This document shows positions 1-64,000 of a stretch of 64,000 bases of DNA, piece by piece (position 1 is the stretch's first letter; each line of letters starts with the position of its first letter). The position numbers were made by a program, and so were the translations under genes. Origin of the DNA: Promicromonospora sp. MEB111 (GTDB taxonomy: Bacteria; Actinomycetota; Actinomycetes; Actinomycetales; Cellulomonadaceae); the NCBI RefSeq assembly GCF_030209445.1, contig NZ_JARVSD010000018.1, forward strand, positions 124,001 to 188,000, given 5' to 3'. The notes under the pieces were generated by a model. The model searched no databases and was not told the DNA's origin. It saw only the letters and a list, made by a program, of their open reading frames with translations.

Positions 1-167
1 ACCGCGGCGGCCACCAGGGCCCAGCGGATCCAGCCGTCGACCAGCACGGCGCCGATGATGCAGACCACACGGATGGACATCTGGATGAGGTAGCTGCGCG
101 TGCGGCGCGCCTGGTCCACCGCCAGCGGCTCGGGGGCCGAGGTGATGGAGGGAACCGGCTCGCTCAT
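1..167 (-). CDS. DUF3099-like small membrane protein (partial)
   Basis: Only the first 55 or so codons lie in the window; the C-terminus runs off the left edge. The ATG at 165-167 (complement) opens a product starting MSEPVPSITSAPEPLAVD, followed by a basic stretch and hydrophobic residues that look like one or two membrane helices. The N-terminal motif (SIT, then DQARR and a hydrophobic hairpin) resembles actinobacterial DUF3099 proteins, which often lie beside fabG. No function is known. It is divergent from fabG. Confidence 0.6.
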   Translation of the reverse strand, partial: MSEPVPSITSAPEPLAVDQARRTRSYLIQMSIRVVCIIGAVLVDGWIRWALVAAA

Positions 168-421
168 CCTTCCAGTCTACGTGCGTCGGACGCCGTCGGA
201 CACGATGCCGACGCACCTCACACGACCCGGCTCGCGCCGGATACGCTCGGAGTTGTTGTAGAAAACCGACAAGGTCCGGTCCATCCCTGTGGCCCGGCGC
301 GCGCGGCGCCCGTGCGACGCGCGGGGTAGCGTCGCAGCGGACCCGGATCGACCCAGGTACCGGCCGCGGCCCCAGCCTCGCGCGGCCCTTTTGCGCAAAG
401 CCCAGCATCGAGGAGCTTCAG
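168..421. other. Divergent intergenic region before fabG
   Basis: 254 bp between the DUF3099-like gene and fabG. I find no convincing reading frame. It holds a 10-bp palindrome, TTTGCGCAAA, at 390-399, about 20 bases upstream of the fabG GTG, which could be an operator or part of the promoter. AGGAG at 410-414 is a plausible fabG ribosome site. Confidence 0.35.
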
Positions 422-1168
422 GTGACCACCATGCCCGCCACTCAGAGCATTGCCGCAGGTCCGACCGGCCGTGTCGTCGTCGTGACGGGTGCCGCACGCG
501 GCATCGGCCGCGCCATCGCGGAGCGGTTCGTCGCCGACGGCGACCGCGTCGCCACGATCTACCGCGGCGGCGAGCTGCCCAAGGGCGTGGAGCCCTACGT
601 GGCGGACGTCACCGACACCGCGGCCGTCGACGCCGCGTTCGCCGCCATCGAGGCCGACATGGGCCCGGTCGAGGTGCTCGTGGCCAACGCCGGCGTGACC
701 AAGGACCAGCTCCTCATGCGCATGAGCGACGAGGAGTTCGAGACCGTCATCGACGTGAACCTCAAGGGCACGTTCCGCTGCGTGCGCCGCGCGTCGAAGG
801 GCATGATCCGGGCCCGGAAGGGCCGCATCGTGCTGCTCGGCTCGATCGTGGGCCTGTCCGGCGGCCCCGGCCAGGTCAACTACTCGTCGTCGAAGGCGGC
901 CCTGGTCGGCATGGCCCGCTCGATCACCCGCGAGCTCGGGACGCGCGGCATCACCGCGAACGTCGTCGCCCCCGGGTACGTCGAGACCGACATGACGGCC
1001 GCGCTGTCCGAGGACGTGCGCAACGGCTACCTGAAGTCGATCCCGGCCGGCCGGTTCGCCACGCCGGACGAGGTGGCCTCCGTGGTCTCCTTCGTCGCGT
1101 CCGACTCCGCCGGCTACGTCACGGGTGCCGTCATCCCCGTCGACGGTGGCCTCGGCATGGGGCACTGA
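422..1168 (+). CDS. fabG: 3-oxoacyl-ACP reductase FabG (MabA-like)
   Basis: Short-chain dehydrogenase of 248 residues, the usual FabG length, that reduces 3-oxoacyl-ACP with NADPH in type II fatty acid synthesis. The cofactor motif TGAARGIG lies at residues 22-29, an NAG motif near 93, and the catalytic YSSSK has Tyr near 154 and Lys near 158. The end, VDGGLGMGH, is typical. The GTG at 422 has AGGAG just upstream; an ATG at 431 is an alternative start. The gene is followed 160 bp later by fabI, the same order as mabA-inhA in mycobacteria, so it is probably the fatty-acid reductase rather than one of the many catabolic SDRs. Confidence 0.88.
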   Translation: MTTMPATQSIAAGPTGRVVVVTGAARGIGRAIAERFVADGDRVATIYRGGELPKGVEPYVADVTDTAAVDAAFAAIEADMGPVEVLVANAGVTKDQLLMRMSDEEFETVIDVNLKGTFRCVRRASKGMIRARKGRIVLLGSIVGLSGGPGQVNYSSSKAALVGMARSITRELGTRGITANVVAPGYVETDMTAALSEDVRNGYLKSIPAGRFATPDEVASVVSFVASDSAGYVTGAVIPVDGGLGMGH

Positions 1169-1328
1169 CCCGTAGTCTGACGCCGCTGCCTGCGGTTTCG
1201 CCCGTACATATCCAACACTCTCGGCATCGAGAACGGCGCGGAGTTTCGTCCCGCGCAGCAATCCGCATTACGCTCGCACCCAGCACAGGGGTTGCTCCGG
1301 CACGCCTGCGCCTGATCGGAAGGACAAC

Positions 1329-2099
1329 ATGGGTCTCCTCGAAGGTAAGAAGCTGCTCGTCACGGGCGTGCTGACGGACTCGTCGATCGCATTCCACGCC
1401 GCCCGGCTCGCCCAGGAGGAGGGCGCGGAGGTCGTGCTCTCGTCCTTCGGACGGCAGATGAAGCTGACCCAGGCCTTCTCCAAGCGTCTCCCCGTCGAGG
1501 CGCCGGTCGTGGAGCTGGACGCCACCAGCCAGGAGAACCTCGACGCGCTCGCGGACGCCGTGCGCGCGGAGGGCTTCGAGCGGCTCGACGGCGTGGTGCA
1601 CTCGATCGGGTTCGCGCCACAGTCCGTCATGGGCGGCAACTTCCTGTCGGGCACCTGGGAGGACGTCGCCACCGCGCTGCATGTCTCCACGTTCTCGTAC
1701 AAGTCGATCGCGGTGGCCGCCAAGCCGCTGATGACCGACGGCGGCGCCGTCGTCGGCCTGACGTTCGACGCGCAGTTCGCCTGGCCCGTCTACGACTGGA
1801 TGGGCGTGGCCAAGGCCGGTCTGGAGTCCGCGAACCGCTACCTGGCGCGCGACCTCGGCCCTGAGGGAATCCGCTGCAACCTCGTCTCGGCTGGGCCCAT
1901 CCGGACCACCGCCGCCAAGTCCATCCCGGGCTTCGCGACGATGGAGGACGCCTGGCCGACGCGAGCCCCGCTCGGCTGGGACCAGACCACCGCAGAGCCG
2001 GCCGCGCGCGCCGTGGCCGCCCTGCTGTCCGACTGGTTCCCGGCAACGACAGGCGAGATCGTGCACGTCGACGGCGGCGTGCACGCCATGGGCCAATAG
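1329..2099 (+). CDS. fabI: Enoyl-ACP reductase (InhA/FabI)
   Basis: 256-residue NADH-dependent enoyl-ACP reductase, the last step of the fatty-acid elongation cycle. The N-terminus GLLEGKKLLVTGVLTDSSIA closely follows the InhA pattern, including the divergent nucleotide loop with a TDSSIAF signature. The catalytic Tyr-x6-Lys is YDWMGVAK (Tyr near 155, Lys near 162), the FabI spacing rather than YxxxK. An AAGGA motif about 8 bases upstream supports the ATG at 1329. Co-directional with fabG, and probably the target of InhA-type inhibitors. The 160-bp gap from fabG may hold its own promoter. Confidence 0.92.
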   Translation: MGLLEGKKLLVTGVLTDSSIAFHAARLAQEEGAEVVLSSFGRQMKLTQAFSKRLPVEAPVVELDATSQENLDALADAVRAEGFERLDGVVHSIGFAPQSVMGGNFLSGTWEDVATALHVSTFSYKSIAVAAKPLMTDGGAVVGLTFDAQFAWPVYDWMGVAKAGLESANRYLARDLGPEGIRCNLVSAGPIRTTAAKSIPGFATMEDAWPTRAPLGWDQTTAEPAARAVAALLSDWFPATTGEIVHVDGGVHAMGQ

Positions 2100-2116
2100 A
2101 TGGGCAGGAGGCACTG

Positions 2117-2656
2117 ATGGGCAGAGCGTCGGGCGCGGAGCCCACCACGACGCCGTCACGGCGTCTGGTGTTGCTCCGGCACGCGAAGGCGGAGCCGGCG
2201 TCGGAACTTCCCGACGAGTCGCGGCCACTCGCCCTGCGTGGCCGGGACCAGGCAGGGAAGGTCGGCGCGGCGCTGGTCGCGTCCGGCCTCGTGCCCGACG
2301 CCGTCCTCGTCTCCGGGGCGCTGCGCACGCGGCAGACCTGGGACCTCGTGCGCAAGCACCTGGGCGAGCCGTCGGTGGCCTTCACCGACGACCTGCTCGG
2401 TGCCATGCCGCGCGGCGTCCTCGCGCTGGTGCGTGAGCTGGACCCGGCGGCGCGGACCGTCCTGGTGATCGGTCACGAGCCCGCCATGGCGGGCACGGCC
2501 GAGCTCCTGGCCGGTCCCGGCTCGGAGGACGGCGCCCTCGCGCAGGTGCGCGTCGGCGTCCCGACGGCGACCTACTCGGTGCTGGAGGCCGACCTGGCCT
2601 GGGCGGACTGGGACCGCAAGACGGCCCGCCTGACGGAGGTCACGCGCCCGGCCTGA
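2117..2656 (+). CDS. SixA-like histidine phosphatase
   Basis: 179-residue member of the histidine phosphatase (phosphoglycerate mutase-like) superfamily, SixA branch. The catalytic RHAKAE motif lies at residues 21-26 with His22 as the phospho-acceptor, and the second conserved His is in VIGHEPAM near residue 119. The family removes phosphate from phosphohistidine or small phospho-substrates; the substrate here is not evident. It starts 17 bases after fabI with a good site (GGGCAGGAGG), so it is probably the last gene of the fabG-fabI transcript. A 30-bp-arm hairpin follows its stop. Confidence 0.8.
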   Translation: MGRASGAEPTTTPSRRLVLLRHAKAEPASELPDESRPLALRGRDQAGKVGAALVASGLVPDAVLVSGALRTRQTWDLVRKHLGEPSVAFTDDLLGAMPRGVLALVRELDPAARTVLVIGHEPAMAGTAELLAGPGSEDGALAQVRVGVPTATYSVLEADLAWADWDRKTARLTEVTRPA

Positions 2657-2690
2657 CCCGCCCCACCCGCCCCACCTGCCCCACCCGAAA

Positions 2691-2763
2691 GCCCCCGTTG
2701 AGTGCGGGATATTCGCCCTTTTCTGTGTGCCAGAAGGGCGAATATCCCGCACTCAACGGGGGC
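2691..2763. repeat. Palindromic element, family 1, copy A
   Basis: A 30-base arm at 2691-2720 is perfectly complementary to 2734-2763, with a 13-base loop (TTCTGTGTGCCAG). Each arm contains CCGTTGAGTGCGGGATATTC and GCCCTT. Near-identical arms occur at 49309-49376 and 59053-59117, and the loop is the reverse complement of the 59053 loop, so this is a dispersed repeat and not just a local terminator. It sits between convergent sixA-like and serB, where it could also stop transcription from both sides. It is visibly less GC-rich than the flanks. Confidence 0.9.
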
Positions 2764-2773
2764 TTCGGTGGTC

Positions 2774-3400
2774 TCAGAGGAGGGCCAGCAGGTTGTCCAG
2801 GCGGTCCTCGATCACGTGGGGGGCCTGGTCGCGGACGACCGGCTTGGCGTTGAAGGCCACACCGACGCCGGCGACGCCGATCATGTCGAGATCGTTCGCG
2901 CCGTCGCCCACGGCGACCGTCTGCTCCAGCGGCACACCGACCTGCGCGGCCCACTCGCGCAGCGTCGCGGCCTTGGCGGCCCGGTCGATGACGGGGCCCA
3001 CGGTGCGGCCGGTCAGCACACCGTCGGCGACCTCGAGCCGGTTGGCCCGCACGAGCTCGATCCCGAGCTCCCGTGCGATCGGCCCGGCGACCTCCTCGAA
3101 CCCGCCCGAGACCAGCCCGAACGCCCAGCCGCGCGCCTGGCACTCGGCCACGAGCTCCCGGGCGCCAGGCATCAGCTCGACCGCCGCGCGCACCTTCTCC
3201 AGCGCCTCGACGGGCACGCCGGCCAGCGTCGCCACCCGCTCCCGCAGCGACCCGGCGAAGTCGAGCTCGCCCCGCATCGCGCGCTCGGTCACGGCCGCCA
3301 CCTCGTCGCGGGTGCCCGCGTGCTCGGCGATGAGCTCGATGACCTCCTGGCGAAAGAACGTGGAGTCGGCGTCGGACACGATGAGTCGCTTCACGCTCAC
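2774..3400 (-). CDS. serB: Phosphoserine phosphatase SerB
   Basis: HAD-family phosphatase making L-serine from phosphoserine, the last step of serine synthesis. With the GTG at 3400 the protein is 208 residues, the size of single-domain SerB enzymes. The nucleophile motif SDADSTFF gives Asp10 and Asp12, PGARELV precedes motif II (GLVSGGFEE), and motif III is GDGANDLDMIG near residues 165-175. Codons upstream to 3442 are open but carry no family sequence, so I prefer the GTG at 3400 (a GTG at 3394 is also possible). It lacks the N-terminal ACT domains of mycobacterial SerB2. It is convergent with the sixA-like gene across the palindrome at 2691. Confidence 0.88.
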   Translation of the reverse strand: MSVKRLIVSDADSTFFRQEVIELIAEHAGTRDEVAAVTERAMRGELDFAGSLRERVATLAGVPVEALEKVRAAVELMPGARELVAECQARGWAFGLVSGGFEEVAGPIARELGIELVRANRLEVADGVLTGRTVGPVIDRAAKAATLREWAAQVGVPLEQTVAVGDGANDLDMIGVAGVGVAFNAKPVVRDQAPHVIEDRLDNLLALL

Positions 3401-3455
3401 CAGTGTGCCGGAGGCCCGGGTCTCCCCGGGCCGCCGTCGCACATGGTGAACACGG

Positions 3456-4697
3456 TCAGTCCACGACCGTGCCCTTCGGGACCACCACCAGCCCCGACTC
3501 CGTCACCGTGAAGCCGCGCGCCCGGTCCTCGTCGTGGTCGACGCCCACGCGGGCCCGCTCGTTGATGATCACGTTCTTGTCGACGATCGCCCGGTGCACG
3601 TGCGCGTAGCGGTGCACCTGGACGTCGTCCATCAGCACCGAGTTGGACACGTTCGACCACGAGTGCAGGTGCACGCCGGGGGACAGGACCGACCCGGCCG
3701 CCTGCGCCCCCGAGATGAGCACGCCCGGCGAGACGATCGACTCCGCCGCGTGCCCCATCCGGCCCGGGCCCGCGTGCACGAACTTGGCCGGCGGCAGCCC
3801 CGTGTAGCCCGTGTACAGCGGCCACTCCATGTTGTAGAGGTTGAAGACCGGGTGCACGGCGATCAGGTCCGTGTGGGCGTCGTAGAACGAGTCGATGGTG
3901 CCTACGTCGCGCCAGTAGTCGCGGTCCCGGTCGGTGGAGCCGGGCACGTCGTTGCGGATGAAGTCGTAGACGCCCGCCTCACCCTGGGCCACGAACGCCG
4001 GGATGATGTCGCCGCCCATGTCGTGCCGCGAGTCCGGGTCGGCGGCGTCCCGCGTCACGGCCTCGACCAGCGCGTCGGCGTCGAACACGTAGTTGCCCAT
4101 GGAGGCCAGGACCTCGCGGGGCGAGTCCGGCAGGCCCGTGGGGTCGGTCGGCTTCTCCAGGAACTCACGGATCTTCGTGGGGTCGCCCGGGTCCACGTCG
4201 ATGACGCCGAACTGGTCGGCCATGTCGATCGGCTGCCGGATCGCGGCGACCGTCGCGCGCGCCCCCGACTCGATGTGCGCGTCCACCATCTGCGAGAAGT
4301 CCATGCGGTAGACGTGGTCGGCGCCCACCACGACCACGATGTCCGGACGCTCGTCGTCGATGATGTTCAGGCACTGGTAGATCGCGTCGGCGCTGCCGAG
4401 GTACCAGTGCTTGCCCACGCGCTGCTGCGCGGGGACCGGCGCCACGAAGTTGCCCAGCAGCGGCGACATGCGCCACGTCTTGGAGATGTGGCGGTCCAGC
4501 GAGTGCGACTTGTACTGCGTCAGCACCACGACGTGCAGGTACCGCGAGTTGACGATGTTGGACAGGGCGAAGTCGACCAGGCGGTAGATACCGCCGAAGG
4601 GCACGGCGGGCTTGGCGCGGGCGGCGGTCAGCGGCATCAGCCGCTTTCCCTCGCCGCCGGCGAGGACGATCGCAAGGACGCGGGGGGCGGAGGCCAT
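3456..4697 (-). CDS. glgC: Glucose-1-phosphate adenylyltransferase GlgC
   Basis: 413-residue ADP-glucose pyrophosphorylase, forming ADP-glucose from ATP and glucose-1-phosphate for glycogen or maltose-1-phosphate synthesis. The nucleotidyl-transferase loop [13 protein letters not shown] lies at residues 12-24 and KPAVPFGG near 29-36. [13 protein letters not shown] and a left-handed beta-helix C-terminus (hexapeptide repeats such as [17 protein letters not shown]) are present. The length is normal for the family. It is divergent from the GlgA/GlgM-type gene at 4772 with only 74 bp between start codons, a conserved actinobacterial arrangement suggesting shared promoter control. Confidence 0.95.
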
Positions 4698-4771
4698 ACG
4701 GTGAGATTAGGGCCTTTCCGGCCGTAACGTCAGGTGGCACGCTGAGACTTCGCGCACGCTAGGTTGGCACT

Positions 4772-6070
4772 GTGCCCGACGTTCCCGCCGCCCCCCGCCC
4801 CGCCCCCGCCCCGGCCACCACCGGCCGGCCCGCTCGTGCGCTCCGCGTGGACCTGCTCACCCGCGAGTTCCCGCCGCACGTCTACGGCGGCGCCGGCGTG
4901 CACGTCGCCGAGCTGGCCGCGGTCCTGGCCCAGCACGCCGACGTCCGCGTGCGCTGCTTCGACGGCCCGCGCGACGCCGCGACCGAGGCGTCCGGCGTCA
5001 CCGGCTACACGACGCCGACCGCGCTCGCGGACGCCAACGCGGCCCTGGCCACCCTGGGCACGGACCTCGTGATGGCCGACGACGTCGCGGGCGCCGACCT
5101 GCTCCACTCCCACACCTGGTACGCCAACATGGCGGGACATCTCGGCGGCCTCCTGCACGGCGTGCCGCACGTCGTCACGGCGCACTCCCTGGAGCCCCTG
5201 CGGCCCTGGAAGGCCGAGCAGCTCGGCGGCGGCTACGCGCTCTCCTCGTGGGCCGAGCGCACCGCGTACCTCGGCGCCGCCGGCGTCATCGCGGTCTCGG
5301 CGGGCATGCGCGCCGACATCCTGCGCGTCTACCCGGAGCTCGACCCCGAGCGCGTGCACGTGGTGCACAACGGCATCGACCTGTCGGGCTGGCGGCGGCC
5401 CGACGCCGACGACGCGACGGCGCAGGCCGACGCCGCCGCGACCGTGCGCCGCCACGGCATCGACCCCGACCGGCCCGCGGTCGTCTTCGTGGGCCGGATC
5501 ACCCGGCAGAAGGGCCTGCCGTACCTGCTGCGCGCGGCCGCCGAGCTGCCGCCGGAGGTGCAGCTCGTGCTGTGCGCGGGCGCGCCCGACACCCCGGAGA
5601 TCATGGCCGAGGTGCTGGTCCTGGTCGAGCGCCTGCGCGAGACCCGTACCGGTGTGGTCTGGATCGAGGAGATGCTCCCGCGGCCCGACCTGATCGCGGT
5701 CCTGGGCGCGTGCACCGTCTTCGTCTGCCCGAGCGTCTACGAGCCGCTCGGCATCGTGAACCTGGAGGCCATGGCCGTGGGCCTGCCCGTGGTCGGCACG
5801 GCCACGGGCGGCATCCCCGAGGTGGTCGACGACGGGGTGACCGGCCTGCTGGTGCCCATCGAGCAGTCCGACGACGGCACGGGCACCCCGCTCGACCCCG
5901 ACCGGTTCGTGGCCGACCTCGCGGCCGCGCTGACCCGCGTCGCGACCGACCCGGCGACCGCGGCGGCGATGGGGGCCGCCGGCCGCCGTCGGGCGGAGGA
6001 GCACTTCACCTGGTCCGCGATCGCGGACCGCACCATGGACGTCTACGAGCGGGTGCTGGCGGGCGCGTAG
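4772..6070 (+). CDS. glgM: GT4 glycogen/maltose-1-phosphate synthase (GlgA/GlgM)
   Basis: 432-residue GT-B glycosyltransferase. The N-terminal domain contains REFPPHVYGGAGVHV with an acceptor/donor glycine-rich loop at about residues 31-45, and the C-terminal GT4 domain has VGRITRQKGL and the nucleotide-sugar motif CPSVYEPLGIVNLEAMA. This is the actinobacterial type (Rv1212c-like), which is distinct from enterobacterial GlgA (GT5). In mycobacteria this enzyme makes maltose-1-phosphate from ADP-glucose for the GlgE pathway; whether the same holds here cannot be read from sequence. The first 24 residues are Pro/Ala-rich and lie outside the fold. Divergent from glgC. Confidence 0.88.
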   Translation: MPDVPAAPRPAPAPATTGRPARALRVDLLTREFPPHVYGGAGVHVAELAAVLAQHADVRVRCFDGPRDAATEASGVTGYTTPTALADANAALATLGTDLVMADDVAGADLLHSHTWYANMAGHLGGLLHGVPHVVTAHSLEPLRPWKAEQLGGGYALSSWAERTAYLGAAGVIAVSAGMRADILRVYPELDPERVHVVHNGIDLSGWRRPDADDATAQADAAATVRRHGIDPDRPAVVFVGRITRQKGLPYLLRAAAELPPEVQLVLCAGAPDTPEIMAEVLVLVERLRETRTGVVWIEEMLPRPDLIAVLGACTVFVCPSVYEPLGIVNLEAMAVGLPVVGTATGGIPEVVDDGVTGLLVPIEQSDDGTGTPLDPDRFVADLAAALTRVATDPATAAAMGAAGRRRAEEHFTWSAIADRTMDVYERVLAGA

Positions 6071-6091
6071 CGGTCGGGCGACGCCCGGCGG

Positions 6092-6853
6092 TCAGGCGAT
6101 CTGGCCGTAGGTCGCCGCGCTCATCGCGTGGCGGGCCGTGCGGTCCACCTCGCGCAGCGCCGTGGACCGCTGGTCGACCTGGAAGACGTTCACCGCGCCG
6201 CCGTCGTCCACCGTGCCCAGCGCGACGATCGCGCGCAGCCGGCTCGCGAGGTCCAGCACGCGGGCGCGCCGCCCGTCCAGGTGCGGCACCGGCCACGACG
6301 ACGTGCTCGCCGAGCGGATCCGTTCGATCGCGTCGGCCGCGTCGTCGCGCCAGCGGGCGACGTCGAGCTGGTCCAGGGCGTCCGTGGCCGTCATCAGGCT
6401 CGTGCGCAGCTCGCGCTCGGCGTCGGCGACCGAGCCGATGGTGCCGTGCACCAGCGTGGTCCACGTGGGGACCGGCACCACGTGCCACGTCACCATGTGC
6501 CCGGGCTCGATGTGGCTGCCGAACGCCTGCACCCGCGGCACGGCGGCCCAGCTCCCGGCGGGTGTCGTGACCACCACGCACTCGCCGGCCTCGGTGGCCT
6601 CGTGGTTCGCGGCGGCCGGGACGCCCGCGGCGTCACCCGGCGCGGGCAGGAGCGCGCAGACCTCGCGCGGCCCCTCCGTCCACGCGGTGAAGAGGGTGTC
6701 GAGGTCTGTTCCGTCGGCAAAGCCTGCTAGCCCCTCCACGGTGTGCGGCTCGTCGTCGCCCACCACGGACTTCACGGCGTCCGAGGTGTCGCCTATGCCC
6801 TGCAGCCACAGGGCGAGCAGCACGCTCCGGGGGAGGTCCTGATCGGTGTCCAC
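6092..6853 (-). CDS. Conserved hypothetical protein
   Basis: I do not recognise a named family. From the GTG at 6853 the product is 253 residues, acidic, with no membrane segment or signal peptide, starting VDTDQDLPRSVLLALWLQG and ending ATYGQIA. The reading frame stays open upstream to 7204, but that part overlaps the ABC ATPase antisense and looks like codon-bias noise, so I chose the start just outside that gene. Its only 43-bp gap to the divergent ABC ATPase suggests shared regulation. The middle (near PGHMVTWHVVPVPTW) looks like a beta-sheet core. Confidence 0.6.
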   Translation of the reverse strand: MDTDQDLPRSVLLALWLQGIGDTSDAVKSVVGDDEPHTVEGLAGFADGTDLDTLFTAWTEGPREVCALLPAPGDAAGVPAAANHEATEAGECVVVTTPAGSWAAVPRVQAFGSHIEPGHMVTWHVVPVPTWTTLVHGTIGSVADAERELRTSLMTATDALDQLDVARWRDDAADAIERIRSASTSSWPVPHLDGRRARVLDLASRLRAIVALGTVDDGGAVNVFQVDQRSTALREVDRTARHAMSAATYGQIA

Positions 6854-6896
6854 CGCAGCACTGTAAATGACGGTCGACCAGGTAGGGTCGGTGCCC

Positions 6897-7682
6897 ATGA
6901 GCTCGGTTCTCCATCTTGCGGGCGTCACCGTCCGTCGCGGCACCTCGACCATCCTCGATTCCGTGGACTGGCAGGTGAACGAGGGGGAGCGCTGGATCGT
7001 TCTCGGGCCCAACGGTGCCGGCAAGACGACCCTGCTCCAGATCGTCGCCGCGCGCCTGCACCCGACGTCGGGCACGGCGAGGATCCTGGACGCGACCCTC
7101 GGCCGGGTCGACGTGTTCGAGCTGCGCCCGCGCATCGGCATCTCCAGCGCGGCGCTCGCCGAGCGGCTGCCGACGGCGGAGACCGTCCGCGACGTGGTGC
7201 TCACCGCCGCCTACGGCGTGACGGGGCGCTGGCGCGAGAGCTACGACGAGCTCGACGAGCAGCGGGCGAAGGACCTGCTCTCGGCGTTCGACGTCGACCA
7301 CCTGGCCGAGCGCACCTACGGCACCCTCTCGGAGGGCGAGCGCAAGCGCGTGCAGATCGCCCGGGCCCTGATGACCGACCCCGAGCTGCTGCTGCTCGAC
7401 GAGCCCGGCGCGGGTCTCGACCTGGGTGGCCGTGAGGAGCTGGTGGCCACGCTGGCCGGGCTGGCGAGCGACCCGGCCTCCCCGGTGCTGGTGCACGTGA
7501 CGCACCACGTCGAGGAGATCCCGCCGGGCTTCACGCACCTGCTGCTCATGAAGAAGGCCGGGATCCAGGCCGCCGGCCCCATCGAGGAGGTCCTCACCGC
7601 GGACAACCTCTCGGCGGCCTTCGGGCTGCCGCTGGTCGTGGCCCACGGCGGCGGTCGCTGGCTGGCGCGCGCCGCCCGCTGA
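6897..7682 (+). CDS. Stand-alone ABC transporter ATP-binding protein
   Basis: 261-residue ATPase with Walker A GPNGAGKTT (residues 37-45), signature LSEGERKR and Walker B LLLLDEPGAGLD. The terminal part (VTHHVEEIPPGFTHLLLMKKAG and a conserved tail) is typical of cytosolic ABC ATPases of the YlmA/ModF-like group that have no permease partner nearby. Its cargo or role is unknown. The ATG at 6897 fits the start of the fold (SSVLHLAGVTVRRG). It is followed by nfeD and the SPFH gene on the same strand, about 210 bp downstream. Confidence 0.85.
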   Translation: MSSVLHLAGVTVRRGTSTILDSVDWQVNEGERWIVLGPNGAGKTTLLQIVAARLHPTSGTARILDATLGRVDVFELRPRIGISSAALAERLPTAETVRDVVLTAAYGVTGRWRESYDELDEQRAKDLLSAFDVDHLAERTYGTLSEGERKRVQIARALMTDPELLLLDEPGAGLDLGGREELVATLAGLASDPASPVLVHVTHHVEEIPPGFTHLLLMKKAGIQAAGPIEEVLTADNLSAAFGLPLVVAHGGGRWLARAAR

Positions 7683-7893
7683 CCGCATTTCTCGGCGTCC
7701 CGAACCTGCAGTGTTCAGGGCCCTCAGGAAAAGAGTTTGAAACGGCGATTTCACTACCGCTGTGTCAGTGGTCCTTGGTAAAGTCCGGGCAAAGGTCCGA
7801 GGTAGCGGTAATTTCACCGCGAGGGCCCGCCGTCGGAGAGGTTCCGGCGGCGCCCGGTCGCCAACCGGTGTGGACGCTCGGAGGGAGCAACCC

Positions 7894-8322
7894 ATGGCGT
7901 GGTTGTGGTGGGTAGGGGCGGCGCTGGTCTTCGCGCTGATCGAGCTCTTGTCGTTGGACTTCGTCTTCATCATGTTCGCCGGCGGGGCGCTGGCCGCGGC
8001 CGTCGCGAACGGCGCGGGCGCGCCGCTGTGGGTCCAGGCCATCGTGTTCGTGGTGGCGTCGGTGGTGCTGCTCGTGACGCTGCGCCCCACGCTGATCCGG
8101 CACCTGCGCAACAACACGCCCAAGTCGCCCACCAACGCCGAGGCGAACGTCGGCCGTACGGCGTCGGTGGTCCAGGAGGTCAGCACCGCGTCCGGGCTGA
8201 TCAAGCTGAGCGGTGAGGTGTGGAGCGCACGGTCCGTGCCCGGGTCGCCGCTGCTGCCCGCCGGCACTAGCGTTCGTGTGGTCCAGATCGACGGCGCCAC
8301 CGCCGTCGTCGAGCCGGCGTAA
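7894..8322 (+). CDS. NfeD-like membrane protein
   Basis: 142-residue NfeD-family protein. The N-terminal two-thirds (MAWLWWVGAALVFALIELLS onward) forms two to three membrane helices, and the C-terminal part from about residue 85 (VGRTASVVQEVSTASGLIKL to PAGTSVRVVQIDGATAVVEP) is the OB-fold domain. The ATG at 7894 has a strong GGAGGGAG at 7880-7887; the upstream open codons are not family-like. NfeD proteins pair with SPFH/stomatin proteins in membrane microdomains, and the SPFH gene follows 100 bp downstream. Confidence 0.88.
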   Translation: MAWLWWVGAALVFALIELLSLDFVFIMFAGGALAAAVANGAGAPLWVQAIVFVVASVVLLVTLRPTLIRHLRNNTPKSPTNAEANVGRTASVVQEVSTASGLIKLSGEVWSARSVPGSPLLPAGTSVRVVQIDGATAVVEPA

Positions 8323-8422
8323 CCGCCTGGCGCCTGGGCGCCCTTTTGTGTTGTCCCCAGACAGTCCAAGTCAGAAGCGTGTAATTCGCCTGCGGGCCAA
8401 GGCGCCCGCGTAAGGAGACGTC

Positions 8423-9571
8423 GTGGAGTCATTCGGGCAAGTCCTGCTCTATCTGATCATCGCCCTGGTGGTGATCGTCGGTATCGTCGCGGTGATCCGC
8501 GCCGTGCGGATCGTTCCTCAGTCGGTGGCGCTCGTGGTCGAGCGCCTGGGTCGGTACTCGAAGACGCTCGACCCGGGCCTGCACGTGCTGGTGCCGTTCG
8601 TGGACCGGGTTCGCGCCGGCGTGGACCTGCGTGAGCAGGTCGTCTCGTTCCCGCCCCAGCCCGTGATCACCAGCGACAACCTGGTGGTCGAGATCGACAC
8701 CGTCATCTACTTCCAGGTGACGGACGCCAAGTCCGCGGTCTACGAGATCGCGAACTACATCACCGCCATCGAGCAGCTCACCGTGACCACGCTGCGTAAC
8801 GTGATCGGCTCGATGGACCTCGAGCAGACGCTGACCAGCCGTGACCAGATCAACGGCCAGCTGCGCGGTGTGCTCGACGAGGCGACCGGCCGATGGGGCA
8901 TCCGCGTCAACCGGGTCGAGCTCAAGTCGATCGACCCGCCGCCCTCGGTGCAGGGCTCCATGGAGCAGCAGATGCGTGCCGAGCGTGACCGCCGCGCCGC
9001 GATCCTCACCGCGGAGGGTGTCAAGCAGTCGGCCATCCTCACGGCCGAGGGCCAGAAGCAGTCCGAGATCCTGAAGGCCGAGGGTGACGCCCAGGCGCAG
9101 ATCCTGCGCGCCGAGGGTGAGTCGCGAGCGATCCTCCAGGTCTTCGAGGCCATCCACCGCGGTGACGCGGACCCGAAGCTGCTGGCGTACCAGTACCTGC
9201 AGACGCTGCCGCAGATCGCGAACGGCACGTCCAACACCACCTGGGTCATCCCCACGGAGTTCACCGCCGCGCTGGGCAGCATCGCCTCGGGCTTCGGCGG
9301 CGGCGCCGGCCCCGCGGTCCCGCCGCCCCCGCCGGGCGAGGGCCCCTCGGGTCCGCGCATGCCCATCGACTCCGTGCTGGACGAGCCCCTGCTGCCGGAC
9401 CCCGCCGAGGCCCTCGCCGAGGCGCAGCGGCAGGCCGAGGCCGCCACGGCCGACGCGACGAGCGCCGGCACCCGGTCGGGCGAGCCGTTCGACACCGAGT
9501 CGGAGCGCGGCCAGCGCCCCGGCGACTCGACGCCGCCCCCGCCGGCGCCCCCGGCGCCGCCGGCCGGCTGA
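8423..9571 (+). CDS. SPFH/stomatin-like protein (QmcA type)
   Basis: 382-residue band-7 protein: an N-terminal membrane anchor (residues 5-30), then the SPFH domain with RIVPQSVALVVERLGRYSKTLDPG and PPPSVQGSMEQQMRAERDRRA. A helical coiled coil with repeating ILTAEG/ILKAEG/ILRAEG units follows at about residues 185-240. The C-terminal 80 residues are Pro/Gly/Ala-rich and variable. The GTG at 8423 follows GGAGACG. Stomatin homologues oligomerise on the membrane with NfeD partners, and here nfeD is immediately upstream. A strong stem-loop at 9643 follows. Confidence 0.92.
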   Translation: MESFGQVLLYLIIALVVIVGIVAVIRAVRIVPQSVALVVERLGRYSKTLDPGLHVLVPFVDRVRAGVDLREQVVSFPPQPVITSDNLVVEIDTVIYFQVTDAKSAVYEIANYITAIEQLTVTTLRNVIGSMDLEQTLTSRDQINGQLRGVLDEATGRWGIRVNRVELKSIDPPPSVQGSMEQQMRAERDRRAAILTAEGVKQSAILTAEGQKQSEILKAEGDAQAQILRAEGESRAILQVFEAIHRGDADPKLLAYQYLQTLPQIANGTSNTTWVIPTEFTAALGSIASGFGGGAGPAVPPPPPGEGPSGPRMPIDSVLDEPLLPDPAEALAEAQRQAEAATADATSAGTRSGEPFDTESERGQRPGDSTPPPPAPPAPPAG

Positions 9572-9642
9572 CGACAGTGGCCGGCTGACCGCCGCACCCG
9601 GCGAGCGGCTCGGCTGAGCCGAACCCGCCGCCAGCGGGTCAC

Positions 9643-9676
9643 GGAAGCCCTCCGGTGCTCGCACCGGAGGGCTTCC
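9643..9676 (+). terminator. Intrinsic-type terminator stem after the SPFH gene
   Basis: Perfect 16-base arms (GGAAGCCCTCCGGTGC and its complement, 9643-9658 and 9661-9676) with a very short loop. It lies 70 bases after the SPFH stop and before the TetR promoter. No clear T-tract follows, which is common for high-GC actinobacterial terminators. Confidence 0.7.
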
Positions 9677-9720
9677 GGCATGTCCGGCCCCGTGTCTGCC
9701 GTGGGCGTAGACAGGTTGCG

Positions 9721-9736
9721 GAGTGAGCGCTCACTC
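9721..9736. promoter_or_regulatory. TetR-type operator
   Basis: Perfect 16-bp palindrome GAGTGAGCGCTCACTC ending 16 bases before the preferred ATG of the TetR gene. Palindromes of the form TGAGTGAGC/GCTCACTCA are classic TetR-family operators, so autoregulation of the regulator and the downstream ABC exporter is likely. Confidence 0.8.
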
Positions 9737-9752
9737 AATTACTGTCGCCGTC

Positions 9753-10622
9753 ATGGACAACGGACGGACGCGGGCACCCCGCATGTCTCCCGAGGACCGC
9801 AAGACGGCCATCGTCGACGCGGTGCTGCCGCTGGTCGCCGAGCGGGGGCACGACGTGACCTCGCGCGAGCTGGCCCAGGCCGCAGGGGTCGCGGAGGGCA
9901 CGCTGTTCCGGGCGTTCGGCGACAAGACCGAGCTCGTGGGCGCGGTCGCCGTCGAGGGACTGGCGCGGGCCGGCCAGCCGGAGCAGACGCTCGCCGAGCT
10001 CACCGGCATCGACCCCGGGCTGCCGCTCGAACGGCGCCTGGAGCTCGTGATCGAGCTGGGGCGGCACCGCGTGGCCGAGGTCATGCGGTGGATGTCCGTC
10101 CTGCGCAGCATGGCGTCGTCGCCCGGCGGTCCGGGTATGCCGTTCGGCGCGCCGCCGAGCGCGTCCGGCGCCGCGGGCGGGTCCCCGCCGGTGGCGCCGC
10201 CGGGCCCACCGGGCCCGCCCGGCCAGCGGGTCGTGACGCCGGGGCCGCCTCCCGGCGCCAGGTCCGTCGCCGACCAGCACGAGCGCATGCTCACCTACCG
10301 CAAGACGCTGCTGGAGCAGCGGGCGGCCCAGCGCGCGGCTACGGTCGAGGGGATCACCGCCGTCCTGGCGCCGGACGCGCACCGCCTGCGGGTCCCCGTC
10401 GAGGTGGCGATCTCGCTGGTCGAGTCCGCGATCGCGGGCGCACACCTGCGGATCGACCACCTGCAGCCCGCGGTGCCGGCCGACGTGCTGGCCGACGCCC
10501 TCGTGAACGGCCTCGCCGGCCCGCCGAAAATGCCTGGCCCCGACACCGTGGAAGGTGCAGCCTCCACTGCGGGAGCCGGTGCACCAGGTTCTCCAACCCC
10601 CAGCCCTGAAGGGAACTCTTGA
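9753..10622 (+). CDS. TetR-family regulator of ABC exporter
   Basis: 289 residues from the ATG at 9753. An alternative GTG at 9723 lies inside the operator palindrome, so I prefer the later ATG. The HTH domain (DRKTAIVDAVLPLVAERGHDVTSRELAQAAGVAEGTLFRAFGDK) is at about residues 15-60. The ligand domain carries an unusual Gly/Pro-rich insert at about residues 125-175 (PGMPFGAPPSASG, PPGPPGPPG). The gene overlaps the first ABC gene (TGATG), so the three genes form one operon and this protein is the likely drug-sensing repressor. Confidence 0.88.
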   Translation: MDNGRTRAPRMSPEDRKTAIVDAVLPLVAERGHDVTSRELAQAAGVAEGTLFRAFGDKTELVGAVAVEGLARAGQPEQTLAELTGIDPGLPLERRLELVIELGRHRVAEVMRWMSVLRSMASSPGGPGMPFGAPPSASGAAGGSPPVAPPGPPGPPGQRVVTPGPPPGARSVADQHERMLTYRKTLLEQRAAQRAATVEGITAVLAPDAHRLRVPVEVAISLVESAIAGAHLRIDHLQPAVPADVLADALVNGLAGPPKMPGPDTVEGAASTAGAGAPGSPTPSPEGNS

Positions 10623-12412
10623 TGCTCGTCACGCTCGCCCGGAAATATCTGGGCCCGTACCGCTGGGCGGTGGTCGCGGTGCTCGTCCTGCAGCTGGTGC
10701 AGACGCTCGCGGCCCTGTATCTGCCCAGCCTCAACGCCGACATCATTGACAACGGCGTGGTGCCCGGTGACATCGGGTACATCTGGAGCACCGGCGGCTG
10801 GATGCTGGTCGTGTCGCTGGGCCAGGTCGTCGCGTCGGTCATCGCCGTCTACTTCGGCGCGCAGGTCGCCACGGCCTTCGGCCGGGACCTGCGACGCGAC
10901 GTGTTCCACTCCGTCCAGACCTACTCCGCGCGGGAGATGGCGCAGTTCGGGGCGCCGACCCTGATCACGCGCGGCACCAACGACGTGCAGCAGGTCCAGA
11001 TGACCGTGCTGATGACGTTCACCATCATGGTGATGGCGCCGATCATGCTGGTCGGCGGCGTGATCCTGGCGCTGTCGGAGGACGTCTCGATGTCGGCGCT
11101 GCTCCTCGTCATCGTGCCGGTGCTGGCCGCCTCGGCGGGCGTCATCGTGTGGCGCATGGTGCCGCACTTCCGGCGCATGCAGAAGCGGATCGACGCCATC
11201 AACTCCGTGCTGCGCGAGCAGATCACGGGCCTGCGTGTGGTGCGCGCCTTCGTGCGCGAACGGCGCGAGACCCAGCGCTTCGGCGTGGTGAACGAGGAGC
11301 TGTTCGACACCTCGCTGCGCGCCGGCCGCCTCAGGGCGCTCACGTTCCCCGTGGTCATGCTGATCATGAACCTGGCCTCCGTGGCCGTGCTGTGGTTCGG
11401 CGCGCACGAGATCGAGGCCGGGGAGATGGAGATCGGCTCCCTGACGGCGTTCCTGAGCTACATCATGTACATCCTCATGGCCGTGATGATGTCCACGATG
11501 ATCTTCATGATGATCCCGCGCGCCGCGGTCGCGGCGGAGCGCATCGGGGAGGTCCTGGACACCGAGCCGTCCGTCGTCGACCCGGAGCACCCGGTCGCCC
11601 TGCCCGGCCTCCGCGTCGCGGAGGACGGTTCACCGGAGAGCAACGGATCGCCCGCCAGTGCGGGTCCGCGCGGCCGCGTCACCTTCGAGAACGTCGGGTT
11701 CGGGTACCCGGGCGCCGAGGAGCCCGTGCTGCACGACCTGACGTTCACGGCCGAGCCGGGCCAGATCACCGCGATCATCGGCTCGACCGGTTCCGGCAAG
11801 TCGACGCTGCTCAACCTCGTGCCGCGCCTGTTCGACGCTACCGGCGGCACGGTCCGGGTCGACGGCGTCGACGTGCGGGACCTCCTGCAGCGCGACCTCG
11901 GGTCGCTCATGGGCCTGGTGCCGCAGAAGGCGTTCCTGTTCACCGGGACCGTCGCGGACAACCTCCGGTACGGCAAGCCGGACGCGTCCGAGGACGAGAT
12001 GTGGGCGGCGCTCGAGGTGGCGCAGGCGCGCGACTTCGTCGAGGCGCTGCCGGACGGGCTGGAGTCCGTGGTGGCCCAGGGCGGCTCGACGTTCTCCGGC
12101 GGGCAGCGGCAGCGGCTCGCCATCGCACGAGCGGTGATCCGCAAGCCACGCATCTACCTGTTCGACGACAGCTTCTCCGCCCTCGACTACGCGACCGACG
12201 CCCGGCTGCGTGCGGCCCTGCGGCCGCAGACCGCCGACGCGACGGTGATCGTCGTCGCACAGCGCGTGGCGACCATCCGCGACGCCGAGCAGATCCTGGT
12301 GCTCGACCACGGCCGCATCGTCGGCCGCGGCACGCACGCGCAGCTGCTGGCGGACAACCCGACGTACCAGGAGATCGTGACGTCCCAGATGAGCTTGGAG
12401 GAGGCCGCGTGA
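10622..12412 (+). CDS. ABC exporter half-transporter A (degenerate site)
   Basis: 596 residues: six membrane helices in about residues 15-320, then the ATPase. Walker A is GSTGSGKST (387-395) and the signature FSGGQRQR (about 491-498). Walker B ends LFDDSFSALD, where Asp replaces the catalytic Glu. That pattern marks the degenerate-site subunit of heterodimeric exporters (BmrC/TM287 class). A short low-complexity insert (ESNGSPASAGPRG) links the two domains. It overlaps the tetR stop codon and is followed by the partner half-transporter. Likely role: multidrug or lipid export. Confidence 0.92.
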   Translation: MLVTLARKYLGPYRWAVVAVLVLQLVQTLAALYLPSLNADIIDNGVVPGDIGYIWSTGGWMLVVSLGQVVASVIAVYFGAQVATAFGRDLRRDVFHSVQTYSAREMAQFGAPTLITRGTNDVQQVQMTVLMTFTIMVMAPIMLVGGVILALSEDVSMSALLLVIVPVLAASAGVIVWRMVPHFRRMQKRIDAINSVLREQITGLRVVRAFVRERRETQRFGVVNEELFDTSLRAGRLRALTFPVVMLIMNLASVAVLWFGAHEIEAGEMEIGSLTAFLSYIMYILMAVMMSTMIFMMIPRAAVAAERIGEVLDTEPSVVDPEHPVALPGLRVAEDGSPESNGSPASAGPRGRVTFENVGFGYPGAEEPVLHDLTFTAEPGQITAIIGSTGSGKSTLLNLVPRLFDATGGTVRVDGVDVRDLLQRDLGSLMGLVPQKAFLFTGTVADNLRYGKPDASEDEMWAALEVAQARDFVEALPDGLESVVAQGGSTFSGGQRQRLAIARAVIRKPRIYLFDDSFSALDYATDARLRAALRPQTADATVIVVAQRVATIRDAEQILVLDHGRIVGRGTHAQLLADNPTYQEIVTSQMSLEEAA

Positions 12413-12483
12413 TCGACGATGGCGGAGCCCTGATCATGCGTGCCGACCGGGTGTCCCGCAAGGTAGAGGAGGAGGCCGCGTGA
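12398..12483. repeat. 15-bp direct repeat at the junction of the ABC genes
   Basis: GAGGAGGCCGCGTGA occurs at 12398-12412, containing the stop of the first half-transporter, and again at 12469-12483, containing the GTG start of the second. The copies are 71 bases apart. If the 71-base unit were removed, the two genes would overlap as GTGA, a normal operon junction, so the spacer looks like an insertion or tandem duplication at the junction. Confidence 0.6.
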
Positions 12484-14516
12484 GCAACGAGGAGACGCAG
12501 CCACAGGAGAAGAGCACGACGGCGGCGCCCGCCGCGCCCCCGCGCGGCCCCGGCGGCCCCGGGCGTGGCCCCGGCGGGGGCGGGCCGATGGGCATGGGGA
12601 TGGGCATGCCCGTGCAGAAGCCGATGGACTTCAAGGGCTCGCTGCGCCGGTTCGCCGGCATGCTGCGCCCCGAGCGCCTGAACGTCGTGGCCCTCATGGT
12701 GCTGGGCATCGGCTCGGTGGCCCTGACCGTGCTCGGGCCCAAGCTGCTCGGCAACGCGACGAACGTGATCTTCGCGGGCGTCGTGGGCGCCCAGCTGCCC
12801 GCGGGCGTGAGCACCGAGCAGGCCGAGGCCGGCCTGCGTGCGTCGGGGCAGGACCAGATGGCCGACCTGCTGTCCGGCGTCGTGGGCGTGGTGCCCGGCC
12901 AGGGCATCGACTTCACGCTGCTGATGCAGACCCTCGGCTGGGTCGTGGCGGCGTACGTCGGCGCGTTCCTGTTCGGCTGGCTCCAGGCGCGCATCACCGC
13001 CGGCGTCGTGCAGCGGACCATGCGGGACCTGCGCGACCAGGTGGAGGCGAAGCTGCACCGCATCCCGCTGTCCTACGTGGACGCCAAGCAGCGCGGCGAG
13101 ATCCTCTCGCGCGTCACCAACGACATCGACAACGTGGCCCAGACGACCACGCAGACGCTCGCGCAGCTCGTCACCGCCGTCCTGACGGTGATCGGCGTGC
13201 TGGGCATGATGTTCTGGATCTCGCCGGTCCTGGCGCTCGTGGCGCTGGTGACGGTGCCGCTGTCCGTGATCCTCACGGCGCAGATCGCCAAGCGCAGCCA
13301 GCCGCAGTTCGTGGAGCAGTGGGCGGCCACGGGGCGCCTGAACGCGCACATCGAGGAGTCGTTCACCGGGCACGCGCTCGTGAAGGTCTACGGGCACCAG
13401 GAGCCCACGGCCGAGGCGTTCGCGAAGGAGAACGGCTCGCTGTACTCGTCCAGCTTCAAGGCGCAGTTCATCTCGGGCACGATCCAGCCGGCGATGGGCT
13501 TCCTCGCGAACCTGAACTACGTGATCGTGGCGGTGATCGGCGGCCTGCGCGTCGCCTCGGGCACGCTGTCGCTGGGTGACGTGCAGGCGTTCATCCAGTA
13601 CTCGCGCCAGTTCACCCAGCCGCTCACGCAGGTGGCGTCGATGATGAACCTGCTGCAGTCCGGCGTGGCCTCCGCCGAGCGGGTGTTCGACCTGCTGGAC
13701 GCGCCCGAGCAGTCGGCCGACCCGGCCGAGTCGAAGAAGGTGGAGCCCGTCCGCGGGCGGGTCGCGTTCGAGGACGTCACGTTCTCGTACACGCCCGAGC
13801 AGCCCCTGATCACCGGGCTGAACCTCGTGGCCGAGCCGGGGCAGACCATCGCCATCGTCGGGCCCACGGGCGCCGGCAAGACGACGCTGGTCAACCTCCT
13901 CATGCGGTTCTACGAGGTGGACGGCGGGCGCATCACCCTGGACGGCGTGGACACGCGCGACATGTCGCGCGACGACCTGCGCTCCTCGGTCGGGATGGTG
14001 CTCCAGGACACCTGGCTGTTCAAGGGCACCATCGAGGAGAACCTCCGGTACGGCGTGCCCGACGGCGTCACGGTGGACGAGGACGGGTTCCTCGCCGCCA
14101 CCCGCGCCACCCACGTGGACCCGTTCGTGCGGACCCTGCCCGACGGCTACGACACCGTCGTGGACGAGGAGGGCTCGTCGGTCTCGGCGGGCGAGAAGCA
14201 GCTCCTCACGCTCGCGCGGGCGTTCCTGGCGGACCCGGCGATCCTCGTGCTCGACGAGGCGACGTCGTCCGTGGACACCCGCACCGAGGTGCTGGTGCAG
14301 GAGGCCATGAACCGGCTGCGCAAGGACCGGACGTCGTTCGTCATCGCGCACCGCCTGTCCACGATCCGCGACGCCGACGTGATCCTCGTGATGGAGCACG
14401 GCGACATCGTGGAGCAGGGCTCGCACGACGACCTGCTCGCCGCGAACGGCGCCTACGCGCGCCTCTACGCGAGCCAGTTCGCGGCCCCCGTGGTGGAGGA
14501 GCCGGCCGCGACGTGA
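12480..14516 (+). CDS. ABC exporter half-transporter B (consensus site)
   Basis: 678 residues. The first 45 are a Pro/Gly/Met-rich tail (PPRGPGGPGRGPGGG, GMGMGMP), followed by six membrane helices and an ATPase with Walker A GPTGAGKTT (461-469) and canonical Walker B ILVLDEATSSVD. The signature is VSAGEKQL near 568, a departure from LSGGQ. Together with the preceding gene it gives one consensus and one degenerate ATP site, as in heterodimeric exporters. An extracellular insert sits between helices 1 and 2 (about residues 95-145). The GTG start follows GAGGAGG. A family 2 palindrome follows the stop. Confidence 0.92.
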   Translation: MSNEETQPQEKSTTAAPAAPPRGPGGPGRGPGGGGPMGMGMGMPVQKPMDFKGSLRRFAGMLRPERLNVVALMVLGIGSVALTVLGPKLLGNATNVIFAGVVGAQLPAGVSTEQAEAGLRASGQDQMADLLSGVVGVVPGQGIDFTLLMQTLGWVVAAYVGAFLFGWLQARITAGVVQRTMRDLRDQVEAKLHRIPLSYVDAKQRGEILSRVTNDIDNVAQTTTQTLAQLVTAVLTVIGVLGMMFWISPVLALVALVTVPLSVILTAQIAKRSQPQFVEQWAATGRLNAHIEESFTGHALVKVYGHQEPTAEAFAKENGSLYSSSFKAQFISGTIQPAMGFLANLNYVIVAVIGGLRVASGTLSLGDVQAFIQYSRQFTQPLTQVASMMNLLQSGVASAERVFDLLDAPEQSADPAESKKVEPVRGRVAFEDVTFSYTPEQPLITGLNLVAEPGQTIAIVGPTGAGKTTLVNLLMRFYEVDGGRITLDGVDTRDMSRDDLRSSVGMVLQDTWLFKGTIEENLRYGVPDGVTVDEDGFLAATRATHVDPFVRTLPDGYDTVVDEEGSSVSAGEKQLLTLARAFLADPAILVLDEATSSVDTRTEVLVQEAMNRLRKDRTSFVIAHRLSTIRDADVILVMEHGDIVEQGSHDDLLAANGAYARLYASQFAAPVVEEPAAT

Positions 14517-14547
14517 CGGGCGCGCGGCGTCTGCGGGCGCCGTGGAG

Positions 14548-14604
14548 ACGACCATGCGGTTGCTGCCAGAACCGGACCGATTCTGGCAGCAACCGCATGG
14601 TCGT
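14548..14604. repeat. Palindromic element, family 2, copy A
   Basis: Perfect 24-base arms (14548-14571 and 14581-14604) with a 9-base loop CCGGACCGA. The arm holds CGACCATGCGGTTGCTGCC, closely matching the arm at 57582 (CGACCACAGCAGTTGCTGCC). It lies 31 bases after the ABC exporter stop. It could end transcription but has no typical T-run on the plus strand beyond TTTT at 14604-14607. Confidence 0.85.
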
Positions 14605-14625
14605 TTTCCGTTGACCAGCACGGGC

Positions 14626-14658
14626 ATATCGTGTTTCGATAGTATCGAAAAACGATAT
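14626..14658. promoter_or_regulatory. 33-bp nested palindrome, likely operator of the XRE module
   Basis: A dyad centred on 14642 spans 14626-14658 with one mismatched pair. Its core TTTCGATA-G-TATCGAAA is perfect, and each half is itself TATCG/CGATA symmetric. It ends 21 bases before the preferred start of the DUF2975-like gene, so it is the natural binding site for the small XRE protein encoded next (15273-15512). The region is strikingly AT-rich against the flanks. Confidence 0.65.
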
Positions 14659-14679
14659 GGCGACCGAAAGGTGACGACG

Positions 14680-15273
14680 ATGACACAGAGATGGCTCAGT
14701 GATCCGAGACCGGACTTCGTGGTGCTGGCGCTCGCGGGCGGCTTGGCCGTCGTCGCGGGGATCGTGGCGATCGTCCGCGAGCTGGCGCGCATCCTGCCCA
14801 ACCGCGACGTCCCGGTGCGGGTCGACCTCGACGGGGTGGCGCACGAGCTGGTCCTGAACCGCACGGTGGCGGCCGAGGCCACCGAGGCGGTGGTCCGCGT
14901 CTCCGGCCTGGAGGCCGCACCGTTCGCCCTGGTGCTGGCCGCCGCGGTGCTACCGCCGGTCACGACGCTGGTGGTCGCGGCCTGCTTCGCCCTGCTGGGC
15001 TGGTCGTTCTACCGGGGCGAGTTCTTCGGCCGGGGGAACCTGGTGGCGGTCAACGTCGCGGCGGCGGTCCTGGTCGCGGCCTCCCTGTTGATCCCGTCGC
15101 TGCAGGGGACGGCGGCGAGCAGCGCGCTGGCGAGCGCCGGCGCCGGGACCGGCCAGGCCGTGGTGCTGGGCCTCGACATGAGGCTCCTCCTGGCCGGCTT
15201 CCTGCTCGGCGCCGTCGGGTACGCGTTCCAGCGGGGGTCGCGCCTCAAGCGCGACACGGAGGGCCTGGTCTGA
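14680..15273 (+). CDS. DUF2975-like membrane protein
   Basis: 197 residues from the ATG at 14680, preceded by GAAAGG. Four predicted membrane helices lie at about residues 12-33, 82-110, 120-145 and 165-185, and a beta-rich loop (VPVRVDLDGVAHELVLN) sits between the first two. The layout and the directly overlapping small XRE gene match DUF2975/YozG-type pairs, where the membrane protein probably modulates the regulator. Codons open upstream include the palindrome and are not protein-like. Confidence 0.7.
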   Translation: MTQRWLSDPRPDFVVLALAGGLAVVAGIVAIVRELARILPNRDVPVRVDLDGVAHELVLNRTVAAEATEAVVRVSGLEAAPFALVLAAAVLPPVTTLVVAACFALLGWSFYRGEFFGRGNLVAVNVAAAVLVAASLLIPSLQGTAASSALASAGAGTGQAVVLGLDMRLLLAGFLLGAVGYAFQRGSRLKRDTEGLV

Positions 15274-15512
15274 TGCCGGCGGACGAGGACGACGCCCGGG
15301 TGCACTGTCGGCTCGACGAGCTCCTGGCCGAGCGCGGCATGACGCTGGCCCGGCTCGCCGAGCTGGTGGGCGTCACGGTGGTGAACCTGTCGGTGCTCAA
15401 GAACGACCGCGCCCGGGCGATCCGCTTCTCCACCCTGACGGCGATCTGCGACGCCCTCGGCTGTACCCCGGGCGACCTCCTCGTGGTACTTCCTGAGGAG
15501 GCCGCCTCCTGA
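15273..15512 (+). CDS. Small XRE (Cro/C1) regulator, YozG-like
   Basis: 79-residue helix-turn-helix protein, essentially only the DNA-binding domain: RLDELLAERGMTLARLAELVGVTVVNLSVLKNDRARAIRFSTL. Its ATG overlaps the stop of the DUF2975-like gene (TGATG), so the two are translationally coupled. It is expected to bind the palindrome at 14626. The pair resembles the B. subtilis YozG type, whose physiological role is not established. Confidence 0.85.
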   Translation: MPADEDDARVHCRLDELLAERGMTLARLAELVGVTVVNLSVLKNDRARAIRFSTLTAICDALGCTPGDLLVVLPEEAAS

Positions 15513-15527
15513 GCCCGATCGGGCGGG

Positions 15528-16295
15528 TCAGCTGGCTGCGGCCGCGTGCGGGTCCGTCGTGTTGAGGGCCGCCACGACCTCGGCGTAGTCGCCGCGGACC
15601 TCGCCGTAGCGGAGGAACTTGACCCGTTCCACCTGGATCTCGTGGGCGTCGGGCCGGCTCTCCAGCAGGGCGAGCGCCTCGTCGACGAACTCGTCCAGCG
15701 GCATGGCCAGCGGGTTGGTGTCCTGCCCGGGCATCAGCTCGGTCTGGACCGACGGCGGCACCAGCTCCACTACGGACACGCTGGTGCCCGCGAACTGCAG
15801 GCGGATGCTCTCCGAGAGCATGTGGACGGCGGCCTTGGAGGCGTTGTACGACGGCGTGACACCGAGCGGCGTGAAGGCCAGGCCCGACGACACGGTGAGG
15901 ATCGTCGCGTCGGCCCGGCTCTGCAGGTGCTCGGTGAACGCGGCGATCAGCCGGATCGGGCCGAGCAGGTTGGTGGTGACGACGGCCTCGGCGTCCGCGA
16001 GGAAGCCCGGGGTGCGCCAGTCCTCGGCGCGCATGATCCCGGCCATCGGGACCAGCACGTTCACCGCGGGGAACCGCTCGATCACCTCGGCGGACGCGGA
16101 CGCGATCGAGGCGGGGTCGCTCGTGTCGACGCGCACGGTGCCGAACCCGTGCTCCGCGGCGAGGGCGTCGAGCGCCGTCGCGTCGCGGCCGCCGATGATC
16201 ACGGTGTTGCCCCGGGCCTGGAGGCGGATCGCGAGGGCGAGGCCGATGCCGCGGGTGCCGCCGGGAAGGAAGATGGTGTTTCCGTAGGTGTTCAT
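15528..16295 (-). CDS. Short-chain dehydrogenase (DltE-like)
   Basis: 255 residues from the ATG at 16295. The cofactor loop GGTRGIGLALAIRL is at about residues 12-25, and the active site YNASKAAVH has Tyr near 150. The family (DltE-like SDRs) is annotated as oxidoreductases of unknown substrate. It ends 16 bases from the XRE stop and is divergent from an MmyB-like regulator, with a 27-bp palindrome between the two starts. Regulator/SDR pairs of this kind are common in actinobacteria and often respond to electrophiles or xenobiotics; that role is inference. Confidence 0.85.
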   Translation of the reverse strand: MNTYGNTIFLPGGTRGIGLALAIRLQARGNTVIIGGRDATALDALAAEHGFGTVRVDTSDPASIASASAEVIERFPAVNVLVPMAGIMRAEDWRTPGFLADAEAVVTTNLLGPIRLIAAFTEHLQSRADATILTVSSGLAFTPLGVTPSYNASKAAVHMLSESIRLQFAGTSVSVVELVPPSVQTELMPGQDTNPLAMPLDEFVDEALALLESRPDAHEIQVERVKFLRYGEVRGDYAEVVAALNTTDPHAAAAS

Positions 16296-16340
16296 GGCTC
16301 CACCGTGCGGCCCCGGCGTCGGCGGCGGGAGAGACCCGGT

Positions 16341-16367
16341 GAACCAGGGACCGGCGGTCCCTGGTTC
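16341..16367. promoter_or_regulatory. 27-bp palindromic operator between SDR and MmyB-like regulator
   Basis: Perfect 12-base arms GAACCAGGGACC and GGTCCCTGGTTC (16341-16352 and 16356-16367) with a GGC spacer, lying 46 bases from the SDR ATG and 30 from the regulator ATG. This is the expected binding site of the MmyB-like XRE protein controlling both divergent genes. Confidence 0.75.
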
Positions 16368-16396
16368 GCTCCGGGAGCGCGGCGCAGGATGAGGGC

Positions 16397-17230
16397 ATGA
16401 ACCGCGCAGCCCTCGCCGACTTCCTCCGCCGACGCCGGGAGGCGCTGCGCCCGTCCGACGTCGGACTGGTGCCCGGACCACGTCGCCGGGCCCCCGGCCT
16501 GCGCCGCGAGGAGGTCGCCGCCCTGACCGGGATGTCGGTGGACTACTACGCGCGGCTGGAGCAGCAGCGCGGGCCGCAGCCGTCCGAGCAGATGCTCGCC
16601 GCCCTGGCGCGGGCTCTCCGCCTGACCGCCGACGAGCGCGACTACCTGTTCCGGCTCGCGGGGCACGGCGTGCCGCGGCGCACGCCGGCCGACTCCCACG
16701 TCGCGCCCGCCCTGCTGCGGGTGCTGGACCGGCTCGAGGACACCCCGGCGCTGATCGTCTCGGGACTGGGCGAGACGCTCGTGCAGAACCGCCTCGCCGA
16801 GGCGGTGTTCGGCCCGGCGCCCACCACCGGCCTGGCCCGTAGTTCCGTCTACCGGTGGTTCACCGACCCCGGGTCCCGGGACGTCTACCCGCCCGAGGAC
16901 CACGACCGCCAGGCCCGGAGCCAGGTCTCCTCCCTCCGGGCGGCCCACGCGGCGGCGGGGCCCGGCTCGCCCGCCGACGAGGTGCTGCGCGTCCTGCTCC
17001 GGCAGAGTCCCGAGTTCGTCCGGCTCTGGGAGCTGCACGAGGTCTCCCGCCGGTTCGAGGACCACAAGACGCTGGTGCACCCGGAGCTGGGCCGCATCGA
17101 CGTGGACTGCCAGGCGCTGTTCACCGAGGACCAGTCCCAGGCCCTCCTGGTGCTGACCCCTGCGCCGGGCAGCGCGGCCGAGGAGAAGGTCCGGCTGCTC
17201 GCGGTCCTGGGGCACGAGACGTTCGCCTAG
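16397..17230 (+). CDS. XRE regulator with MmyB-like ligand domain
   Basis: 277 residues: an N-terminal HTH (RRREALRPSDVGL, RRAPGLRREEVAALTGMSVDYYARLEQ, about residues 10-85) and a C-terminal MmyB-like PAS/ligand-binding domain (about 105-265) ending LAVLGHETFA. The RRxPGLRREEVA signature is diagnostic. Such proteins bind small hydrophobic ligands and repress a divergent oxidoreductase gene, exactly the arrangement here with the SDR at 15528-16295. Confidence 0.9.
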   Translation: MNRAALADFLRRRREALRPSDVGLVPGPRRRAPGLRREEVAALTGMSVDYYARLEQQRGPQPSEQMLAALARALRLTADERDYLFRLAGHGVPRRTPADSHVAPALLRVLDRLEDTPALIVSGLGETLVQNRLAEAVFGPAPTTGLARSSVYRWFTDPGSRDVYPPEDHDRQARSQVSSLRAAHAAAGPGSPADEVLRVLLRQSPEFVRLWELHEVSRRFEDHKTLVHPELGRIDVDCQALFTEDQSQALLVLTPAPGSAAEEKVRLLAVLGHETFA

Positions 17231-17247
17231 GTGCGAGGATCGTCCCC

Positions 17248-17649
17248 GTGCACGACGACGAACGCTGCCCCTGCCTCTCCGGCGACACCTACGGCGCCTG
17301 CTGCGGGCGCTACCACTCCGGCGCCGCGAACGCCCCGACCGCCGAGGCCCTGATGCGCTCGCGCTACTCGGCGTTCGCGGTGGGGGACGACGCCTACCTG
17401 CTGGCCACGTGGGCGCCGGACACCCGGCCGGACGACGCGGGGATCGGCGACGAGCAGTGGCGCCGCCTCGACATCCACCGCACGGAGCGCGGCGGCCCGT
17501 TCGACACGAGCGGCGTCGTCGAGTTCACCGCCTTCTACCGCAACCCGGTCACGGGCGTGCGCGGCAGCCTGCACGAGACCAGCCGGTTCGTCCGCGAGGG
17601 CGGCCGATGGTTCTACGTCGACGGCGCCCGGGAAGCCCTCGACCGCTAG
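17248..17649 (+). CDS. YchJ-like (UPF0225) protein
   Basis: 133 residues from the GTG at 17248, 17 bases after the MmyB-like stop. The N-terminal CPCLSGDTYGACCGRYHSG is the SEC-C type zinc motif (C-x-C ... CC), followed by the LMRSRYSAFAVGDDAYLLATW signature of the UPF0225/YchJ family and a C-terminal NTF2-like fold. The function of the family is unknown. The frame is open far upstream, but nothing there resembles the family. Confidence 0.82.
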   Translation: MHDDERCPCLSGDTYGACCGRYHSGAANAPTAEALMRSRYSAFAVGDDAYLLATWAPDTRPDDAGIGDEQWRRLDIHRTERGGPFDTSGVVEFTAFYRNPVTGVRGSLHETSRFVREGGRWFYVDGAREALDR

Positions 17650-17655
17650 GGCCGG

Positions 17656-18267
17656 TCAGATCCAGCCCTCCTCCCAGGCGCGGTGGGCCGCCGCGTGGCG
17701 GGTCGCGACGCCGAGCTTGGCCATCGCCGAGGACAGGTAGTTGCGCACCGTGCCCGGCGCGAGGTGCACGGCGGCCGCGATGTCGGCCACGGGGGAGCCG
17801 GTCCGGGCCGCCCGCAGCACCTCCAGCTCCCGGTCCGTCAGCGGGCACTCGTTCTCGGTGAGCGCGGACGCCGCGATCTCGGGGTCCACGTACCGGTGAC
17901 CGACGGCGACGTCGCGCACGATCTGGGCGAGCCGCGCCGCGGGCGTCGACTTGGGCACGAACCCGCTCACCCCGGCGGCAAGCGCCCGGCGCAGGACGGC
18001 GGGGCGGGCGTGCCGCGTGACGATGATGATGCGGGGCGGCGTGCCGTCGGCGTCGGCCAGGATCTGGCCGGCGGCGTGCAGCCCGTCGGTGGGCGGCATC
18101 TCCAGGTCGAGCACCGCGACGTCGGGCCGGTGCTGTCCCGCCAGCCGGACCGCCTGGGTGGTGGTGGCCGCCTCGGCCACGACGTGCAGGTCCTCCTCGA
18201 GGTCGAGGAGGGCGCACAGCGCGCCGCGCAGCAGCTCCTCGTCGTCGGCCAGCAGCAGGCGGATCAT
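17656..18267 (-). CDS. NarL/LuxR-family response regulator (DesR-like)
   Basis: 203 residues. The receiver domain is at about 1-120 with acidic pocket DDEE, phospho-acceptor Asp in VAVLDLEMPPTDG near residue 54 and Lys in FVPKSTP. The C-terminal HTH (LTDRELEVLRAARTGSPVADIAAAVHLAPGTVRNYLSSAMAKLG) spans about 140-190. The start overlaps the kinase stop by 4 bases (ATGA on the minus strand), giving a kinase-regulator operon. The likely target is the dyad at 19480. Confidence 0.92.
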   Translation of the reverse strand: MIRLLLADDEELLRGALCALLDLEEDLHVVAEAATTTQAVRLAGQHRPDVAVLDLEMPPTDGLHAAGQILADADGTPPRIIIVTRHARPAVLRRALAAGVSGFVPKSTPAARLAQIVRDVAVGHRYVDPEIAASALTENECPLTDRELEVLRAARTGSPVADIAAAVHLAPGTVRNYLSSAMAKLGVATRHAAAHRAWEEGWI

Positions 18268-19427
18268 CCGGTCACCGTCGCGGTCACCACGAACCGGTCG
18301 TCGTCGCTGACCCACGACAGGCGGCCGCCGACGGCGTCGAGCCGCTCCGCCAGCGAGGCCAGCCCGGTCCCGTCGCCGGCCACGACAGGACGCGCGCCGT
18401 CGTTGTCGATCACGAGACGCGCGCCGGCGTCGTCGGGGACCAGGACGATCGCCGCGCGCGTGGCGCTGCTGTGCCGCAGCACGTTGGTCGTGGCCTCGCG
18501 GACCACCAGGCCCAGCAGGCTGCGCGGCGCCTGGGGGAGGGCGGCGGCGAGGCCGGCGTCGACGTCGGCGTGCACCTCCACGCCCGCGGCCGTCAGCACC
18601 CTGGACGCGTTGGCGATCTCCGCGTCGAGCGTGGTGCGCCGGTAGCCCTGCACCAGGGCGCGGGTCTCGCGCAGGGCGTCCCCGGCGAGCTGCTGCACCT
18701 CGCGCATCTGCTCCGCGGCGCGCGCCGGGTCGGCCTCCGCCAAGCGGGCGGCGAGCTCGCTCTTCAGGGCGATCACCTGGAGGTGGTGCCCCTGGATGTC
18801 GTGCAGGTCGGCGGCGAAGCGGAGCCGCTCGTCCGCCACGGCGAGCTGTCCGGCCAGCCGCCGGGCGTCGTCCAGCCGGGCGGCCACCTGCCAGCCGCGG
18901 AGCATACCGAGCATGGCCGGGCCGAACGCCACGACCATGAGGGCGGGCATCCACACCGCGTGCGCCACGTTGGGCTCGCCCGTGGCCAGCGCCGTGACCA
19001 GGCCGATCGCGGGCAGGACGAGCAGCGCGAGGCCCAGCGCCTGCCACGCCCGGCGGGCGGGCAGGAACATCACCAGCACCGCGATCGTGGCGGCGGGCGC
19101 GATGGACCAGATCCCGAAGTTGCCGACGGCGAGCGGCACCGCCGCGGCGACCAGGGCCGCGCCGGCGGCGGTCACGAGCCACCCGGCCGACGGCGCCCGG
19201 TCCCGCATCCGCCGCCCCAGCAGGACGCCGCACGCCACGATCGTGGTCGCCGTGGACAGGCCGGTCAGCGCACGCAGCCCGGCGGGGACGTCGGGGTCCA
19301 GCACCCAGTCGCCGACGGCGAAGCCCAGCACGCACGCCACGGTGCCCGCCAGCCCCCACCAGACGTTGCGGCGGAAGCTCGCGAGTCCGCTGCCGCCGTC
19401 GTCCGCGACGGCCGGGCCGGTGCTCAT
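18264..19427 (-). CDS. DesK-like sensor histidine kinase
   Basis: 387 residues from the ATG at 19427. About five membrane helices in the first 165 residues form the sensor. The HisKA_3 dimerisation box follows with phospho-His in FAADLHDIQGHHLQVIALK near residue 200, and the ATPase has VVREATTNVLRHS and GDGTGLASLAERLDAVGG. The topology (helices directly followed by HisKA_3) matches DesK-type thermosensor or membrane-stress kinases. It forms an operon with the response regulator downstream. Confidence 0.9.
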   Translation of the reverse strand: MSTGPAVADDGGSGLASFRRNVWWGLAGTVACVLGFAVGDWVLDPDVPAGLRALTGLSTATTIVACGVLLGRRMRDRAPSAGWLVTAAGAALVAAAVPLAVGNFGIWSIAPAATIAVLVMFLPARRAWQALGLALLVLPAIGLVTALATGEPNVAHAVWMPALMVVAFGPAMLGMLRGWQVAARLDDARRLAGQLAVADERLRFAADLHDIQGHHLQVIALKSELAARLAEADPARAAEQMREVQQLAGDALRETRALVQGYRRTTLDAEIANASRVLTAAGVEVHADVDAGLAAALPQAPRSLLGLVVREATTNVLRHSSATRAAIVLVPDDAGARLVIDNDGARPVVAGDGTGLASLAERLDAVGGRLSWVSDDDRFVVTATVTG

Positions 19428-19479
19428 GACGCCATCCTGCCAGCGCCGACGCCGGTCCGGGGCGCGCCGCGACGCCCTG

Positions 19480-19493
19480 ATGACATCTGTCAT
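19480..19493. promoter_or_regulatory. Putative response-regulator binding dyad
   Basis: ATGACATCTGTCAT, a 6-2-6 inverted repeat 53 bases upstream of the histidine kinase ATG. A second partial copy, GTGACATGTGCC, lies at 19502-19513. TGACA-N2-TGTCA dyads are typical NarL-type response-regulator sites, so autoregulation is likely. The divergent membrane-protein gene at 19614 may be co-regulated. Confidence 0.6.
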
Positions 19494-19613
19494 ACGGGCT
19501 CGTGACATGTGCCCGCGCCCGGGTGCGGTCCGGCACTACTGGCGCTCCTCGTCGCGCGACAGCGTGGAGATCAGCGCGGCGAGGAGCGCCGCCCGGAGCG
19601 AGGAGACGGAGCG

Positions 19614-20567
19614 ATGACGGAGACGACAGGCCGGGTCACGGCCGCAGGTTCGATGACGGTGCCGGTCAGGGGAGACGGCACGGGCGACACCGCGTCGCCG
19701 ATGGTGGGCCACCCGGCCGCCCACGGGATGGCGCACGCGGACCACGACACCGCACCCGTGTCGCGGGCCCGGACGGTCGGCAGGTTCCTGGCGCACCTCG
19801 CCGAGATGGTCGTGGTCATGGTGCTCGGCATGCTGGCGCTGGCCCCGGCGTGGGACCTGGCGGGTGCCGTCCTCGGCGTCGAGGTGGCGTTGGCCCGGCC
19901 GGACGTCGGGGCGGTGGTGATGGTCCTGGACATGGTCGCGGCCATGACGGTGTGGATGCGGGTGCGGCGGCACGGCTGGGCCGCGATCTGGGAGATGAAC
20001 GCCGCGATGGCGGCGCCGTTCGCGGTGCTGCTCGCGCTGTTCTGGGCCGGGGTCGTGACAGCGGGTGACCTGATGCTCTGGGGCCACGTGCTGATGGTGC
20101 CGGCCATGGCGGGGGCGATGCTGCTGCGCCCGGCCGAGTACACGCAGCACGTCCACGGGTTCGACCTGGCGTGGCTGAGGGGCCGGTGGCCCGTGCTGCT
20201 CGGGCTGGCGCTGCTCGCCCTGACGATCGCGGGCGGCGTGGGCGGTCTCCCGCCGTGGCTGATCCTGGGGGTCGCCCTCGTGTACCCCGTGGTGGGCCTG
20301 GTCCGGCGCAGCATCCGGGGCCGGTCGATGGTGCTGCTGCAGGCGGCCGGGCTCGCGGTGTTCGCGGTGGTCGCGCTGCTGGCCACGGCTTTCGCGGGGC
20401 AGGACACCGGGGCGTACGTGGTCGCGGCGGGCCTGGTGGGCCACGCGGTCTGGGACGCGTTCCACCACCGGGCCGGCGCGGTCGTGTGGCGCTGGTACGC
20501 CGAGACCTGCGTGGTCTACGACCTCCTGCTGGCCGCGGCGGTGGTCGCGGTGACGTTCGCCCCCTGA
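19614..20567 (+). CDS. Hypothetical polytopic membrane protein
   Basis: 317 residues from the ATG at 19614 with GGAGACGGAG just upstream. The first 50 residues are His/Asp-rich (MVGHPAAHGMAHADHD), then eight or nine predicted helices follow, including a Met-rich one (GAVVMVLDMVAAMTVWM) and a conserved-looking end (HAVWDAFHHRAGAVVWRWYAETC). I cannot assign a family or substrate. The His-rich tail and intramembrane His/Met residues would suit metal binding, but that is speculation. It is divergent from the DesK-like kinase, with the TGACA dyad between. Confidence 0.65.
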   Translation: MTETTGRVTAAGSMTVPVRGDGTGDTASPMVGHPAAHGMAHADHDTAPVSRARTVGRFLAHLAEMVVVMVLGMLALAPAWDLAGAVLGVEVALARPDVGAVVMVLDMVAAMTVWMRVRRHGWAAIWEMNAAMAAPFAVLLALFWAGVVTAGDLMLWGHVLMVPAMAGAMLLRPAEYTQHVHGFDLAWLRGRWPVLLGLALLALTIAGGVGGLPPWLILGVALVYPVVGLVRRSIRGRSMVLLQAAGLAVFAVVALLATAFAGQDTGAYVVAAGLVGHAVWDAFHHRAGAVVWRWYAETCVVYDLLLAAAVVAVTFAP

Positions 20568-20592
20568 TCCGGCGGCGTCCCAGGTCAGCCCG

Positions 20593-20633
20593 CCCGGCCG
20601 GGTCCTGCGTGATTCCCGCAGGATCCGGCCGGG
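20593..20633 (+). terminator. Stem-loop terminator after the membrane protein gene
   Basis: 17-base arms (20593-20609 and 20617-20633) with one G-T mismatch and loop TGATTCC, 26 bases after the stop at 20567. There is no T-tract. Confidence 0.55.
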
Positions 20634-20685
20634 CCGCGCGTGGCGGCACGCTCGGCGACGTCGGGCACCCCTACGTTGGGGCGCT

Positions 20686-23598
20686 ATGGACAGCGCGCCC
20701 GGAACCCGGCCCGGTACCCCGCCACGCATCCTCGAGCTGCGGATCCACGGCATCGCGAACACCCTGCCGTACGGGGCGCTCGGCCTGCCCCGGGACGAGG
20801 TGACGCAGTCCGAAGGCGACGGCCTGGGCAGCTTCTGGGTGCCCACGCCGGACGCCGAGGCGCGGGACCGGGCGCTCCCGCCCGGCGACGTCCATGCGAT
20901 CCGGCCCGACGTGCGCCGCGAGGCGTACTCGTGGGGCGCGATGGCGCGCCTCGGCGGCCTGCCGTTCGGTGGCCTGCTGGGCGTCGTGGGGACGGTCGCG
21001 GTGCGCCTGCTGTGGGCGGCGATGGTCCCGTTCGGCCTGGTGAACGCCGCGTACTGGGCCCGTCGCATCCCGGCCCCGGCTCCTGCGGCGCACCGGCCCG
21101 TGGCGCGCGACACGCAGACGGGCAGCCTGCGCCCGGACCCGACGGCCGCGCTGACCCGCGTGTTCTCGCTCGGGCTGACGCTGCTGTTCGTCTCGGCCGT
21201 CGCGACGGTGGCGATGTCCGTCATCGGCACGCGGTGCATCGGGCTGGCCACCCTCGGTCCCGACGCCGTGGTCCCCGTCTGCGCCCGCATCCCCGACGCC
21301 CTGTACGGCCTGGCCCGGCTGGACGTCGGCGACCGCCTGGCGCTCCTGTCCCTCGCCCCGGTGCTGCTGGTCGCGGTGCTCGTGGCCGTGGCGCACGGAG
21401 GGCAGGTCCGGTTCGAATCGAAGTTCTCGGTGATGCGCGCCGGGCGCACCGTGCCTCCGTCGGGCCCGCCGCTGCACCGCGCGGGCTTCTGGTCGCAGCG
21501 CTCGGGCTCGGGCCTGCTGTGGGCGCACCTGGGCGCGGCGCTCGCCCTGACGGGGCAGTACCTCACCTGGACGCGCTACGCCGACGCCGGCCTGCCGGCC
21601 CCGGCCCTGCCCCTGGCGGCCCTGGTCGTGATCCTGGGGGCGTGCGGGTTCGTCGCCCTGCGCACCGACGACGACGGCGTCCAGGCGGTCACCCCGCGCT
21701 GGAAGGGCCGGGCCGGGCTCGCCGTGTTCGCCGCCGGGCTGCTGGTCTGGCTGCTGGCGTGCGCCGCCTGCGTCGCCGGGCCGCAGCCGGGGCGGATGCC
21801 CGCCCTGATCGGCCTGGACCTGGTGCCCGCGCTGCTCGGCGTCGGCATGGGCGGCATCGCCGCGACGGGCCTCGCGTGGCGCACCGCGCGCAGCACCCGG
21901 GCCGTCGCGGCGTGGACGGTGGTGCCGGTGGTCGCCACCGCGTGCGTCGGCGTCGTGCTGGTCACCCAGCCGGGCCCGGTGCTGCGCCACCTGCTCGTGG
22001 CCGTCGCGCTGGTCGCCGTGCTGAGCCCCGTGGTGGTCGTGCTGGCTGCGATGCTGCTGCGGCGCCGGGCCGCCGAGGGCTGGAACGGCGCCGGGCCGGG
22101 CGTGTTCCTGCTGGTCTCCGTCGCGGCGGCGACCGTGTACTCCAGCCTGCTGGTGCTCGGCGTGCAGTGGGCCCTGCGCAGCGGCGAGCACCCGGCGCCG
22201 GAACCGCTCGACGGCGGCCTGGTCGGCGTCGCGCGCACCGTGCCCGACCCCGACCTCGTGCGGGTCCCGCCGGTCTACACCGAGTTCGGCACGGCGTCCG
22301 TGGTGATCGCGCTCGTGTTCGTGGTGCTGCTGGTCGTGGCGGCGGCCGGGCCGTACGTCATCGACACCCTGCGCTCGCGGGCGCTCTGGATCCCGGGCGC
22401 GCCGAACACCCTCGGGCCGCCGTACGGTCCGGCGGTGCCCGCCTGGCGGGCGGTCGCCGACGCCCCGGACCCCGACGGCGGAGCCAACCCCGTGCTGGAG
22501 CGCGTGCTGCGGGGCCGGCAGGTCGCGGCGATGTCGCACCGGGTGGAGCTGGCCGTCGGTGCCCTGGCTGCCGCGTGCTACGTCGCGGCCCTGGTGGCCC
22601 ACATCCCGCTGATCGCCCAGCACGACGGCACCGGGGCCGTCCGGGTGCCGCAGTGGCTGTCGTCGCTGGCGGTGCCGGCGCTCGGGGTGCTCGCGGTGAC
22701 GCTGGTGGCCAGCGCGCTGGCGGGCGCCTCGGGCGGCGTCCCGGGCCGCCCGTGGGGGCTGCTGTGGGACCTCCTGTGCTTCCTGCCGCGCAGCGCCCAC
22801 CCGTTCGGCCCGCCGAGCTACGCCGAGCGCGTGGTGCCCGAGGTGCGTTCACGCGTGGACGCCTGGCTCACCGGCGCCGACATCGCCGACGACGCCGAGC
22901 GCGCGCGGGTGGCCCCCGAGCGCCGCGTGGTGCTGTCGGGGCACTCGATGGGCGGCGTGCTGGCGGCCGCCGTCATCCTGATCCGGGCGGGCAACCCGGT
23001 GACCGACGCCGCGTCCGACACCCCGTCCGGCCGCCCGTCCGACAGCGCGGACGGGCGTCTCGGCCTGCTGACCTACGGCGTGCAGCTGCGGCCGTTCTTC
23101 GGCCGGTTCTTCCCCGACCTCCTGGGGCCGACGACGACCGGCCTGCCGCGGAGCACCGGCCCGGCCTGGTCGGCGGACCCGTGGGGCGGGCAGGTCGAGG
23201 CCGCCGCGCACGCGGAGCGGGCCGCAGGTTCCGGACCCGGGGCCGTTCCGGCGGCGCCGTTGACGCCGGAGGGTCCCGAGCCCGGTTCGGGGGAACAGGT
23301 CACGCTGCTGTCGCTGCTGACCTGCGGTGCGAAGAAGCCCGCGTGGGTGAACCTGTGGCGGCGCACCGACTTCCTGGGCTTCCCGGTGATGGGCTACGGG
23401 GAGAACGACGTCGACCGCGGCGCGGAGGAGATGGACCGGTCGGCCTATCTCTTCGCCGTGGCGGCGCACTCGGGGTACCCGGCGTCGTGGGCGTACCACG
23501 AGGCGCTGGGCGAGGTGATCGATCGGTTGAGGCGGCTGACGCCGGCCGGGCAGTCGGGTGCCCAGCCGGCGGTCACGCAGCGAGGGGAGCCGGGCTGA
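20686..23598 (+). CDS. Large membrane protein with alpha/beta-hydrolase motif
   Basis: 970 residues. The N-terminal LRIHGIANTLPYGALGLPRDEV (about 16-37) and YSWGAMARL form a conserved start. Some eleven to thirteen predicted membrane helices follow up to about residue 700. A cytosolic C-terminal part has a lipase-type nucleophile elbow VVLSGHSMGGVLAAA (GHSMG at about 752-756) and ends with a conserved VAAHSGYPASWAYHEALGEVID. I know of actinobacterial proteins of this layout but no characterised member; it may be an intramembrane esterase or lipase. Its 3' end overlaps the convergent sigma factor gene by 26 bases. Confidence 0.75.
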   Translation: MDSAPGTRPGTPPRILELRIHGIANTLPYGALGLPRDEVTQSEGDGLGSFWVPTPDAEARDRALPPGDVHAIRPDVRREAYSWGAMARLGGLPFGGLLGVVGTVAVRLLWAAMVPFGLVNAAYWARRIPAPAPAAHRPVARDTQTGSLRPDPTAALTRVFSLGLTLLFVSAVATVAMSVIGTRCIGLATLGPDAVVPVCARIPDALYGLARLDVGDRLALLSLAPVLLVAVLVAVAHGGQVRFESKFSVMRAGRTVPPSGPPLHRAGFWSQRSGSGLLWAHLGAALALTGQYLTWTRYADAGLPAPALPLAALVVILGACGFVALRTDDDGVQAVTPRWKGRAGLAVFAAGLLVWLLACAACVAGPQPGRMPALIGLDLVPALLGVGMGGIAATGLAWRTARSTRAVAAWTVVPVVATACVGVVLVTQPGPVLRHLLVAVALVAVLSPVVVVLAAMLLRRRAAEGWNGAGPGVFLLVSVAAATVYSSLLVLGVQWALRSGEHPAPEPLDGGLVGVARTVPDPDLVRVPPVYTEFGTASVVIALVFVVLLVVAAAGPYVIDTLRSRALWIPGAPNTLGPPYGPAVPAWRAVADAPDPDGGANPVLERVLRGRQVAAMSHRVELAVGALAAACYVAALVAHIPLIAQHDGTGAVRVPQWLSSLAVPALGVLAVTLVASALAGASGGVPGRPWGLLWDLLCFLPRSAHPFGPPSYAERVVPEVRSRVDAWLTGADIADDAERARVAPERRVVLSGHSMGGVLAAAVILIRAGNPVTDAASDTPSGRPSDSADGRLGLLTYGVQLRPFFGRFFPDLLGPTTTGLPRSTGPAWSADPWGGQVEAAAHAERAAGSGPGAVPAAPLTPEGPEPGSGEQVTLLSLLTCGAKKPAWVNLWRRTDFLGFPVMGYGENDVDRGAEEMDRSAYLFAVAAHSGYPASWAYHEALGEVIDRLRRLTPAGQSGAQPAVTQRGEPG

Positions 23599-24286
23599 CG
23601 ACGTCGCGGAGCCGGGCCAGCGCGGACTCGAGGATCTGCGCCACGCGCTCCTTGGTCACGCCGAGGCGGCGGCTGATCTCGTCGAGGGTGCGCGTGGTGC
23701 CGTCCAGGAGGCCGAAGCGCATCTCCAGGACCCGGGCCTCGACGGCGTCGAGGTGGGCCAGGGCCTGCCGGACGCGGCGGCGCAGCAGGTTCTGCTCGGG
23801 GGTGGGCCCGCTCGTGCGCTCGGCCTGCTCGGCGGCGGCGACGGCGCGGACGATCGAGCGGCGTACCCAGCGGTGGGCGTACGCGGCGAACGTGCCGTGC
23901 GCGGGGTCGTACGAGTCGGCGGCGCGGACCAGGCCGACGTTGCCCTCCTGCACGAGGTCCATGAACGGCAGGCGGCCCGCGTAGGAGCCGGCGATGGCCG
24001 GGACGAGGCGGAGGTGGGCGAGGACGAGACGCTCCTTCGCGTATTGCCCGTCCTTGACCCTGGTCTCGAGCTGTGCGCGCAGGCTCGGGGAGACCGCGGT
24101 GGCGTCGAGGGTGCGCGCGGCGTCCGCTCCGGCGACTGCTCGCTCGAGGAGGGACTCCAGCTGCGCATCGTCCAGCGACGGCGTGCGCTCGATCATTGCC
24201 GCGTAGGACTGCGGCAACGCCGGGTGCGGGGCGGGTTCCTTGCCGCGGCGCGAGCGGGGAGACCGGGAGTTCCTGGTAGTTCTCAT
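23573..24286 (-). CDS. Sigma-70 family factor (group 3-like)
   Basis: 237 residues. Region 2 is at about 95-150 (LRLVPAIAGSYAGRLPFMDLVQEGNVGLVRAADSYDPAHG, FAAYAHRWVRRSI), and region 4 at about 170-225 (ALAHLDAVEARVLEMRFGLLDGTTRTLDEISRRLGVTKERVAQI). There is no region 1.1, and region 3 is shortened, so it is an alternative factor rather than the housekeeping one. The ATG at 24286 has CAGGAGAG nearby. No anti-sigma gene lies adjacent. The 3' end overlaps the convergent membrane hydrolase. Confidence 0.85.
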   Translation of the reverse strand: MRTTRNSRSPRSRRGKEPAPHPALPQSYAAMIERTPSLDDAQLESLLERAVAGADAARTLDATAVSPSLRAQLETRVKDGQYAKERLVLAHLRLVPAIAGSYAGRLPFMDLVQEGNVGLVRAADSYDPAHGTFAAYAHRWVRRSIVRAVAAAEQAERTSGPTPEQNLLRRRVRQALAHLDAVEARVLEMRFGLLDGTTRTLDEISRRLGVTKERVAQILESALARLRDVVSPAPLAA

Positions 24287-24380
24287 CGCAGCTCTCCTGT
24301 TGAGTGAGACGAACTTTCCTTGCCCGGAGAATATGGAGTCTTGGTGCTCCGAGGGAAGAGGGGAGAGTTTCGCTGTGAGA

Positions 24381-24399
24381 GATAACGGGATGATAACGG
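24381..24399 (+). repeat. Short direct repeat upstream of dinB
   Basis: GATAACGG occurs twice, at 24381-24388 and 24392-24399, starting 11 bases apart (one helical turn), between the divergent sigma factor and dinB genes. It could be a pair of half-sites for a regulator. No LexA-type box is visible here. Confidence 0.35.
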
Positions 24400-24474
24400 T
24401 GTGCCAGCCGGCTGCCGCGCGGCAACACGCGTTCCAGGCAGGACAGCCCGGGCCCGCTCAAGGAGACTCGTGCC

Positions 24475-25557
24475 ATGGGCCCGCGCGCCTTCCGCTGGGT
24501 GTTGCACGTCGACCTCGACCAGTTCCTGGTCGCGGTCGAGATCCTGCGGCGCCCCGAGCTCGCCGGGCGACGGGTCATCGTGGGCGGCCGCGGCGACCCG
24601 ACGGAGCGGGCGGTGGTCTCCACCGCGTCGTACGAGGCGCGGGAGCTCGGCGTCGGGTCGGGCATGCCGCTGCGGGTCGCGGCCCGCAAGGTGCCGGACG
24701 CGATCATCCTGCCCGTCGACCACGAGGCCTACCTCGAGGCCTCCGGGCACGTGATGGACACCCTCCGCGGGCTCGGCAGGGCGGTCGAGGTGCTCGGCTG
24801 GGACGAGGCGTTCCTCGGCTGCGACGCGGACGACCCGGAGGCGGTCGCCCGCCAGGTGCAGGAGGCGGTCCCCGACGCCACCGGCCTGCACTGCTCGGTC
24901 GGCATCGGCGACAACAAGATCCGCGCGAAGATCGCCACCGGGTTCGGCAAGCCCGCGGGCATCTTCCGCCTCACCGAGCAGAGCTGGTTCGACGTGATGG
25001 GCCGGCGGCCCACCATCGACCTGTGGGGCGTCGGGCCCAAGGTGTCCAAGCGCCTCGCGGCCCACGGCATTCAGACCGTCGCGCACCTGGCCGCGGCCGA
25101 CGGCGACGCGCTGGTCGCCGAGTTCGGGCCGCGCATGGGCGCCTGGTACGGCGACCTGGGCCGGGGGCGCGGCTCCGCCGTCGTCGACGACACGCCCTGG
25201 GTGGCGCGCGGGCACAGCCGCGAGACCACCTACCAGCGCAACCTCACCACGCCCGAGCAGGTGGAGGCGGCGCTGCGGGACCTGGTCACGCAGGTGCACG
25301 CCGACACCGAGGCGGAGGACCGGCCCGTCTTCCGGGTGGGCCTCAAGGTGCGCTACGCGCCCTTCTTCACCCGGGACCGCTCGAAGAAGCTCCCGGCCCC
25401 GACCCGGTCGCTCGAGGAGCTGACCGCCGCCGTCCTCGCCCTCGCGGAGGACATGGAGCCGGGCCGCGAGGTACGCCTGCTCGGCGTCCGCGCCGAGATG
25501 GTGATGCCCGACGACGGCGACCCTGTCGAGCGGACCCCCGTCCGCGGGCGGATCTGA
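24475..25557 (+). CDS. dinB: Y-family DNA polymerase, DinB2-like
   Basis: 360 residues, full-length DinB/Pol IV with AAGGAG 9 bases before the ATG. Catalytic residues are present: Asp13 and Asp15 in HVDLDQFLVAVE, and Asp110-Glu111 in LGWDEAFLG. The steric-gate position (E. coli Phe13) is Leu18 here, as in mycobacterial DinB2, which inserts ribonucleotides readily for that reason. The palm/fingers, thumb (GVGPKVSKRLAAHGIQTVAHLA) and little-finger domains are all present. I see no evident beta-clamp motif at the C-terminus (RTPVRGRI). No LexA box lies upstream, so it may not be SOS-induced. Confidence 0.9.
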   Translation: MGPRAFRWVLHVDLDQFLVAVEILRRPELAGRRVIVGGRGDPTERAVVSTASYEARELGVGSGMPLRVAARKVPDAIILPVDHEAYLEASGHVMDTLRGLGRAVEVLGWDEAFLGCDADDPEAVARQVQEAVPDATGLHCSVGIGDNKIRAKIATGFGKPAGIFRLTEQSWFDVMGRRPTIDLWGVGPKVSKRLAAHGIQTVAHLAAADGDALVAEFGPRMGAWYGDLGRGRGSAVVDDTPWVARGHSRETTYQRNLTTPEQVEAALRDLVTQVHADTEAEDRPVFRVGLKVRYAPFFTRDRSKKLPAPTRSLEELTAAVLALAEDMEPGREVRLLGVRAEMVMPDDGDPVERTPVRGRI

Positions 25558-25582
25558 CCGGACCGTCAGGGAGAATGGGTCG

Positions 25583-26425
25583 GTGACCACCCTCGACGTC
25601 GTCCGCATCGACGACCCCGCCGACGAGCGCCTGGCCGACTACAACAGCCTCACGGACGTGGTCCTGCGCTCCAAGCACGAGCCGGCCAAGGGGCTGTACA
25701 TCGCCGAGAGCTCGACCGTGATCCGGCGGGCGCTCGCGGCGGGGCACCGGCCGCGCTCGTTCCTCATGGCGCCCAAGTGGCTCGACTCGATGAGCGAGGT
25801 GATCGCTCGGTCCGGCGCCCCCGTCTACGTCGCCGAGGAGCCGCTGCTCAAGGAGATCACGGGTTTCCACCTGCACCGCGGCGCCCTGGCCGCGATGCAC
25901 CGGCCGCCGCTGGCGGGCGTGGACGAGCTGCTCGCGGGGGCGCGGGGCGGGGCAGGCGCGCGGCGGGTGGTGATCCTCGAGGACATCGTCGACCACACCA
26001 ACGTCGGGGCTGCCATGCGTGCGTGCGCGGCCCTGGGCGTCGATGCCGTGCTCTTCACGCCGAGCTGTGCGGACCCCTTGTACCGGCGTGCCGTCAGGGT
26101 CTCGATGGGCACCGTGTTCCAGATCCCGTGGACAAGGATCGATCCTTGGCCGGGCGGCATCGAGACGCTGCACGATCGCGGCTTCACGGTGGCCGCCCTG
26201 GCGCTGGAGGACGACTCGATCTCGTTGGATGACCTGGTGGCGAATCCTCCCGAGAAGCTTGCGCTGGTGCTCGGCACGGAAGGCGACGGCCTGAAAGCCA
26301 GCACGATCGCCAACTGCGACCTGACCGTTCGGATCCCCATGTCCGGGGGAGTGGACTCGCTGAACGTCGCATCGGCCGTTGCTGTAGCCGCATGGGCGAC
26401 GCGCGTGCCGGACGACGGGCACTGA
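25583..26425 (+). CDS. TrmH/SpoU-family RNA 2'-O-methyltransferase
   Basis: 280 residues from the GTG at 25583. An N-terminal substrate-binding domain (YIAESSTVIRRALAAGHRPRSFLM, about 40-70) is followed by the SPOUT knot with motifs LEDIVDHTNVGAAMRACAALG, LVLGTEGDGL and IPMSGGVDSLNVASAVAVAAW. Family members methylate ribose 2'-OH in rRNA or tRNA; the target base is not readable. Codon choice drifts to lower GC after about 26070 (for example CTCGTTGGATGACC), unlike the first half. Confidence 0.9.
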   Translation: MTTLDVVRIDDPADERLADYNSLTDVVLRSKHEPAKGLYIAESSTVIRRALAAGHRPRSFLMAPKWLDSMSEVIARSGAPVYVAEEPLLKEITGFHLHRGALAAMHRPPLAGVDELLAGARGGAGARRVVILEDIVDHTNVGAAMRACAALGVDAVLFTPSCADPLYRRAVRVSMGTVFQIPWTRIDPWPGGIETLHDRGFTVAALALEDDSISLDDLVANPPEKLALVLGTEGDGLKASTIANCDLTVRIPMSGGVDSLNVASAVAVAAWATRVPDDGH

Positions 26426-26703
26426 CTCCTCGTCGAGGAGGACTCCGTCCGGATCGTGGAGCGGACGTTCTCGGTCGACCCAGACGGCTCGCCCACCTCG
26501 GCAAGGCTCGGGCTGCGTCGTGGCCGTGATTCTGGCCGCTGTCCTGGCTGATACGGGATCGGGCTGTTGCGGGGGTTGGTGTGGCAGCCGCTCTGGTAGG
26601 GGTCAGCCTTTGCCGTGTCGCTGGTCCTGACGGGTGTCGGTGGTGTGTGGTGCGCTAGCCCGACGGCGGGCGGCGTCGACTCCCTCGACGCCGCCGCGCC
26701 GGC
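26426..26703. other. Intergenic region after the methyltransferase gene
   Basis: 278 bp with no gene I can support. GC falls compared with the flanks, and short frames on both strands show no family-like sequence. It may be decayed coding DNA, but I cannot identify the source. No strong stem-loop is seen. Confidence 0.3.
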
Positions 26704-27519
26704 TCAGAGCAGCTGGGACCGGCGGGGCGCGGCGGTCTCGCGCTGGAGCTCGTCCTGGCGGCCCTGCCAGCCCTTGAACTTCTCCTGCGCCTCCATCTCC
26801 TGGGGGCTGGGCGCCAGCCCGACGACCAGGAGCATCATGATCGTGCTGACCGTGACGCCGATGATGAGCGGGCCTAGGAGCGCTCCCACACCGATGCCGG
26901 TGTCGATCGGCATGATCGCGTTGGTCTCCTCGGCCCGCATGGCCGCCATGCCCGTGTAGTGCATACCGGAGACGGCGAGGCCCATGATCACCGTCGCGCC
27001 CGCGCCGGCGGCGAAGTTGCGCACCTTCGCCGAGAGCCAGAGGCCCGCGGTCGCGGCGACCACTCCGATGATCACCGACGCGATGACGGTCGGGATGTCG
27101 TAGGTGATCTCCACGCCCACGTGCAGGGCGCGCATGCCGAGGTAGTGCATGGCGGCGATGCCCAGGCCGGTGATCAGGCCGCCCGCGACCAGGGCGACCG
27201 GCCCGACGCCCGCGGTGCGGACGATGAAGAGGCCGAGGCCCACCACGACGATGGCGAGCAGGCCGCTCGCCAGCGTGAGCGGGACGTCGAAGCGGGTCTC
27301 GGTGCCGCGCACGTAGAAGCCGAGCATGGCGACGAAGTGCATCACCCAGATGCCCGTGCCGCCGATGGAGATCGCGCCGAGGCCGAGCCAGGCGACGCTT
27401 GCGAATCCATGGGCCACGCGGGCGCGGGCCGTACAGGTCAGGCCGACGGCGCAGCCGGCGCACGAGAGCAGGAACGAGAGGACGGGGGTGACCCAGCCCA
27501 GCGCGAAGTGGTCGATCAT
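26704..27519 (-). CDS. MHYT-domain integral membrane sensor
   Basis: 271 residues with seven predicted helices and three MHYT-type motifs: WVMHFVAMLG (about residue 60), AAMHYLGMRA (about 122) and SGMHYTGMAA (about 187). MHYT domains are proposed to bind metal through these His/Met residues and sense gases or copper. Unlike many relatives it lacks a C-terminal GGDEF/EAL or kinase; the last 45 residues are a short charged tail (PSPQEMEAQEKFKGWQGRQ). The partner is unknown. Confidence 0.88.
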   Translation of the reverse strand: MIDHFALGWVTPVLSFLLSCAGCAVGLTCTARARVAHGFASVAWLGLGAISIGGTGIWVMHFVAMLGFYVRGTETRFDVPLTLASGLLAIVVVGLGLFIVRTAGVGPVALVAGGLITGLGIAAMHYLGMRALHVGVEITYDIPTVIASVIIGVVAATAGLWLSAKVRNFAAGAGATVIMGLAVSGMHYTGMAAMRAEETNAIMPIDTGIGVGALLGPLIIGVTVSTIMMLLVVGLAPSPQEMEAQEKFKGWQGRQDELQRETAAPRRSQLL

Positions 27520-27811
27520 GATGTCGTTCTCCAGCGAGTGCAGAGTGAGGGGGGTGCGACCCGCCGTCGCTCGAGGACGTCGCAGGGATGTCGCACGGAC
27601 ATCGAAGCGGTTCGGATCGTCGCCAAGTTAGCGGGTCTATGGGACGACATGCACTGTTTGTACAGGGTTAATTTCACCGACGAAGGGGTGATCTTTTCGC
27701 GCCGCGGGGCCCAGCATTTCCTCGGGTTTCCGTTTCTCGCCGGCGCCCCGCCGCCGGTGTGACGCAGGTCCCGTCCCACGCTCCGGAGGGGGTGGAACAG
27801 GCCCGGCAAAG
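27520..27811. other. Divergent intergenic region, MHYT gene to sip
   Basis: About 290 bp with a relatively AT-rich stretch at 27600-27740 (GGGTTAATTTCACCGACG, GATCTTTTCG). It probably holds the MHYT promoter. A 37-codon frame from the ATG near 27650 (MHCLYRVNFTDEG) has no good ribosome site and no recognisable family, so I do not call it. The iron box at 27812 closes the region. Confidence 0.4.
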
Positions 27812-27830
27812 TTAGGTTAGGCTCACCGTC
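27812..27830 (+). promoter_or_regulatory. DtxR/IdeR iron box
   Basis: TTAGGTTAGGCTCACCGTC matches the 19-bp consensus TTAGGTTAGGCTAACCTAA at 15 positions and abuts the GTG start of the siderophore-interacting protein gene. A repressor bound here under high iron would block transcription or translation start; the transcript may be nearly leaderless. Confidence 0.85.
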
Positions 27831-28808
27831 GTGACCACCAAGACCGAGGGGCTCGACGTCAAGCCCTCGCGAATGTTCGATGTCCAGGTCGCGCGCGTGA
27901 CGCGCCTGTGCCCGTCCTTCGTTCGCTTCACCTTCACGGGCCCGGACCTGGACAAGTTCGCGGACAACGGCCGCGACCAGCGCATCAAGCTGCTCCTCCC
28001 GTCGCCCCAGGGCGGCTGGGACGCGCTGCGCCGGGACGACCCCGACTGGTACGCCGCCTGGCGCATGCTCCCCGACGAGCACCGCAACCCGATGCGCACC
28101 TACACGGTCCGCACGGTGCGCCAGGACCTGCGCGAGGTCGACGTCGACGTCGTGATGCACGGTGACACCGGTCCCGCGTCCCGCTGGGCACTGACGGCAG
28201 CCGCCGGCGACCCCCTGGTCATCATGGGTCCCAACGCCGAGTACGACGGCATCCACGGGGGCGTCGAGTTCGCGCCGCCGAGGTCCAGCCACGCGCTGCT
28301 GCTGGCCGGTGACGAGACCGCGGTGCCCGCCATCGCCGCCATCTGCGAGTCCCTGCCCCAGGACGCCGTGGGCGAGGTCTTCCTCGAGGTGCCCCACCCC
28401 GAGGACGGCTGGCAGCTCGGCGCGCCCGAGGGCGTGCGCGTGCACTGGCTGGCCCGTGATGGGCGCGAGCACGGCGACGTGCTGGTCCCGGCCGTCCAGG
28501 CCGCCGCCGACCGGCTGCTCGCGATGGGTGTGCGGCCGTCGTCGGACACCTCGCCCGCGCTGACCGCCGCCGGCGTGGACCTGTCCGGCGAGGCGGACGA
28601 CGTCGACATCGACACGGGCATCCTCTGGGAGGTGCCGGTCGACGAGGCGGGCCGCCCCCTGGCGCAGGACACCGTGCTGTACGCGTGGCTCGCGGGTGAG
28701 GCGGGCGTCATCAAGACGCTGCGCCGGTACCTCGTCAACGAGTGCCAGGTGGACCGCAAGTCCGTGGCGTTCATGGGCTACTGGCGCAAGGGCCGCGCGG
28801 AGAACTGA
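27831..28808 (+). CDS. Siderophore-interacting protein (FAD ferric reductase)
   Basis: 325 residues, ViuB/YqjH-like. The FAD-binding domain at about 10-160 has the RTYTVR motif ([11 protein letters not shown] near residue 88) and [11 protein letters not shown], and the C-terminal SIP reductase domain has [16 protein letters not shown] and [16 protein letters not shown]. It reduces ferric siderophore in the cytosol to release Fe2+. Length exceeds the common 270-280 because of an insert around residues 225-265 ([15 protein letters not shown]). The overlapping IdeR box shows iron control. No siderophore uptake genes lie nearby. Confidence 0.93.
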
Positions 28809-28829
28809 TCCCGCGGCGTACGAGCCCAC

Positions 28830-28864
28830 GAACCGCGTCGACCGTGCCGGTCGACGCGGTTCGT
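28830..28864. terminator. Bidirectional terminator between sip and ybaK-like genes
   Basis: Perfect 14-base arms CGAACCGCGTCGAC (28830-28843) and the complement (28851-28864) with a 7-base loop, between two convergent genes. TTCGTCGTCT follows on the plus strand. Confidence 0.75.
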
Positions 28865-28868
28865 CGTC

Positions 28869-29447
28869 TCAGCGCAGGACGCCCAGGTCCTCGACCACCT
28901 CGACGCCCGGCATGACGCAGAGCAGCGGCCCGGGCATGAGCAGCTTGGAGCGCCGCACGCCGGACCCCATCAGCGCCATGGTGCCGTCCTGCGTGAACCG
29001 GGAGTCGACGAGCACGCGGTAGTGCTCCGGCAGGCCCACGGGCGTGATGCCGCCGTACTCCATGCCGGAGTCGGCCACCGCGCGGTCGGTCGGCAGGAAC
29101 GACGCCTTGCGGACGTCGAGCAGCTTGCGCACGCGCTTGTTGACGTCGGCGAACGTGCTGGCGGGCACCACGCAGGCCGCGATGCGCTCCTCCTCGGCCC
29201 GCTTGCCGGCCACCAGCACGCAGTTGGCCGAGGCCTCCGGCGGCAAGTCGTGCAGCTCGTTGAGCGTCGCGGTGTCGGCGTGGTCCGGGTCGATCTCGGT
29301 GACCGCGACCTGGTTGGCGACCCGCTCGTCGGCGGCGGCCCAGGCGGCCAGCGCCGCGCGGACGGGCTCGGCGAGGAGCTCCGGGTGGTCGAGCGCGGGC
29401 GCCCAGGCGAGGTCGCCCAGGGTCGGCAGGGTGGCGTTGTCGCTCAT
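28869..29447 (-). CDS. YbaK/EbsC-family aminoacyl-tRNA deacylase-like protein
   Basis: 192 residues. The YbaK fold is recognisable from NCVLVAGKRAEEERIAACVVPAS, VNKRVRKLLDVRKASF, and the signature GMEYGGITPVGLPEHYRVLVD. The family hydrolyses mischarged tRNAs (Cys-tRNA-Pro and similar) in trans. The N-terminal 60 residues form a short extra domain. The ATG at 29447 overlaps the stop of the upstream PEBP gene (ATGA), indicating one transcript. Confidence 0.85.
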   Translation of the reverse strand: MSDNATLPTLGDLAWAPALDHPELLAEPVRAALAAWAAADERVANQVAVTEIDPDHADTATLNELHDLPPEASANCVLVAGKRAEEERIAACVVPASTFADVNKRVRKLLDVRKASFLPTDRAVADSGMEYGGITPVGLPEHYRVLVDSRFTQDGTMALMGSGVRRSKLLMPGPLLCVMPGVEVVEDLGVLR

Positions 29448-29980
29448 CGGCTGTACGTCGCCGTCAGCGTGGCGCGGCCCAGCAGGTGGAAGTACACGTT
29501 GAACGCCACCTGCGCGTTGGTGCTGTCCGGCCCCAGGCCGAGCTCGCCGGGCGCCACGTCCAGCGCGTGCACGGCGAAGATGTACCGGTGCGGGTGGTCG
29601 CCGGGTGGCGGGCCCGCGCCCTCGAAGCCCGGGGTGTGGCCGTCGCTGCGGGTCTGGAACGCTCCGGTGGGCAGCCCCGAGCCGTCGGGTGCGCCCGCGC
29701 CGGTCTCCAGCGACGTCACGTCGGCCGGCAGGTCGCCCACGGTCCAGTGGTGGTAGCCCATCGGCGTCGGCGCGTCCGGGTCGTAGCAGGTCACGACGAA
29801 CGACCTGGTGCCCTCGGGGTAGCCGCTCCACTCCAGCGCGGGGGAGATGGTCCGGTCGTGCGCGGCGTGCGCGTCCGGCATGCGCTCACCGTCGATCAGG
29901 TCGGTGCTCTTCAGCTCGAAGACGGCGGGCGCGGGCAGCAGCGTGTACGGGTCCGGCGGGTAGGGACGAGTGAAATCCAT
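29444..29980 (-). CDS. PEBP family protein (YbhB/YbcL)
   Basis: 178 residues from the ATG at 29980. Phosphatidylethanolamine-binding protein fold with SPALEWSGYPEGTRSFVVTCYDPDAPT (ligand-pocket DPDAPT), YHHWTVGDLP and HRYIFAVHALDV. No signal peptide, so cytosolic. Bacterial members have no settled function (kinase or protease modulation suggested). It overlaps the YbaK-like gene and lies 14 bases downstream of the QsdR-type regulator stop. Confidence 0.88.
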   Translation of the reverse strand: MDFTRPYPPDPYTLLPAPAVFELKSTDLIDGERMPDAHAAHDRTISPALEWSGYPEGTRSFVVTCYDPDAPTPMGYHHWTVGDLPADVTSLETGAGAPDGSGLPTGAFQTRSDGHTPGFEGAGPPPGDHPHRYIFAVHALDVAPGELGLGPDSTNAQVAFNVYFHLLGRATLTATYSR

Positions 29981-29993
29981 GGGGCTCACTCTG

Positions 29994-30623
29994 TCAGGTG
30001 ACACGGAGCAGATGGCGGAACGCCGTGCGGGCTCGCGCCGGGCTGGGCTCGTCGCCGGTGATGAGGTCCGCGTAGGTGAGCGACTCCGAGACCCGCACCA
30101 GCAGGTAGGCCAGCTCCTCCGGCGTGATGGTGCCGCCGAACGGCTCGTCGCCCAGGTCGCGGACCACGAGCCACTCGACGGTCGCGACGAAACGGCGCTG
30201 GATCGGGCTGTCCGCCGTGGTGAGCAGGCGCAGGGAGCGGGCCGGCTCGCGGCGCAGGAACGCGCGGAAGTAGTCGGCCACGATCAGGTCGTGCGCGAAC
30301 GTGGTCAGCAGGTCCGCGAGCCGCTCGGCGCCGGTCAGGTGCTCGGTCGCGTGCTCCGCCTGCACCAGCGTGGGCACGGCGAGCGACCACAGCACCTCGG
30401 ACAGCAGGGCGTCCCGGTTGCCGACCCAGCGGAACACCGACGTGCGGTCCACGCCGAGCTGCGTGGCCAGCGGGCCCATGTCGATGCGGTAGCCCTCGAT
30501 GAAGGTGTCCCGCGCCAGGTCGAGCACCCGCTGCGCCTCGGGGTGCGTGGCCAGCCGGGCGGACAGCCGGCTCGGCGCCGCCTGCAGCCCGACCGTCGCG
30601 ATGCTCGACGTCGTGGTCGTCAT
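29994..30623 (-). CDS. QsdR-like TetR regulator
   Basis: 209 residues from the ATG at 30623. The HTH FIEGYRIDMGPLATQLGVDRTSVFRWVGNRDALLSEVLW (about 40-80) has the RIDM and RWVG signatures of QsdR-family TetR proteins. The C-terminal domain is all-helical. It is divergent from the SDR at 30772, and the 37-bp motif at 30654-30690 lies 31 bases from its ATG. The same motif precedes the acyl-CoA dehydrogenase at 43458, so this protein may control the degradation locus at both ends; that link is inferred from position. Confidence 0.85.
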   Translation of the reverse strand: MTTTTSSIATVGLQAAPSRLSARLATHPEAQRVLDLARDTFIEGYRIDMGPLATQLGVDRTSVFRWVGNRDALLSEVLWSLAVPTLVQAEHATEHLTGAERLADLLTTFAHDLIVADYFRAFLRREPARSLRLLTTADSPIQRRFVATVEWLVVRDLGDEPFGGTITPEELAYLLVRVSESLTYADLITGDEPSPARARTAFRHLLRVT

Positions 30624-30653
30624 CAGGTCATCCAACCGCTGGACCGGCGTCCC

Positions 30654-30690
30654 GTGCAACACAATGCAGAATGATGCATACGGGACATCC
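30654..30690. promoter_or_regulatory. 37-bp shared promoter/operator motif, copy 1
   Basis: Aligns without gaps to 43397-43433 with 29 of 37 identical. The shared parts are GTGCAACA at the left and AGAATGATGCATAC-N-GGACAT at the right. GTGCAA and CATACG are 17 bases apart, the spacing of -35 and -10 boxes. It lies between divergent regulator and SDR genes. Confidence 0.65.
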
Positions 30691-30744
30691 CTCTCTGAAC
30701 AGCACCCTATCCTCGGGCGTCGGGGCGTGCTACGGTCCCCATAC

Positions 30745-30762
30745 AAACCGACCAGACGGTAC
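30745..30762. promoter_or_regulatory. TetR-type operator, copy 1
   Basis: AAACCGACCAGACGGTAC, an imperfect dyad matching the stronger site at 34068-34085 (AAACCGGCCGGTCGGTTT), both preceded by ACA. It sits 9 bases before the SDR start codon, overlapping the ribosome-site region. The likely ligand is the TetR protein encoded at 31629. Confidence 0.6.
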
Positions 30763-30771
30763 GGAGGTAGC

Positions 30772-31590
30772 GTGGCTGACGACGACGTCGCCGAGGGGTC
30801 CGGGAGCGGGGCCGGGTACGGTCCCGAGGGTGGAACCGGGCGCAGGTTCGCGGGCCGCGTCGCGCTCGTCACCGGGGCGAGCCGGGGGATCGGGCTCGCG
30901 ATCGCCCGCCGGATCGTGGCCGAGGGCGGCCGGGTCGTGCTCACCGGCCGCTCCGCCGACACGCTGGCCGAGGCGGTGGCCGGGCTCGGTGCGGACCGCG
31001 CGCTGGGCATCGCAGGCAAGGCGGACGACGCCGAGCACCGCGCCGAGGCCATCGCGCGGACGATCGAGCGCTTCGGGCGGCTGGACCACCTGGTGAACAA
31101 CGCGGGGATCAACCCCGCCTACGGGCCGCTCGCGGGGCTGGAGACGGGCGTGGCCCGCAAGATCCTCGAGGTGAACGTGATCGCGGCGCTGGAGTGGACG
31201 CGGGACGCGGTCGCGGGGGCGACGGCTGGGTCGGCCCTGCGCTCCGTCGTCAACATGGCGTCGCTGGCGGGTACGACGTCGGCCACGAACATCGGCTTCT
31301 ACGGCGTCTCGAAGGCGGCCCTGATCAACCTGACGGTGCAGCTCTCGGACGAGCTCGCCCCGGCCACTCGGGTCAACGCGCTCGCGCCCGCCGTCGTGAA
31401 GACGAAGCTGGCGCGCGCCCTGTACGAGGATCGCGAGGAGGAGGCGGCGCGCGCCTACCCGCTGCGGCGGCTCGGGGAGCCGGACGACGTGGCCGGGCCC
31501 GCCGCCTTCCTCCTGTCCGACGACGCCGCCTGGGTCACCGGCCAGACCCTGCTGGTCGACGGCGGGGCGAGCGTGCGGGCGGCGTGGTGA
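30772..31590 (+). CDS. SDR oxidoreductase (first gene of the degradation locus)
   Basis: 272 residues from the GTG at 30772, with ACGGAGG 4 bases upstream. A 25-residue Gly-rich leader precedes the Rossmann loop TGASRGIGLAIARRI. NNAGINPAYGPLAG and the active site YGVSKAALINL follow, and the end is VDGGASVRAAW. The family fits a 3-hydroxyacyl-CoA or 4-oxoacyl-CoA reductase/dehydrogenase. It is co-directional with the TetR gene 38 bases downstream. Two different operator motifs precede it, so it may respond to both regulators. Confidence 0.85.
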   Translation: MADDDVAEGSGSGAGYGPEGGTGRRFAGRVALVTGASRGIGLAIARRIVAEGGRVVLTGRSADTLAEAVAGLGADRALGIAGKADDAEHRAEAIARTIERFGRLDHLVNNAGINPAYGPLAGLETGVARKILEVNVIAALEWTRDAVAGATAGSALRSVVNMASLAGTTSATNIGFYGVSKAALINLTVQLSDELAPATRVNALAPAVVKTKLARALYEDREEEAARAYPLRRLGEPDDVAGPAAFLLSDDAAWVTGQTLLVDGGASVRAAW

Positions 31591-31628
31591 GCCGCCCGGC
31601 GACGGCGCTCGCGGTGAAGGATGTGCCC

Positions 31629-32231
31629 ATGCGCACCACGAACGTCCACGACCAGGTCCTGCGGGCCGCCCTCGACCTCTTCGCCTCGCAGGGCTACGCG
31701 ACCACGAGCGTCCAGCAGATCGTCGCCGCCGCGGGCGTCACCAAGGGCGCCATGTACCACTACTTCGCCTCCAAGGACGACCTGCTGTTCGCGATCTACG
31801 AGCGGATGCTGTCGCTGCAGAAGGCGCGGCTCGACCAGCTCGTCGCGGCGGGCGAGGAGCGAGGCGACGACGTGGAGCAGGTGCTGCGCGCCGTCTGCGA
31901 GGACGTGGTGACCACCTCGATCGAGCTGCTGCCCGAGGGCACCGTGTTCACCCGCAGCCAGCACATGCTCGCGCCGGAGCGGCAGGCGGAGGTCAAGCGG
32001 CGCCGTCGGGCGTACCACGACGACTTCCAGGCGCTGCTGGAGCGCGGGATCAAGGAGGGCGTGTTCCGCGACGACGTGCCCACCGCGGTGCTCATCGCCA
32101 ACTTCTTCTCCGACGTGCACTACCTGCCCCAGTGGTACTCGCCCACGGGGCCCGAGACCACCGCCGAGGTGGCGGAGCAGCTCACGGAGCTGTTCCTGCG
32201 CGGCATCAGACACGGCAGCAGGAAGGACTGA
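31629..32231 (+). CDS. TetR-family regulator of acyl-CoA catabolism
   Basis: 200 residues, ATG at 31629 behind GAAGG. The HTH VLRAALDLFASQGYATTSVQQIVAAAGVTKGAMYHYFASKDDLLF (about 8-52) is the FadR/KstR2-like type common in fatty-acid and CoA-ester regulons. It lies within the operon it probably regulates, followed 3 bases later by the quinone oxidoreductase. The candidate sites are the AAACCG dyads at 30745 and 34068; an acyl-CoA is the likely inducer (inference). Confidence 0.9.
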   Translation: MRTTNVHDQVLRAALDLFASQGYATTSVQQIVAAAGVTKGAMYHYFASKDDLLFAIYERMLSLQKARLDQLVAAGEERGDDVEQVLRAVCEDVVTTSIELLPEGTVFTRSQHMLAPERQAEVKRRRRAYHDDFQALLERGIKEGVFRDDVPTAVLIANFFSDVHYLPQWYSPTGPETTAEVAEQLTELFLRGIRHGSRKD

Positions 32232-32234
32232 GAC

Positions 32235-33257
32235 GTGAACCCACCCACGGCGATGAAGGCGTGGCGCGTGGTCTCCCACGGGGAGCCCGAGCAGGTGATG
32301 GAGCTGCACGACGTGCCGGTGCCCGAGCCCGGACCGGGCGAGGTGCTGGTCCGGGTGCGGGCCGTGGCGGTGAACTTCCCCGACGTCCTGCTGGCGCGCG
32401 GCGAGTACCAGGAGCGGCCCGAGCTGCCGTTCGTGCCGGGCATCGAGCTGTGCGGCGACGTCGTGGCGCTCGGGCCCGGCGTGACCGAGGGGGAGCGGGT
32501 GCGGGTGGGCGACCGTGTGGTCGGCTCGAAGATCGGGGTGCTGGCGCAGTACGCGACGGTCCCGGCCCAGGCGGTGCACGCGGCGCCGTCGGCCCTGGAC
32601 GACGCCCAGGCCGCCGCGCTGACGATCGCCTACCAGACGGCGTGGTTCGGGCTGCACCGGCGGGCCGGCCTGCGGGCGGGCGAGACGCTGCTGGTGCACG
32701 CCGCCGCGGGCGGCGTGGGCACGGCCGCGTGCCAGCTCGGCGCGGCTGCCGGCGCGCGCGTGGTCGGGGTGGTGGGCAGCCCGGAGAAGGTGGCCGCGGC
32801 CCGCGCCGCGGGCGCGGACGAGGTGTTCCTGCGCGACGACGACTGGGTCGGCGCGCTGCGCGGCGGTGTCGACGTGGTGTTCGACCCCGTGGGCGGCGAG
32901 TCGTTCGAGCGCTCCACGCGCTGCCTGGCGTTCGAGGGGCGGATCGTGGTGGTCGGGTTCGCGAGCGGGGAGCTGCCGAAGGTCCGGGCCGACCTCGCTC
33001 TGGTGAAGAACTACGGGGTGCTCGGCCTGCACTGGGCGCTCTACCAGCAGCGGCGGCCCGACCTCGTGGACGCCGCGCACGCCGAGCTGGAGCGGCTCGC
33101 CGCGACCGGTGTGCTGCGCCCGGCGCTGGGCGACGTGGTCGGGTTCGGCCAGGCGCCCGCCGCGGTGGCGCGGCTGGCGGGCGGCGCGACGACGGGGCGG
33201 CTCGTGGTCCGGGTGGCCGACGACGCGGTGGTCGGCGACGGGGAGGTGGCGGCATGA
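32235..33257 (+). CDS. NADPH:quinone oxidoreductase-like MDR protein
   Basis: 340 residues, zinc-independent medium-chain reductase. GroES-like N-domain with VNFPDVLLARGEYQERPELPFVPGIELCGDV, and NADPH domain with VHAAAGGVGTAACQLGAAAGARV. There are no zinc-ligand Cys clusters. Such enzymes reduce quinones, enones or enoyl-CoA-like double bonds; the operon context favours an enoyl-CoA or enone substrate. The GTG at 32235 is 3 bases after the tetR stop, and its own stop overlaps the next ATG. Confidence 0.88.
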   Translation: MNPPTAMKAWRVVSHGEPEQVMELHDVPVPEPGPGEVLVRVRAVAVNFPDVLLARGEYQERPELPFVPGIELCGDVVALGPGVTEGERVRVGDRVVGSKIGVLAQYATVPAQAVHAAPSALDDAQAAALTIAYQTAWFGLHRRAGLRAGETLLVHAAAGGVGTAACQLGAAAGARVVGVVGSPEKVAAARAAGADEVFLRDDDWVGALRGGVDVVFDPVGGESFERSTRCLAFEGRIVVVGFASGELPKVRADLALVKNYGVLGLHWALYQQRRPDLVDAAHAELERLAATGVLRPALGDVVGFGQAPAAVARLAGGATTGRLVVRVADDAVVGDGEVAA

Positions 33258-34024
33258 CGGCCCCGGGGGCGGGCCCGACGGTCGCCGCGCTGCACGACCT
33301 GACCGGCCGGGTCGCCCTCGTGACGGGCGCGGCGCGCGGCATCGGCGAGGCGTACGTGCGGATCCTGCACGACGCCGGTGCGCACGTGGTGATCACCGAC
33401 GTGCTGGACGCCGCGGGCCGGGCGCTGGCCGAGGAGCTGGGGGAGCGGGCCGGGTTCGCGCACCTGGACGTGACCGACGAGGACGCGTGGGAACGGGTCG
33501 TGGGCCAGGTGGTCGACGAGCTCGGCGGCGTGGACGTGCTGGTCAACAACGCGGGCATCGCCAACGCGGCCCCGATCGAGCACTTCACGCTCGCCAAGTG
33601 GAACGCCGTGATGGCGGTCAACGCCACGGGCGTGTTCCTGGGCTGCCGGGCAGTGGTGCCCACGATGAAGGCGGCGGGGCGCGGCTCGATCATCAACATC
33701 TCCTCGGTGGAGGGGTTGCGCGGGAGCTGGAGCCTGCACGGGTACACCGCCTCCAAGTTCGCGGTGCGGGGCCTGACCAAGTCGCTCGCCGTGGAGCTGG
33801 GCAAGGACGGGATCCGGGTCAACTCGGTGCACCCCGGCCTGGTCCTGACCGAGATGAGCGCGCGGATCGACCCCGACGCGCTGGTGATCCCGCTCGGCCG
33901 GCCGGGGGTGCCCGCCGACCTGGCGGGGACCATCCTGTTCCTCGCGAGCGAGGCGTCGGCGTGGATCTCCGGCCAGGAGATCGTGGTGGACGGCGGCATG
34001 ACCAGCGGGATACCGCACCGGTAG
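33254..34024 (+). CDS. SDR, 3-alpha/3-hydroxyacyl-CoA dehydrogenase type
   Basis: 256 residues. TGAARGIGEAYVRIL Rossmann loop near residue 24, LVNNAGIANAAPI, active site YTASKFAVRGLTKSLAVELG with Tyr near 159, and end VVDGGMTSGIPHR. The sequence type (GWxLHGYTASKFAV) resembles hydroxysteroid or 3-hydroxyacyl-CoA dehydrogenases with NAD preference; ITDVLD after beta2 supplies an Asp for NAD. It overlaps the previous gene by 4 bases and is the last gene before the transporter promoter region. Confidence 0.87.
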   Translation: MTAPGAGPTVAALHDLTGRVALVTGAARGIGEAYVRILHDAGAHVVITDVLDAAGRALAEELGERAGFAHLDVTDEDAWERVVGQVVDELGGVDVLVNNAGIANAAPIEHFTLAKWNAVMAVNATGVFLGCRAVVPTMKAAGRGSIINISSVEGLRGSWSLHGYTASKFAVRGLTKSLAVELGKDGIRVNSVHPGLVLTEMSARIDPDALVIPLGRPGVPADLAGTILFLASEASAWISGQEIVVDGGMTSGIPHR

Positions 34025-34067
34025 GACGCCCGCCGGCCGGTCGGCGGCGGCGTTCTGGGCCCCCAAC

Positions 34068-34085
34068 AAACCGGCCGGTCGGTTT
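34068..34085. promoter_or_regulatory. TetR-type operator, copy 2, before the Liv operon
   Basis: AAACCGGCCGGTCGGTTT is symmetric at 16 of 18 positions. It lies 32 bases before the first transporter gene and shares ACAAACCG-R-CC with the site at 30745. A related GC-rich dyad, CCGCCGGCCGGTCGGCGG, is at 34030-34047. Confidence 0.7.
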
Positions 34086-34117
34086 CGCACCCACCCATCC
34101 GACACGAAGAGGTGCCG

Positions 34118-34924
34118 ATGACGACGCAGAGCAGGACAGCAGACAGCCCGCCCCGGCTGGAGGTCTCGGGGCTGACCGTGACGTTCGGCGGCCTGACCGC
34201 CGTGGACGACGTGTCCTTCACCGTGGGCGACGGCGAGACCGTCGCGCTCATCGGCCCCAACGGTGCGGGCAAGACGACGGTGTTCAACGCCGTGTGCGGC
34301 CTGGTGCGCGCCCGGCGGGGCCAGGTCCGGGTGGACGGCGCGCCCGCGCCGTCGTCCGCGACCGGGCTGCTCGGGGCCGGGGTCTCCCGGACCCTGCAGG
34401 GCCTGGGGCTGTTCGACCGCCTCACGGTGCTGGAGAACGTGCTGGTGCCGCTGACCGGCACGAGCCCGCGCCGGCCCCGACGGCGCACCCCCGGCGGCTC
34501 GCGCGCCCGGGCCCTCGGGCTCGACACGGCCCGCGAGACGCTGGCCGCCCTCGGCCTGGGCGACCTGGCCGCGGTGCCCGCCGGGACGCTGCCCTACCCG
34601 GAGCGCAAGCGCGTGGCGCTCGCCCGCGCCCTGGTCACCCGGCCGCGGCTGCTGCTCCTGGACGAGCCCGCCGGCGGGCTCGGTCCCGCGGACATCGACC
34701 GGCTCGCGGGAACCGTGCGCGACGTGTCCGGCGCCGGCTGCTCCGTGCTGCTGGTCGAGCACCACGTCGACTTCGTGACGGACGTGGCCGACCGCGTGGT
34801 GGTGCTCGACTTCGGGCACGTCATCGCCGCCGGCACGCCCGACGAGGTGCGCCGCGACCCCGCCGTCGAGGAGGCCTACCTCGGCGTGCCCGCCGGGACC
34901 GGGGCCTCGGAGGAGACGGCATGA
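34118..34924 (+). CDS. livG: Liv-type ABC importer ATPase 1 (LivG-like)
   Basis: 268 residues from the ATG at 34118, GAAGAGG upstream. Walker A GPNGAGKTT near residue 47, Walker B LLLLDEPAGGL, and the LivG-type insertion region (about 95-135). The usual LSGGQ signature is replaced by LPYPERKRVALA, as in several LivG proteins that have (L)xYGxQR-like variants. The terminal VLDFGHVIAAGTPDEVRRDPAVEEAYLG is diagnostic of LivG. First gene of a complete five-gene importer; overlaps the next ATPase. Confidence 0.92.
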   Translation: MTTQSRTADSPPRLEVSGLTVTFGGLTAVDDVSFTVGDGETVALIGPNGAGKTTVFNAVCGLVRARRGQVRVDGAPAPSSATGLLGAGVSRTLQGLGLFDRLTVLENVLVPLTGTSPRRPRRRTPGGSRARALGLDTARETLAALGLGDLAAVPAGTLPYPERKRVALARALVTRPRLLLLDEPAGGLGPADIDRLAGTVRDVSGAGCSVLLVEHHVDFVTDVADRVVVLDFGHVIAAGTPDEVRRDPAVEEAYLGVPAGTGASEETA

Positions 34925-35652
34925 GCACCCTGACGATCGAGCGCCTCACCGTCGGTCACGGCGACGGCGCCGCCGTGCTGGACGGCCTCGACCTCGAGGT
35001 GCCCGCCGGCGGCGTCGTCGCGCTGCTCGGGGCCAACGGCGCCGGCAAGACGACGCTGCTGCGCGCCCTGCTGGGCCTGGTCCCCGTCCGCGGCGGCCGG
35101 GTGCTGCTCGACGGCGCCGACCTGACCGGGCTGCCCACCGAGGACCGCGCGCGCCGTGGGCTCGCGCTCGTCCCCGAGGGGCGCGGCGTGGTGGCCGAGC
35201 TGACCGTCGCGGAGAACCTCCGGCTCGGCGCCCTGTGGAGGGACGCGGGGCGGGGGCACACCAGCGCCGCGCGCGACGCCGCCGTCGGGCAGATGTACGA
35301 GCTGTTCGAGCCGCTGGCGCGGCGACGCGACGCCGCGGGCCACTCCCTGTCCGGGGGCGAGCGGCAGATGCTCGCGCTCGCCCGCGCCCTGGTGGCCCGG
35401 CCCGCGGTGCTCCTGCTCGACGAGCCCTCCCTGGGGCTGGCGCCGCTGGTGGTCGCCCAGCTCCTCGGCGTGCTCCGCGACCAGGCCCGGGCCACCGGGC
35501 TCACCGTGCTCCTGGCCGAGCAGAACGTCACCGGCGCGCTGTCGGTGGCCGACCGCGGCGTCGTCCTGTCCCTGGGGGAGGTCGTCGCCGACCGGCCGGC
35601 CGCCGCGCTGGCCGCCGACCCCGCCCTCCGCCACGCCTACCTGGGCTTCTAG
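34921..35652 (+). CDS. livF: Liv-type ABC importer ATPase 2 (LivF-like)
   Basis: 243 residues. Walker A GANGAGKTT near residue 40, signature LSGGERQM and Walker B VLLLDEPSLGLAPLVV. GLALVPEGRGVVAELTVAENL is the LivF-specific segment, and it ends RHAYLGF. Energises uptake with LivG. The ATG overlaps the LivG stop (ATGA). Confidence 0.93.
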   Translation: MSTLTIERLTVGHGDGAAVLDGLDLEVPAGGVVALLGANGAGKTTLLRALLGLVPVRGGRVLLDGADLTGLPTEDRARRGLALVPEGRGVVAELTVAENLRLGALWRDAGRGHTSAARDAAVGQMYELFEPLARRRDAAGHSLSGGERQMLALARALVARPAVLLLDEPSLGLAPLVVAQLLGVLRDQARATGLTVLLAEQNVTGALSVADRGVVLSLGEVVADRPAAALAADPALRHAYLGF

Positions 35653-35675
35653 CCGGTTTCGAGAGGAGACCAGCC

Positions 35676-36554
35676 ATGGAAAGACTCGTGTTCCTGCTGT
35701 CGACCGGACTCGCGCGCGGCGCCGTCCTCGCCCTGTTCGCGCTGTCGCTCGTGATCGTCTACCGGGCCGCCCGGGTCGTGAACTTCGCCCAGGCCGCCCT
35801 GGCGGTCGTGCCCGTCTACGTGGCCTTCGCGATCACGTCCGCCACCGGCTCGTACTGGCTGGGGCTCGCCGCCGCGCTCGCCACCGGCGCGCTGCTCGGT
35901 ACCGTGGTCGAGCGGCGGCTCATGCGCCTGGTGCCGCAGGACAACCCGCTGGCCGGCATCATCGTGGCGATCGGCCTGGTCATGGTGCTCCAGGCCGGGC
36001 TCGCGATCGCCTTCGGACCCGACCACCGGCCCGTGCACGCGCCGTTCCCGCAGCGGCCCCTCGAGGTGGGCGGCGTCGGGCTGATGAGCCCGTACGACCT
36101 GTTCGTGCTCGTGGTCGCCGCCGTCGTCATGGGCGGCCTGGCCCTCCTGTTCAACCGCACCTCGCTGGGCCTCCAGCTGCGCGCGGCGGCCTTCGCCCCC
36201 GAGACCTCCCGCCTGCTGGGCGTGCGCGTGCCCCGCATGGTCACGCTCGGCTGGACGCTCTCCATCGCCACCGCGGCGCTCGCGGCCCTGCTGCTGGTGC
36301 CCACGGGGCTCGGCCTGGACCCCCACGCGGCCGACGTGCTGTTCGTCAATGCGTTCGCCGCCGCCGTCGTCGGCGGGCTCGACTCGCCGGCGGGGGCCCT
36401 GGTGGCCGGGCTGTCGGTCGGCGTGCTCGTGGCCCTCGTGACCGGGTACGCGTCGGCCGCGGCGGCGCCGCCGGCGGTGCTCGCGCTCCTCACGGTCGTG
36501 CTGCTCGTGCGCCCGCAGGGGCTCTTCGCCGCGAGGGAGGCCCGGACCGCATGA
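35676..36554 (+). CDS. livH: Liv-type permease 1 (LivH-like)
   Basis: 292 residues, eight or so membrane helices. SLVIVYRAARVVNFAQAAL near the N-terminus and LRAAAFAPETSRLLGVRV (the EAA-like ATPase-contact loop) are LivH hallmarks; AAAVVGGLDSPAGALVAGL precedes the last helices. GAGAGGAG upstream supports the ATG at 35676. Overlaps the next permease by 4 bases. Confidence 0.92.
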   Translation: MERLVFLLSTGLARGAVLALFALSLVIVYRAARVVNFAQAALAVVPVYVAFAITSATGSYWLGLAAALATGALLGTVVERRLMRLVPQDNPLAGIIVAIGLVMVLQAGLAIAFGPDHRPVHAPFPQRPLEVGGVGLMSPYDLFVLVVAAVVMGGLALLFNRTSLGLQLRAAAFAPETSRLLGVRVPRMVTLGWTLSIATAALAALLLVPTGLGLDPHAADVLFVNAFAAAVVGGLDSPAGALVAGLSVGVLVALVTGYASAAAAPPAVLALLTVVLLVRPQGLFAAREARTA

Positions 36555-37591
36555 GACTCCTGCTGCGCGCCGGGCTGCTCACGCTGCTCGCCCTGGGCGC
36601 CACCTTCCTGCTCGACCCGTACCGCAACTACCAGCTCGCCACCGCGACCGGGGTCTTCGCCGCCGTGGCCGGGCTCACCCTCCTGGTCGGGCTCACCGGC
36701 CAGCTCTCCCTGGGGCACGGCGTGCTCATGGCCGCCGGCGGGTACGGGTACGCCCTGACCGCCACCCGGGTCGAGTCCGCGATCGAGGGCACCCCGGTGG
36801 CCGACGGCGTCGGCGGCCGGCTCCTGCCCCTGCTCGCCGGGGTGGCCGGCGCCCTGGTCACCTCGGGACTGCTCGGCCTGCTGCTCGGGCTGGCCGCTGC
36901 CCGGCTGCGCGGCCCCTACCTGGCGGGCCTGACGCTCGCCCTGGTGATCGCGCTGCCCTCGGCCGCGAGCACCATCCCCGGCCTGGCGGGGGAGCAGGGC
37001 GTGCGCGCCCCGTTCGTCCCCGTGCCCGACACGCTGGCGCTGCTCATCGCCACCGAGCAGTGGCACGCCTGGCTCGCGATCCTGGTCGCGGCCTGCGCCG
37101 TCACGCCGCTGGTCGCCCTGCGCGCCGGACGCGCGGGCCTGCGCATGCGCGCGGTGCACGACGACGAGACGGCCGCCCGCCTGGCCGGCGTCGACCCCGG
37201 CCGGGTCAAGGCCGGGGCTTTTGTGCTCAGCTCGCTCGCCGCGGGCCTGGGCGGCGCGGTGCTCGCCATCGTCACGCAGCAGGTCAGCCCCGGGGCGTAC
37301 GGCCTCGGGTTCTCGCTGCTGCTCGTGGTCGCCGCCGTGATCGGCGGGCTCGGCTCGCTCGGCGGCGCCGCGATCGGGGCGGTGCTCGTGACGCTGCTGC
37401 CGTGGGTCGTCGACCAGGCCACGGCCGCCCTGCCCGCCGATCTGGGCCACCGCCTGCAGGGCAACCTCGAGATCGCGCTGTTCGGCGTGGTCGTGATCGT
37501 CGTGACCGTCCTCCGGCCGGGCGGGCTCGCCCGGCTGTTCCCTGACCGCAAGCCCTTTCCCAGCCACGTCCTTTCCAACACAGTGAGGTGA
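36551..37591 (+). CDS. livM: Liv-type permease 2 (LivM-like)
   Basis: 346 residues, about ten membrane helices. LTGQLSLGHGVLMAAGGYGYA is the LivM signature, and LRMRAVHDDETAARLAGVDPGRVKAGAFVLSSLAAGLGGAV is the ATPase-contact loop. Ends in a short basic tail (LFPDRKPFPSHVLSNTVR). Forms the channel with LivH. The substrate cannot be read from the permease. Confidence 0.92.
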   Translation: MRLLLRAGLLTLLALGATFLLDPYRNYQLATATGVFAAVAGLTLLVGLTGQLSLGHGVLMAAGGYGYALTATRVESAIEGTPVADGVGGRLLPLLAGVAGALVTSGLLGLLLGLAAARLRGPYLAGLTLALVIALPSAASTIPGLAGEQGVRAPFVPVPDTLALLIATEQWHAWLAILVAACAVTPLVALRAGRAGLRMRAVHDDETAARLAGVDPGRVKAGAFVLSSLAAGLGGAVLAIVTQQVSPGAYGLGFSLLLVVAAVIGGLGSLGGAAIGAVLVTLLPWVVDQATAALPADLGHRLQGNLEIALFGVVVIVVTVLRPGGLARLFPDRKPFPSHVLSNTVR

Positions 37592-37597
37592 ACGGAA

Positions 37598-38875
37598 ATG
37601 CGCACTGCTTCTCTGTCCAGCCCCCGCTCCGTGGGCACGGCGGCCGTCCTCGGGCTGACCGCCGCGACGGCGCTGTCGGCCTGCTCCACCCCCGCGGCCG
37701 CCGAGGTCCCCGGCGTCACCGACGACACGGTGGTCATCGGCACCCACCAGCCGCTGACGGGTCCGGCCGCGGCCGGCTTCGCGTCGATCTCGGCGGCCAC
37801 CGCGGCGTACTTCGACCACGTGAACGCGAACGGCGGCATCCACGGCCGCGAGATCGAGTACGTCGTCAAGGACGACGGCTACAACCCCGCGAACACCCAG
37901 ACGGTGGTGCGCGAGCTGGTCCAGGAGGACGAGGTCTTCGCCGTCGTCAACGGCCTGGGCACGCCCACGCACTCCAGCGTGCTCGACTACCTGGCCCAGA
38001 ACGACGTGCCCGACCTGTTCGTCGCCTCGGGCTCCCTGACGTGGGACCAGCCGGAGGAGTACCCGAACACGTTCGGCTTCAACGCCGACTACGTGACCGA
38101 GGGCGCGGCGCTCGCGCAGTACGCGCTGGACACCGAGCCGGACGCCGTCGTCTGCGTGCTGGGCCAGGACGACGACTTCGGCGAGGGCATCCTGGCGGGC
38201 GTCGAGCTGGCCGTGGGCGCGGACGGGGTGGCGAGCAGCCAGACCTACTCCACCGCCGACCAGGACGTGACCGCGCAGATCGGCGCCATGAAGGAGGCCG
38301 GTTGCACGCACAACGTGCTCGGCACCATCAACGGGTTCACGGCCCTGGCCGTGGGCACGGCCGCGCAGATGGACTGGTTCCCGCGGTGGCACGTGTCCTC
38401 CTCGGGCGCCGACCACCCGACGCTCGTCGAGTACCTCGGCGCGGACGTCGCGCCGGTGCTGGAGGGCCTCGTCTCCGTGAACTACCTGCCCAACAGCCCG
38501 TCGTCCGAGTGGTACGAGCTGTTCTCGCGGATCAACGACGAGTACAACGACGGCGCGCCCTACACGGGCAACACCACCTACGGCATGAGCGTGGGCTACC
38601 AGTTCGCCGAGGCGCTCGCGGCGGCCGGCACCGACCCGACCCGGGAATCGATCGTGGCGGCGATCGAGTCGGGTGAGCTGCAGGGCAACGGCATCGCGCC
38701 GCTGACGTACTCCGCGGAGGATCATCTTGCCCATCGCACCGTCCGCATCGCGGTGGTGACGGACGGCGTGCAGGACTTCACCGACGAGGCCTACACGGTG
38801 TCCGAGGCCGGGGCGACCCCGGCCGAGCCCGCGCAGGTGCCGCTGGAGAACGAGGGCATCCCGGTCACCGAGTGA
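37598..38875 (+). CDS. livK: Liv-type substrate-binding lipoprotein
   Basis: 425 residues. N-terminal lipoprotein signal with lipobox LSAC at about residues 26-29 (ALSACSTPAAAE). Periplasmic-binding fold type I follows (VVIGTHQPLTGPAAAGFASISAATAAYFDHVNANGGIHGREI). In actinobacteria it is tethered to the outer face of the membrane. This Liv/Amt branch takes amino acids, amides, aromatic or carboxylic acids; given the downstream acyl-CoA genes a carboxylic acid is more likely than leucine (inference). Follows LivM by 6 bases. Confidence 0.92.
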   Translation: MRTASLSSPRSVGTAAVLGLTAATALSACSTPAAAEVPGVTDDTVVIGTHQPLTGPAAAGFASISAATAAYFDHVNANGGIHGREIEYVVKDDGYNPANTQTVVRELVQEDEVFAVVNGLGTPTHSSVLDYLAQNDVPDLFVASGSLTWDQPEEYPNTFGFNADYVTEGAALAQYALDTEPDAVVCVLGQDDDFGEGILAGVELAVGADGVASSQTYSTADQDVTAQIGAMKEAGCTHNVLGTINGFTALAVGTAAQMDWFPRWHVSSSGADHPTLVEYLGADVAPVLEGLVSVNYLPNSPSSEWYELFSRINDEYNDGAPYTGNTTYGMSVGYQFAEALAAAGTDPTRESIVAAIESGELQGNGIAPLTYSAEDHLAHRTVRIAVVTDGVQDFTDEAYTVSEAGATPAEPAQVPLENEGIPVTE

Positions 38876-38932
38876 CCGGGGTCCGGCGAGGGCGCCGCAC
38901 CGGAACCAGAACCACCGCAGGGAAGGGGAACC

Positions 38933-40051
38933 ATGACGAACGAACTGCCCGGCCTGGACGTCGCCGGCCTGTCCGCCTGGCTGGCCAGGGAGCACCCGGA
39001 GCTCGCGGGTCCGGACACCGGCCCGGGCCCCGGGCTGACGGCGACCCTCGTCCCCGGCGGCCGCAGCAACCTCACCTACCGGGTGGACGGCGCCGCCCGT
39101 CCGCTGGTGCTGCGGCGCCCGCCGCTGGGGCACGTGCTGTCCAGCGCGCACGACATGCGGCGCGAGCACCGCGTCATCACCGCCCTGGCGGGGACGATCC
39201 CGGTGCCGCCCACGGTGGCGGTGGTGGACGACACCGCCGCCGCCGAGGTCACGGGCACCGTGTTCTTCGTCATGGGGTACGTGGCCGGCGCCGTCCTGGC
39301 CCGGCCCGAGGACAACGCGGCCTGGACCCCCGCGGGCCTGGGCCGGCTCGCGACCGAGCTGGCCGAGGTGCTGGCGGACCTGCACGGCACCGACCCCGTC
39401 GCGGTCGGGCTGGCCGACTTCGGCCGGCCCGCCGGGTACCTGGGCCGTCAGCTCAAGACCTGGCGGCGCCAGTACGACGCCTCCAGGTCGCGGCCCCAGC
39501 CACTCCTGGACACCCTCCAGGAGCGGCTGGCGGACGCGGTGCCCGACGACGGGGCGCGCTCCGGCATCGTGCACGGCGACTACCGGCTCGACAACGTGCT
39601 CGTGGCCGGGCGGCCCGACGCGCCCCACGTCGCGGCGGTGCTGGACTGGGAGATGGCCACGCTCGGCGACCCGCTCGTGGACCTGGGCATGCTCGGCATG
39701 TACTGGGACATCCACGAGCTGACGCGGGCGGCCGGCGTCGTCGGCGTCGCCGGGGCGATCGTGCCCGGCGCGGGCTACCCGGACTTCGCCGAGGTCATCG
39801 ACGCCTACGCGGCCCGCGCCGGCATCGCCGTGCCGGACCTGGCCTGGTACCGGGCGTTCGCCTGCTACAAGCTCGCGGTCATCCTCGAGGGCATCCACTA
39901 CCGGTTCACCGGCGGCCAGACCGTCGGCGCCGGGTTCGACACGATCGGCGCCCTGGTGGCGCCGCTGGCCGCCGAGGGGCTGGCCCGGCTCGGCGTCGCG
40001 ACCGGCGGCGTCGTCCCGTCCCGTCCCGCCACCACGGAAGGGGGAGCCTGA
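38933..40051 (+). CDS. APH-like kinase, ACAD10/11 N-domain (LvaA) type
   Basis: 372 residues of aminoglycoside-phosphotransferase fold. Catalytic loop IVHGDYRLDNVLV (His214, Asp216, Asn221) and metal-binding VLDWEMATLGDPLVDLGML (Asp near 238). An N-terminal Gly-rich loop, PGGRSNLTYRV, is also seen. This subgroup equals the N-terminal half of human ACAD10/11 and Pseudomonas LvaA, which phosphorylate the 4-hydroxy group of 4-hydroxyacyl-CoA. The stop overlaps the ATG of an acyl-CoA dehydrogenase, so the two halves are coupled as separate genes. Antibiotic resistance is unlikely in this context. Confidence 0.87.
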   Translation: MTNELPGLDVAGLSAWLAREHPELAGPDTGPGPGLTATLVPGGRSNLTYRVDGAARPLVLRRPPLGHVLSSAHDMRREHRVITALAGTIPVPPTVAVVDDTAAAEVTGTVFFVMGYVAGAVLARPEDNAAWTPAGLGRLATELAEVLADLHGTDPVAVGLADFGRPAGYLGRQLKTWRRQYDASRSRPQPLLDTLQERLADAVPDDGARSGIVHGDYRLDNVLVAGRPDAPHVAAVLDWEMATLGDPLVDLGMLGMYWDIHELTRAAGVVGVAGAIVPGAGYPDFAEVIDAYAARAGIAVPDLAWYRAFACYKLAVILEGIHYRFTGGQTVGAGFDTIGALVAPLAAEGLARLGVATGGVVPSRPATTEGGA

Positions 40052-41304
40052 TGGACTTCGCACCCGACGAGACGACCCGGGAGGTCACCGGCCGGGTCCG
40101 GGACTTCCTGGCGGACGACGTGCTGCCCGCCGAGCCCGTGCTCGCCGCGCAGCTCGCTGCCACCCCCGACGACTGGTCGTTCCGGCCCGTCGTGCGCCAC
40201 CTGCAGGCCACGGCCCGCGAGCGGGGCCTGTGGAACCTGTTCGGCGGCCTGACCAACCTGCAGTACGCCCCCGTGGCCGAGCTGACCGGGTACAGCCCCC
40301 GGCTCGCGCCCGTCGCCATGAACTGCGCCGCGCCCGACACCGGCAACATGGAGCTGCTTGCCCACTTCGCCACGCCCGAGCAGCGCGAGCGCTGGCTCGA
40401 CCCGTTGCTGGACGGCGCGCAGCGGTCGGCGTTCTGCATGACCGAGCCCGGCGTCGCGTCGTCGGACGCCACGAACATCGCCACCCGCATCGTGCGCGAG
40501 GGTGACGAGTACGTGATCACCGGCCGCAAGTGGTTCGCCACGGGCGCGATGAACCCGGACTGCGGGCTGCTGGTCGTGATGGGCAAGACGGACCCGGACG
40601 CGCCCCGGCACCGGCAGCAGTCCATGGTGCTCGTGCCCCGCGACACCCCCGGCGTCACCGTGCTGCGCGGCCTGACCGTGCTGGGCTACGACGACCGCGA
40701 CCACGGCGGCCACGCCGAGATCGTGTTCGACGACGTCCGCGTGCCCGCCACCGCGCTGCTGGGCGGCGAGGGCGACGGGTTCGCCATGGCCCAGGCCCGC
40801 CTCGGGCCCGGCCGCATCCACCACTGCATGCGCGCCCTCGGCACGGCCGAGCGGGCGCTGGACCTGGTGCGCGAGCGCGCCGCCGAGCGGGTCGCGTTCG
40901 GCCGGCCGCTCGCCGACCAGGGCGTGGTGCGCGAGTGGGCCGCCACCTCCCGCATCGAGATCGAGTCGCTGCGCCTGCTCGTGCTCAAGACCGCCTGGCT
41001 CATGGACACCGTCGGCAACAAGGCCGCCATGACCGAGATCCAGGCCATCAAGATCGCGGTACCCCGCGCCGTCGGGCAGATCCTGGACCGCGCCGTCCAG
41101 GTGTTCGGCGCCGCCGGGGTCTCCGGCGACCACCCCCTGGCCGAGCTGCTCGCCGGCGTCCGCACCCTGCGCCTGGCCGACGGGCCCGACGAGGTGCACC
41201 TCGCCTCCCTCGGCCGGGCCGAGCTCCGCCGTCGTGCGCCCTACCTGGCGCGCCCCTCCGCAACCCCGTCAGCCCCGTCGACCGTCGAAGGAGACCCGAC
41301 ATGA
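40051..41304 (+). CDS. Acyl-CoA dehydrogenase, ACAD10/11 C-domain (LvaC) type
   Basis: 417 residues. FAD/substrate motifs AFCMTEPGVASSDATNIATRI and ITGRKWFATGA, and dimer region RVAFGRPLADQGVVREWAA. The region of the usual catalytic Glu (YEGT motif) reads LADGPDEVH (about 375-383), typical of the ACAD10/11 group; an Asp stands where Glu is expected. In that group the enzyme eliminates phosphate from 4-phosphoacyl-CoA, isomerising the acid for beta-oxidation. Overlaps the kinase upstream (TGATG) and the ligase downstream (ATGA). Confidence 0.9.
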   Translation: MDFAPDETTREVTGRVRDFLADDVLPAEPVLAAQLAATPDDWSFRPVVRHLQATARERGLWNLFGGLTNLQYAPVAELTGYSPRLAPVAMNCAAPDTGNMELLAHFATPEQRERWLDPLLDGAQRSAFCMTEPGVASSDATNIATRIVREGDEYVITGRKWFATGAMNPDCGLLVVMGKTDPDAPRHRQQSMVLVPRDTPGVTVLRGLTVLGYDDRDHGGHAEIVFDDVRVPATALLGGEGDGFAMAQARLGPGRIHHCMRALGTAERALDLVRERAAERVAFGRPLADQGVVREWAATSRIEIESLRLLVLKTAWLMDTVGNKAAMTEIQAIKIAVPRAVGQILDRAVQVFGAAGVSGDHPLAELLAGVRTLRLADGPDEVHLASLGRAELRRRAPYLARPSATPSAPSTVEGDPT

Positions 41305-42959
41305 CCCCAGCACCCGCCGCCGCGCCCGACCCCGCCGTCGACGGGCCCGGGTACGGCACCCTGTCCATCGCGAGCATGCTCGCCGAGACCGCCCGCCGGT
41401 ACCCCGGCCGCCCCGCCCTGTACTTCCTGGGGCAGGCCACCACCTACGGCGACCTCTGGGACCAGACCCGCGCGTACGCGGGGGCGCTCGCGGCCCGGGG
41501 CATCGGGCCGGGCTCGCGCGTGGCGATGATCGTGCCGAACGTGCCCGACTTCGCGCGCGTCTACTACGCCACCCTCGCGCTCGGCGCCGTCGTGGTCCCG
41601 GTGCACCTGCTGTTCCGCACGGACGAGATCGAGTTCGTGCTGCGGGACGCGGGGGCCGACGTCGTGGTGGTCGCCGCCCCGATGCTGGCGGAGGCCGCCC
41701 CCGCGGCCGCGCGGGCCGGCGTGCCGCTGCTGACCGTGCTGCTGCCGCAGGACGCCGCCCGCCGGCTCGCCGACCAGGGCACCCCGGTGGGGCGGCTGGA
41801 GGACGAGGCGGCCGCGGCCACGCCGATCGAGCGGCACGCGAGCGTCAACCCCCTGGCCGCGGCCACCATCCTGTACACGAGCGGCACCACGGGCACGCCC
41901 AAGGGCGCGGTGGGCTCGCACCTGGCGATGGTCGAGCAGGTGCACTGCTCCCTGATCGACTCGTTCGACCTGCGGCCCGACGACGTGGTGTACGGCGGCC
42001 TGCCGTTCTTCCACTCGTTCGGCCAGATGGCGGTGCTCAACATGGCGTTCCGGCGCGGCGCGTCGATCGTGCTGCTGCCCCGGTTCGACCCGGACGAGGC
42101 CCTGGAGCTGCTGGTGGCGCACGGCGCGACCGTGTTCACGGCCGTGCCGACCAACTTCGCGGGCATGGTCGAGGCGGCCCGCCGGTCGGCGGCGCGGCCC
42201 CCGCTGCGGTTCGCCGTCTCCGGCGGTGCGGCGCTGCCGGTGGCGCTGCTGGAGGCGTTCGAGGAGGCGTACGGCGCGCAGGTGCACGAGGGGTACGGGC
42301 TCACCGAGACGTCGCCGTCGTGCACCTTCAACGTGACGTCCGAACCCATCCGGCCCGGGACCGTGGGCCGCCCCATGTGGGGCGTCGACGTGGCCGTGGC
42401 GGTGGCCGAGGTGGAGGACCGGGTCGAGCTGCTGCCCGCCCCGGCGCCGGGCTCCGCGGCCGGGGAGCAGAGCGAGCTGGGCGAGATCGTGGTGCGCGGG
42501 CACAACCTGATGAAGGGGTACCTGGGCCGCCCGGACGCCTCGGCGGCCGCCGTCGTGGACGGGTGGTTCCGCACCGGCGACCTGGGCACCGTCGACGCGG
42601 ACGGCATCGTGACGGTCGTGGACCGCAAGAAGGACATGATCATCCGCAACGGCTACAACGTGTATCCCACGGAGGTCGAGGCGGTGCTGGCCCGCTACCC
42701 GGGGGTCGCGCTGGCCGCGGTGTTCGGCGTGCCCGACGCCGCGCGCGGGCAGGAGGTGCACGCCGCCGTCGTGCCGTCCTCCGGGGCCGACGTGGACCCG
42801 GACGCCGTGGTCGCGTACATGAAGGAGCACGTCGCGGCGTACAAGTACCCCCGCGTGGTGCACGTCTCCCCGGACCTGCCGCTGGGCCCGAGCGGCAAGG
42901 TGCTCAAGCGCGAGCTGACGGCCCGGCACTCGGCCCCGGACCTGGCTCGGGAGGGGTGA
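41301..42959 (+). CDS. Acyl-CoA synthetase (AMP-forming)
   Basis: 552 residues, ANL superfamily. P-loop TILYTSGTTGTPKGAVGSH, A5 motif GYGLTETSPSC, A8 hinge WFRTGDLGTVDADGIVTVVDRKKDMIIRNGYNVYPTEVE, and the A10 Lys in PLGPSGKVLKREL. Activates a carboxylic acid to the CoA thioester. Its 4-base overlap with the ACAD gene puts activation, phosphorylation and elimination in one transcript. The 3' end overlaps the convergent thioesterase gene by 56 bases. Confidence 0.92.
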   Translation: MTPAPAAAPDPAVDGPGYGTLSIASMLAETARRYPGRPALYFLGQATTYGDLWDQTRAYAGALAARGIGPGSRVAMIVPNVPDFARVYYATLALGAVVVPVHLLFRTDEIEFVLRDAGADVVVVAAPMLAEAAPAAARAGVPLLTVLLPQDAARRLADQGTPVGRLEDEAAAATPIERHASVNPLAAATILYTSGTTGTPKGAVGSHLAMVEQVHCSLIDSFDLRPDDVVYGGLPFFHSFGQMAVLNMAFRRGASIVLLPRFDPDEALELLVAHGATVFTAVPTNFAGMVEAARRSAARPPLRFAVSGGAALPVALLEAFEEAYGAQVHEGYGLTETSPSCTFNVTSEPIRPGTVGRPMWGVDVAVAVAEVEDRVELLPAPAPGSAAGEQSELGEIVVRGHNLMKGYLGRPDASAAAVVDGWFRTGDLGTVDADGIVTVVDRKKDMIIRNGYNVYPTEVEAVLARYPGVALAAVFGVPDAARGQEVHAAVVPSSGADVDPDAVVAYMKEHVAAYKYPRVVHVSPDLPLGPSGKVLKRELTARHSAPDLAREG

Positions 42960-43365
42960 CGCCGAGGTGGTCCTCGACCGCGGCGCGGATCACGTCCGGC
43001 ACCGGCACGGGTCGGCGCGCGGCCCGGTCCACGAAGACGTGCGTGAAGCTGCCCGTCGCGTACGCCTCGCTCCGGTCGGGCGCGCCCGCGCGCAGGATCG
43101 CCAGGTCCCAGGTGAGCGAGCTGCGCCCGAGGCGCCCGACGGCGACGTCGACCTCCAGCTCCTCGGGGAACGACGCCGGGGCGAGGAACTCGCACGAGGA
43201 GGCGCGGGCGAGCCCGATCACGGCGCCCGCCGGGTCCAGGTCGGTGTGCCTGATGAGCCAGGTGTTCACCGCCGTGTCCATGGCCTCGTAGTAGACGGTG
43301 TTGTTCATGTGCCCGTACTGGTCGTTGTCGTTCCAGCGCAGCGGGAAGGGGTGCCGATAGCCCAT
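42904..43365 (-). CDS. Hotdog acyl-CoA thioesterase (YbgC/4HBT-like)
   Basis: 153 residues from the ATG at 43365. The catalytic segment LRWNDNDQYGHMNNTVYYEAMDTAVNTW (Asp near 13 and HMNN) is the 4-hydroxybenzoyl-CoA thioesterase family signature. It hydrolyses acyl-CoA, probably to relieve CoA trapping. The last 13 residues are a Pro/Gly/Ala tail (PGPGPSAGPSARA) encoded antisense to the ligase C-terminus; a convergent 56-base overlap. It is divergent from the acyl-CoA dehydrogenase at 43458, with the 37-bp motif between. Confidence 0.85.
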   Translation of the reverse strand: MGYRHPFPLRWNDNDQYGHMNNTVYYEAMDTAVNTWLIRHTDLDPAGAVIGLARASSCEFLAPASFPEELEVDVAVGRLGRSSLTWDLAILRAGAPDRSEAYATGSFTHVFVDRAARRPVPVPDVIRAAVEDHLGVTPPEPGPGPSAGPSARA

Positions 43366-43396
43366 CGAGGCAGCGTAGCCCGGCCCCCAGGGGTCG

Positions 43397-43433
43397 GTGC
43401 AACATCTCCAAGAATGATGCATACTGGACATAC
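43397..43433. promoter_or_regulatory. 37-bp shared promoter/operator motif, copy 2
   Basis: Matches 30654-30690 at 29 of 37 positions with no gaps. GTGCAA (43397-43402) and CATACT (43420-43425) are 17 bases apart and would serve as -35 and -10 for the acyl-CoA dehydrogenase; the ribosome site GGAGGA is at 43449. The identical block AGAATGATGCATAC between and across the -10 may be the regulator's site. Confidence 0.65.
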
Positions 43434-43457
43434 AGATCGACGATGATCGGAGGACCG

Positions 43458-44657
43458 ATGACGCTCGCACCCGAGCCACCCGCCACGGACCTGCTGGAGG
43501 CGGACTTCTACGCGTTCCAGGACCTGCTCACCCCGGCCGAGCAGAAGAAGGCCCTGGCCGTCCGGGAGTTCATGGAGCGCGAGGTGCGCCCCATCGCGGA
43601 CGACTACTGGGAGCGCGCCGAGTGCCCCGTGCACCTGTTCAAGCCCTACGCGCAGCTCGGCACCATCGGGTCGGGCTGGGCCGAGACGCAGGGGGAGGAC
43701 ACCTCGGCCGTGTTCCGCGGCTGGGTGGGCATGGAGACGGCGCGCGTCGACTCCTCGTTCTGCACCTTCATCGGGGTCTCCGGCGGCCTGGCGATGACCT
43801 CGATCGGCCTCGGCGGCTCCGCCGAGCAGCGCGAGCAGTGGCTGCCGCCCATGGCGGCCGGCGACGTGATCGGCGCGTTCGGGCTCACCGAGCCCCTGGC
43901 CGGCTCCGACACCGCCAAGGGCCTGCGCACCACCGCCACCCGCACCGGCGACACCTGGGTGCTCGACGGCGCCAAGCGCTGGATCGGCAACGCCACGTTC
44001 GCCGACGTCGTGGTCATCTGGGCCAAGGACACCGCCGACGACCAGGTCAAGGGCTTCCTGGTGCGCAAGGGCACGCCCGGCTTCACCGCCACCAAGATCG
44101 AGCGCAAGCAGTCCCTGCGCATCGTGCAGAACGCCGACATCGTGCTCGACGGCGTCCGCGTCGACGAGGCCGACCGCCTGCAGCACATCAACAGCTTCCG
44201 CGACGTCGCCAAGGTGCTGCGCATCACCCGCGACGGCGTGTCCTGGCAGGCGCTGGGCACCATGATCGGCGCCTACGAGGCCGCCGTGGCCTACACCAGG
44301 CAGCGCGAGCAGTTCGGCAACCCCATCGCCAGCTACCAGCTCATCCAGGACAAGCTCGCCACGGCGTACGCGAACGTCACGGCGAGCTTCGCCATGTGCG
44401 TCCGCGTGGCACAGCTCCAGGACCGCGGCACCCAGACCGACGCCCACGCCGCGATGGCCAAGGCGTTCGTCACCACCCGCATGCGCGAGACCGTCGCGCT
44501 GTGCCGGGAGGCATGCGGCGGCAACGGGATCACACTGGATCACGGCGTGGCGCGGTTCTTCGCCGACGCCGAGGCGGTCTACACGTTCGAGGGGACCAAG
44601 GACATGAACCAGCTCATCGTGGGCCGCGCCATCACCGGCCACGCGGCGTTCGTCTGA
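43458..44657 (+). CDS. Acyl-CoA dehydrogenase (glutaryl-CoA/short-chain type)
   Basis: 399 residues from the ATG at 43458 with GGAGGA upstream. GAFGLTEPLAGSDTAKGLRTTATR and RWIGNATFADVVVIWAKD are the FAD/substrate motifs. The catalytic Glu is in VYTFEGTKDMNQLIVGRAITG (about 378), as in glutaryl-CoA and ACX4-type dehydrogenases. Unlike the dehydrogenase at 40051 it keeps the classic base, so it should do true alpha,beta-dehydrogenation of the saturated acyl-CoA. It opens the second part of the degradation cluster. Confidence 0.9.
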   Translation: MTLAPEPPATDLLEADFYAFQDLLTPAEQKKALAVREFMEREVRPIADDYWERAECPVHLFKPYAQLGTIGSGWAETQGEDTSAVFRGWVGMETARVDSSFCTFIGVSGGLAMTSIGLGGSAEQREQWLPPMAAGDVIGAFGLTEPLAGSDTAKGLRTTATRTGDTWVLDGAKRWIGNATFADVVVIWAKDTADDQVKGFLVRKGTPGFTATKIERKQSLRIVQNADIVLDGVRVDEADRLQHINSFRDVAKVLRITRDGVSWQALGTMIGAYEAAVAYTRQREQFGNPIASYQLIQDKLATAYANVTASFAMCVRVAQLQDRGTQTDAHAAMAKAFVTTRMRETVALCREACGGNGITLDHGVARFFADAEAVYTFEGTKDMNQLIVGRAITGHAAFV

Positions 44658-44700
44658 GGGCGCCGCCCACCTGGCTCACCACTGGCTCAAGGAGGAGCAC

Positions 44701-45924
44701 ATGACCGAGGCCTACATCGTGGCCACCGCGCGCTCGCCCATCGGGCGCGCGCACAAGGGGTCGCTGAAGGACGTGCGCCCCGACGACCTCGCCGCCGAGA
44801 TGGTGCGCGCCGCCGTCGGGCAGGTGCCGGGGCTGGACCCGGCGCGGATCGACGACCTGCTGCTGGGCTGCGGCCTGCCGGGCGGCAAGCAGGGCATGAA
44901 CCTGGCGCGCATCGTCGCGGTGCTGTGCGGCTGGGACACCGTGCCCGGCGCGACCGTCACGCGCTACTGCAGCTCCAGCCTGCAGACCACGCGCATGGCG
45001 TTCCACGCGATCAAGGCGGGTGAGGGCGACGTCTTCGTCTCCGCGGGCGTGGAGTCCGTCAGCTCGTTCGCGACCGGGTCGAGCGACTACATCCCGGGCG
45101 TGGACCTGCACAACCCCGTCTTCGCAGACGCCCTGGCCCGCACCGAGAAGCGCGCCGGGGCCGGCACCGGCCTGTGGACCGACCCGCGGCTGGAGGGCGT
45201 GCTGCCCGACGCGTACATCTCGATGGGGCAGACGGCGGAGAACGTCGCCGCCCTGCGCGGCATCACGCGCGCCGAGCAGGACGAGTTCGCCGCCCGCAGC
45301 CAGCAGCGTGCGCAGGCCGCCGTCGCGGCCGGCTTCTGGGCCCGGGACATCACGCCCGTCACCCTGCCCGACGGCACGGTCGTGTCCGCCGACGACGGCC
45401 CGCGGCCGGGCACCACCGTGGAGAAGCTCGCGACGCTGGAGCCGGTGTTCCGCCCCGACGGCAGCGTCACCGCGGGCAACGCCTGCCCGCTGAACGACGG
45501 CGCCGCCGCGGTCGTCGTCGTCTCCGGCCGGGTCGTCGACGAGCTCGGCCTGACGCCGCTGGCCCGCATCGTGTCCACCGGGGTCAGCGGGCTGTCCCCG
45601 GAGATCATGGGGCTCGGCCCCGTCGACGCCAGCCGGCAGGCGCTGCGCCGCGCGGGGCTCACGGTCGACGACATGGACCTCGTGGAGATCAACGAGGCGT
45701 TCGCCGCGCAGGTGGTCCCGTCGGCGCGCGAGCTCGGCGTGGACGAGGAGCGGCTGAACGTCAACGGCGGCGCCATCGCCGTGGGCCACCCGTTCGGGAT
45801 GACCGGGGCGCGCATCACCTCCACCCTGATCAACGCGCTCGCGGACACCGGCGGCCAGTACGGTCTGGAGACGATGTGCGTGGGCGGCGGGCAGGGCATG
45901 GCGATGGTGCTGGAGAAGCTCTGA
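44701..45924 (+). CDS. Thiolase (acetyl-CoA C-acyltransferase)
   Basis: 407 residues. Nucleophile Cys90 in VTRYCSSSLQTTRMAFHAI, the second-site His in NGGAIAVGHPFGMTGAR (about 363), and Cys in MCVGGGQGMAMVLEKL (about 393). Cleaves 3-oxoacyl-CoA with CoA to release acetyl-CoA or propionyl-CoA. GGAGGAG 7 bases upstream of the ATG at 44701. Downstream of the acyl-CoA dehydrogenase and before the zinc ADH: a normal beta-oxidation order. Confidence 0.94.
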   Translation: MTEAYIVATARSPIGRAHKGSLKDVRPDDLAAEMVRAAVGQVPGLDPARIDDLLLGCGLPGGKQGMNLARIVAVLCGWDTVPGATVTRYCSSSLQTTRMAFHAIKAGEGDVFVSAGVESVSSFATGSSDYIPGVDLHNPVFADALARTEKRAGAGTGLWTDPRLEGVLPDAYISMGQTAENVAALRGITRAEQDEFAARSQQRAQAAVAAGFWARDITPVTLPDGTVVSADDGPRPGTTVEKLATLEPVFRPDGSVTAGNACPLNDGAAAVVVVSGRVVDELGLTPLARIVSTGVSGLSPEIMGLGPVDASRQALRRAGLTVDDMDLVEINEAFAAQVVPSARELGVDEERLNVNGGAIAVGHPFGMTGARITSTLINALADTGGQYGLETMCVGGGQGMAMVLEKL

Positions 45925-45935
45925 AGGGAGCAGGC

Positions 45936-47054
45936 GTGCGGATCACCGGTGCGGTGCTGGAGCGCTGCGGCGCGCCCGCGCCCTATGCGGAGTCCAGGCC
46001 GGTCACGGTCGGGCCGCTGGAGCTCGACCCGCCGGGTGACGGCGAGGTGCTGGTGCGCATCGAGGCCGCGGGGCTGTGCCACTCCGACCTGTCGGTCGTG
46101 GACGGCAACCGGGCTCGGCCGGTGCCGATGCTGCTCGGCCACGAGGCCGCCGGCGTCGTGGAGGCGACCGGCCCCGGCGCGCGCCTCGCCGTCGGGCAGC
46201 GGGTGGTCATGACGTTCCTGCCGCGCTGCGGGCAGTGCGCGCAGTGCGCCACCGACGGACGGCTGCCCTGCGCGGTGGGGTCGGCGGCCAACGCGGCCGG
46301 GACGCTCGTGGGCGGCGGGCGCCGGCTGCGCCGGGCTGTCCCGGCCGGGTCCGGCGAGGCCCAGGAGGTGCACCACCACCTCGGCGTGAGCGCGTTCGCG
46401 AGCCACGCCGTGGTCTCCGAGACCTCCGTGGTGCCCGTGGACCACGACGTCCCGCCCGACATCGCGGCCCTGCTCGGCTGCGCGGTGCTGACCGGCGGCG
46501 GCGCCGTCGTCAACGCGGGCCGCCCCGCCCCGGGCGACCGGGTGGCCGTCGTGGGGCTCGGGGGTGTGGGCATGGCGGCGCTCCTGGTGGCCGTGGCGCT
46601 CGGGCACGAGGTCGTGGGCGTCGACGCCGTGCCTGCCAAGCTCGACCTGGCGCGCGAGCTGGGCGCGACCCTCGCGGTCGGGCCGCAGGAGGCCGCCGAC
46701 CAGGGGCTGCGCGCTCCCGTGGTGATCGAGGCGGCGGGCTCGGCCCGCGCGTTCGAGACGGCCTACGCCGTCACGGCCCCGGGCGGCACCACCGTCACGG
46801 TGGGGCTGCCCCATCCCGACGCGCGGGCGAGCATCTCGCCGCTCAGCCTCACCGCCGAGGCCCGCACCGTGGTGGGCTCCTACCTCGGCTCGGCCGTGCC
46901 GAGCCGCGACATTCCGCGCTACGTCGAGCTGTGGCGCGCCGGGCGGCTGCCCCTGGAGCGCCTGGTGTCCGACCGCATCACCCTGGACGACCTGCCCGCC
47001 GCGCTGGACCGCCTCGCCTCCGGCGCGGCGCTGCGGCAGCTCGTGATGTTCTGA
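45936..47054 (+). CDS. Zinc-dependent alcohol dehydrogenase (MDR)
   Basis: 372 residues from the GTG at 45936. The catalytic zinc site is AGLCHSDLSVVDG plus LLGHEAAGVV, the structural zinc site is CGQCAQCATDGRLPC (four Cys), and the Rossmann loop is VVGLGGVGMAALLVAV. It resembles class III/aryl-alcohol type ADHs. It could oxidise an omega- or 4-hydroxy group or an alcohol precursor of the acid substrate. Located 11 bases after the thiolase. Confidence 0.9.
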   Translation: MRITGAVLERCGAPAPYAESRPVTVGPLELDPPGDGEVLVRIEAAGLCHSDLSVVDGNRARPVPMLLGHEAAGVVEATGPGARLAVGQRVVMTFLPRCGQCAQCATDGRLPCAVGSAANAAGTLVGGGRRLRRAVPAGSGEAQEVHHHLGVSAFASHAVVSETSVVPVDHDVPPDIAALLGCAVLTGGGAVVNAGRPAPGDRVAVVGLGGVGMAALLVAVALGHEVVGVDAVPAKLDLARELGATLAVGPQEAADQGLRAPVVIEAAGSARAFETAYAVTAPGGTTVTVGLPHPDARASISPLSLTAEARTVVGSYLGSAVPSRDIPRYVELWRAGRLPLERLVSDRITLDDLPAALDRLASGAALRQLVMF

Positions 47055-47087
47055 CCTGAGAAGTTCACGCAACGAGAGGAAACCCTG

Positions 47088-47837
47088 ATGACTCGTACAG
47101 CCATCGTCACCGGAGCGGCCCGCGGCATCGGCGCCGCGACGGCCCGCCGGCTCGCGCAGGACGGCTTCGCCGTCGCCGTCCTGGACCTCCTGGAGGACCA
47201 GGCGAAGACCACCGCGGAGGCCATCGTGGCGGACGGCGGGCGCGCGCTCGCCGTCGGCGTCGACGTCGCCGACGAGGACTCGGTCGCCGCCGCCGTCGCC
47301 CGTGTCACCGCCGAGCTGGGCGCGCCCACCGTGCTGGTGAACAACGCCGGGATCCTGCGCGACAACCTGCTGTTCAAGATGTCGGTGGGCGACTGGGACG
47401 CGGTGCTGGGCGTGCACCTGCGGGGCGCGTTCCTGATGACGCGGGCCGTGCAGGCGCACATGGTGGAGGCGAAGTACGGCCGCATCGTGAACCTGTCCTC
47501 GACGTCGGCGCTCGGCAACCGCGGCCAGGCCAACTACTCGGCGGCCAAGGCGGGCATGCAGGGCTTCACCAAGACCCTGGCGATCGAGCTCGGCAAGTTC
47601 GGCGTCACGGCGAACGCCGTGGCGCCGGGCGTGATCGAGACCGACATGATCCGGGAGACTGCCGAGCGCATCGGGGTGTCCCTGTCCGACTACCTGAGCG
47701 TGGCCGCCAAGGACGTCCCCGTGGGCCGCGTGGGCCAGCCCGAGGACATCGCGAACGCCGTGTCGTTCTTCTGCGCCGAGCAGTCGGGGTTCGTCTCGGG
47801 CCAGGTGCTGTACGTGGCGGGTGGGCCCAAGGCATGA
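47088..47837 (+). CDS. SDR, 3-hydroxyacyl-CoA dehydrogenase/FabG-like
   Basis: 249 residues. TGAARGIGAATARRL at about 7-21, VNNAGILRDNLLFKMSVGDWD, active site NYSAAKAGMQGFTKTLAIELG (Tyr near 152) and end SGQVLYVAGGPKA. The NAGILRD motif is typical of FabG/PhaB-like enzymes. In this operon it probably interconverts 3-hydroxyacyl- and 3-oxoacyl-CoA ahead of the thiolase. Overlaps the MaoC gene (ATGA). Confidence 0.88.
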   Translation: MTRTAIVTGAARGIGAATARRLAQDGFAVAVLDLLEDQAKTTAEAIVADGGRALAVGVDVADEDSVAAAVARVTAELGAPTVLVNNAGILRDNLLFKMSVGDWDAVLGVHLRGAFLMTRAVQAHMVEAKYGRIVNLSSTSALGNRGQANYSAAKAGMQGFTKTLAIELGKFGVTANAVAPGVIETDMIRETAERIGVSLSDYLSVAAKDVPVGRVGQPEDIANAVSFFCAEQSGFVSGQVLYVAGGPKA

Positions 47838-48310
47838 GCACCGGCGTGGACGGCGTCATCGCCGTCGACTCACCGGCCGACCTCGCCGACGCCGTGGGCC
47901 GGACCGCCACGGGCGAGTGGTTCGAGGTCACGCAGGAGCGGATCGCCGCCTTCGCCGACGCGACCGAGGACCACCAGTGGATCCACCTCGACGCCGAGCG
48001 GGCGGCCGCCGGGCCGTTCGGCTCCACGATCGCGCACGGCTACCTCACCCTGTCGCTGCTGCCGCACCTGGCGTCCTCGCTCGTCGAGGTGGGCGGCGTC
48101 GCCATGGTGATGAACTACGGCATGGACCGGCTGCGGTTCCTCAGCCCGGTGCCCTCGGGCGCGCGGGTGCGGGCCGTCACCGAGATCCTCTCGGCCGAGC
48201 CGGCGGCGGCCGGCGTGCGGCTCGCCTCGAAGGTCACCGTCGAGATCGAGGGGGCCGAGAAGCCGGCCCTGGTCGCGCACACCCTGTCGCTCTACGTGCT
48301 GGAGACCTGA
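47834..48310 (+). CDS. MaoC-like enoyl-CoA hydratase
   Basis: 158 residues, single hotdog. The hydratase-2 motif is AFADATEDHQWIHLDAERA (Asp and His pair at about 50-56) followed by GPFGSTIAHGYLTLSLLP, the standard R-specific enoyl-CoA hydratase/nodulation-protein N signature. Adds water to 2-enoyl-CoA, filling the hydratase step missing elsewhere in the cluster. Last gene of the catabolic operon; a perfect 25-bp hairpin follows 54 bases downstream. Confidence 0.92.
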   Translation: MSTGVDGVIAVDSPADLADAVGRTATGEWFEVTQERIAAFADATEDHQWIHLDAERAAAGPFGSTIAHGYLTLSLLPHLASSLVEVGGVAMVMNYGMDRLRFLSPVPSGARVRAVTEILSAEPAAAGVRLASKVTVEIEGAEKPALVAHTLSLYVLET

Positions 48311-48363
48311 GGGCTCCTGCGGCCCGGCCGAGCGCTGGGCTGTTGCGACACGACATCTGTTGC

Positions 48364-48416
48364 GGAACGACACGAGGTACCGATCCCGGTTCGGGATCGG
48401 TACCTCGTGTCGTTCC
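48364..48416. repeat. Perfect 25-bp-arm hairpin between catabolic and SOS operons
   Basis: Arms 48364-48388 and 48392-48416 are perfectly complementary (GGAACGACACGAGGTACCGA onward) with a 3-base loop GTT. It may terminate the catabolic operon, but it lacks a T-tract and is far longer than normal terminators. CGACACGA also occurs just upstream at 48346-48353. Its sequence differs from palindrome families 1 and 2, so it may be the only copy here of a third family. Confidence 0.85.
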
Positions 48417-48491
48417 GGTCAGATGCTCTTGACCGAACTGTTCGGCACAGCCCGACCTGTCGAGCCCGCCGCAGTGTTGCGAACAGATGGT

Positions 48492-48545
48492 TTGACAGGT
48501 GCGCCGCGGAGCGATGTACTGGTGTTCTATCGAACATGTGTTCGC
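48492..48545 (+). promoter_or_regulatory. SOS promoter with LexA box for imuA
   Basis: TTGACA at 48492-48497 and TGTACT at 48515-48520 are spaced by 17. The actinobacterial LexA box TCGAACATGTGTTCGC at 48530-48545 lies over the expected start site and matches TCGAAC-N4-GTTCGA except for the last base. A weaker copy, CGAACAGATGGTTTG, is at 48480-48494. Clear DNA-damage control of the imuA-imuB-dnaE2 operon. Confidence 0.88.
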
Positions 48546-48595
48546 AAGTGCTCCACCACCGGTCTCTCGCCGGCAGGCACCATCGCTGGAGGGAC

Positions 48596-49717
48596 ATGAC
48601 CGTCGTAACCATCTCCTCGAAGGCCGGGACCGACGCCAGGCAAGCCGGCACCGCCGACACCGTCACGAAGCACGCGCAGGCGCTCGCGGCGCTGCGGCAC
48701 GCCGAGGCGCGCACCGGCGTGCGCAAGCAGGCCACGGCCGCGCGGACCGCCGTCCAGACCGTCCGCGCCGAGCAGCCCGGCGAGCCGCGGCGGGTGCAGG
48801 TCCGGGCGCTGCGGGGCGGGCTCTCGACCGAGCCCGCGTCCGCGGTGGGCGACCGGTCCGCGGCGAGCCCCGCGCCGTCGTCGGGCAGCCGGGTGAGCGG
48901 AGCCGCCGGACCGGGTGAGGGCGCGCGCGTGCTGCCCGTGCACCCGCACCTCGCGACCCTCCTGCCCGACGGCGGCCTGCGGGCCGGGACCACCGTCGCG
49001 GTCCGGGGCTCGACGTCGCTGCTGCTCACGCTGCTCGCCGAGGCGTCCCGCGACGGGGCCTGGACGGTGCTGGTCGGGTACCCGGCCGCCGGGATGGCCG
49101 CCGCGGCCGACGCCGGGTGCGACCTGACCCGCACCCTGGTGGTCCCGCTGCCGGCCGGGTCGGGGGTGGACGCGCCCGCCGTGCTCGCCGCGCTGATCGA
49201 CGGCATGGACGTGGTGGTGGTCGGGCCGGAGGTGGCGCTGCTGGACCAGGACCGCCGCCGGCTGTCGGCCCGCGCCCGGGAACGAGGAACCGTGCTGGTC
49301 CCCACCGCCCCGTTGAGTGCTGGATATTCGCCCCTCCAACGGCCCTCGACGGGGCGAATGTCCAGCACTCAACGGGACGCGGGGGACTGGGCGGGCGCCC
49401 ACGTGGTGCTCGAGGCCACGGGAGGAGCCTGGTCGGGGGTCGACGGCGGGGTGGGCTGGCTGCGACGTCGGACCCTGCGGGTGCGGCGCACCGGGCGGGG
49501 GAGCGCGGCGCGTCCGGTGCACCTGGACGTGGAGGTGCCGGTGTGCCGGACGGGCCCGGGCGGCCTGGCCGGGGTGCGCGACGGTATCGAGAATCCGGGC
49601 GGTGCCGAGATGCCCGCCGGTGCCGAGATGCCGGACGTCGTCGGGATGGTCGCCGGGGACGCCGAGGCGCCGGACGAGGCCGTCGAGAGCCGGCCGCCGC
49701 TGGAGCTGGTGGGATGA
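48596..49717 (+). CDS. imuA: ImuA-like RecA-fold mutasome protein
   Basis: 373 residues from the ATG at 48596 (GGAGGGAC upstream). The N-terminal 90 residues are Ala/Arg-rich; then comes a RecA-like core (LLPDGGLRAGTTVAVRGSTSLLLTLLAEASRDGAWTVLVGYPAAGM) with a degenerate P-loop. After TVLVPT the frame crosses a family 1 palindrome, giving about 23 extra residues (APLSAGYSPLQRPSTG and on) before the conserved GDWAGAHVVLEATGGAWSG. ImuA recruits ImuB and DnaE2 for SOS mutagenesis. Overlaps imuB by 4 bases. A functional effect of the insert is untested. Confidence 0.85.
   Translation: MTVVTISSKAGTDARQAGTADTVTKHAQALAALRHAEARTGVRKQATAARTAVQTVRAEQPGEPRRVQVRALRGGLSTEPASAVGDRSAASPAPSSGSRVSGAAGPGEGARVLPVHPHLATLLPDGGLRAGTTVAVRGSTSLLLTLLAEASRDGAWTVLVGYPAAGMAAAADAGCDLTRTLVVPLPAGSGVDAPAVLAALIDGMDVVVVGPEVALLDQDRRRLSARARERGTVLVPTAPLSAGYSPLQRPSTGRMSSTQRDAGDWAGAHVVLEATGGAWSGVDGGVGWLRRRTLRVRRTGRGSAARPVHLDVEVPVCRTGPGGLAGVRDGIENPGGAEMPAGAEMPDVVGMVAGDAEAPDEAVESRPPLELVG
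49309..49376. repeat. Palindromic element, family 1, copy B (inside imuA)
   Basis: 26-base arms at 49309-49334 and 49351-49376 differ at a single T/C position and carry CCGTTGAGTGCTGGATATTC like copies at 2691 and 59053. The 16-base loop differs from theirs. The 68-bp element lies within the imuA reading frame and keeps it open, adding about 23 codons where relatives have none. It behaves like an in-frame palindromic insertion. Confidence 0.88.
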
Positions 49718-51420
49718 CGGCGTCCGGGGCCGCGACCCGCACCGCCTGCCTCTGGGTGCCCGACTGGCCGGTCGTCGCCGCCCTGGTCGTCGCCGGCCTG
49801 GGCCCCGAGGTGCCCGCCGCCGTCACGGGCGGTCCCGGCGGGCGGATCGTCGCGGTGTCCGCCCCCGCGCGCAGCGCCGGGGTGCGCCGCGGCATGCGCC
49901 GTCGCGAGGCCCAGGGGCGCTGCCCCGACCTGCAGCTCTGGACCGCCGACGACGCCCGCGACGCCCGCGAGTTCGAACCCGTCGCCGTGGCCGCCGAGAC
50001 CGTGGTCTCCGGGCTGGAGATCGCCCGCCCGGGACTGCTCCTGCTGCCGTCGGGCGGCGCGGCCCGCTACCACGGCTCCGAGCACGACCTGGCGCGCGAG
50101 CTGACCGAGCAGGTCGCCGTCCGCACCGGCCACGAGTGCCAGGTCGGGGTTGCGGACGGTTTCCTGGCCGCCGTCCTGGCCGCGCGGGACGACGCCGTCG
50201 TGCCGCCGGGGGACTCCCGGGACTACCTCGCGCCCCGTCCCGCCGCGGTGCTCGTGCACGCCCGGCCCGCCGACCGGGCGCTGACCGAGCTGGTCGACCT
50301 GTGGCGCCGCCTCGGCGTGCGCACGCTCGCGGACCTGGCCGCCCTGCCCGACGCCGCCGTTGCCGCCCGGTTCGGCGACCTCGGCGTCTGGGCGCAGCGC
50401 CTCGCCCGCGGGCAGGACGTGCGCCCGCCCGCCCGGCGCCGGCTCGTCGAGGACCTGACCGTCACCGAGGAGCTGGACCCGCCGGCGCACCGGGTCGACG
50501 TCGCGACCTTCGCCGCCCGCCGCCTGGCCGAGCGACTGCACGACGACCTGCACCGGCGCGGCCTGGCGTGCGGCCGGCTGCGGATCACGGCGCGCGCCGT
50601 CGACCCGGTCACGGGCGAGGCCCGCACCCTGGAGCGGCTGTGGCGCACCGACGACACCCTCGGCGGGCTGTCGGCCGCCCGGATCACCGACCGCGTGCGC
50701 TGGCAGCTCGAGGGCTGGCTCACGGCGTCGTCCCTCGGGCAGGGCGAGCAGCCCGCCCCGATCGCGGGCCTGAGCCTGGCCGCCGAGGAGGTCGCCCCCG
50801 CCGGGGCCCTGCAGCCGCGCCTCTGGGGGCCTGGTGCGGGCGAGGACCTGCGCGCCCGCCGCGCCGTCGAGCGTGTGCAGGCCCTGCTCGGCGGCGACGC
50901 CGTGCTCACCGTGCGGCTCCAGGGTGGGCGCGACCCCCGCGACCGCGTGCAGCTCGTGCCCTACGGCGAGCAGGTCCCGCCCGAGCGCGACCCCGACCGG
51001 CCCTGGCCCGGCGCCCTCCCGCCCCCGGCGCCGTCGGTCGTGCTGCCCGAGCCCGTGCCCGCGCACGTGCTCGACGCCGACGGGCGGCCCGTCGTCGTCG
51101 GCGTGCGGCTGGCGGTCAGCGGCGAACCGGCCCGCGTGGTGGTGCCGGAGGAGGCGGCGGGCGGCGGCTCGGACGGTGCGGACGGCGGTGCGTCCGGCGG
51201 CGCGGACGACGACGGCGCGTGGGCCGGTCTCGACGCCGCCGTCGTCGACTGGGCCGGACCCTGGCCGGTCGCCGAACGGTGGTGGACGTCCCGGGGCAAG
51301 CGCCGCGTGTTCCTCCAGGTGGTGGTCGACGGCCCCGCCGGACGGCCGGGGGAGCTCACGCTCGGCCTGCTGCTGTCGTCGGCGGCGGGGGCCTGGTCCC
51401 TGGAGGCCCTCTATGACTGA
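49714..51420 (+). CDS. imuB: ImuB, inactive Y-family polymerase
   Basis: 568 residues of Y-family fold lacking the catalytic acids: the first motif is CLWVPDWPVVAAL instead of DxD and the second is SGLEIARPGLLLLPSGG with no DE pair. ALTELVDLWRRLGVRTLADLAALP forms the helix-hairpin region. The C-terminal 150 residues are extended with a low-complexity linker (GGGSDGADGGASGGADDDG) and end with AGAWSLEALYD. ImuB bridges the beta clamp to ImuA and DnaE2 and does not synthesise DNA itself. Overlaps dnaE2 by 8 bases. Confidence 0.92.
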   Translation: MTASGAATRTACLWVPDWPVVAALVVAGLGPEVPAAVTGGPGGRIVAVSAPARSAGVRRGMRRREAQGRCPDLQLWTADDARDAREFEPVAVAAETVVSGLEIARPGLLLLPSGGAARYHGSEHDLARELTEQVAVRTGHECQVGVADGFLAAVLAARDDAVVPPGDSRDYLAPRPAAVLVHARPADRALTELVDLWRRLGVRTLADLAALPDAAVAARFGDLGVWAQRLARGQDVRPPARRRLVEDLTVTEELDPPAHRVDVATFAARRLAERLHDDLHRRGLACGRLRITARAVDPVTGEARTLERLWRTDDTLGGLSAARITDRVRWQLEGWLTASSLGQGEQPAPIAGLSLAAEEVAPAGALQPRLWGPGAGEDLRARRAVERVQALLGGDAVLTVRLQGGRDPRDRVQLVPYGEQVPPERDPDRPWPGALPPPAPSVVLPEPVPAHVLDADGRPVVVGVRLAVSGEPARVVVPEEAAGGGSDGADGGASGGADDDGAWAGLDAAVVDWAGPWPVAERWWTSRGKRRVFLQVVVDGPAGRPGELTLGLLLSSAAGAWSLEALYD

Positions 51421-54400
51421 GCCCGTGCCGTACGCCGAGCTGCACGCGCACTCCGCGTTCAGCTTTCTCGACGGCGCCTCCCACCCCGAGGAGCTCGCCG
51501 CCGAGGGGGCTCGGCTCGGGCTCAAGGCGCTCGCGGTCACCGACCACGACGGGCTGTACGGGGTGGTGCGGTTCTCGGAGGCCGCGAAGAAGGTCCAGCT
51601 CCCCACCGCGTTCGGGGCGGAGCTGCACCTGCCGGCCCCGGCCGGCGCGGGCGGCGCACCCGTGCTCGACCCGCCCACGGGGATCCCCGATCCGCGCGCG
51701 ACGCACCTGCTCGTGCTGGCGCGCGGGCCGCAGGGGTACCGCAACCTGTCGAGCGCGATCGGCACCGCGCACCTCGACGCGGGCGTCAAGGGTGCCGCGA
51801 ACTACACGCTGGAGGGGCTGGGCGAGGCGGCGTCGGGCGAGTGGCTGATCCTGACGGGCTGCCGCAAGGGTCCGGTCCGCCAGGCCCTGATGGTCCCGTC
51901 GGGGAACCGGAGTGATCGGTTGGCGGGTGGGCGGCGGGAGCTGGCGCGCCTGGTCGATGTGTTCGGGCGGGACAACGTGGTCGTCGAGATCACCGCGACC
52001 GGCGACCCCCGCGACGCCGACCTGCACGCCGCGCTCGCCCTTCTCGCACAGGAGGCGGGCCTGCCGCTCGTCGCCACCACCGCCGCGCACTACGCCCGCC
52101 CCCGGGACGCCGACCTGGCGGGCGCCCTGGCCGCCGTCCGCGCCCGGTCCAGCCTGGACGACCTGGACGGCTGGCTGCCCGGCGCGCCCACCGCCCACCT
52201 GCGCAGCGGTGCGGAGATGGCCCGCCTGCACCGGCTGCACCCGCAGGCCGTGGCGACGGCGGCCGCGCTGGGCGCCGAGTGCGCGTTCGACCTGGAGCTC
52301 ATCGCGCCGAACCTGCCGCCGTACCCCGTCGGGGAGGGGCACGACGAGGCCTCCTGGCTGCGCGAGCTCACCCACCGCGGCGCGACCGCCCGCTACGGAC
52401 CGCGGGAGGACAACCCGAAGGCGTGGGCGCAGATCGACCACGAGCTGAGGGTCATCACCGACCTGGGCTTCCCCGGGTACTTCCTGGTGGTCTACGACCT
52501 CGTGGAGTTCTGCCGCACCCACGGCATCCTCGCGCAGGGCCGGGGCAGCGCGGCCAACTCCGCCGTCTGCTACGCGCTGGGGATCACCGCCGTGGACGCC
52601 GTCCGGCACGAGCTGCTGTTCGAGCGCTTCCTCGCACCGGAGCGGGACGGCCCGCCGGACATCGACATCGACATTGAGTCGGTGCGCCGCGAGGAGGTGA
52701 TCCAGTACGTCTACGAGCGGTTCGGGCGTACGCACGCGGCGCAGGTCGCCAACGTCATCTCCTACCGGCCGCGGTCCGCGGTGCGCGACGCCGCCCGCGC
52801 GCTCGGGTACGACGTCGGCCAGCAGGACGCGTGGTCCAAGAGCATCGAACGCTGGGGCACGCTCAAGCCGAGGGCGACCACTTCGCCGTCGGGCACCTCG
52901 GGGCCGCCGCCGGACGGCGCCCCGGGCGCCGGACCCGCCCCGCAGAACCGGACCGCCGCCAAGGACGCCCGCATGACGGCGCTGTGGGGACCGGGCGAGG
53001 GTGGTGCCTTCGTCGACGTGCTGGCGCAGGAGGCGCGCGCCCCGGGCGAGCCCCGGGAGCGCGCCGACGACAGCCACGACGTGGTGCCGTTCCGCACCCC
53101 GCCGTCGGCGGCGCAGGAGGGGGAGATCCCCGACGACGTGCTCGACCTGGCCGACCGGATGCTCCGCCTGCCGCGCCACCTGGGCATCCACTCCGGCGGC
53201 ATGGTCATGTGCGACCGTCCTGTGATCGAGGTGGTACCCGTCGAGTGGGCCCGCATGGAGGGGCGCACCGTGCTCCAGTGGGACAAGGAGGACTGCGCCG
53301 ACGCCAAGCTGGTGAAGTTCGACCTGCTGGGCCTGGGCATGCTGACCGCCATCCGGTACGCGTTCGAGTTCATCGAGGAGCACACCGGGGAGCGGCCCAC
53401 GCTGCACGGCCTGCCGCAGGACGACCCCGCCGTCTACGACCTGCTGTGCGCGGCCGACACCGTGGGCGTGTTCCAGGTCGAGTCGCGCGCCCAGATGGCG
53501 ACGCTGCCACGCCTGCGGCCGCGCACGTTCTACGACATCGTCGTGGAGGTCGCGCTCATCCGGCCCGGCCCCATCCAGGGCGGGTCCGTGCACCCGTACA
53601 TCGAGCGGGCGCGCGGACGGGAGCCCGTGTCGTACCCGCACCCGCTGCTGGAGAAGTCCCTGAGCCGCACCCTGGGCGTGCCGCTGTTCCAGGAGCAGCT
53701 CATGCAGATGGCGATCGACGTCGCCGGGTTCTCGGGCAAGGAGGCCGACCAGCTGCGGCGGGCCATGGGGTCCAAACGGTCGGTCGAGCGCATGGAGGCG
53801 CTGCGCGAACGGCTCTTCGCCGGGATGACGGCCAACGACGTGCCCCCGGACGTGCAGGAGGAGATCTTCGAGAAGCTCAAGGCGTTCGCCGACTTCGGCT
53901 TCCCCGAGTCGCACGCCTACTCCTTCGCGTACCTGGTCTACGCGAGCTCGTGGCTCAAGGTGTACCACCCGGCCGCGTTCTACGCGGGGCTGCTCGCGGC
54001 CCAGCCCATGGGGTTCTACTCCCCGCAGTCCCTCGTCGCCGACGCGCGCCGGCACGGGGTGCGCGTGCTGCGGCCCTCGGTCGCCGCGTCGCGCGTGCTC
54101 TCGTCGGTCGAGCGGGCCGACGGAGAGCTCGTGGTCCGCATGGGACTGGAGTCCGTGCGCGGCATCGGCAAGGACAAGGCGGAGGAGATCGTCGCGGCGC
54201 GGGACGCCGCCGGCCTTGCGGGGTTCGCGTCGCTGCGGGACCTGGTGCGGCGGGTCGAGCTGTCGACGGTGCAGCTCGAGGCGCTCGCGACCGGCGGCGC
54301 GCTGGAGCCGTTCGGCGTCGAGCGCCGAGCGGGGCTGTGGGCCGCGGGAGCCCTGGGCCAGGAGGGGCCGACGACGCTGCCCGGCGTCAGCGTCGGCGTC

Positions 54401-54835
54401 GACGCCCCGATGCTGCCGGGGATGAGCGAGGTCGAGCTGTCGCAGGCCGACGCGTGGGCGACCGGCGTCACGCCCGACTCGTACCCGACGCAGCACGTCC
54501 GGCCGGGACTGGAGGCGGCCGGCGTGCTCACCGTGGCCCAGGCGATGGTGACCGAGCCGGGACGCCGGGTCGCCGTCGGCGGGGTGGTGACGCACCGGCA
54601 GCGGCCGGGCACGGCCGGGGGCGTGACGTTCCTGTCCCTGGAGGACGAGACAGGGCTGCTGAACGTGATCTGCACCGTCGGGCTGTGGCAGCGGTTCCGC
54701 CGGGTCGCGCGGTCGGCGCAGGCCATGGTGATCCGGGGGCGGATCGAGGCCGCCGACGGCGCCGTCAACCTCCTGGCGGAACACCTCGCCCCGCTGACGC
54801 TGGCGGTCCCGGGGCGGTCGCGGGACTTCCGGTAG
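51413..54835 (+). CDS. dnaE2: Error-prone DNA polymerase III alpha DnaE2
   Basis: 1140 residues, C-family polymerase. The PHP domain at the N-terminus (YAELHAHSAFSFLDGASHPEEL, VTDHDGLYG), palm with catalytic PPDIDIDIE near 420, QGRGSAANSAVCYALGI, and the finger region FQVESRAQMATLPRLRPRTFYDIVVEVALIRPGPIQGGSVHPYI. The C-terminal OB-fold (GVTFLSLEDETGLLNVI) follows, without the clamp-binding tail of DnaE1. An insert of about 90 residues around 480-570 is low complexity. Third gene of the SOS cassette, responsible for damage-induced mutagenesis. Confidence 0.95.
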   Translation: MTEPVPYAELHAHSAFSFLDGASHPEELAAEGARLGLKALAVTDHDGLYGVVRFSEAAKKVQLPTAFGAELHLPAPAGAGGAPVLDPPTGIPDPRATHLLVLARGPQGYRNLSSAIGTAHLDAGVKGAANYTLEGLGEAASGEWLILTGCRKGPVRQALMVPSGNRSDRLAGGRRELARLVDVFGRDNVVVEITATGDPRDADLHAALALLAQEAGLPLVATTAAHYARPRDADLAGALAAVRARSSLDDLDGWLPGAPTAHLRSGAEMARLHRLHPQAVATAAALGAECAFDLELIAPNLPPYPVGEGHDEASWLRELTHRGATARYGPREDNPKAWAQIDHELRVITDLGFPGYFLVVYDLVEFCRTHGILAQGRGSAANSAVCYALGITAVDAVRHELLFERFLAPERDGPPDIDIDIESVRREEVIQYVYERFGRTHAAQVANVISYRPRSAVRDAARALGYDVGQQDAWSKSIERWGTLKPRATTSPSGTSGPPPDGAPGAGPAPQNRTAAKDARMTALWGPGEGGAFVDVLAQEARAPGEPRERADDSHDVVPFRTPPSAAQEGEIPDDVLDLADRMLRLPRHLGIHSGGMVMCDRPVIEVVPVEWARMEGRTVLQWDKEDCADAKLVKFDLLGLGMLTAIRYAFEFIEEHTGERPTLHGLPQDDPAVYDLLCAADTVGVFQVESRAQMATLPRLRPRTFYDIVVEVALIRPGPIQGGSVHPYIERARGREPVSYPHPLLEKSLSRTLGVPLFQEQLMQMAIDVAGFSGKEADQLRRAMGSKRSVERMEALRERLFAGMTANDVPPDVQEEIFEKLKAFADFGFPESHAYSFAYLVYASSWLKVYHPAAFYAGLLAAQPMGFYSPQSLVADARRHGVRVLRPSVAASRVLSSVERADGELVVRMGLESVRGIGKDKAEEIVAARDAAGLAGFASLRDLVRRVELSTVQLEALATGGALEPFGVERRAGLWAAGALGQEGPTTLPGVSVGVDAPMLPGMSEVELSQADAWATGVTPDSYPTQHVRPGLEAAGVLTVAQAMVTEPGRRVAVGGVVTHRQRPGTAGGVTFLSLEDETGLLNVICTVGLWQRFRRVARSAQAMVIRGRIEAADGAVNLLAEHLAPLTLAVPGRSRDFR

Positions 54836-54848
54836 GCGCCCGGCGGCG

Positions 54849-57518
54849 TCAGCCCAGGTACAGCTGGCCCGTGCTGGTGGCCCACAGCGCCGCCGAACCC
54901 GCGCCGACCAGCACGGCGGAGATCACGTAGAACCAGATCTTCATGCGGTGCCCGGTGATGCGCAGCAGCACGGCCAGGCCGAACGCGGCGACCGCCAGGG
55001 CGGGGGCGGCGAGGAACGGGTCGCCGCCCTGCGCGTCCTGGGTGACCAGCACGTACACGGCGCTCAGGAGCAGCAGCCGGGGGACCCAGCGCAGCAGGGC
55101 GCCGAGCAGCCGGACCGGCCACGGCCTCCGCCGCGGCGCGACGGGGGCGGGTGCCGGCGTCCGCGGCTGCTTGCCCGGCCGCGCACCCTGCTGCCCGCCC
55201 GGCTGCACCTGCTGCCTGCCGGGCGGCACGGCCTGCTGCCCGCCCGGCGGCATGCTCTGCGGTCGCACGGCGGTCCGCTGTGCGGCGGCGGGCGGCCGTA
55301 CGGGCTGCCGGGCCGGCTGAGCGGTCGGCGGTGCGCCCTGCTGCCTCGTCGGTTGCGCGACGGGCGGTCTGCCGCCCGGCTGCACGGCCGGCATCGGCCG
55401 GGTGGCGCGCAGGGACGGGCTGGGCGCGGCCTGCTGCGGGGCGGGGCCGAGGTGCTTGACCGGGCTCTTGCGCGGCTGGTACGACTGCGGCGGCGGAACC
55501 TGGCTGCGCACCACCTGGGTCGCGGCGGCCGACGGCGGCGTCGCGGCGGTGGACCCCGCGGACGACCCGACCGGGGTCACGGACCGCGGCCGGCTGGTGA
55601 CGGGGGCGCGCTTGCTCGCCGGCGCGGGCTCGGGACTGCGGAACGCGCGCCAGCCGCGGAGCGTGTCGGCGTGCCCCTCCGGGGGAGTGGCGACCCGCCA
55701 GCGCATCGCAAGCCAGATCCAGTCCTTGATCTCGGCCGGGGTGCGGCCGCCGGCGACCTCCGCGCCGATCTCCGCGACGTGGTCGGCCACGACCTGCTCG
55801 GCGGCGCCGTCGAAACCGTCCGCGTGCACCTCGGTCAGCACGCTCATCAGCGCCCGGTCGTAGACGAGGGCGTGCCAGGGTTCCGGGACGCGGGTGGGCG
55901 TGATCTCGTCCGACCGGTCGAGCTCACGCTGGAGCACCCGGGTGCTGCCCCGGCCGGGCAGGATGTCCGTCGAGGGCAGCGTGGCGACCTCGGCGGCCGT
56001 CACGCCGTCGCTGACGAGCTGCGAGGTGAGCAGGAGCGTCGGGTCGGGCGTCGCGCTCGCGATCCGGGCGCGCACCACGCTCGCGATGTTCTCCAGCGGC
56101 GGCCGGTGGTTCGGCTGGTACCGCGTCATGGCCAGGACCAGGGACTGCAGGTGCCGGTCGATGGCCGGGCGCTCGGGCAGGGGATCGTCGTCCGGCACGA
56201 CGCCGGCGGGCTCCTCCTCCACGAGGTCGGCGGGCGTCAGGTCCCGGCCCAGGAAGTTCAGGTCCAGCGGCAGCGCGCCCGTGCTCGCGTACACCAGGAG
56301 CAGGCCCAGGCTGTACACGTCGGACCGCGGGTGCACCCGGCGTCCGAACAGCTCGGGCGCCATGTAGGCCATGGTCCCGGCCGGCTGCGTGGAGGTCGCG
56401 GCGTCGAAGACCTTGGCGATGCCCAGGTCGATGAGCACGGCGCGGTCGCCGTCCACCATGATGTTCGCCGGCTTGAGGTCGCGGTGCAGGCAGCGCTCCT
56501 CCTGCAGCACGAGCAGCGCGTCGACGATCTGCCGGGCCAGGTGCAGCGCCTCAGGGCCGGACAGCGGCCCGTCCTCGCGCACCCGGTCGCGCAGCGTGGT
56601 GCCGGGCACGAGCTCCATCGCGAACCAGGGCTGCGTCGCGTCCAGACCGGCCTCGACGAAGCGCGGGAAGCCCCGGCCGTCGAGCCGTTCCAGCAGGTGC
56701 GCCTCCTGGGCGAAGCGCTCCCGGGCGTCGTCGTGCAGGCCGGTCAGGACCTTCAGGGCCACCTCGGTGCCGTCGTCGGCCTGCGCCTGGTACACGTGCG
56801 CGAAGCCGCCGTGACCCAGCGCCTCGGCGAGCGTGAACCGGCCCAGGCGTTCCCCGCTGGCGGGGATGCGCCGCACCGGCCGCATCGGCAGCGCGGCGGC
56901 GCGTGGGGCGGGGGCGGCGGGCTCCGCCAGCGGGGCGGGCGGGAGCTCCGGGGTGGGCTCGGCGTCCGGCTCCGGCAGGGGCGCGGGCGCCGGCGTGGGC
57001 TCGGGCTCTGCGGCGTACGCGGCCTCGTCGAGTTCTGTGTCGGCCTCGGCTTCGGCCTCGGCCGGCTCCGCGACAGCGGCAGCCTCGGTCGTCTCGGGAG
57101 CGTCGGCCGGCTCCGGGATCTCTGCCTCCGGGATCTCTGCCTCCGCGACCTCTGCCTCCGCGACCGGCGGGTCGGGGACGGGCCCACGTTCCGCCGGGGG
57201 CTCGAGGTCGCGTCCCGAGGACGGCTCAGGCTCCGTGACGGGCTCACGTCCGGTGACCGGTTCGGGTCCCGTGGCCGGCTCAGGCTCGACCGGGGCCGCT
57301 CCGGGCTCGGCCACGTCGTCCGCCCCGGGCGGCGCGGGTACGGGCGCGAGCTCCCTGGTCGGCTCCTCGGCCGTTTCCTCGGTCGGCGGCGCGGGGACCG
57401 GCGCGAGCTCCGGGGTCGGCGGGGGGCCTGCTGCGGGCTCGGGCTCCGTTGACGGGACCGGACCGGGGCCGACGGCCGCTGGCGCGACCTCGCCGACGCC
57501 GGGTGCTGGTGACGTCAT
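54849..57518 (-). CDS. Membrane Ser/Thr protein kinase (PknB-like)
   Basis: 889 residues from the ATG at 57518. Residues 1-215 are Pro/Glu/Ala-rich. The kinase domain lies at about 225-490: glycine loop ALGHGGFAHVYQA, Lys in VALKVL, catalytic HRDLKPANIMV. The DFG motif is DLG (VLIDLGIAK), and APE is AYMAPELFG. A cytosolic region and a Pro/Gln-rich stretch (QPGGRPPVAQPTRQQG) follow, and three C-terminal membrane helices (about 800-885) end the protein. Unlike PknB it has no extracellular PASTA domain. The substrate is unknown; convergent with dnaE2. Confidence 0.9.
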   Translation of the reverse strand: MTSPAPGVGEVAPAAVGPGPVPSTEPEPAAGPPPTPELAPVPAPPTEETAEEPTRELAPVPAPPGADDVAEPGAAPVEPEPATGPEPVTGREPVTEPEPSSGRDLEPPAERGPVPDPPVAEAEVAEAEIPEAEIPEPADAPETTEAAAVAEPAEAEAEADTELDEAAYAAEPEPTPAPAPLPEPDAEPTPELPPAPLAEPAAPAPRAAALPMRPVRRIPASGERLGRFTLAEALGHGGFAHVYQAQADDGTEVALKVLTGLHDDARERFAQEAHLLERLDGRGFPRFVEAGLDATQPWFAMELVPGTTLRDRVREDGPLSGPEALHLARQIVDALLVLQEERCLHRDLKPANIMVDGDRAVLIDLGIAKVFDAATSTQPAGTMAYMAPELFGRRVHPRSDVYSLGLLLVYASTGALPLDLNFLGRDLTPADLVEEEPAGVVPDDDPLPERPAIDRHLQSLVLAMTRYQPNHRPPLENIASVVRARIASATPDPTLLLTSQLVSDGVTAAEVATLPSTDILPGRGSTRVLQRELDRSDEITPTRVPEPWHALVYDRALMSVLTEVHADGFDGAAEQVVADHVAEIGAEVAGGRTPAEIKDWIWLAMRWRVATPPEGHADTLRGWRAFRSPEPAPASKRAPVTSRPRSVTPVGSSAGSTAATPPSAAATQVVRSQVPPPQSYQPRKSPVKHLGPAPQQAAPSPSLRATRPMPAVQPGGRPPVAQPTRQQGAPPTAQPARQPVRPPAAAQRTAVRPQSMPPGGQQAVPPGRQQVQPGGQQGARPGKQPRTPAPAPVAPRRRPWPVRLLGALLRWVPRLLLLSAVYVLVTQDAQGGDPFLAAPALAVAAFGLAVLLRITGHRMKIWFYVISAVLVGAGSAALWATSTGQLYLG
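57111..57170 (-). repeat. 15-bp tandem repeat in the kinase N-terminal region
   Basis: Four consecutive units, CTCCGGGATCTCTGC twice, then CTCCGCGACCTCTGC and a degenerate CTCCGCGACCGGCGG. On the coding strand they specify a five-residue repeat of the type AEIPE/AEVAE. Each unit is in frame, so copy-number change would lengthen or shorten the acidic linker without breaking the gene. Confidence 0.75.
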
Positions 57519-57581
57519 GCCGGAAAACCTACCAGCGGACCCCTGCCGATCGGAGGAAAGTCCGCGCCGGGTCCGGAACCC

Positions 57582-57641
57582 GTCGACCACAGCAGTTGCT
57601 GCCGGAGCAGCCCCGATCCGGCAGCAACTGCTGTGCTCGAC
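57582..57641. repeat. Palindromic element, family 2, copy B
   Basis: 25-base arms (57582-57606 and 57617-57641) with one mismatch and a 10-base loop GCAGCCCCGA. The arm contains CGACCACAGCAGTTGCTGCC, homologous to the arm at 14548. It directly abuts the stop codon of the MerR gene (57642) and lies 63 bases before the kinase gene on the same strand. Confidence 0.85.
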
Positions 57642-58001
57642 CTAGACACCCTGGGTGCGGTACCAGGCGATCTTCTCCCGGAGGCGTTCCTGCTGGCTGC
57701 GCAGGGCGTCGATCGACTCCTGGACCCGCCGGTCGTGCTCCTCCAGCAGCGCGACGCGCGCGGCCAGGGTCGCCTCGTCGAGCGACAGCTCGGCGTAGCG
57801 CTTGAGGTCGGCGATCGGCATGCCGGTGTCGCGGAGGCAGTGCACCAGGTCGAGCCAGCCCAGGTCGTCCTGCGTGTAGGTGCGGTGCCCGCCCGACGTC
57901 CGTGCGATGGGGCGCAGGATGCCCTCGCGCTCGTAGTACCGCAGCGTGTCGATGCTGAAACCGGAGACCTCGGCGGCCTGCGCGGGCGAGTACGTGATCA
58001 T
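57642..58001 (-). CDS. MerR-family regulator
   Basis: 119 residues. N-terminal winged HTH (SPAQAAEVSGFSIDTLRYYEREGILRPIARTSGGHRTYTQDDLGWL, about 5-50) and a coiled-coil dimer helix (LEEHDRRVQESIDALRSQQERLREKIAWY). The C-terminus is short and has no Cys metal-binding loop, so a redox or organic ligand is more likely than a metal. It is divergent from the aldo/keto reductase with a perfect 18-bp palindrome between, the expected MerR site. Confidence 0.9.
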   Translation of the reverse strand: MITYSPAQAAEVSGFSIDTLRYYEREGILRPIARTSGGHRTYTQDDLGWLDLVHCLRDTGMPIADLKRYAELSLDEATLAARVALLEEHDRRVQESIDALRSQQERLREKIAWYRTQGV

Positions 58002-58016
58002 GTTCTGATCCTGCCC

Positions 58017-58041
58017 TTGACCTGGAGCGCGCTCCAGGGTT
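58017..58041 (+). promoter_or_regulatory. MerR-type promoter palindrome
   Basis: TTGACC (58017-58022) overlaps the perfect palindrome CCTGGAGCGCGCTCCAGG (58021-58038), followed by GTTTTC. This is the classical MerR layout with the operator in the spacer. The aldo/keto reductase ATG at 58054 would be almost leaderless. Confidence 0.75.
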
Positions 58042-58053
58042 TTCGCTGCTCTC

Positions 58054-59052
58054 ATGACCACGACCCAGAGCGCCACCCAGCACACCACCCTTCACGACAC
58101 CCCACCCGCCGCACGCCTGGTGCTCGGCGCCATGATGTTCGGCACCGCCGTCGACGAGCCCACGTCGTTCGCCCTCCTCGACCAGTTCGTCGACGCCGGC
58201 GGCCGCTGGATCGACACCGCCGACTGCTACTCCTTCTGGGCGAGCGAGTCCGGCTACGGCGGGCAGAGCGAGGAGGTGCTCGGCCGCTGGCTCGCCGCGC
58301 GCCCCGGCATGCGCGACCACGTGCTGCTCTCCACCAAGTTCGGGGCCGAGCCGCGCGACGCCGCCGACTGGCCCGCCTCCCGCACCGGTCTGTCGGCCGC
58401 CGCGGTCCGCGAACAGCTCACCCGCAGCCTGCGCCGCCTCGGCACCGACCACGTCGACCTGGCCTGGGCGCACATGGAGGACCGCTCGGTCCCGGTCGAG
58501 GAGACCGCGGACGCCTGCGCGGCCCTCGTGTCCGACGGCGTCGTGGCCCGGATCGGCACCTCGAACCACCCCGCGTGGCGGGTCGAGCGGGCCCGGCGGC
58601 ACGCCGTCGGGCGGGACAAGGAACCGTTCAGCGTGGTGCAGCACGCCTACAGCTACCTCCAGCCGCGCCCGGGCACGCTCACGGGGAACCACCGGTTCGG
58701 CTGGCTCGACGACGAGCTGGTCGACCTGGCCGCCGTCGAGCACCTGGACGTCTGGGCGTACACGCCCCTGCTGTCCGGCGCGTACGACAACCCGGCCAAG
58801 CCGATCCCCGAGGTCTTCGACCACCCGGGCACCGCCCGGCGGCTGGCCGTGCTCGACGACGTCGCGGCCGAGCTCGACGCGTCCCGCGGCCAGGTGGTGC
58901 TCGCCTGGCTGACGGCCCGCGGCATCCACCCGATGCTGGGCGGCAGCAAGCCGGCCCAGCTGGAGTCGGCGCTCGCGGCGATGACCCTGCCGCTCACCCC
59001 GGACCAGGCAACCCGCCTGACGGCGGTAGACGTCACCTCGCCCGCCTCCTGA
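58054..59052 (+). CDS. Aldo/keto reductase
   Basis: 332 residues. (Beta/alpha)8 AKR with WIDTADCYSFWASESGYGGQSEEVLGRWL (Asp and the catalytic Tyr near residues 53-57), KFGAEP (Lys), and DLAWAHMEDRSVPVEET (His). RIGTSNHPAWRVERARR is the conserved substrate-pocket region. It reduces aldehydes or ketones with NADPH. Expression is probably switched on by the divergent MerR protein. The stop at 59052 touches a family 1 palindrome. Confidence 0.92.
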   Translation: MTTTQSATQHTTLHDTPPAARLVLGAMMFGTAVDEPTSFALLDQFVDAGGRWIDTADCYSFWASESGYGGQSEEVLGRWLAARPGMRDHVLLSTKFGAEPRDAADWPASRTGLSAAAVREQLTRSLRRLGTDHVDLAWAHMEDRSVPVEETADACAALVSDGVVARIGTSNHPAWRVERARRHAVGRDKEPFSVVQHAYSYLQPRPGTLTGNHRFGWLDDELVDLAAVEHLDVWAYTPLLSGAYDNPAKPIPEVFDHPGTARRLAVLDDVAAELDASRGQVVLAWLTARGIHPMLGGSKPAQLESALAAMTLPLTPDQATRLTAVDVTSPAS

Positions 59053-59117
59053 CCGTTGAGTGCTGGACATTCGCCCTTCTGGCACACGAAAAAGGGCGAA
59101 TATCCAGCACTCAACGG
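59053..59117. repeat. Palindromic element, family 1, copy C
   Basis: 26-base arms at 59053-59078 and 59092-59117 with a single C/T difference; the arm carries CCGTTGAGTGCTGGACATTC. The loop CTGGCACACGAAA is the reverse complement of the loop of copy A, so both arms and loop are conserved. It begins at the base after the aldo/keto reductase stop and ends one base before the stop codon of the convergent HtaA gene, packing the whole intergenic space. Confidence 0.92.
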
Positions 59118-59118
59118 G

Positions 59119-59583
59119 TCAGGAGAGGTCGATCGTCAGCGGCTCGAAGGGGGTCGCCACCGGGTAGCTGCCGCCCCAGAGCTTCGCGCCGTCCTCCGTC
59201 AGGTCGACCTGCGCCCAGGTGAGGCGGGCGCCGTCGGCCGACCGCTCGGGCGCGCCGGCCAGGCGGAACGCGACCGTGCGCACGTCCGACTCGCGGTCCC
59301 GGATGGACATGGTCCAGTCGGGACCGCCGTCGGCGGGGGCGACGACCTCGATGTCGGCGACCTCGCCGACGAATGAGCCGAAGTGCCCGATGAAGATGAC
59401 CGACCCCGTGAACGCGAACGACGAGGAGTCCGCGGACACCTCAGGAGTACGTTCCGGGTCGAGCGGGAAGTGGAACGAGGCGCCGCTGCCGCCTACTGCG
59501 TCGTCCTGCACGATGCGGCCGCCAGGCGCCCCCATCACGTACATCAGCAGGCTTGCCTTGATCTCCCAGTCCAGATGAGCCAC
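59119..59583 (-). CDS. HtaA-domain protein, cytoplasmic
   Basis: 154 residues from the GTG at 59583. It matches the HtaA heme-binding domain: LDWEIKASLLMYVMGAPGG at the start, a central FTGSVIFIGHFGSFVGEV with the GH pair, and LTWAQVDLTEDGAKLWGGSY at the end. In corynebacteria HtaA domains bind heme at the cell surface, but this protein has no signal peptide or membrane anchor, so it would be intracellular. No heme-uptake genes lie nearby. It ends against a family 1 palindrome. Confidence 0.72.
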   Translation of the reverse strand: MAHLDWEIKASLLMYVMGAPGGRIVQDDAVGGSGASFHFPLDPERTPEVSADSSSFAFTGSVIFIGHFGSFVGEVADIEVVAPADGGPDWTMSIRDRESDVRTVAFRLAGAPERSADGARLTWAQVDLTEDGAKLWGGSYPVATPFEPLTIDLS

Positions 59584-59612
59584 CCGAGAACGGTACCCCC
59601 GCGTGGCGATTT

Positions 59613-60416
59613 CTACCGCTTTGCGCCGGGCGGATGGGTGCGGCAGAAGCCGCGGACGGCGTCGTTCACTGGCTCGGGACGCTCCAGGTTGCTCATGTGG
59701 CCGGTGCCCTCGACCACGACGAGCGTCGCGTCCGGGATCGCCGCCTCGAACCGGCGCGCGACCCCGAGCGGGGAGCGCGCGTCCAGGCGTCCCCAGATCA
59801 GCAGCGTGGGGACGTCGATCCGCGGCAGCAGGTCGGCAAGATCGGCCTCGGCCATGATCTCCAGCTGCTGGGCGAGGGTTGCCGGGCGCACGTCGGCGGC
59901 GATGTCCGCGAGCAGCGGCACGAGCTCCGGCGGCGGGTCGCCGGCGAACAGCCCGGGAAAGGCGAGGCCGAGCTCCACGGGAGGCGCGGCGAGCATCCTG
60001 CGTGCTCCGGCGATCCGCGCTCGCACCTCGGCGGCGGGCAGCGACCCCTTCCAGCCGGCGTAGGTGTCGACCAGGACGAGAGTCGCGACCAGCTCGGGCC
60101 GACGGCGGTAGAGCTCGAGCGCCACGGTGCCGCCCCAGGACCGGCCGGCGACGTGCGCGGGTCCGAGCCCCATCGCCTCGATCAGCGCGGCGAGCCCGTC
60201 CGCGAAGCCGGCCAGCCCGAAGCCCTCGGGCAGGTCGGACGATCGCCCGGCGCCCGGCTCGTCCCACGCCACGACCGTCAGCTCGTCGGCCAGGCCGGCG
60301 AGCTGGGGCCGCCAGATGCGGCAGTCCTCGGCGGCGCCGTGCACGAGGACCAGGGGCGGCCCCTGGCCGGCCCGCTCGTAAGCGATCCGAAGCCCGCCCA
60401 CCCGGATGAAGCCCAC
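59613..60416 (-). CDS. Alpha/beta hydrolase
   Basis: 267 residues from the GTG at 60416. Oxyanion loop LVHGAAEDCRIW, nucleophile Ser in VAGRSWGGTVALEL (near 95), acid Asp in IWGRLDARSP (near 216) and catalytic His in VEGTGHMSNLERP (near 245). This is the complete triad of a haloperoxidase/esterase-like hydrolase. The substrate is unknown. No signal peptide. It lies 29 bases upstream of the HtaA gene on the same strand and may share a transcript. Confidence 0.88.
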   Translation of the reverse strand: MGFIRVGGLRIAYERAGQGPPLVLVHGAAEDCRIWRPQLAGLADELTVVAWDEPGAGRSSDLPEGFGLAGFADGLAALIEAMGLGPAHVAGRSWGGTVALELYRRRPELVATLVLVDTYAGWKGSLPAAEVRARIAGARRMLAAPPVELGLAFPGLFAGDPPPELVPLLADIAADVRPATLAQQLEIMAEADLADLLPRIDVPTLLIWGRLDARSPLGVARRFEAAIPDATLVVVEGTGHMSNLERPEPVNDAVRGFCRTHPPGAKR

Positions 60417-60548
60417 TCCTGGACCGTACGCGCGCCAGGGCGGGCGTGCAGGGGCGCCGGCGCGCGTCGCCGGGCGTTCACGTCGTCGTCGCCCTCCTGA
60501 CGGCGCGTCGCCACGACCTGGCCACGGGACCTGTCCAGGCTCAGCCGC

Positions 60549-61688
60549 ATGAGGACCACCCCACGCGGCGTCGTCGCCGCCCGCACCGCCGCAGCCCTCG
60601 CCGTGACCCTCGCGGGCACGCTGGCACTGGGCGCCGCACCGGCGTCCGCCCTGAGCACCACGGACGACGGCGCCATGGCCGCCGCCGCGGATGCCGCCGG
60701 CCGCCCGGCCGGCCACCACCGCACCTTCGACCTCCAGGCACACCGGGGCGGCATCGCGCTCACCGTCGAGAACACGCTCCCGGCCTTCGACAACGCCCTC
60801 GCGCTCGGGGTCAGCACGCTCGAGCTGGACGTGCAGATCACGCAGGACGGGTATGCCGTCGTGACCCATGACCGCGACCCGAGCCCGGCCAAGTGCGTCG
60901 ACACCGAGCCGGCGTTCCCGGGCGACCCCGAGTTCCCCTACGTGCCGAACAAGACGTACATCAAGGACCTCACGCTCGCGCAGGTCCGCACCCTCGACTG
61001 CGGGTCGCTGCGCCAGCCGCAGTTCCCCGGGCAGGAGCTGCACCCGGGCGAGCAGATGCCGCTGCTGTCGGAGGTCCTGGCGCTGGTCAACCGGCACCGG
61101 GCGCACCAGGTCAAGCTCAACATCGAGACCAAGGTCGAGGCGGGCGCCCCCGAGCAGACGGCGCCGCGCGAGCAGTTCGTGCAGGTCGTCGCCCGTGAGG
61201 TGCGCAAGGCGCGCCTGGTCGACCAGGTGACGATCCAGAGCTTCGACTGGGGCTCGCTGATGCGGATGAGCCAGGTCGAGCCGCGCTTCGGCCTGGTGGC
61301 GCTGACCAACGGCCAGCAGTTCCTCCAGGTCGGCGTCGAGGGCGCGTCGCCGTGGCTCGGCGGCCTGGACATCGACGACTTCCCGGGCTCGATCCAGCAG
61401 AAGTTCGTCGCGGCCGCCGCCTCGTTCGACGCCGACGCCGTCTCGCCCGTGCACGGCGACCCGCAGGGCGGCAGCGTGTCCGACCCGGGCTACGTCCCGT
61501 TCACGACGCCCGAGCTCGTCCGCGCCGCGCACCGCGCCGGCATGGCCGTGATCCCGTGGACCGTCGACGACCGCGCCACGATCGAGTCCCTGATGGACAT
61601 CGGCGTCGACGGCCTCATCACCGACCGGCCGGACCTGCTGCGCACGATCATGGCGGAGCGCCACCTCAAGCTCCCGAAGCGCTACTGA
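60549..61688 (+). CDS. glpQ: Secreted glycerophosphodiester phosphodiesterase
   Basis: 379 residues. Sec signal peptide at about 1-35 (VVAARTAAALAVTLAGTLALG, cleavage near ASA). Catalytic HRGG (DLQAHRGGIALTVENTLPAF), EL at LELDVQITQDGYAVVTHDRD, and the C-terminal PWTVDDRATIESLMDIGVDGLITDRPD match GDPD enzymes of the GlpQ type. It releases glycerol-3-phosphate from deacylated phospholipids or teichoic acid outside the cell. It stands alone; no Ugp importer is adjacent. Confidence 0.9.
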   Translation: MRTTPRGVVAARTAAALAVTLAGTLALGAAPASALSTTDDGAMAAAADAAGRPAGHHRTFDLQAHRGGIALTVENTLPAFDNALALGVSTLELDVQITQDGYAVVTHDRDPSPAKCVDTEPAFPGDPEFPYVPNKTYIKDLTLAQVRTLDCGSLRQPQFPGQELHPGEQMPLLSEVLALVNRHRAHQVKLNIETKVEAGAPEQTAPREQFVQVVAREVRKARLVDQVTIQSFDWGSLMRMSQVEPRFGLVALTNGQQFLQVGVEGASPWLGGLDIDDFPGSIQQKFVAAAASFDADAVSPVHGDPQGGSVSDPGYVPFTTPELVRAAHRAGMAVIPWTVDDRATIESLMDIGVDGLITDRPDLLRTIMAERHLKLPKRY

Positions 61689-61698
61689 CGCGCGCGGG

Positions 61699-62148
61699 TC
61701 AGCCCGCGGCCGTGTCGTGCTCGCCGGTCCCGGCGCGGGGCGCTGCCCGACGGCGTTCGCGGCGTCCGCGGGCCAGCTCCGTCGCCAGGGCGTCGAGCGG
61801 CTGGGCAAAGGTGTCCTCGAAGCGCGCGAGCCAGGCCTGGGCAGCGGCGGTCCCGGCGTCGTCCACGGCGTAGAGGCGGCGCGTGCCCTCGGCGCGCACC
61901 CGCACGAGCCCCGCCTCGCGGAGCACCCTGAGGTGCTGCGAGACCGCGGGCTGCGTGATGCGCACGCGCGCCTGCAGCGCGGTGACCAGGGCCCCGGCAG
62001 GCTGCTCGCCCGCGACGAGCAGCTCCAGCAGCCGACGTCGGACCGGGTCGCCGAGCGCCTCGAACACACCGGCCCGGGCCGCGTCGAGCGCGCCGGGGGG
62101 ACCGGCGTCCGGTCCACCGTCGTCCGCCGGCGCGGCCGCGGCCGGCAC
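61699..62148 (-). CDS. ArsR-family regulator
   Basis: 149 residues from the GTG at 62148. Winged HTH VFEALGDPVRRRLLELLVAGEQPAGALVTAL and ITQPAVSQHLRVLREAGLVRVRAEGTRRLYAVD. No Cys metal site. It directly follows the SRPBCC gene (start adjacent to its stop) and is the second gene of that operon. ArsR/AHSA1-type pairs usually respond to stress or xenobiotics; the operator at 62816 precedes both. Confidence 0.88.
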   Translation of the reverse strand: MPAAAAPADDGGPDAGPPGALDAARAGVFEALGDPVRRRLLELLVAGEQPAGALVTALQARVRITQPAVSQHLRVLREAGLVRVRAEGTRRLYAVDDAGTAAAQAWLARFEDTFAQPLDALATELARGRRERRRAAPRAGTGEHDTAAG

Positions 62149-62802
62149 TCAGGCCTCCGGCGTCGGGGGCGGCGTGGTGTAGAAGGCCAGCGTGCGCTCG
62201 CCCGCGGCCCGCGCCGCGTCTGCGTCGTCCCCGCCGGCGATCGCGGCGTCGGCCCAGCCGGCGCTGGCGTGCCGGGCGAACTCGACCCCTTCGGGGGAGA
62301 GGGCCCACGCCTCGGACTCCTTGGGGTCCATCGTGGCGCCGGTGGCGAGGTGCAGGCCCAGCCCGAGGAGGCCGAGGTCCCAGCCGACGCCGACGGCGCC
62401 CGGGCCGTACTGGGTCCAGAAGTCGGGGTCCACGGGGGACTCGTGCACCAGCTCGAGGGTGGTGCCGCCGTCGGCGGGCGTGAGGGAGACCTCCACCCAC
62501 GAGACGCCGCCGCCGAACTCCCACGTGACGGCGAACGACTCGGGCGCGTCGCAGCGCTCGACGAGCCCGCCGGCGTTGCCCTCGAGCTGGTAGCGGCCGC
62601 CGACGCTCAGGTCGCCGCTGACCGGCATGAACCAGCGGGGGATGCGGTCGGGTGACGTGACGGCCTGCCAGAGGTCCGACTGCTCGGCGTCGTAGGTGCG
62701 CCGGGCGACGGCGATCTTGGTCGGGGTGCCGTCCCGGCTGCCGTCGCGGACCTCGCGGGAGACGAGGCCGGCGGTGGCGACGGGGTCGATGGTGATAGAC
62801 AT
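62149..62802 (-). CDS. SRPBCC (AHSA1-like) protein
   Basis: 217 residues from the ATG at 62802, with GGAG 6 bases upstream. The START/AHSA1 fold shows as IAVARRTYDAEQSDLWQAVTSPDRIPRWFMPVSGDLSVGGRY and VSLTPADGGTTLELVHE, with a helical C-terminal extension of about 70 residues. The family binds hydrophobic ligands. It is co-transcribed with the ArsR regulator downstream; the 6-4-6 operator lies 13 bases before the ATG. Confidence 0.87.
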   Translation of the reverse strand: MSITIDPVATAGLVSREVRDGSRDGTPTKIAVARRTYDAEQSDLWQAVTSPDRIPRWFMPVSGDLSVGGRYQLEGNAGGLVERCDAPESFAVTWEFGGGVSWVEVSLTPADGGTTLELVHESPVDPDFWTQYGPGAVGVGWDLGLLGLGLHLATGATMDPKESEAWALSPEGVEFARHASAGWADAAIAGGDDADAARAAGERTLAFYTTPPPTPEA

Positions 62803-62815
62803 GCTCACTCCTTCA

Positions 62816-62831
62816 ATAAGTAGACACTTAT
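62816..62831. promoter_or_regulatory. ArsR-type operator
   Basis: ATAAGT-AGAC-ACTTAT, a perfect 6-4-6 inverted repeat with an AT-rich tail (ATTAGG), 13 bases before the SRPBCC ATG. This is the form expected for an ArsR homodimer site and predicts autorepression. Confidence 0.75.
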
Positions 62832-62950
62832 ATTAGGTCACAGGTCCGGCCGGGAGGCAAGTGCCGAGGCGCGGGTGCCGTTGCGGTCCAAAAGAGTGTG
62901 CCAAGCGGCGACTGTGCGCGAGTGTCGGTGACGCGGAGTAGGTTCCGAGA

Positions 62951-63565
62951 ATGGCCCCTGAGGAGAAGGCCCGCATCGCGGTGGTGCCCGCCACGGCCGA
63001 CCGGTTCGACGACATCGCCCGCGTCCTCAACCCGACCGGGCGCGAGCAGGCGTGCTGGTGCATGCACTGGCGCGCCCCGGCCAAGGAGGACGTCACCACG
63101 CGCGGTGCGCGGCTGCGCGAGCTGACGGAGCAGGAGCCCGTGCCGGGGATGCTCGCCTACCTCGACGGTGACGGCGGTGGCGAGGTCGCCGGCTGGCTCG
63201 GCTTCTCGGTGCGATCGGCGGCGCGGTCGCTGCAGCGGTCGCGCGTGCTACCGGTGGGGGAGCCGGAGACCTGGCCCACCACCTGGGTGTTCATGTGCGT
63301 GACGGTGCGCGCGGGTCTCCGCAGGCAGGGGGTCGCCCAGGCGCTGCTCGACGCCGGGGTCGACTACGCCGCGGCCCACGGCGCGACGGCGCTGGAAGCC
63401 TTCCCCGTCGAACCCGAGGACGGGCGGCGGGTGCCGGTGAGCGCGGCGTTCGTCGGCACCGTGGCGATGTTCGAGCGAGCGGGCTTCGACCGGCTGGCGC
63501 CGACCGACGCCACGAGCGGACGGCTGACCCGCTGGCACATGCGGCGGGAGATCGCCGCGGCCTGA
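62951..63565 (+). CDS. GNAT N-acetyltransferase
   Basis: 204 residues. The start GREQACWCMHWRAPAKEDV with the WCMHW motif and the acetyl-CoA loop CVTVRAGLRRQGVAQALLDAGVDYA identify an actinobacterial GNAT subgroup of unknown substrate. The end FERAGFDRLAPTDATSGRLTRWHMRREI is usual. Convergent with the SnoaL-like gene. Confidence 0.85.
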   Translation: MAPEEKARIAVVPATADRFDDIARVLNPTGREQACWCMHWRAPAKEDVTTRGARLRELTEQEPVPGMLAYLDGDGGGEVAGWLGFSVRSAARSLQRSRVLPVGEPETWPTTWVFMCVTVRAGLRRQGVAQALLDAGVDYAAAHGATALEAFPVEPEDGRRVPVSAAFVGTVAMFERAGFDRLAPTDATSGRLTRWHMRREIAAA

Positions 63566-63577
63566 GGGCCCGCGGAC

Positions 63578-63973
63578 CTACTCCTCGACCGGCACGACCA
63601 CGCACAGCTCGAAGGTGTCCCGGCCCCGCCGCACCAGGTAGCGCGCACGGTAGGCCGCGGCCTCCGAGGCGTTCTCGTCCTTGAGGCTCCAGCGCACGTC
63701 GACCCACAGCAGCGCGTCGCCCACCTGCTCGACCGCCTTGATCTCCGGCACGGCGGCGACCAGCCCCTGCTCCCGGTAGGAGCCGAGCATGCCGCCGAGG
63801 CCGGCCCGCGCGGCCTCGGCGTCGGGCACCACGACGGAACGGTCGGCCTCGACGATCACCGCCGGTTGGGCGAGGCCGTCGGCCAGGGCGTCCAGGTCGC
63901 CCGTCCCGAGCGCGACGCCGTGGCCGACGAGGAACGCGAGCAGGTCGTCGTGGTCGTACGGGGTACTGGTCAT
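63578..63973 (-). CDS. SnoaL/NTF2-like protein
   Basis: 131 residues of cystatin/NTF2-like fold: ALADGLAQPAVIVEADRSVVVPDAEAARAGLGGML followed by beta strands (LLWVDVRWSLKDENASEAAAYRARYLVRR). No catalytic residues are evident; the function is unknown. The ATG at 63973 is close to the end of the window, so the upstream context is missing. Confidence 0.78.
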   Translation of the reverse strand: MTSTPYDHDDLLAFLVGHGVALGTGDLDALADGLAQPAVIVEADRSVVVPDAEAARAGLGGMLGSYREQGLVAAVPEIKAVEQVGDALLWVDVRWSLKDENASEAAAYRARYLVRRGRDTFELCVVVPVEE

Positions 63974-64000
63974 GCCCTCACGGTAGCCGGGCGGCGTGCG

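What the first reader, a model, noticed from the sequence alone, without database searches (positions are those of the whole stretch)
34118..42959. Putative 4-hydroxy acid degradation operon with a dedicated Liv-type importer
A complete ABC importer is followed by an APH-like kinase, an ACAD10/11-type acyl-CoA dehydrogenase and an acyl-CoA ligase with start/stop overlaps. In Pseudomonas levulinate degradation (LvaA, LvaC, LvaE) and in human ACAD10/11, the kinase/dehydrogenase pair phosphorylates and eliminates a 4-hydroxy group of the CoA ester. Fusing this to its own importer would give a transport-to-CoA route for lactone-derived, levulinate-like or 4-hydroxy fatty acids. I know of no description of this combination.
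Basis: partly seen in the sequence, partly recalled or inferred. Interest (0 to 1): 0.85.

Follow-up and report, generated by a model that had tools for sequence, protein, structure and literature searches.

The report
Importer-equipped pathway for 4-hydroxy acids
A soil actinobacterium carries a gene set that appears to take up hydroxylated acids from outside, remove the awkward hydroxyl group by way of a phosphate and burn the rest; the chemistry is known from Pseudomonas and mammals, while the linked uptake system and shared control switch look new.

Summary
The eight genes are there, in the order described. Kinase and dehydrogenase carry every ACAD10/11–LvaA/LvaC residue I could place by number (phosphorylate 4-OH-acyl-CoA, eliminate phosphate). 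The module is wider than marked, about 30.0–48.3 kb, with a TetR_C_24 regulator, SDRs, thioesterase, second dehydrogenase, thiolase, alcohol dehydrogenase and MaoC hydratase. New here: a TetR-type palindrome (ACATACCGNNNNGTCGGTWTNT) lies before the importer in 26 of 26 loci with an adequate LivG hit, and before the kinase operon in 16 of 16 closely related loci (15 distinct records) where kinase and importer are on opposite strands. In the host genome it occurs twice (up to 3 mismatches), both in this cluster; the control pattern hit once. In another genus 6 of 10 importers encoded far from the kinase carry it, two of them barely. Importer and enzymes are inherited together. The binding protein lacks the glutamate of LivJ (mature position 226); its nearest folds include a fatty-acid-binding and a valine-binding protein. 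What is imported is unproven: 4-hydroxy/4-oxo acids, or fatty acids generally. Known chemistry with a new uptake and control architecture: a new variant, not a new kind.

The parts
29994..30599 (-). TetR-family gene (TetR_C_36); start uncertain
   Evidence: Pfam TetR_C_36 3.4e-36 on the containing ORF 29994-31112; homologues in many complete clusters
30743..30764 (-). operator site 2, between the TetR_C_36 gene and the SDR-TetR_C_24-MDR-SDR unit
   Evidence: PWM score 24.9; one of the two sites in the whole genome at up to 3 mismatches
30796..31590 (+). SDR oxidoreductase (SDR0); start uncertain
   Evidence: Pfam adh_short_C2 2.4e-48; NF005559 262 bits, cutoff 215
31590..32231 (+). TetR_C_24 regulator, likely owner of the operator; start uncertain
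   Evidence: Pfam TetR_C_24 2.4e-24 and TetR_N 3.8e-18; relatives sit beside operator-bearing kinase loci that show no TetR_C_36 hit
32235..33257 (+). MDR/PIG3-like NAD(P)H quinone-type oxidoreductase
   Evidence: Pfam; TIGR02824 206 bits, below its cutoff of 297
33254..34024 (+). SDR oxidoreductase (SDR1)
   Evidence: Pfam adh_short_C2 3.8e-67
34066..34087 (+). operator site 1, upstream of the importer operon
   Evidence: conserved at the same place in the 25 loci aligned and in 26 of 26 loci scored
34118..34924 (+). LivG-type ATPase
   Evidence: Pfam ABC_tran plus BCA_ABC_TP_C
34921..35652 (+). LivF-type ATPase
   Evidence: Pfam ABC_tran 1.3e-30
35676..36554 (+). LivH-type permease
   Evidence: Pfam BPD_transp_2 2.1e-27
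36551..37591 (+). LivM-type permease
   Evidence: Pfam BPD_transp_2 7.6e-32
37598..38875 (+). Liv-type substrate-binding lipoprotein
   Evidence: Peripla_BP_6 7.6e-56; AlphaFold pLDDT 85.9; fold matches 3lkb, 4n03, 4kv7
38933..40051 (+). APH-fold kinase, LvaA/ACAD11-kinase-like
   Evidence: APH 2.2e-47; aligned to the ACAD11 kinase domain
40051..41304 (+). ACAD11/LvaC-class dehydrogenase (phosphate-eliminating)
   Evidence: 2wbi 2.6e-124; R250, R255, H258, R261, D377
41301..42959 (+). AMP-forming acyl-CoA ligase
   Evidence: AMP-binding 8.1e-85; best models are fatty-acid ligases, the 25 shown all below their cutoffs
42907..43365 (-). 4HBT-fold thioesterase
   Evidence: 4HBT_2 2.5e-16
43458..44657 (+). 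ordinary acyl-CoA dehydrogenase (ACD2)
   Evidence: Pfam ACAD domains; HHCMR-type motif in 0 of 26 orthologues over 60% identical
44701..45924 (+). thiolase
   Evidence: NF005890 723.5 bits, cutoff 580
45912..47054 (+). zinc alcohol dehydrogenase; start uncertain
   Evidence: ADH_N, ADH_zinc_N
47088..47837 (+). FabG-like SDR (candidate 3-hydroxyacyl-CoA dehydrogenase)
   Evidence: Pfam; NF009466 224 bits, cutoff 222
47834..48310 (+). MaoC-type hydratase
   Evidence: MaoC_dehydratas 2.6e-23

Best explanation
This is a TetR-controlled catabolic module for exogenous 4-hydroxy acids, or 4-oxo acids that one of its SDRs reduces to them. The Liv-type ABC importer takes up the free acid (inferred). 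The AMP ligase makes the CoA ester (inferred from family). The APH-fold kinase phosphorylates the 4-hydroxyl of the CoA ester and the ACAD11-class enzyme eliminates the phosphate to give 2-enoyl-CoA (strongly inferred from conserved catalytic and phosphate-binding residues; shown by others for LvaA/LvaC and ACAD10/11). MaoC hydratase, SDR and thiolase complete a beta-oxidation turn (inferred from families). The TetR_C_24 protein represses the units through the shared palindrome and is probably relieved by a pathway acyl-CoA (inferred). Shown here: the genes, the residues, the conserved operator, co-occurrence and co-inheritance. Not shown: any activity or ligand.
For: Dehydrogenase: residues equivalent to mouse ACAD11 R626, R631, H634, R637 and catalytic D753 are all present (R250, R255, H258, R261, D377), with the same 116-residue spacing from R637 to D753 as in the paper's numbering and in the human chain (roles from PMC12440821 passages). 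The phosphate-site motif is in 81 of 82 homologues and in 0 of 26 orthologues of the neighbouring ordinary dehydrogenase. Kinase: catalytic D216, N221 and CoA-contact R172 align with ACAD11 D220, N225, R176; 88 of 88 homologues, the window's own included, keep HGD[YF][RK]LDN and DWE. Importer link: in 150 family genomes 32 have the dehydrogenase, 30 the SBP (each E<=1e-100), 29 both, all 29 with kinase and SBP on one contig, starts 1.1-22.4 kb apart. Operator before LivG in 26 of 26 loci, and before the kinase operon in 16 of 16 closely related loci (15 distinct records) where kinase and importer are on opposite strands, by a matrix trained on LivG sites only; L056, a diverged opposite-strand locus, has both sites too. 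Two genome-wide sites in the host, both in the cluster; reversed-pattern control 0 and 1. Site density 184 in 321 kb of upstream zones against 23 in 2.5 Mb elsewhere (training sites included). Importer and enzyme tree distances correlate at r 0.95, 0 of 2000 permutations as high. SBP has Ser at the LivJ Glu226 position in 20 of 23, Ala, Ile or Val in the rest; 4n03, titled a fatty acid ABC transporter binding protein, is second by Z (39.1).
Confidence: 0.68

Rival explanations
1. A general short/medium-chain fatty-acid import and beta-oxidation module: the importer carries ordinary fatty acids, and the kinase/ACAD11 pair only clears 4-hydroxy intermediates, for instance those left when longer hydroxy fatty acids are shortened.
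For: The cluster holds an ordinary ACAD, thiolase, MaoC and FabG-like SDR. In genus g75 the operator also precedes a large acyl-CoA dehydrogenase and an SDR; in two f26 genomes it precedes SDR-ligase-TetR_C_24 and SDR-TetR_C_24-MDR units. A fatty-acid-binding SBP is among the nearest folds.
Against: The host has four further ACADs and four further thiolases above family cutoff outside the cluster, and no operator site there at up to 3 mismatches. The site stands directly before the kinase in 35 of 54 loci without an adequate LivG hit, though these loci were fetched by kinase similarity, so this does not show that the kinase is the commonest target.
Confidence: 0.22
2. The importer carries amino acids or another unrelated nutrient and merely lies next to the pathway.
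For: All five subunits are Liv-type; fold matches include amino-acid binders, one at the top.
Against: Shared operator even where importer and kinase are on opposite strands or at distant loci; LivJ Glu226 replaced; importer and ligase are missing together in G111.
Confidence: 0.07
3. Aromatic-acid (phenylacetate-like) regulon: the operator core matches that of Burkholderia PaaR.
For: ACCGACCGGTCGGT is the PaaR operator in PMC2770484 (passages); one operator-like site (3 mismatches) lies before homogentisate dioxygenase in G425.
Against: No ring-hydroxylating or paa-type genes among the cluster genes scanned; related TetR proteins can share operator cores.
Confidence: 0.03

Closest known systems
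lva operon of Pseudomonas putida (LvaA-G; Rand et al. 2017, not held; known here through passages of PMC6692424, PMC12440821 and PMC11342911)
   Same: APH-fold kinase, ACAD11-class dehydrogenase, acyl-CoA ligase and SDR encoded together
   Different: ABC importer instead of the acetate-permease-type LvaG and LvaF; TetR instead of sigma54-type LvaR; no LvaB seen; own thiolase, MaoC, thioesterase and extra ACAD
Mammalian ACAD10/ACAD11
   Same: kinase plus phosphate-eliminating dehydrogenase with the HCMR/Arg/Asp active site
   Different: two separate proteins here; no HAD domain; importer and regulator attached
Liv/HAAT ABC importers (E. coli LivFGHMJ/K)
   Same: subunit composition and folds
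   Different: SBP 19-20% identical to LivJ/LivK and without Glu226; encoded with lipid-type catabolic genes
PaaR operator of Burkholderia cenocepacia (PMC2770484, passages)
   Same: TetR palindrome core ACCGACCGGTCGGT
   Different: different target genes; longer CATACCG...CGGTATG flanks here

Membership tests
4-hydroxyacyl-CoA kinase (LvaA / ACAD10/11 kinase domain) | catalytic Asp and Asn of the loop, substrate-contact Arg | tested here: met
   D216, N221, R172 aligned to ACAD11 D220, N225, R176 (chain numbering is one below the paper's). The paper's R86 could not be matched by number; an Arg (R77) beside the aligned alpha-C Glu (E78) is present
4-hydroxyacyl-CoA kinase (LvaA / ACAD10/11 kinase domain) | phosphorylates 4-hydroxyacyl-CoA | not testable with these tools
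   needs an assay
ACAD10/11-LvaC dehydrogenase | R626, H634, R637 phosphate site and catalytic Asp D753 | tested here: met
   R250, H258, R261, D377 with identical spacing
ACAD10/11-LvaC dehydrogenase | kinase partner adjacent or fused | tested here: met
   genes overlap at 40051
lva operon | ligase, SDR, kinase and ACAD together | tested here: met
lva operon | LvaB partner of LvaA | tested here: inconclusive
   no room for a gene between kinase and ACAD; not searched genome-wide; also not found in the P. citronellolis cluster (PMC6692424 passage)
Liv/HAAT ABC importer | two ATPases, two BPD_transp_2 permeases, Peripla_BP_6 SBP | tested here: met
branched-chain amino acid specificity | LivJ ligand contact Glu226 (role recalled) | tested here: not met
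   Ser in 20 of 23 and Ala, Ile, Val in the rest; alignment at about 19% identity, anchored on an invariant Gly
single TetR regulon | shared operator before importer and enzyme units | tested here: met
   binding itself not tested

The most novel reading that the evidence does not exclude
Actinomycetes run a dedicated, TetR-sensed scavenging regulon for exogenous 4-hydroxy acids, including ring-opened gamma-lactones such as signalling butyrolactones of neighbours. It would have its own ABC importer, making it both a feeding route and a signal-destroying route, and the first importer assigned to this metabolite class.
Probability: 0.06. Interest if true: 0.85.

Novelty: new variant of a known kind. 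Interest (0 to 1): 0.55.

Why it matters
The papers I saw passages of assigned the 4-hydroxy acid pathway in mammals in 2024-2025; in bacteria it is known through levulinate. This locus offers a candidate uptake system for such acids, a candidate regulator and operator that define a wider actinomycete regulon, and a compact test set (binding protein, kinase, dehydrogenase, TetR) that could show what bacteria use this chemistry for. It also offers parts for lactone or levulinate conversion and sensing.

Tried and rejected
Considered and set aside: antibiotic-kinase reading of the APH gene (best NCBIfam resistance model 42.9 bits against a cutoff of 390; its solved relatives include ACAD11). Ordinary amino-acid operon (see rivals). 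An exact-palindrome search upstream of LivG with arms of 7 or more found nothing consistent, and a first narrow pattern matched the window but none of 20 orthologues; the operator was found by reading the upstream sequences printed and then testing a matrix. Sigma-70 promoter scan: 0 (shuffles mean 0.2); terminator scan: 2 (shuffles 1.6).

Results against my reading. Operator below the cutoff of 14 upstream of LivG in 18 of 29 loci whose importer is away from the kinase; one of the 29 is the host's own other Liv system, used as a negative control. Two of the six positive g75 importers (L167 14.7, L197 14.4) barely pass. Only 10 of the 12 g75 genomes were examined. No operator upstream of the kinase in 19 of 54 loci without an adequate LivG hit (L016, whose importer is partly lost in a stretch with 1000 N is among the 54). 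In G329, G510 and G398 the importer has the site but the ACAD11 loci (L185-L189) show no kinase hit and one weak site; for G525 and G397, whose importers also have it (L147, L152), the ACAD11 locus was not fetched; in G425 no site within 3 mismatches lies at the ACAD11 locus. Importers 50-54% identical to this SBP (L134-L136) lack both kinase and operator. Four g80 loci with ACAD11 8.6-16 kb from an importer (kinase seen in three; L123-L126) have no operator, nor do six f21 loci where a kinase homologue directly follows the importer (L148, L155-L157, L160, L166). The both-motif test was met strictly by 67 of 82 dehydrogenase homologues; of the 15 misses 13 show DGPDEVH in the printed tails and 2 are broken or truncated (L016, L078). 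The tree correlation would also arise from joint vertical descent, and the trees were midpoint-rooted without support values shown.

Literature: ten searches listed no paper on this combination; two lists were capped (20 of 285, 15 of 117). Only open-licence PMC was searchable, and the original levulinate paper was not held. I saw passages only, of PMC12440821, PMC11342911, PMC6692424 and PMC2770484.

Full report
WHAT IS THERE. The window lies in a 6.23-Mb genome (35 contigs, 99.4% complete) whose nearest named relatives are Promicromonospora species (kinase 81-83% identical). The eight genes described are present and in order. Around them lie further genes that recur with them elsewhere: upstream SDR - TetR_C_24 - PIG3-like MDR - SDR (about 30.8-34.0 kb) and a divergent TetR_C_36 gene; downstream a thioesterase on the other strand, an ordinary acyl-CoA dehydrogenase, a thiolase, a zinc alcohol dehydrogenase, a FabG-like SDR and a MaoC hydratase, ending at 48.3 kb.

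THE CHEMISTRY. The dehydrogenase matches ACAD11 chains at E about 1e-124 and one unnamed putative ACAD at 5.6e-120; the next chain is at 7.1e-38. [quoted passage not shown] All are present here (R250, H258, R261, D377; also the general R255), with the same spacing of 116 from R637 to D753. The motif is found in 81 of 82 homologues fetched and in none of 26 orthologues of the neighbouring ordinary dehydrogenase. The kinase aligns over most of its length with the ACAD11 kinase domain and keeps the catalytic Asp, its Asn partner and the CoA-contact Arg176; I could not reconcile the paper's R86 with the chain numbering, though an Arg next to the aligned alpha-C Glu is present. PMC11342911 (passages) reports that bacterial orthologues can replace both ACAD10 domains. 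I regard 4-hydroxyacyl-CoA dehydroxylation as very likely, though not assayed.

THE IMPORTER BELONGS TO IT. (a) Synteny: of 80 kinase loci from named genomes, 26 hold an importer with an adequate LivG hit; 24 of these carry the closely related cluster in two arrangements, colinear (Promicromonospora, Glycomyces, Phytomonospora and an unnamed MAG) or with importer and kinase on opposite strands (Isoptericola, Krasilnikoviella, Nesterenkonia, Demequina, Cellulomonas), and two (Allonocardiopsis L056, Actinomadura L093) carry diverged versions. (b) Co-occurrence in 150 genomes of the family: dehydrogenase 32, SBP 30, both 29 (E<=1e-100); the genomes are related, so the Fisher value overstates significance. 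In all 29, kinase and SBP lie on one contig, starts 1.1 to 22.4 kb apart. (c) Co-inheritance: distances in the importer tree and the enzyme tree (25 loci) correlate at 0.95, with 0 of 2000 permutations as high; in both trees Promicromonospora sits with Glycomyces and Phytomonospora rather than with Isoptericola, which suggests transfer as a block. (d) A natural deletion: G111, same genus, one contig, keeps the kinase, both dehydrogenases and several oxidoreductases but shows no importer, ligase, thioesterase, thiolase, alcohol dehydrogenase or MaoC hit in the 20 kb examined, and no SBP match in the genome at E<=1e-30. Importer and ligase are thus absent together.

A SHARED OPERATOR. Upstream of LivG in the 25 loci aligned lies ACATACCG-NNNN-GTCGGTWTNT, a TetR-type palindrome. 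A matrix trained only on these LivG sites then found sites (score 14 or more) before the kinase operon in all 16 closely related loci with the opposite-strand arrangement (L022, L024, L030, L031, L032, L035, L036, L037, L040, L042, L137-L142; L042 and L138 are the same record, so 15 distinct), and in the diverged L056; before the alcohol dehydrogenase, the SDR/TetR unit and the thioesterase/dehydrogenase pair in many clusters; and before the kinase in 35 of 54 loci without an adequate LivG hit, many of them Streptomyces and relatives. Twenty mononucleotide shuffles of the window gave no site at that cutoff; in 155 real loci, 184 sites fell in 321 kb of upstream zones and 23 in 2.5 Mb elsewhere (training sites are among the 184 and some loci are redundant). 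In the host genome the pattern with up to 3 mismatches occurs twice, both in this cluster (reversed-pattern control 0 and 1). In genus g75, where importer and kinase loci are far apart, all ten kinase loci fetched carry sites, the main one before the SDR upstream of the kinase (19.3 or more), and six of the ten importers carry one (L153, L161, L164, L167, L171, L197; two barely). In G415 the pattern occurs at six places in 6.5 Mb (control 0): two at the kinase locus, one before the importer, one before a second SBP without permeases, one before an SDR and one at a large acyl-CoA dehydrogenase. In two genomes of family f26 (Streptomyces-like by my guess) sites precede kinase-ACAD11 and SDR-ligase-TetR_C_24 (G302) and SDR-TetR_C_24-MDR (G425). 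The regulator is most likely the TetR_C_24 protein, since its relatives sit beside operator-bearing kinase loci that show no TetR_C_36 hit. The core equals the PaaR operator of Burkholderia cenocepacia, so a related acyl-CoA-type sensor is plausible (inference).

LIMITS. The dehydrogenase is widespread (255 of 394 class genomes), SBP relatives much less so (85 of 394), and 33 of 49 SBP contexts examined lack both kinase and dehydrogenase; the importer is an add-on in part of the group. In G329, G510 and G398 the importer has the operator but the ACAD11 loci fetched show no kinase hit and almost no site. Four g80 loci and six f21 loci with linked genes lack the operator. No function was measured.

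VERDICT. The dedicated importer is supported by regulation and inheritance rather than by any ligand. The enzymatic part is known; the importer link and the operator-defined regulon did not appear in my ten searches of open literature.

Noticed in passing
window 34099-34117 and upstream of LivG in most cluster loci: The leader CCGACACGAAGAGGTGCCG just before the LivG start is almost letter-for-letter conserved across genera, more than a ribosome-binding site alone would explain.
   Followed up: no
L128 (G111): One-contig genome of the same genus in which importer, ligase, thioesterase, thiolase, alcohol dehydrogenase and MaoC are missing from the cluster while kinase and ACAD11 remain: a natural deletion strain.
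   Followed up: partly
L148, L155, L156, L157, L160, L166: In a distant lineage (f21) a kinase homologue (42-48% identical) follows LivGFHM-SBP directly, with no ACAD11 in the stretch and no operator: a second, independent-looking importer-kinase linkage.
   Followed up: partly
L173, L177, L198, L199: Second SBPs without permeases in genus g75; L173, L177 and L198 have an operator-like site in front and L199 one close by.
   Followed up: partly
L222 near 15462: Operator-like site (3 mismatches) before homogentisate 1,2-dioxygenase in G425; chance or a wider regulon.
   Followed up: partly
window 50834-54835, 24475-25557 and 48407-49717: DNA polymerase III alpha homologue and a DinB/ImpB-type polymerase gene; ORF 48407-49717 before the former has no Pfam match at 0.001, while in G111 the gene in a like position after the cluster is an IMS-type polymerase relative.
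   Followed up: partly
G000:C35:84035-85135, outside the window (L133): A second Liv-type importer on the same contig (SBP 26% identical), without the operator.
   Followed up: partly
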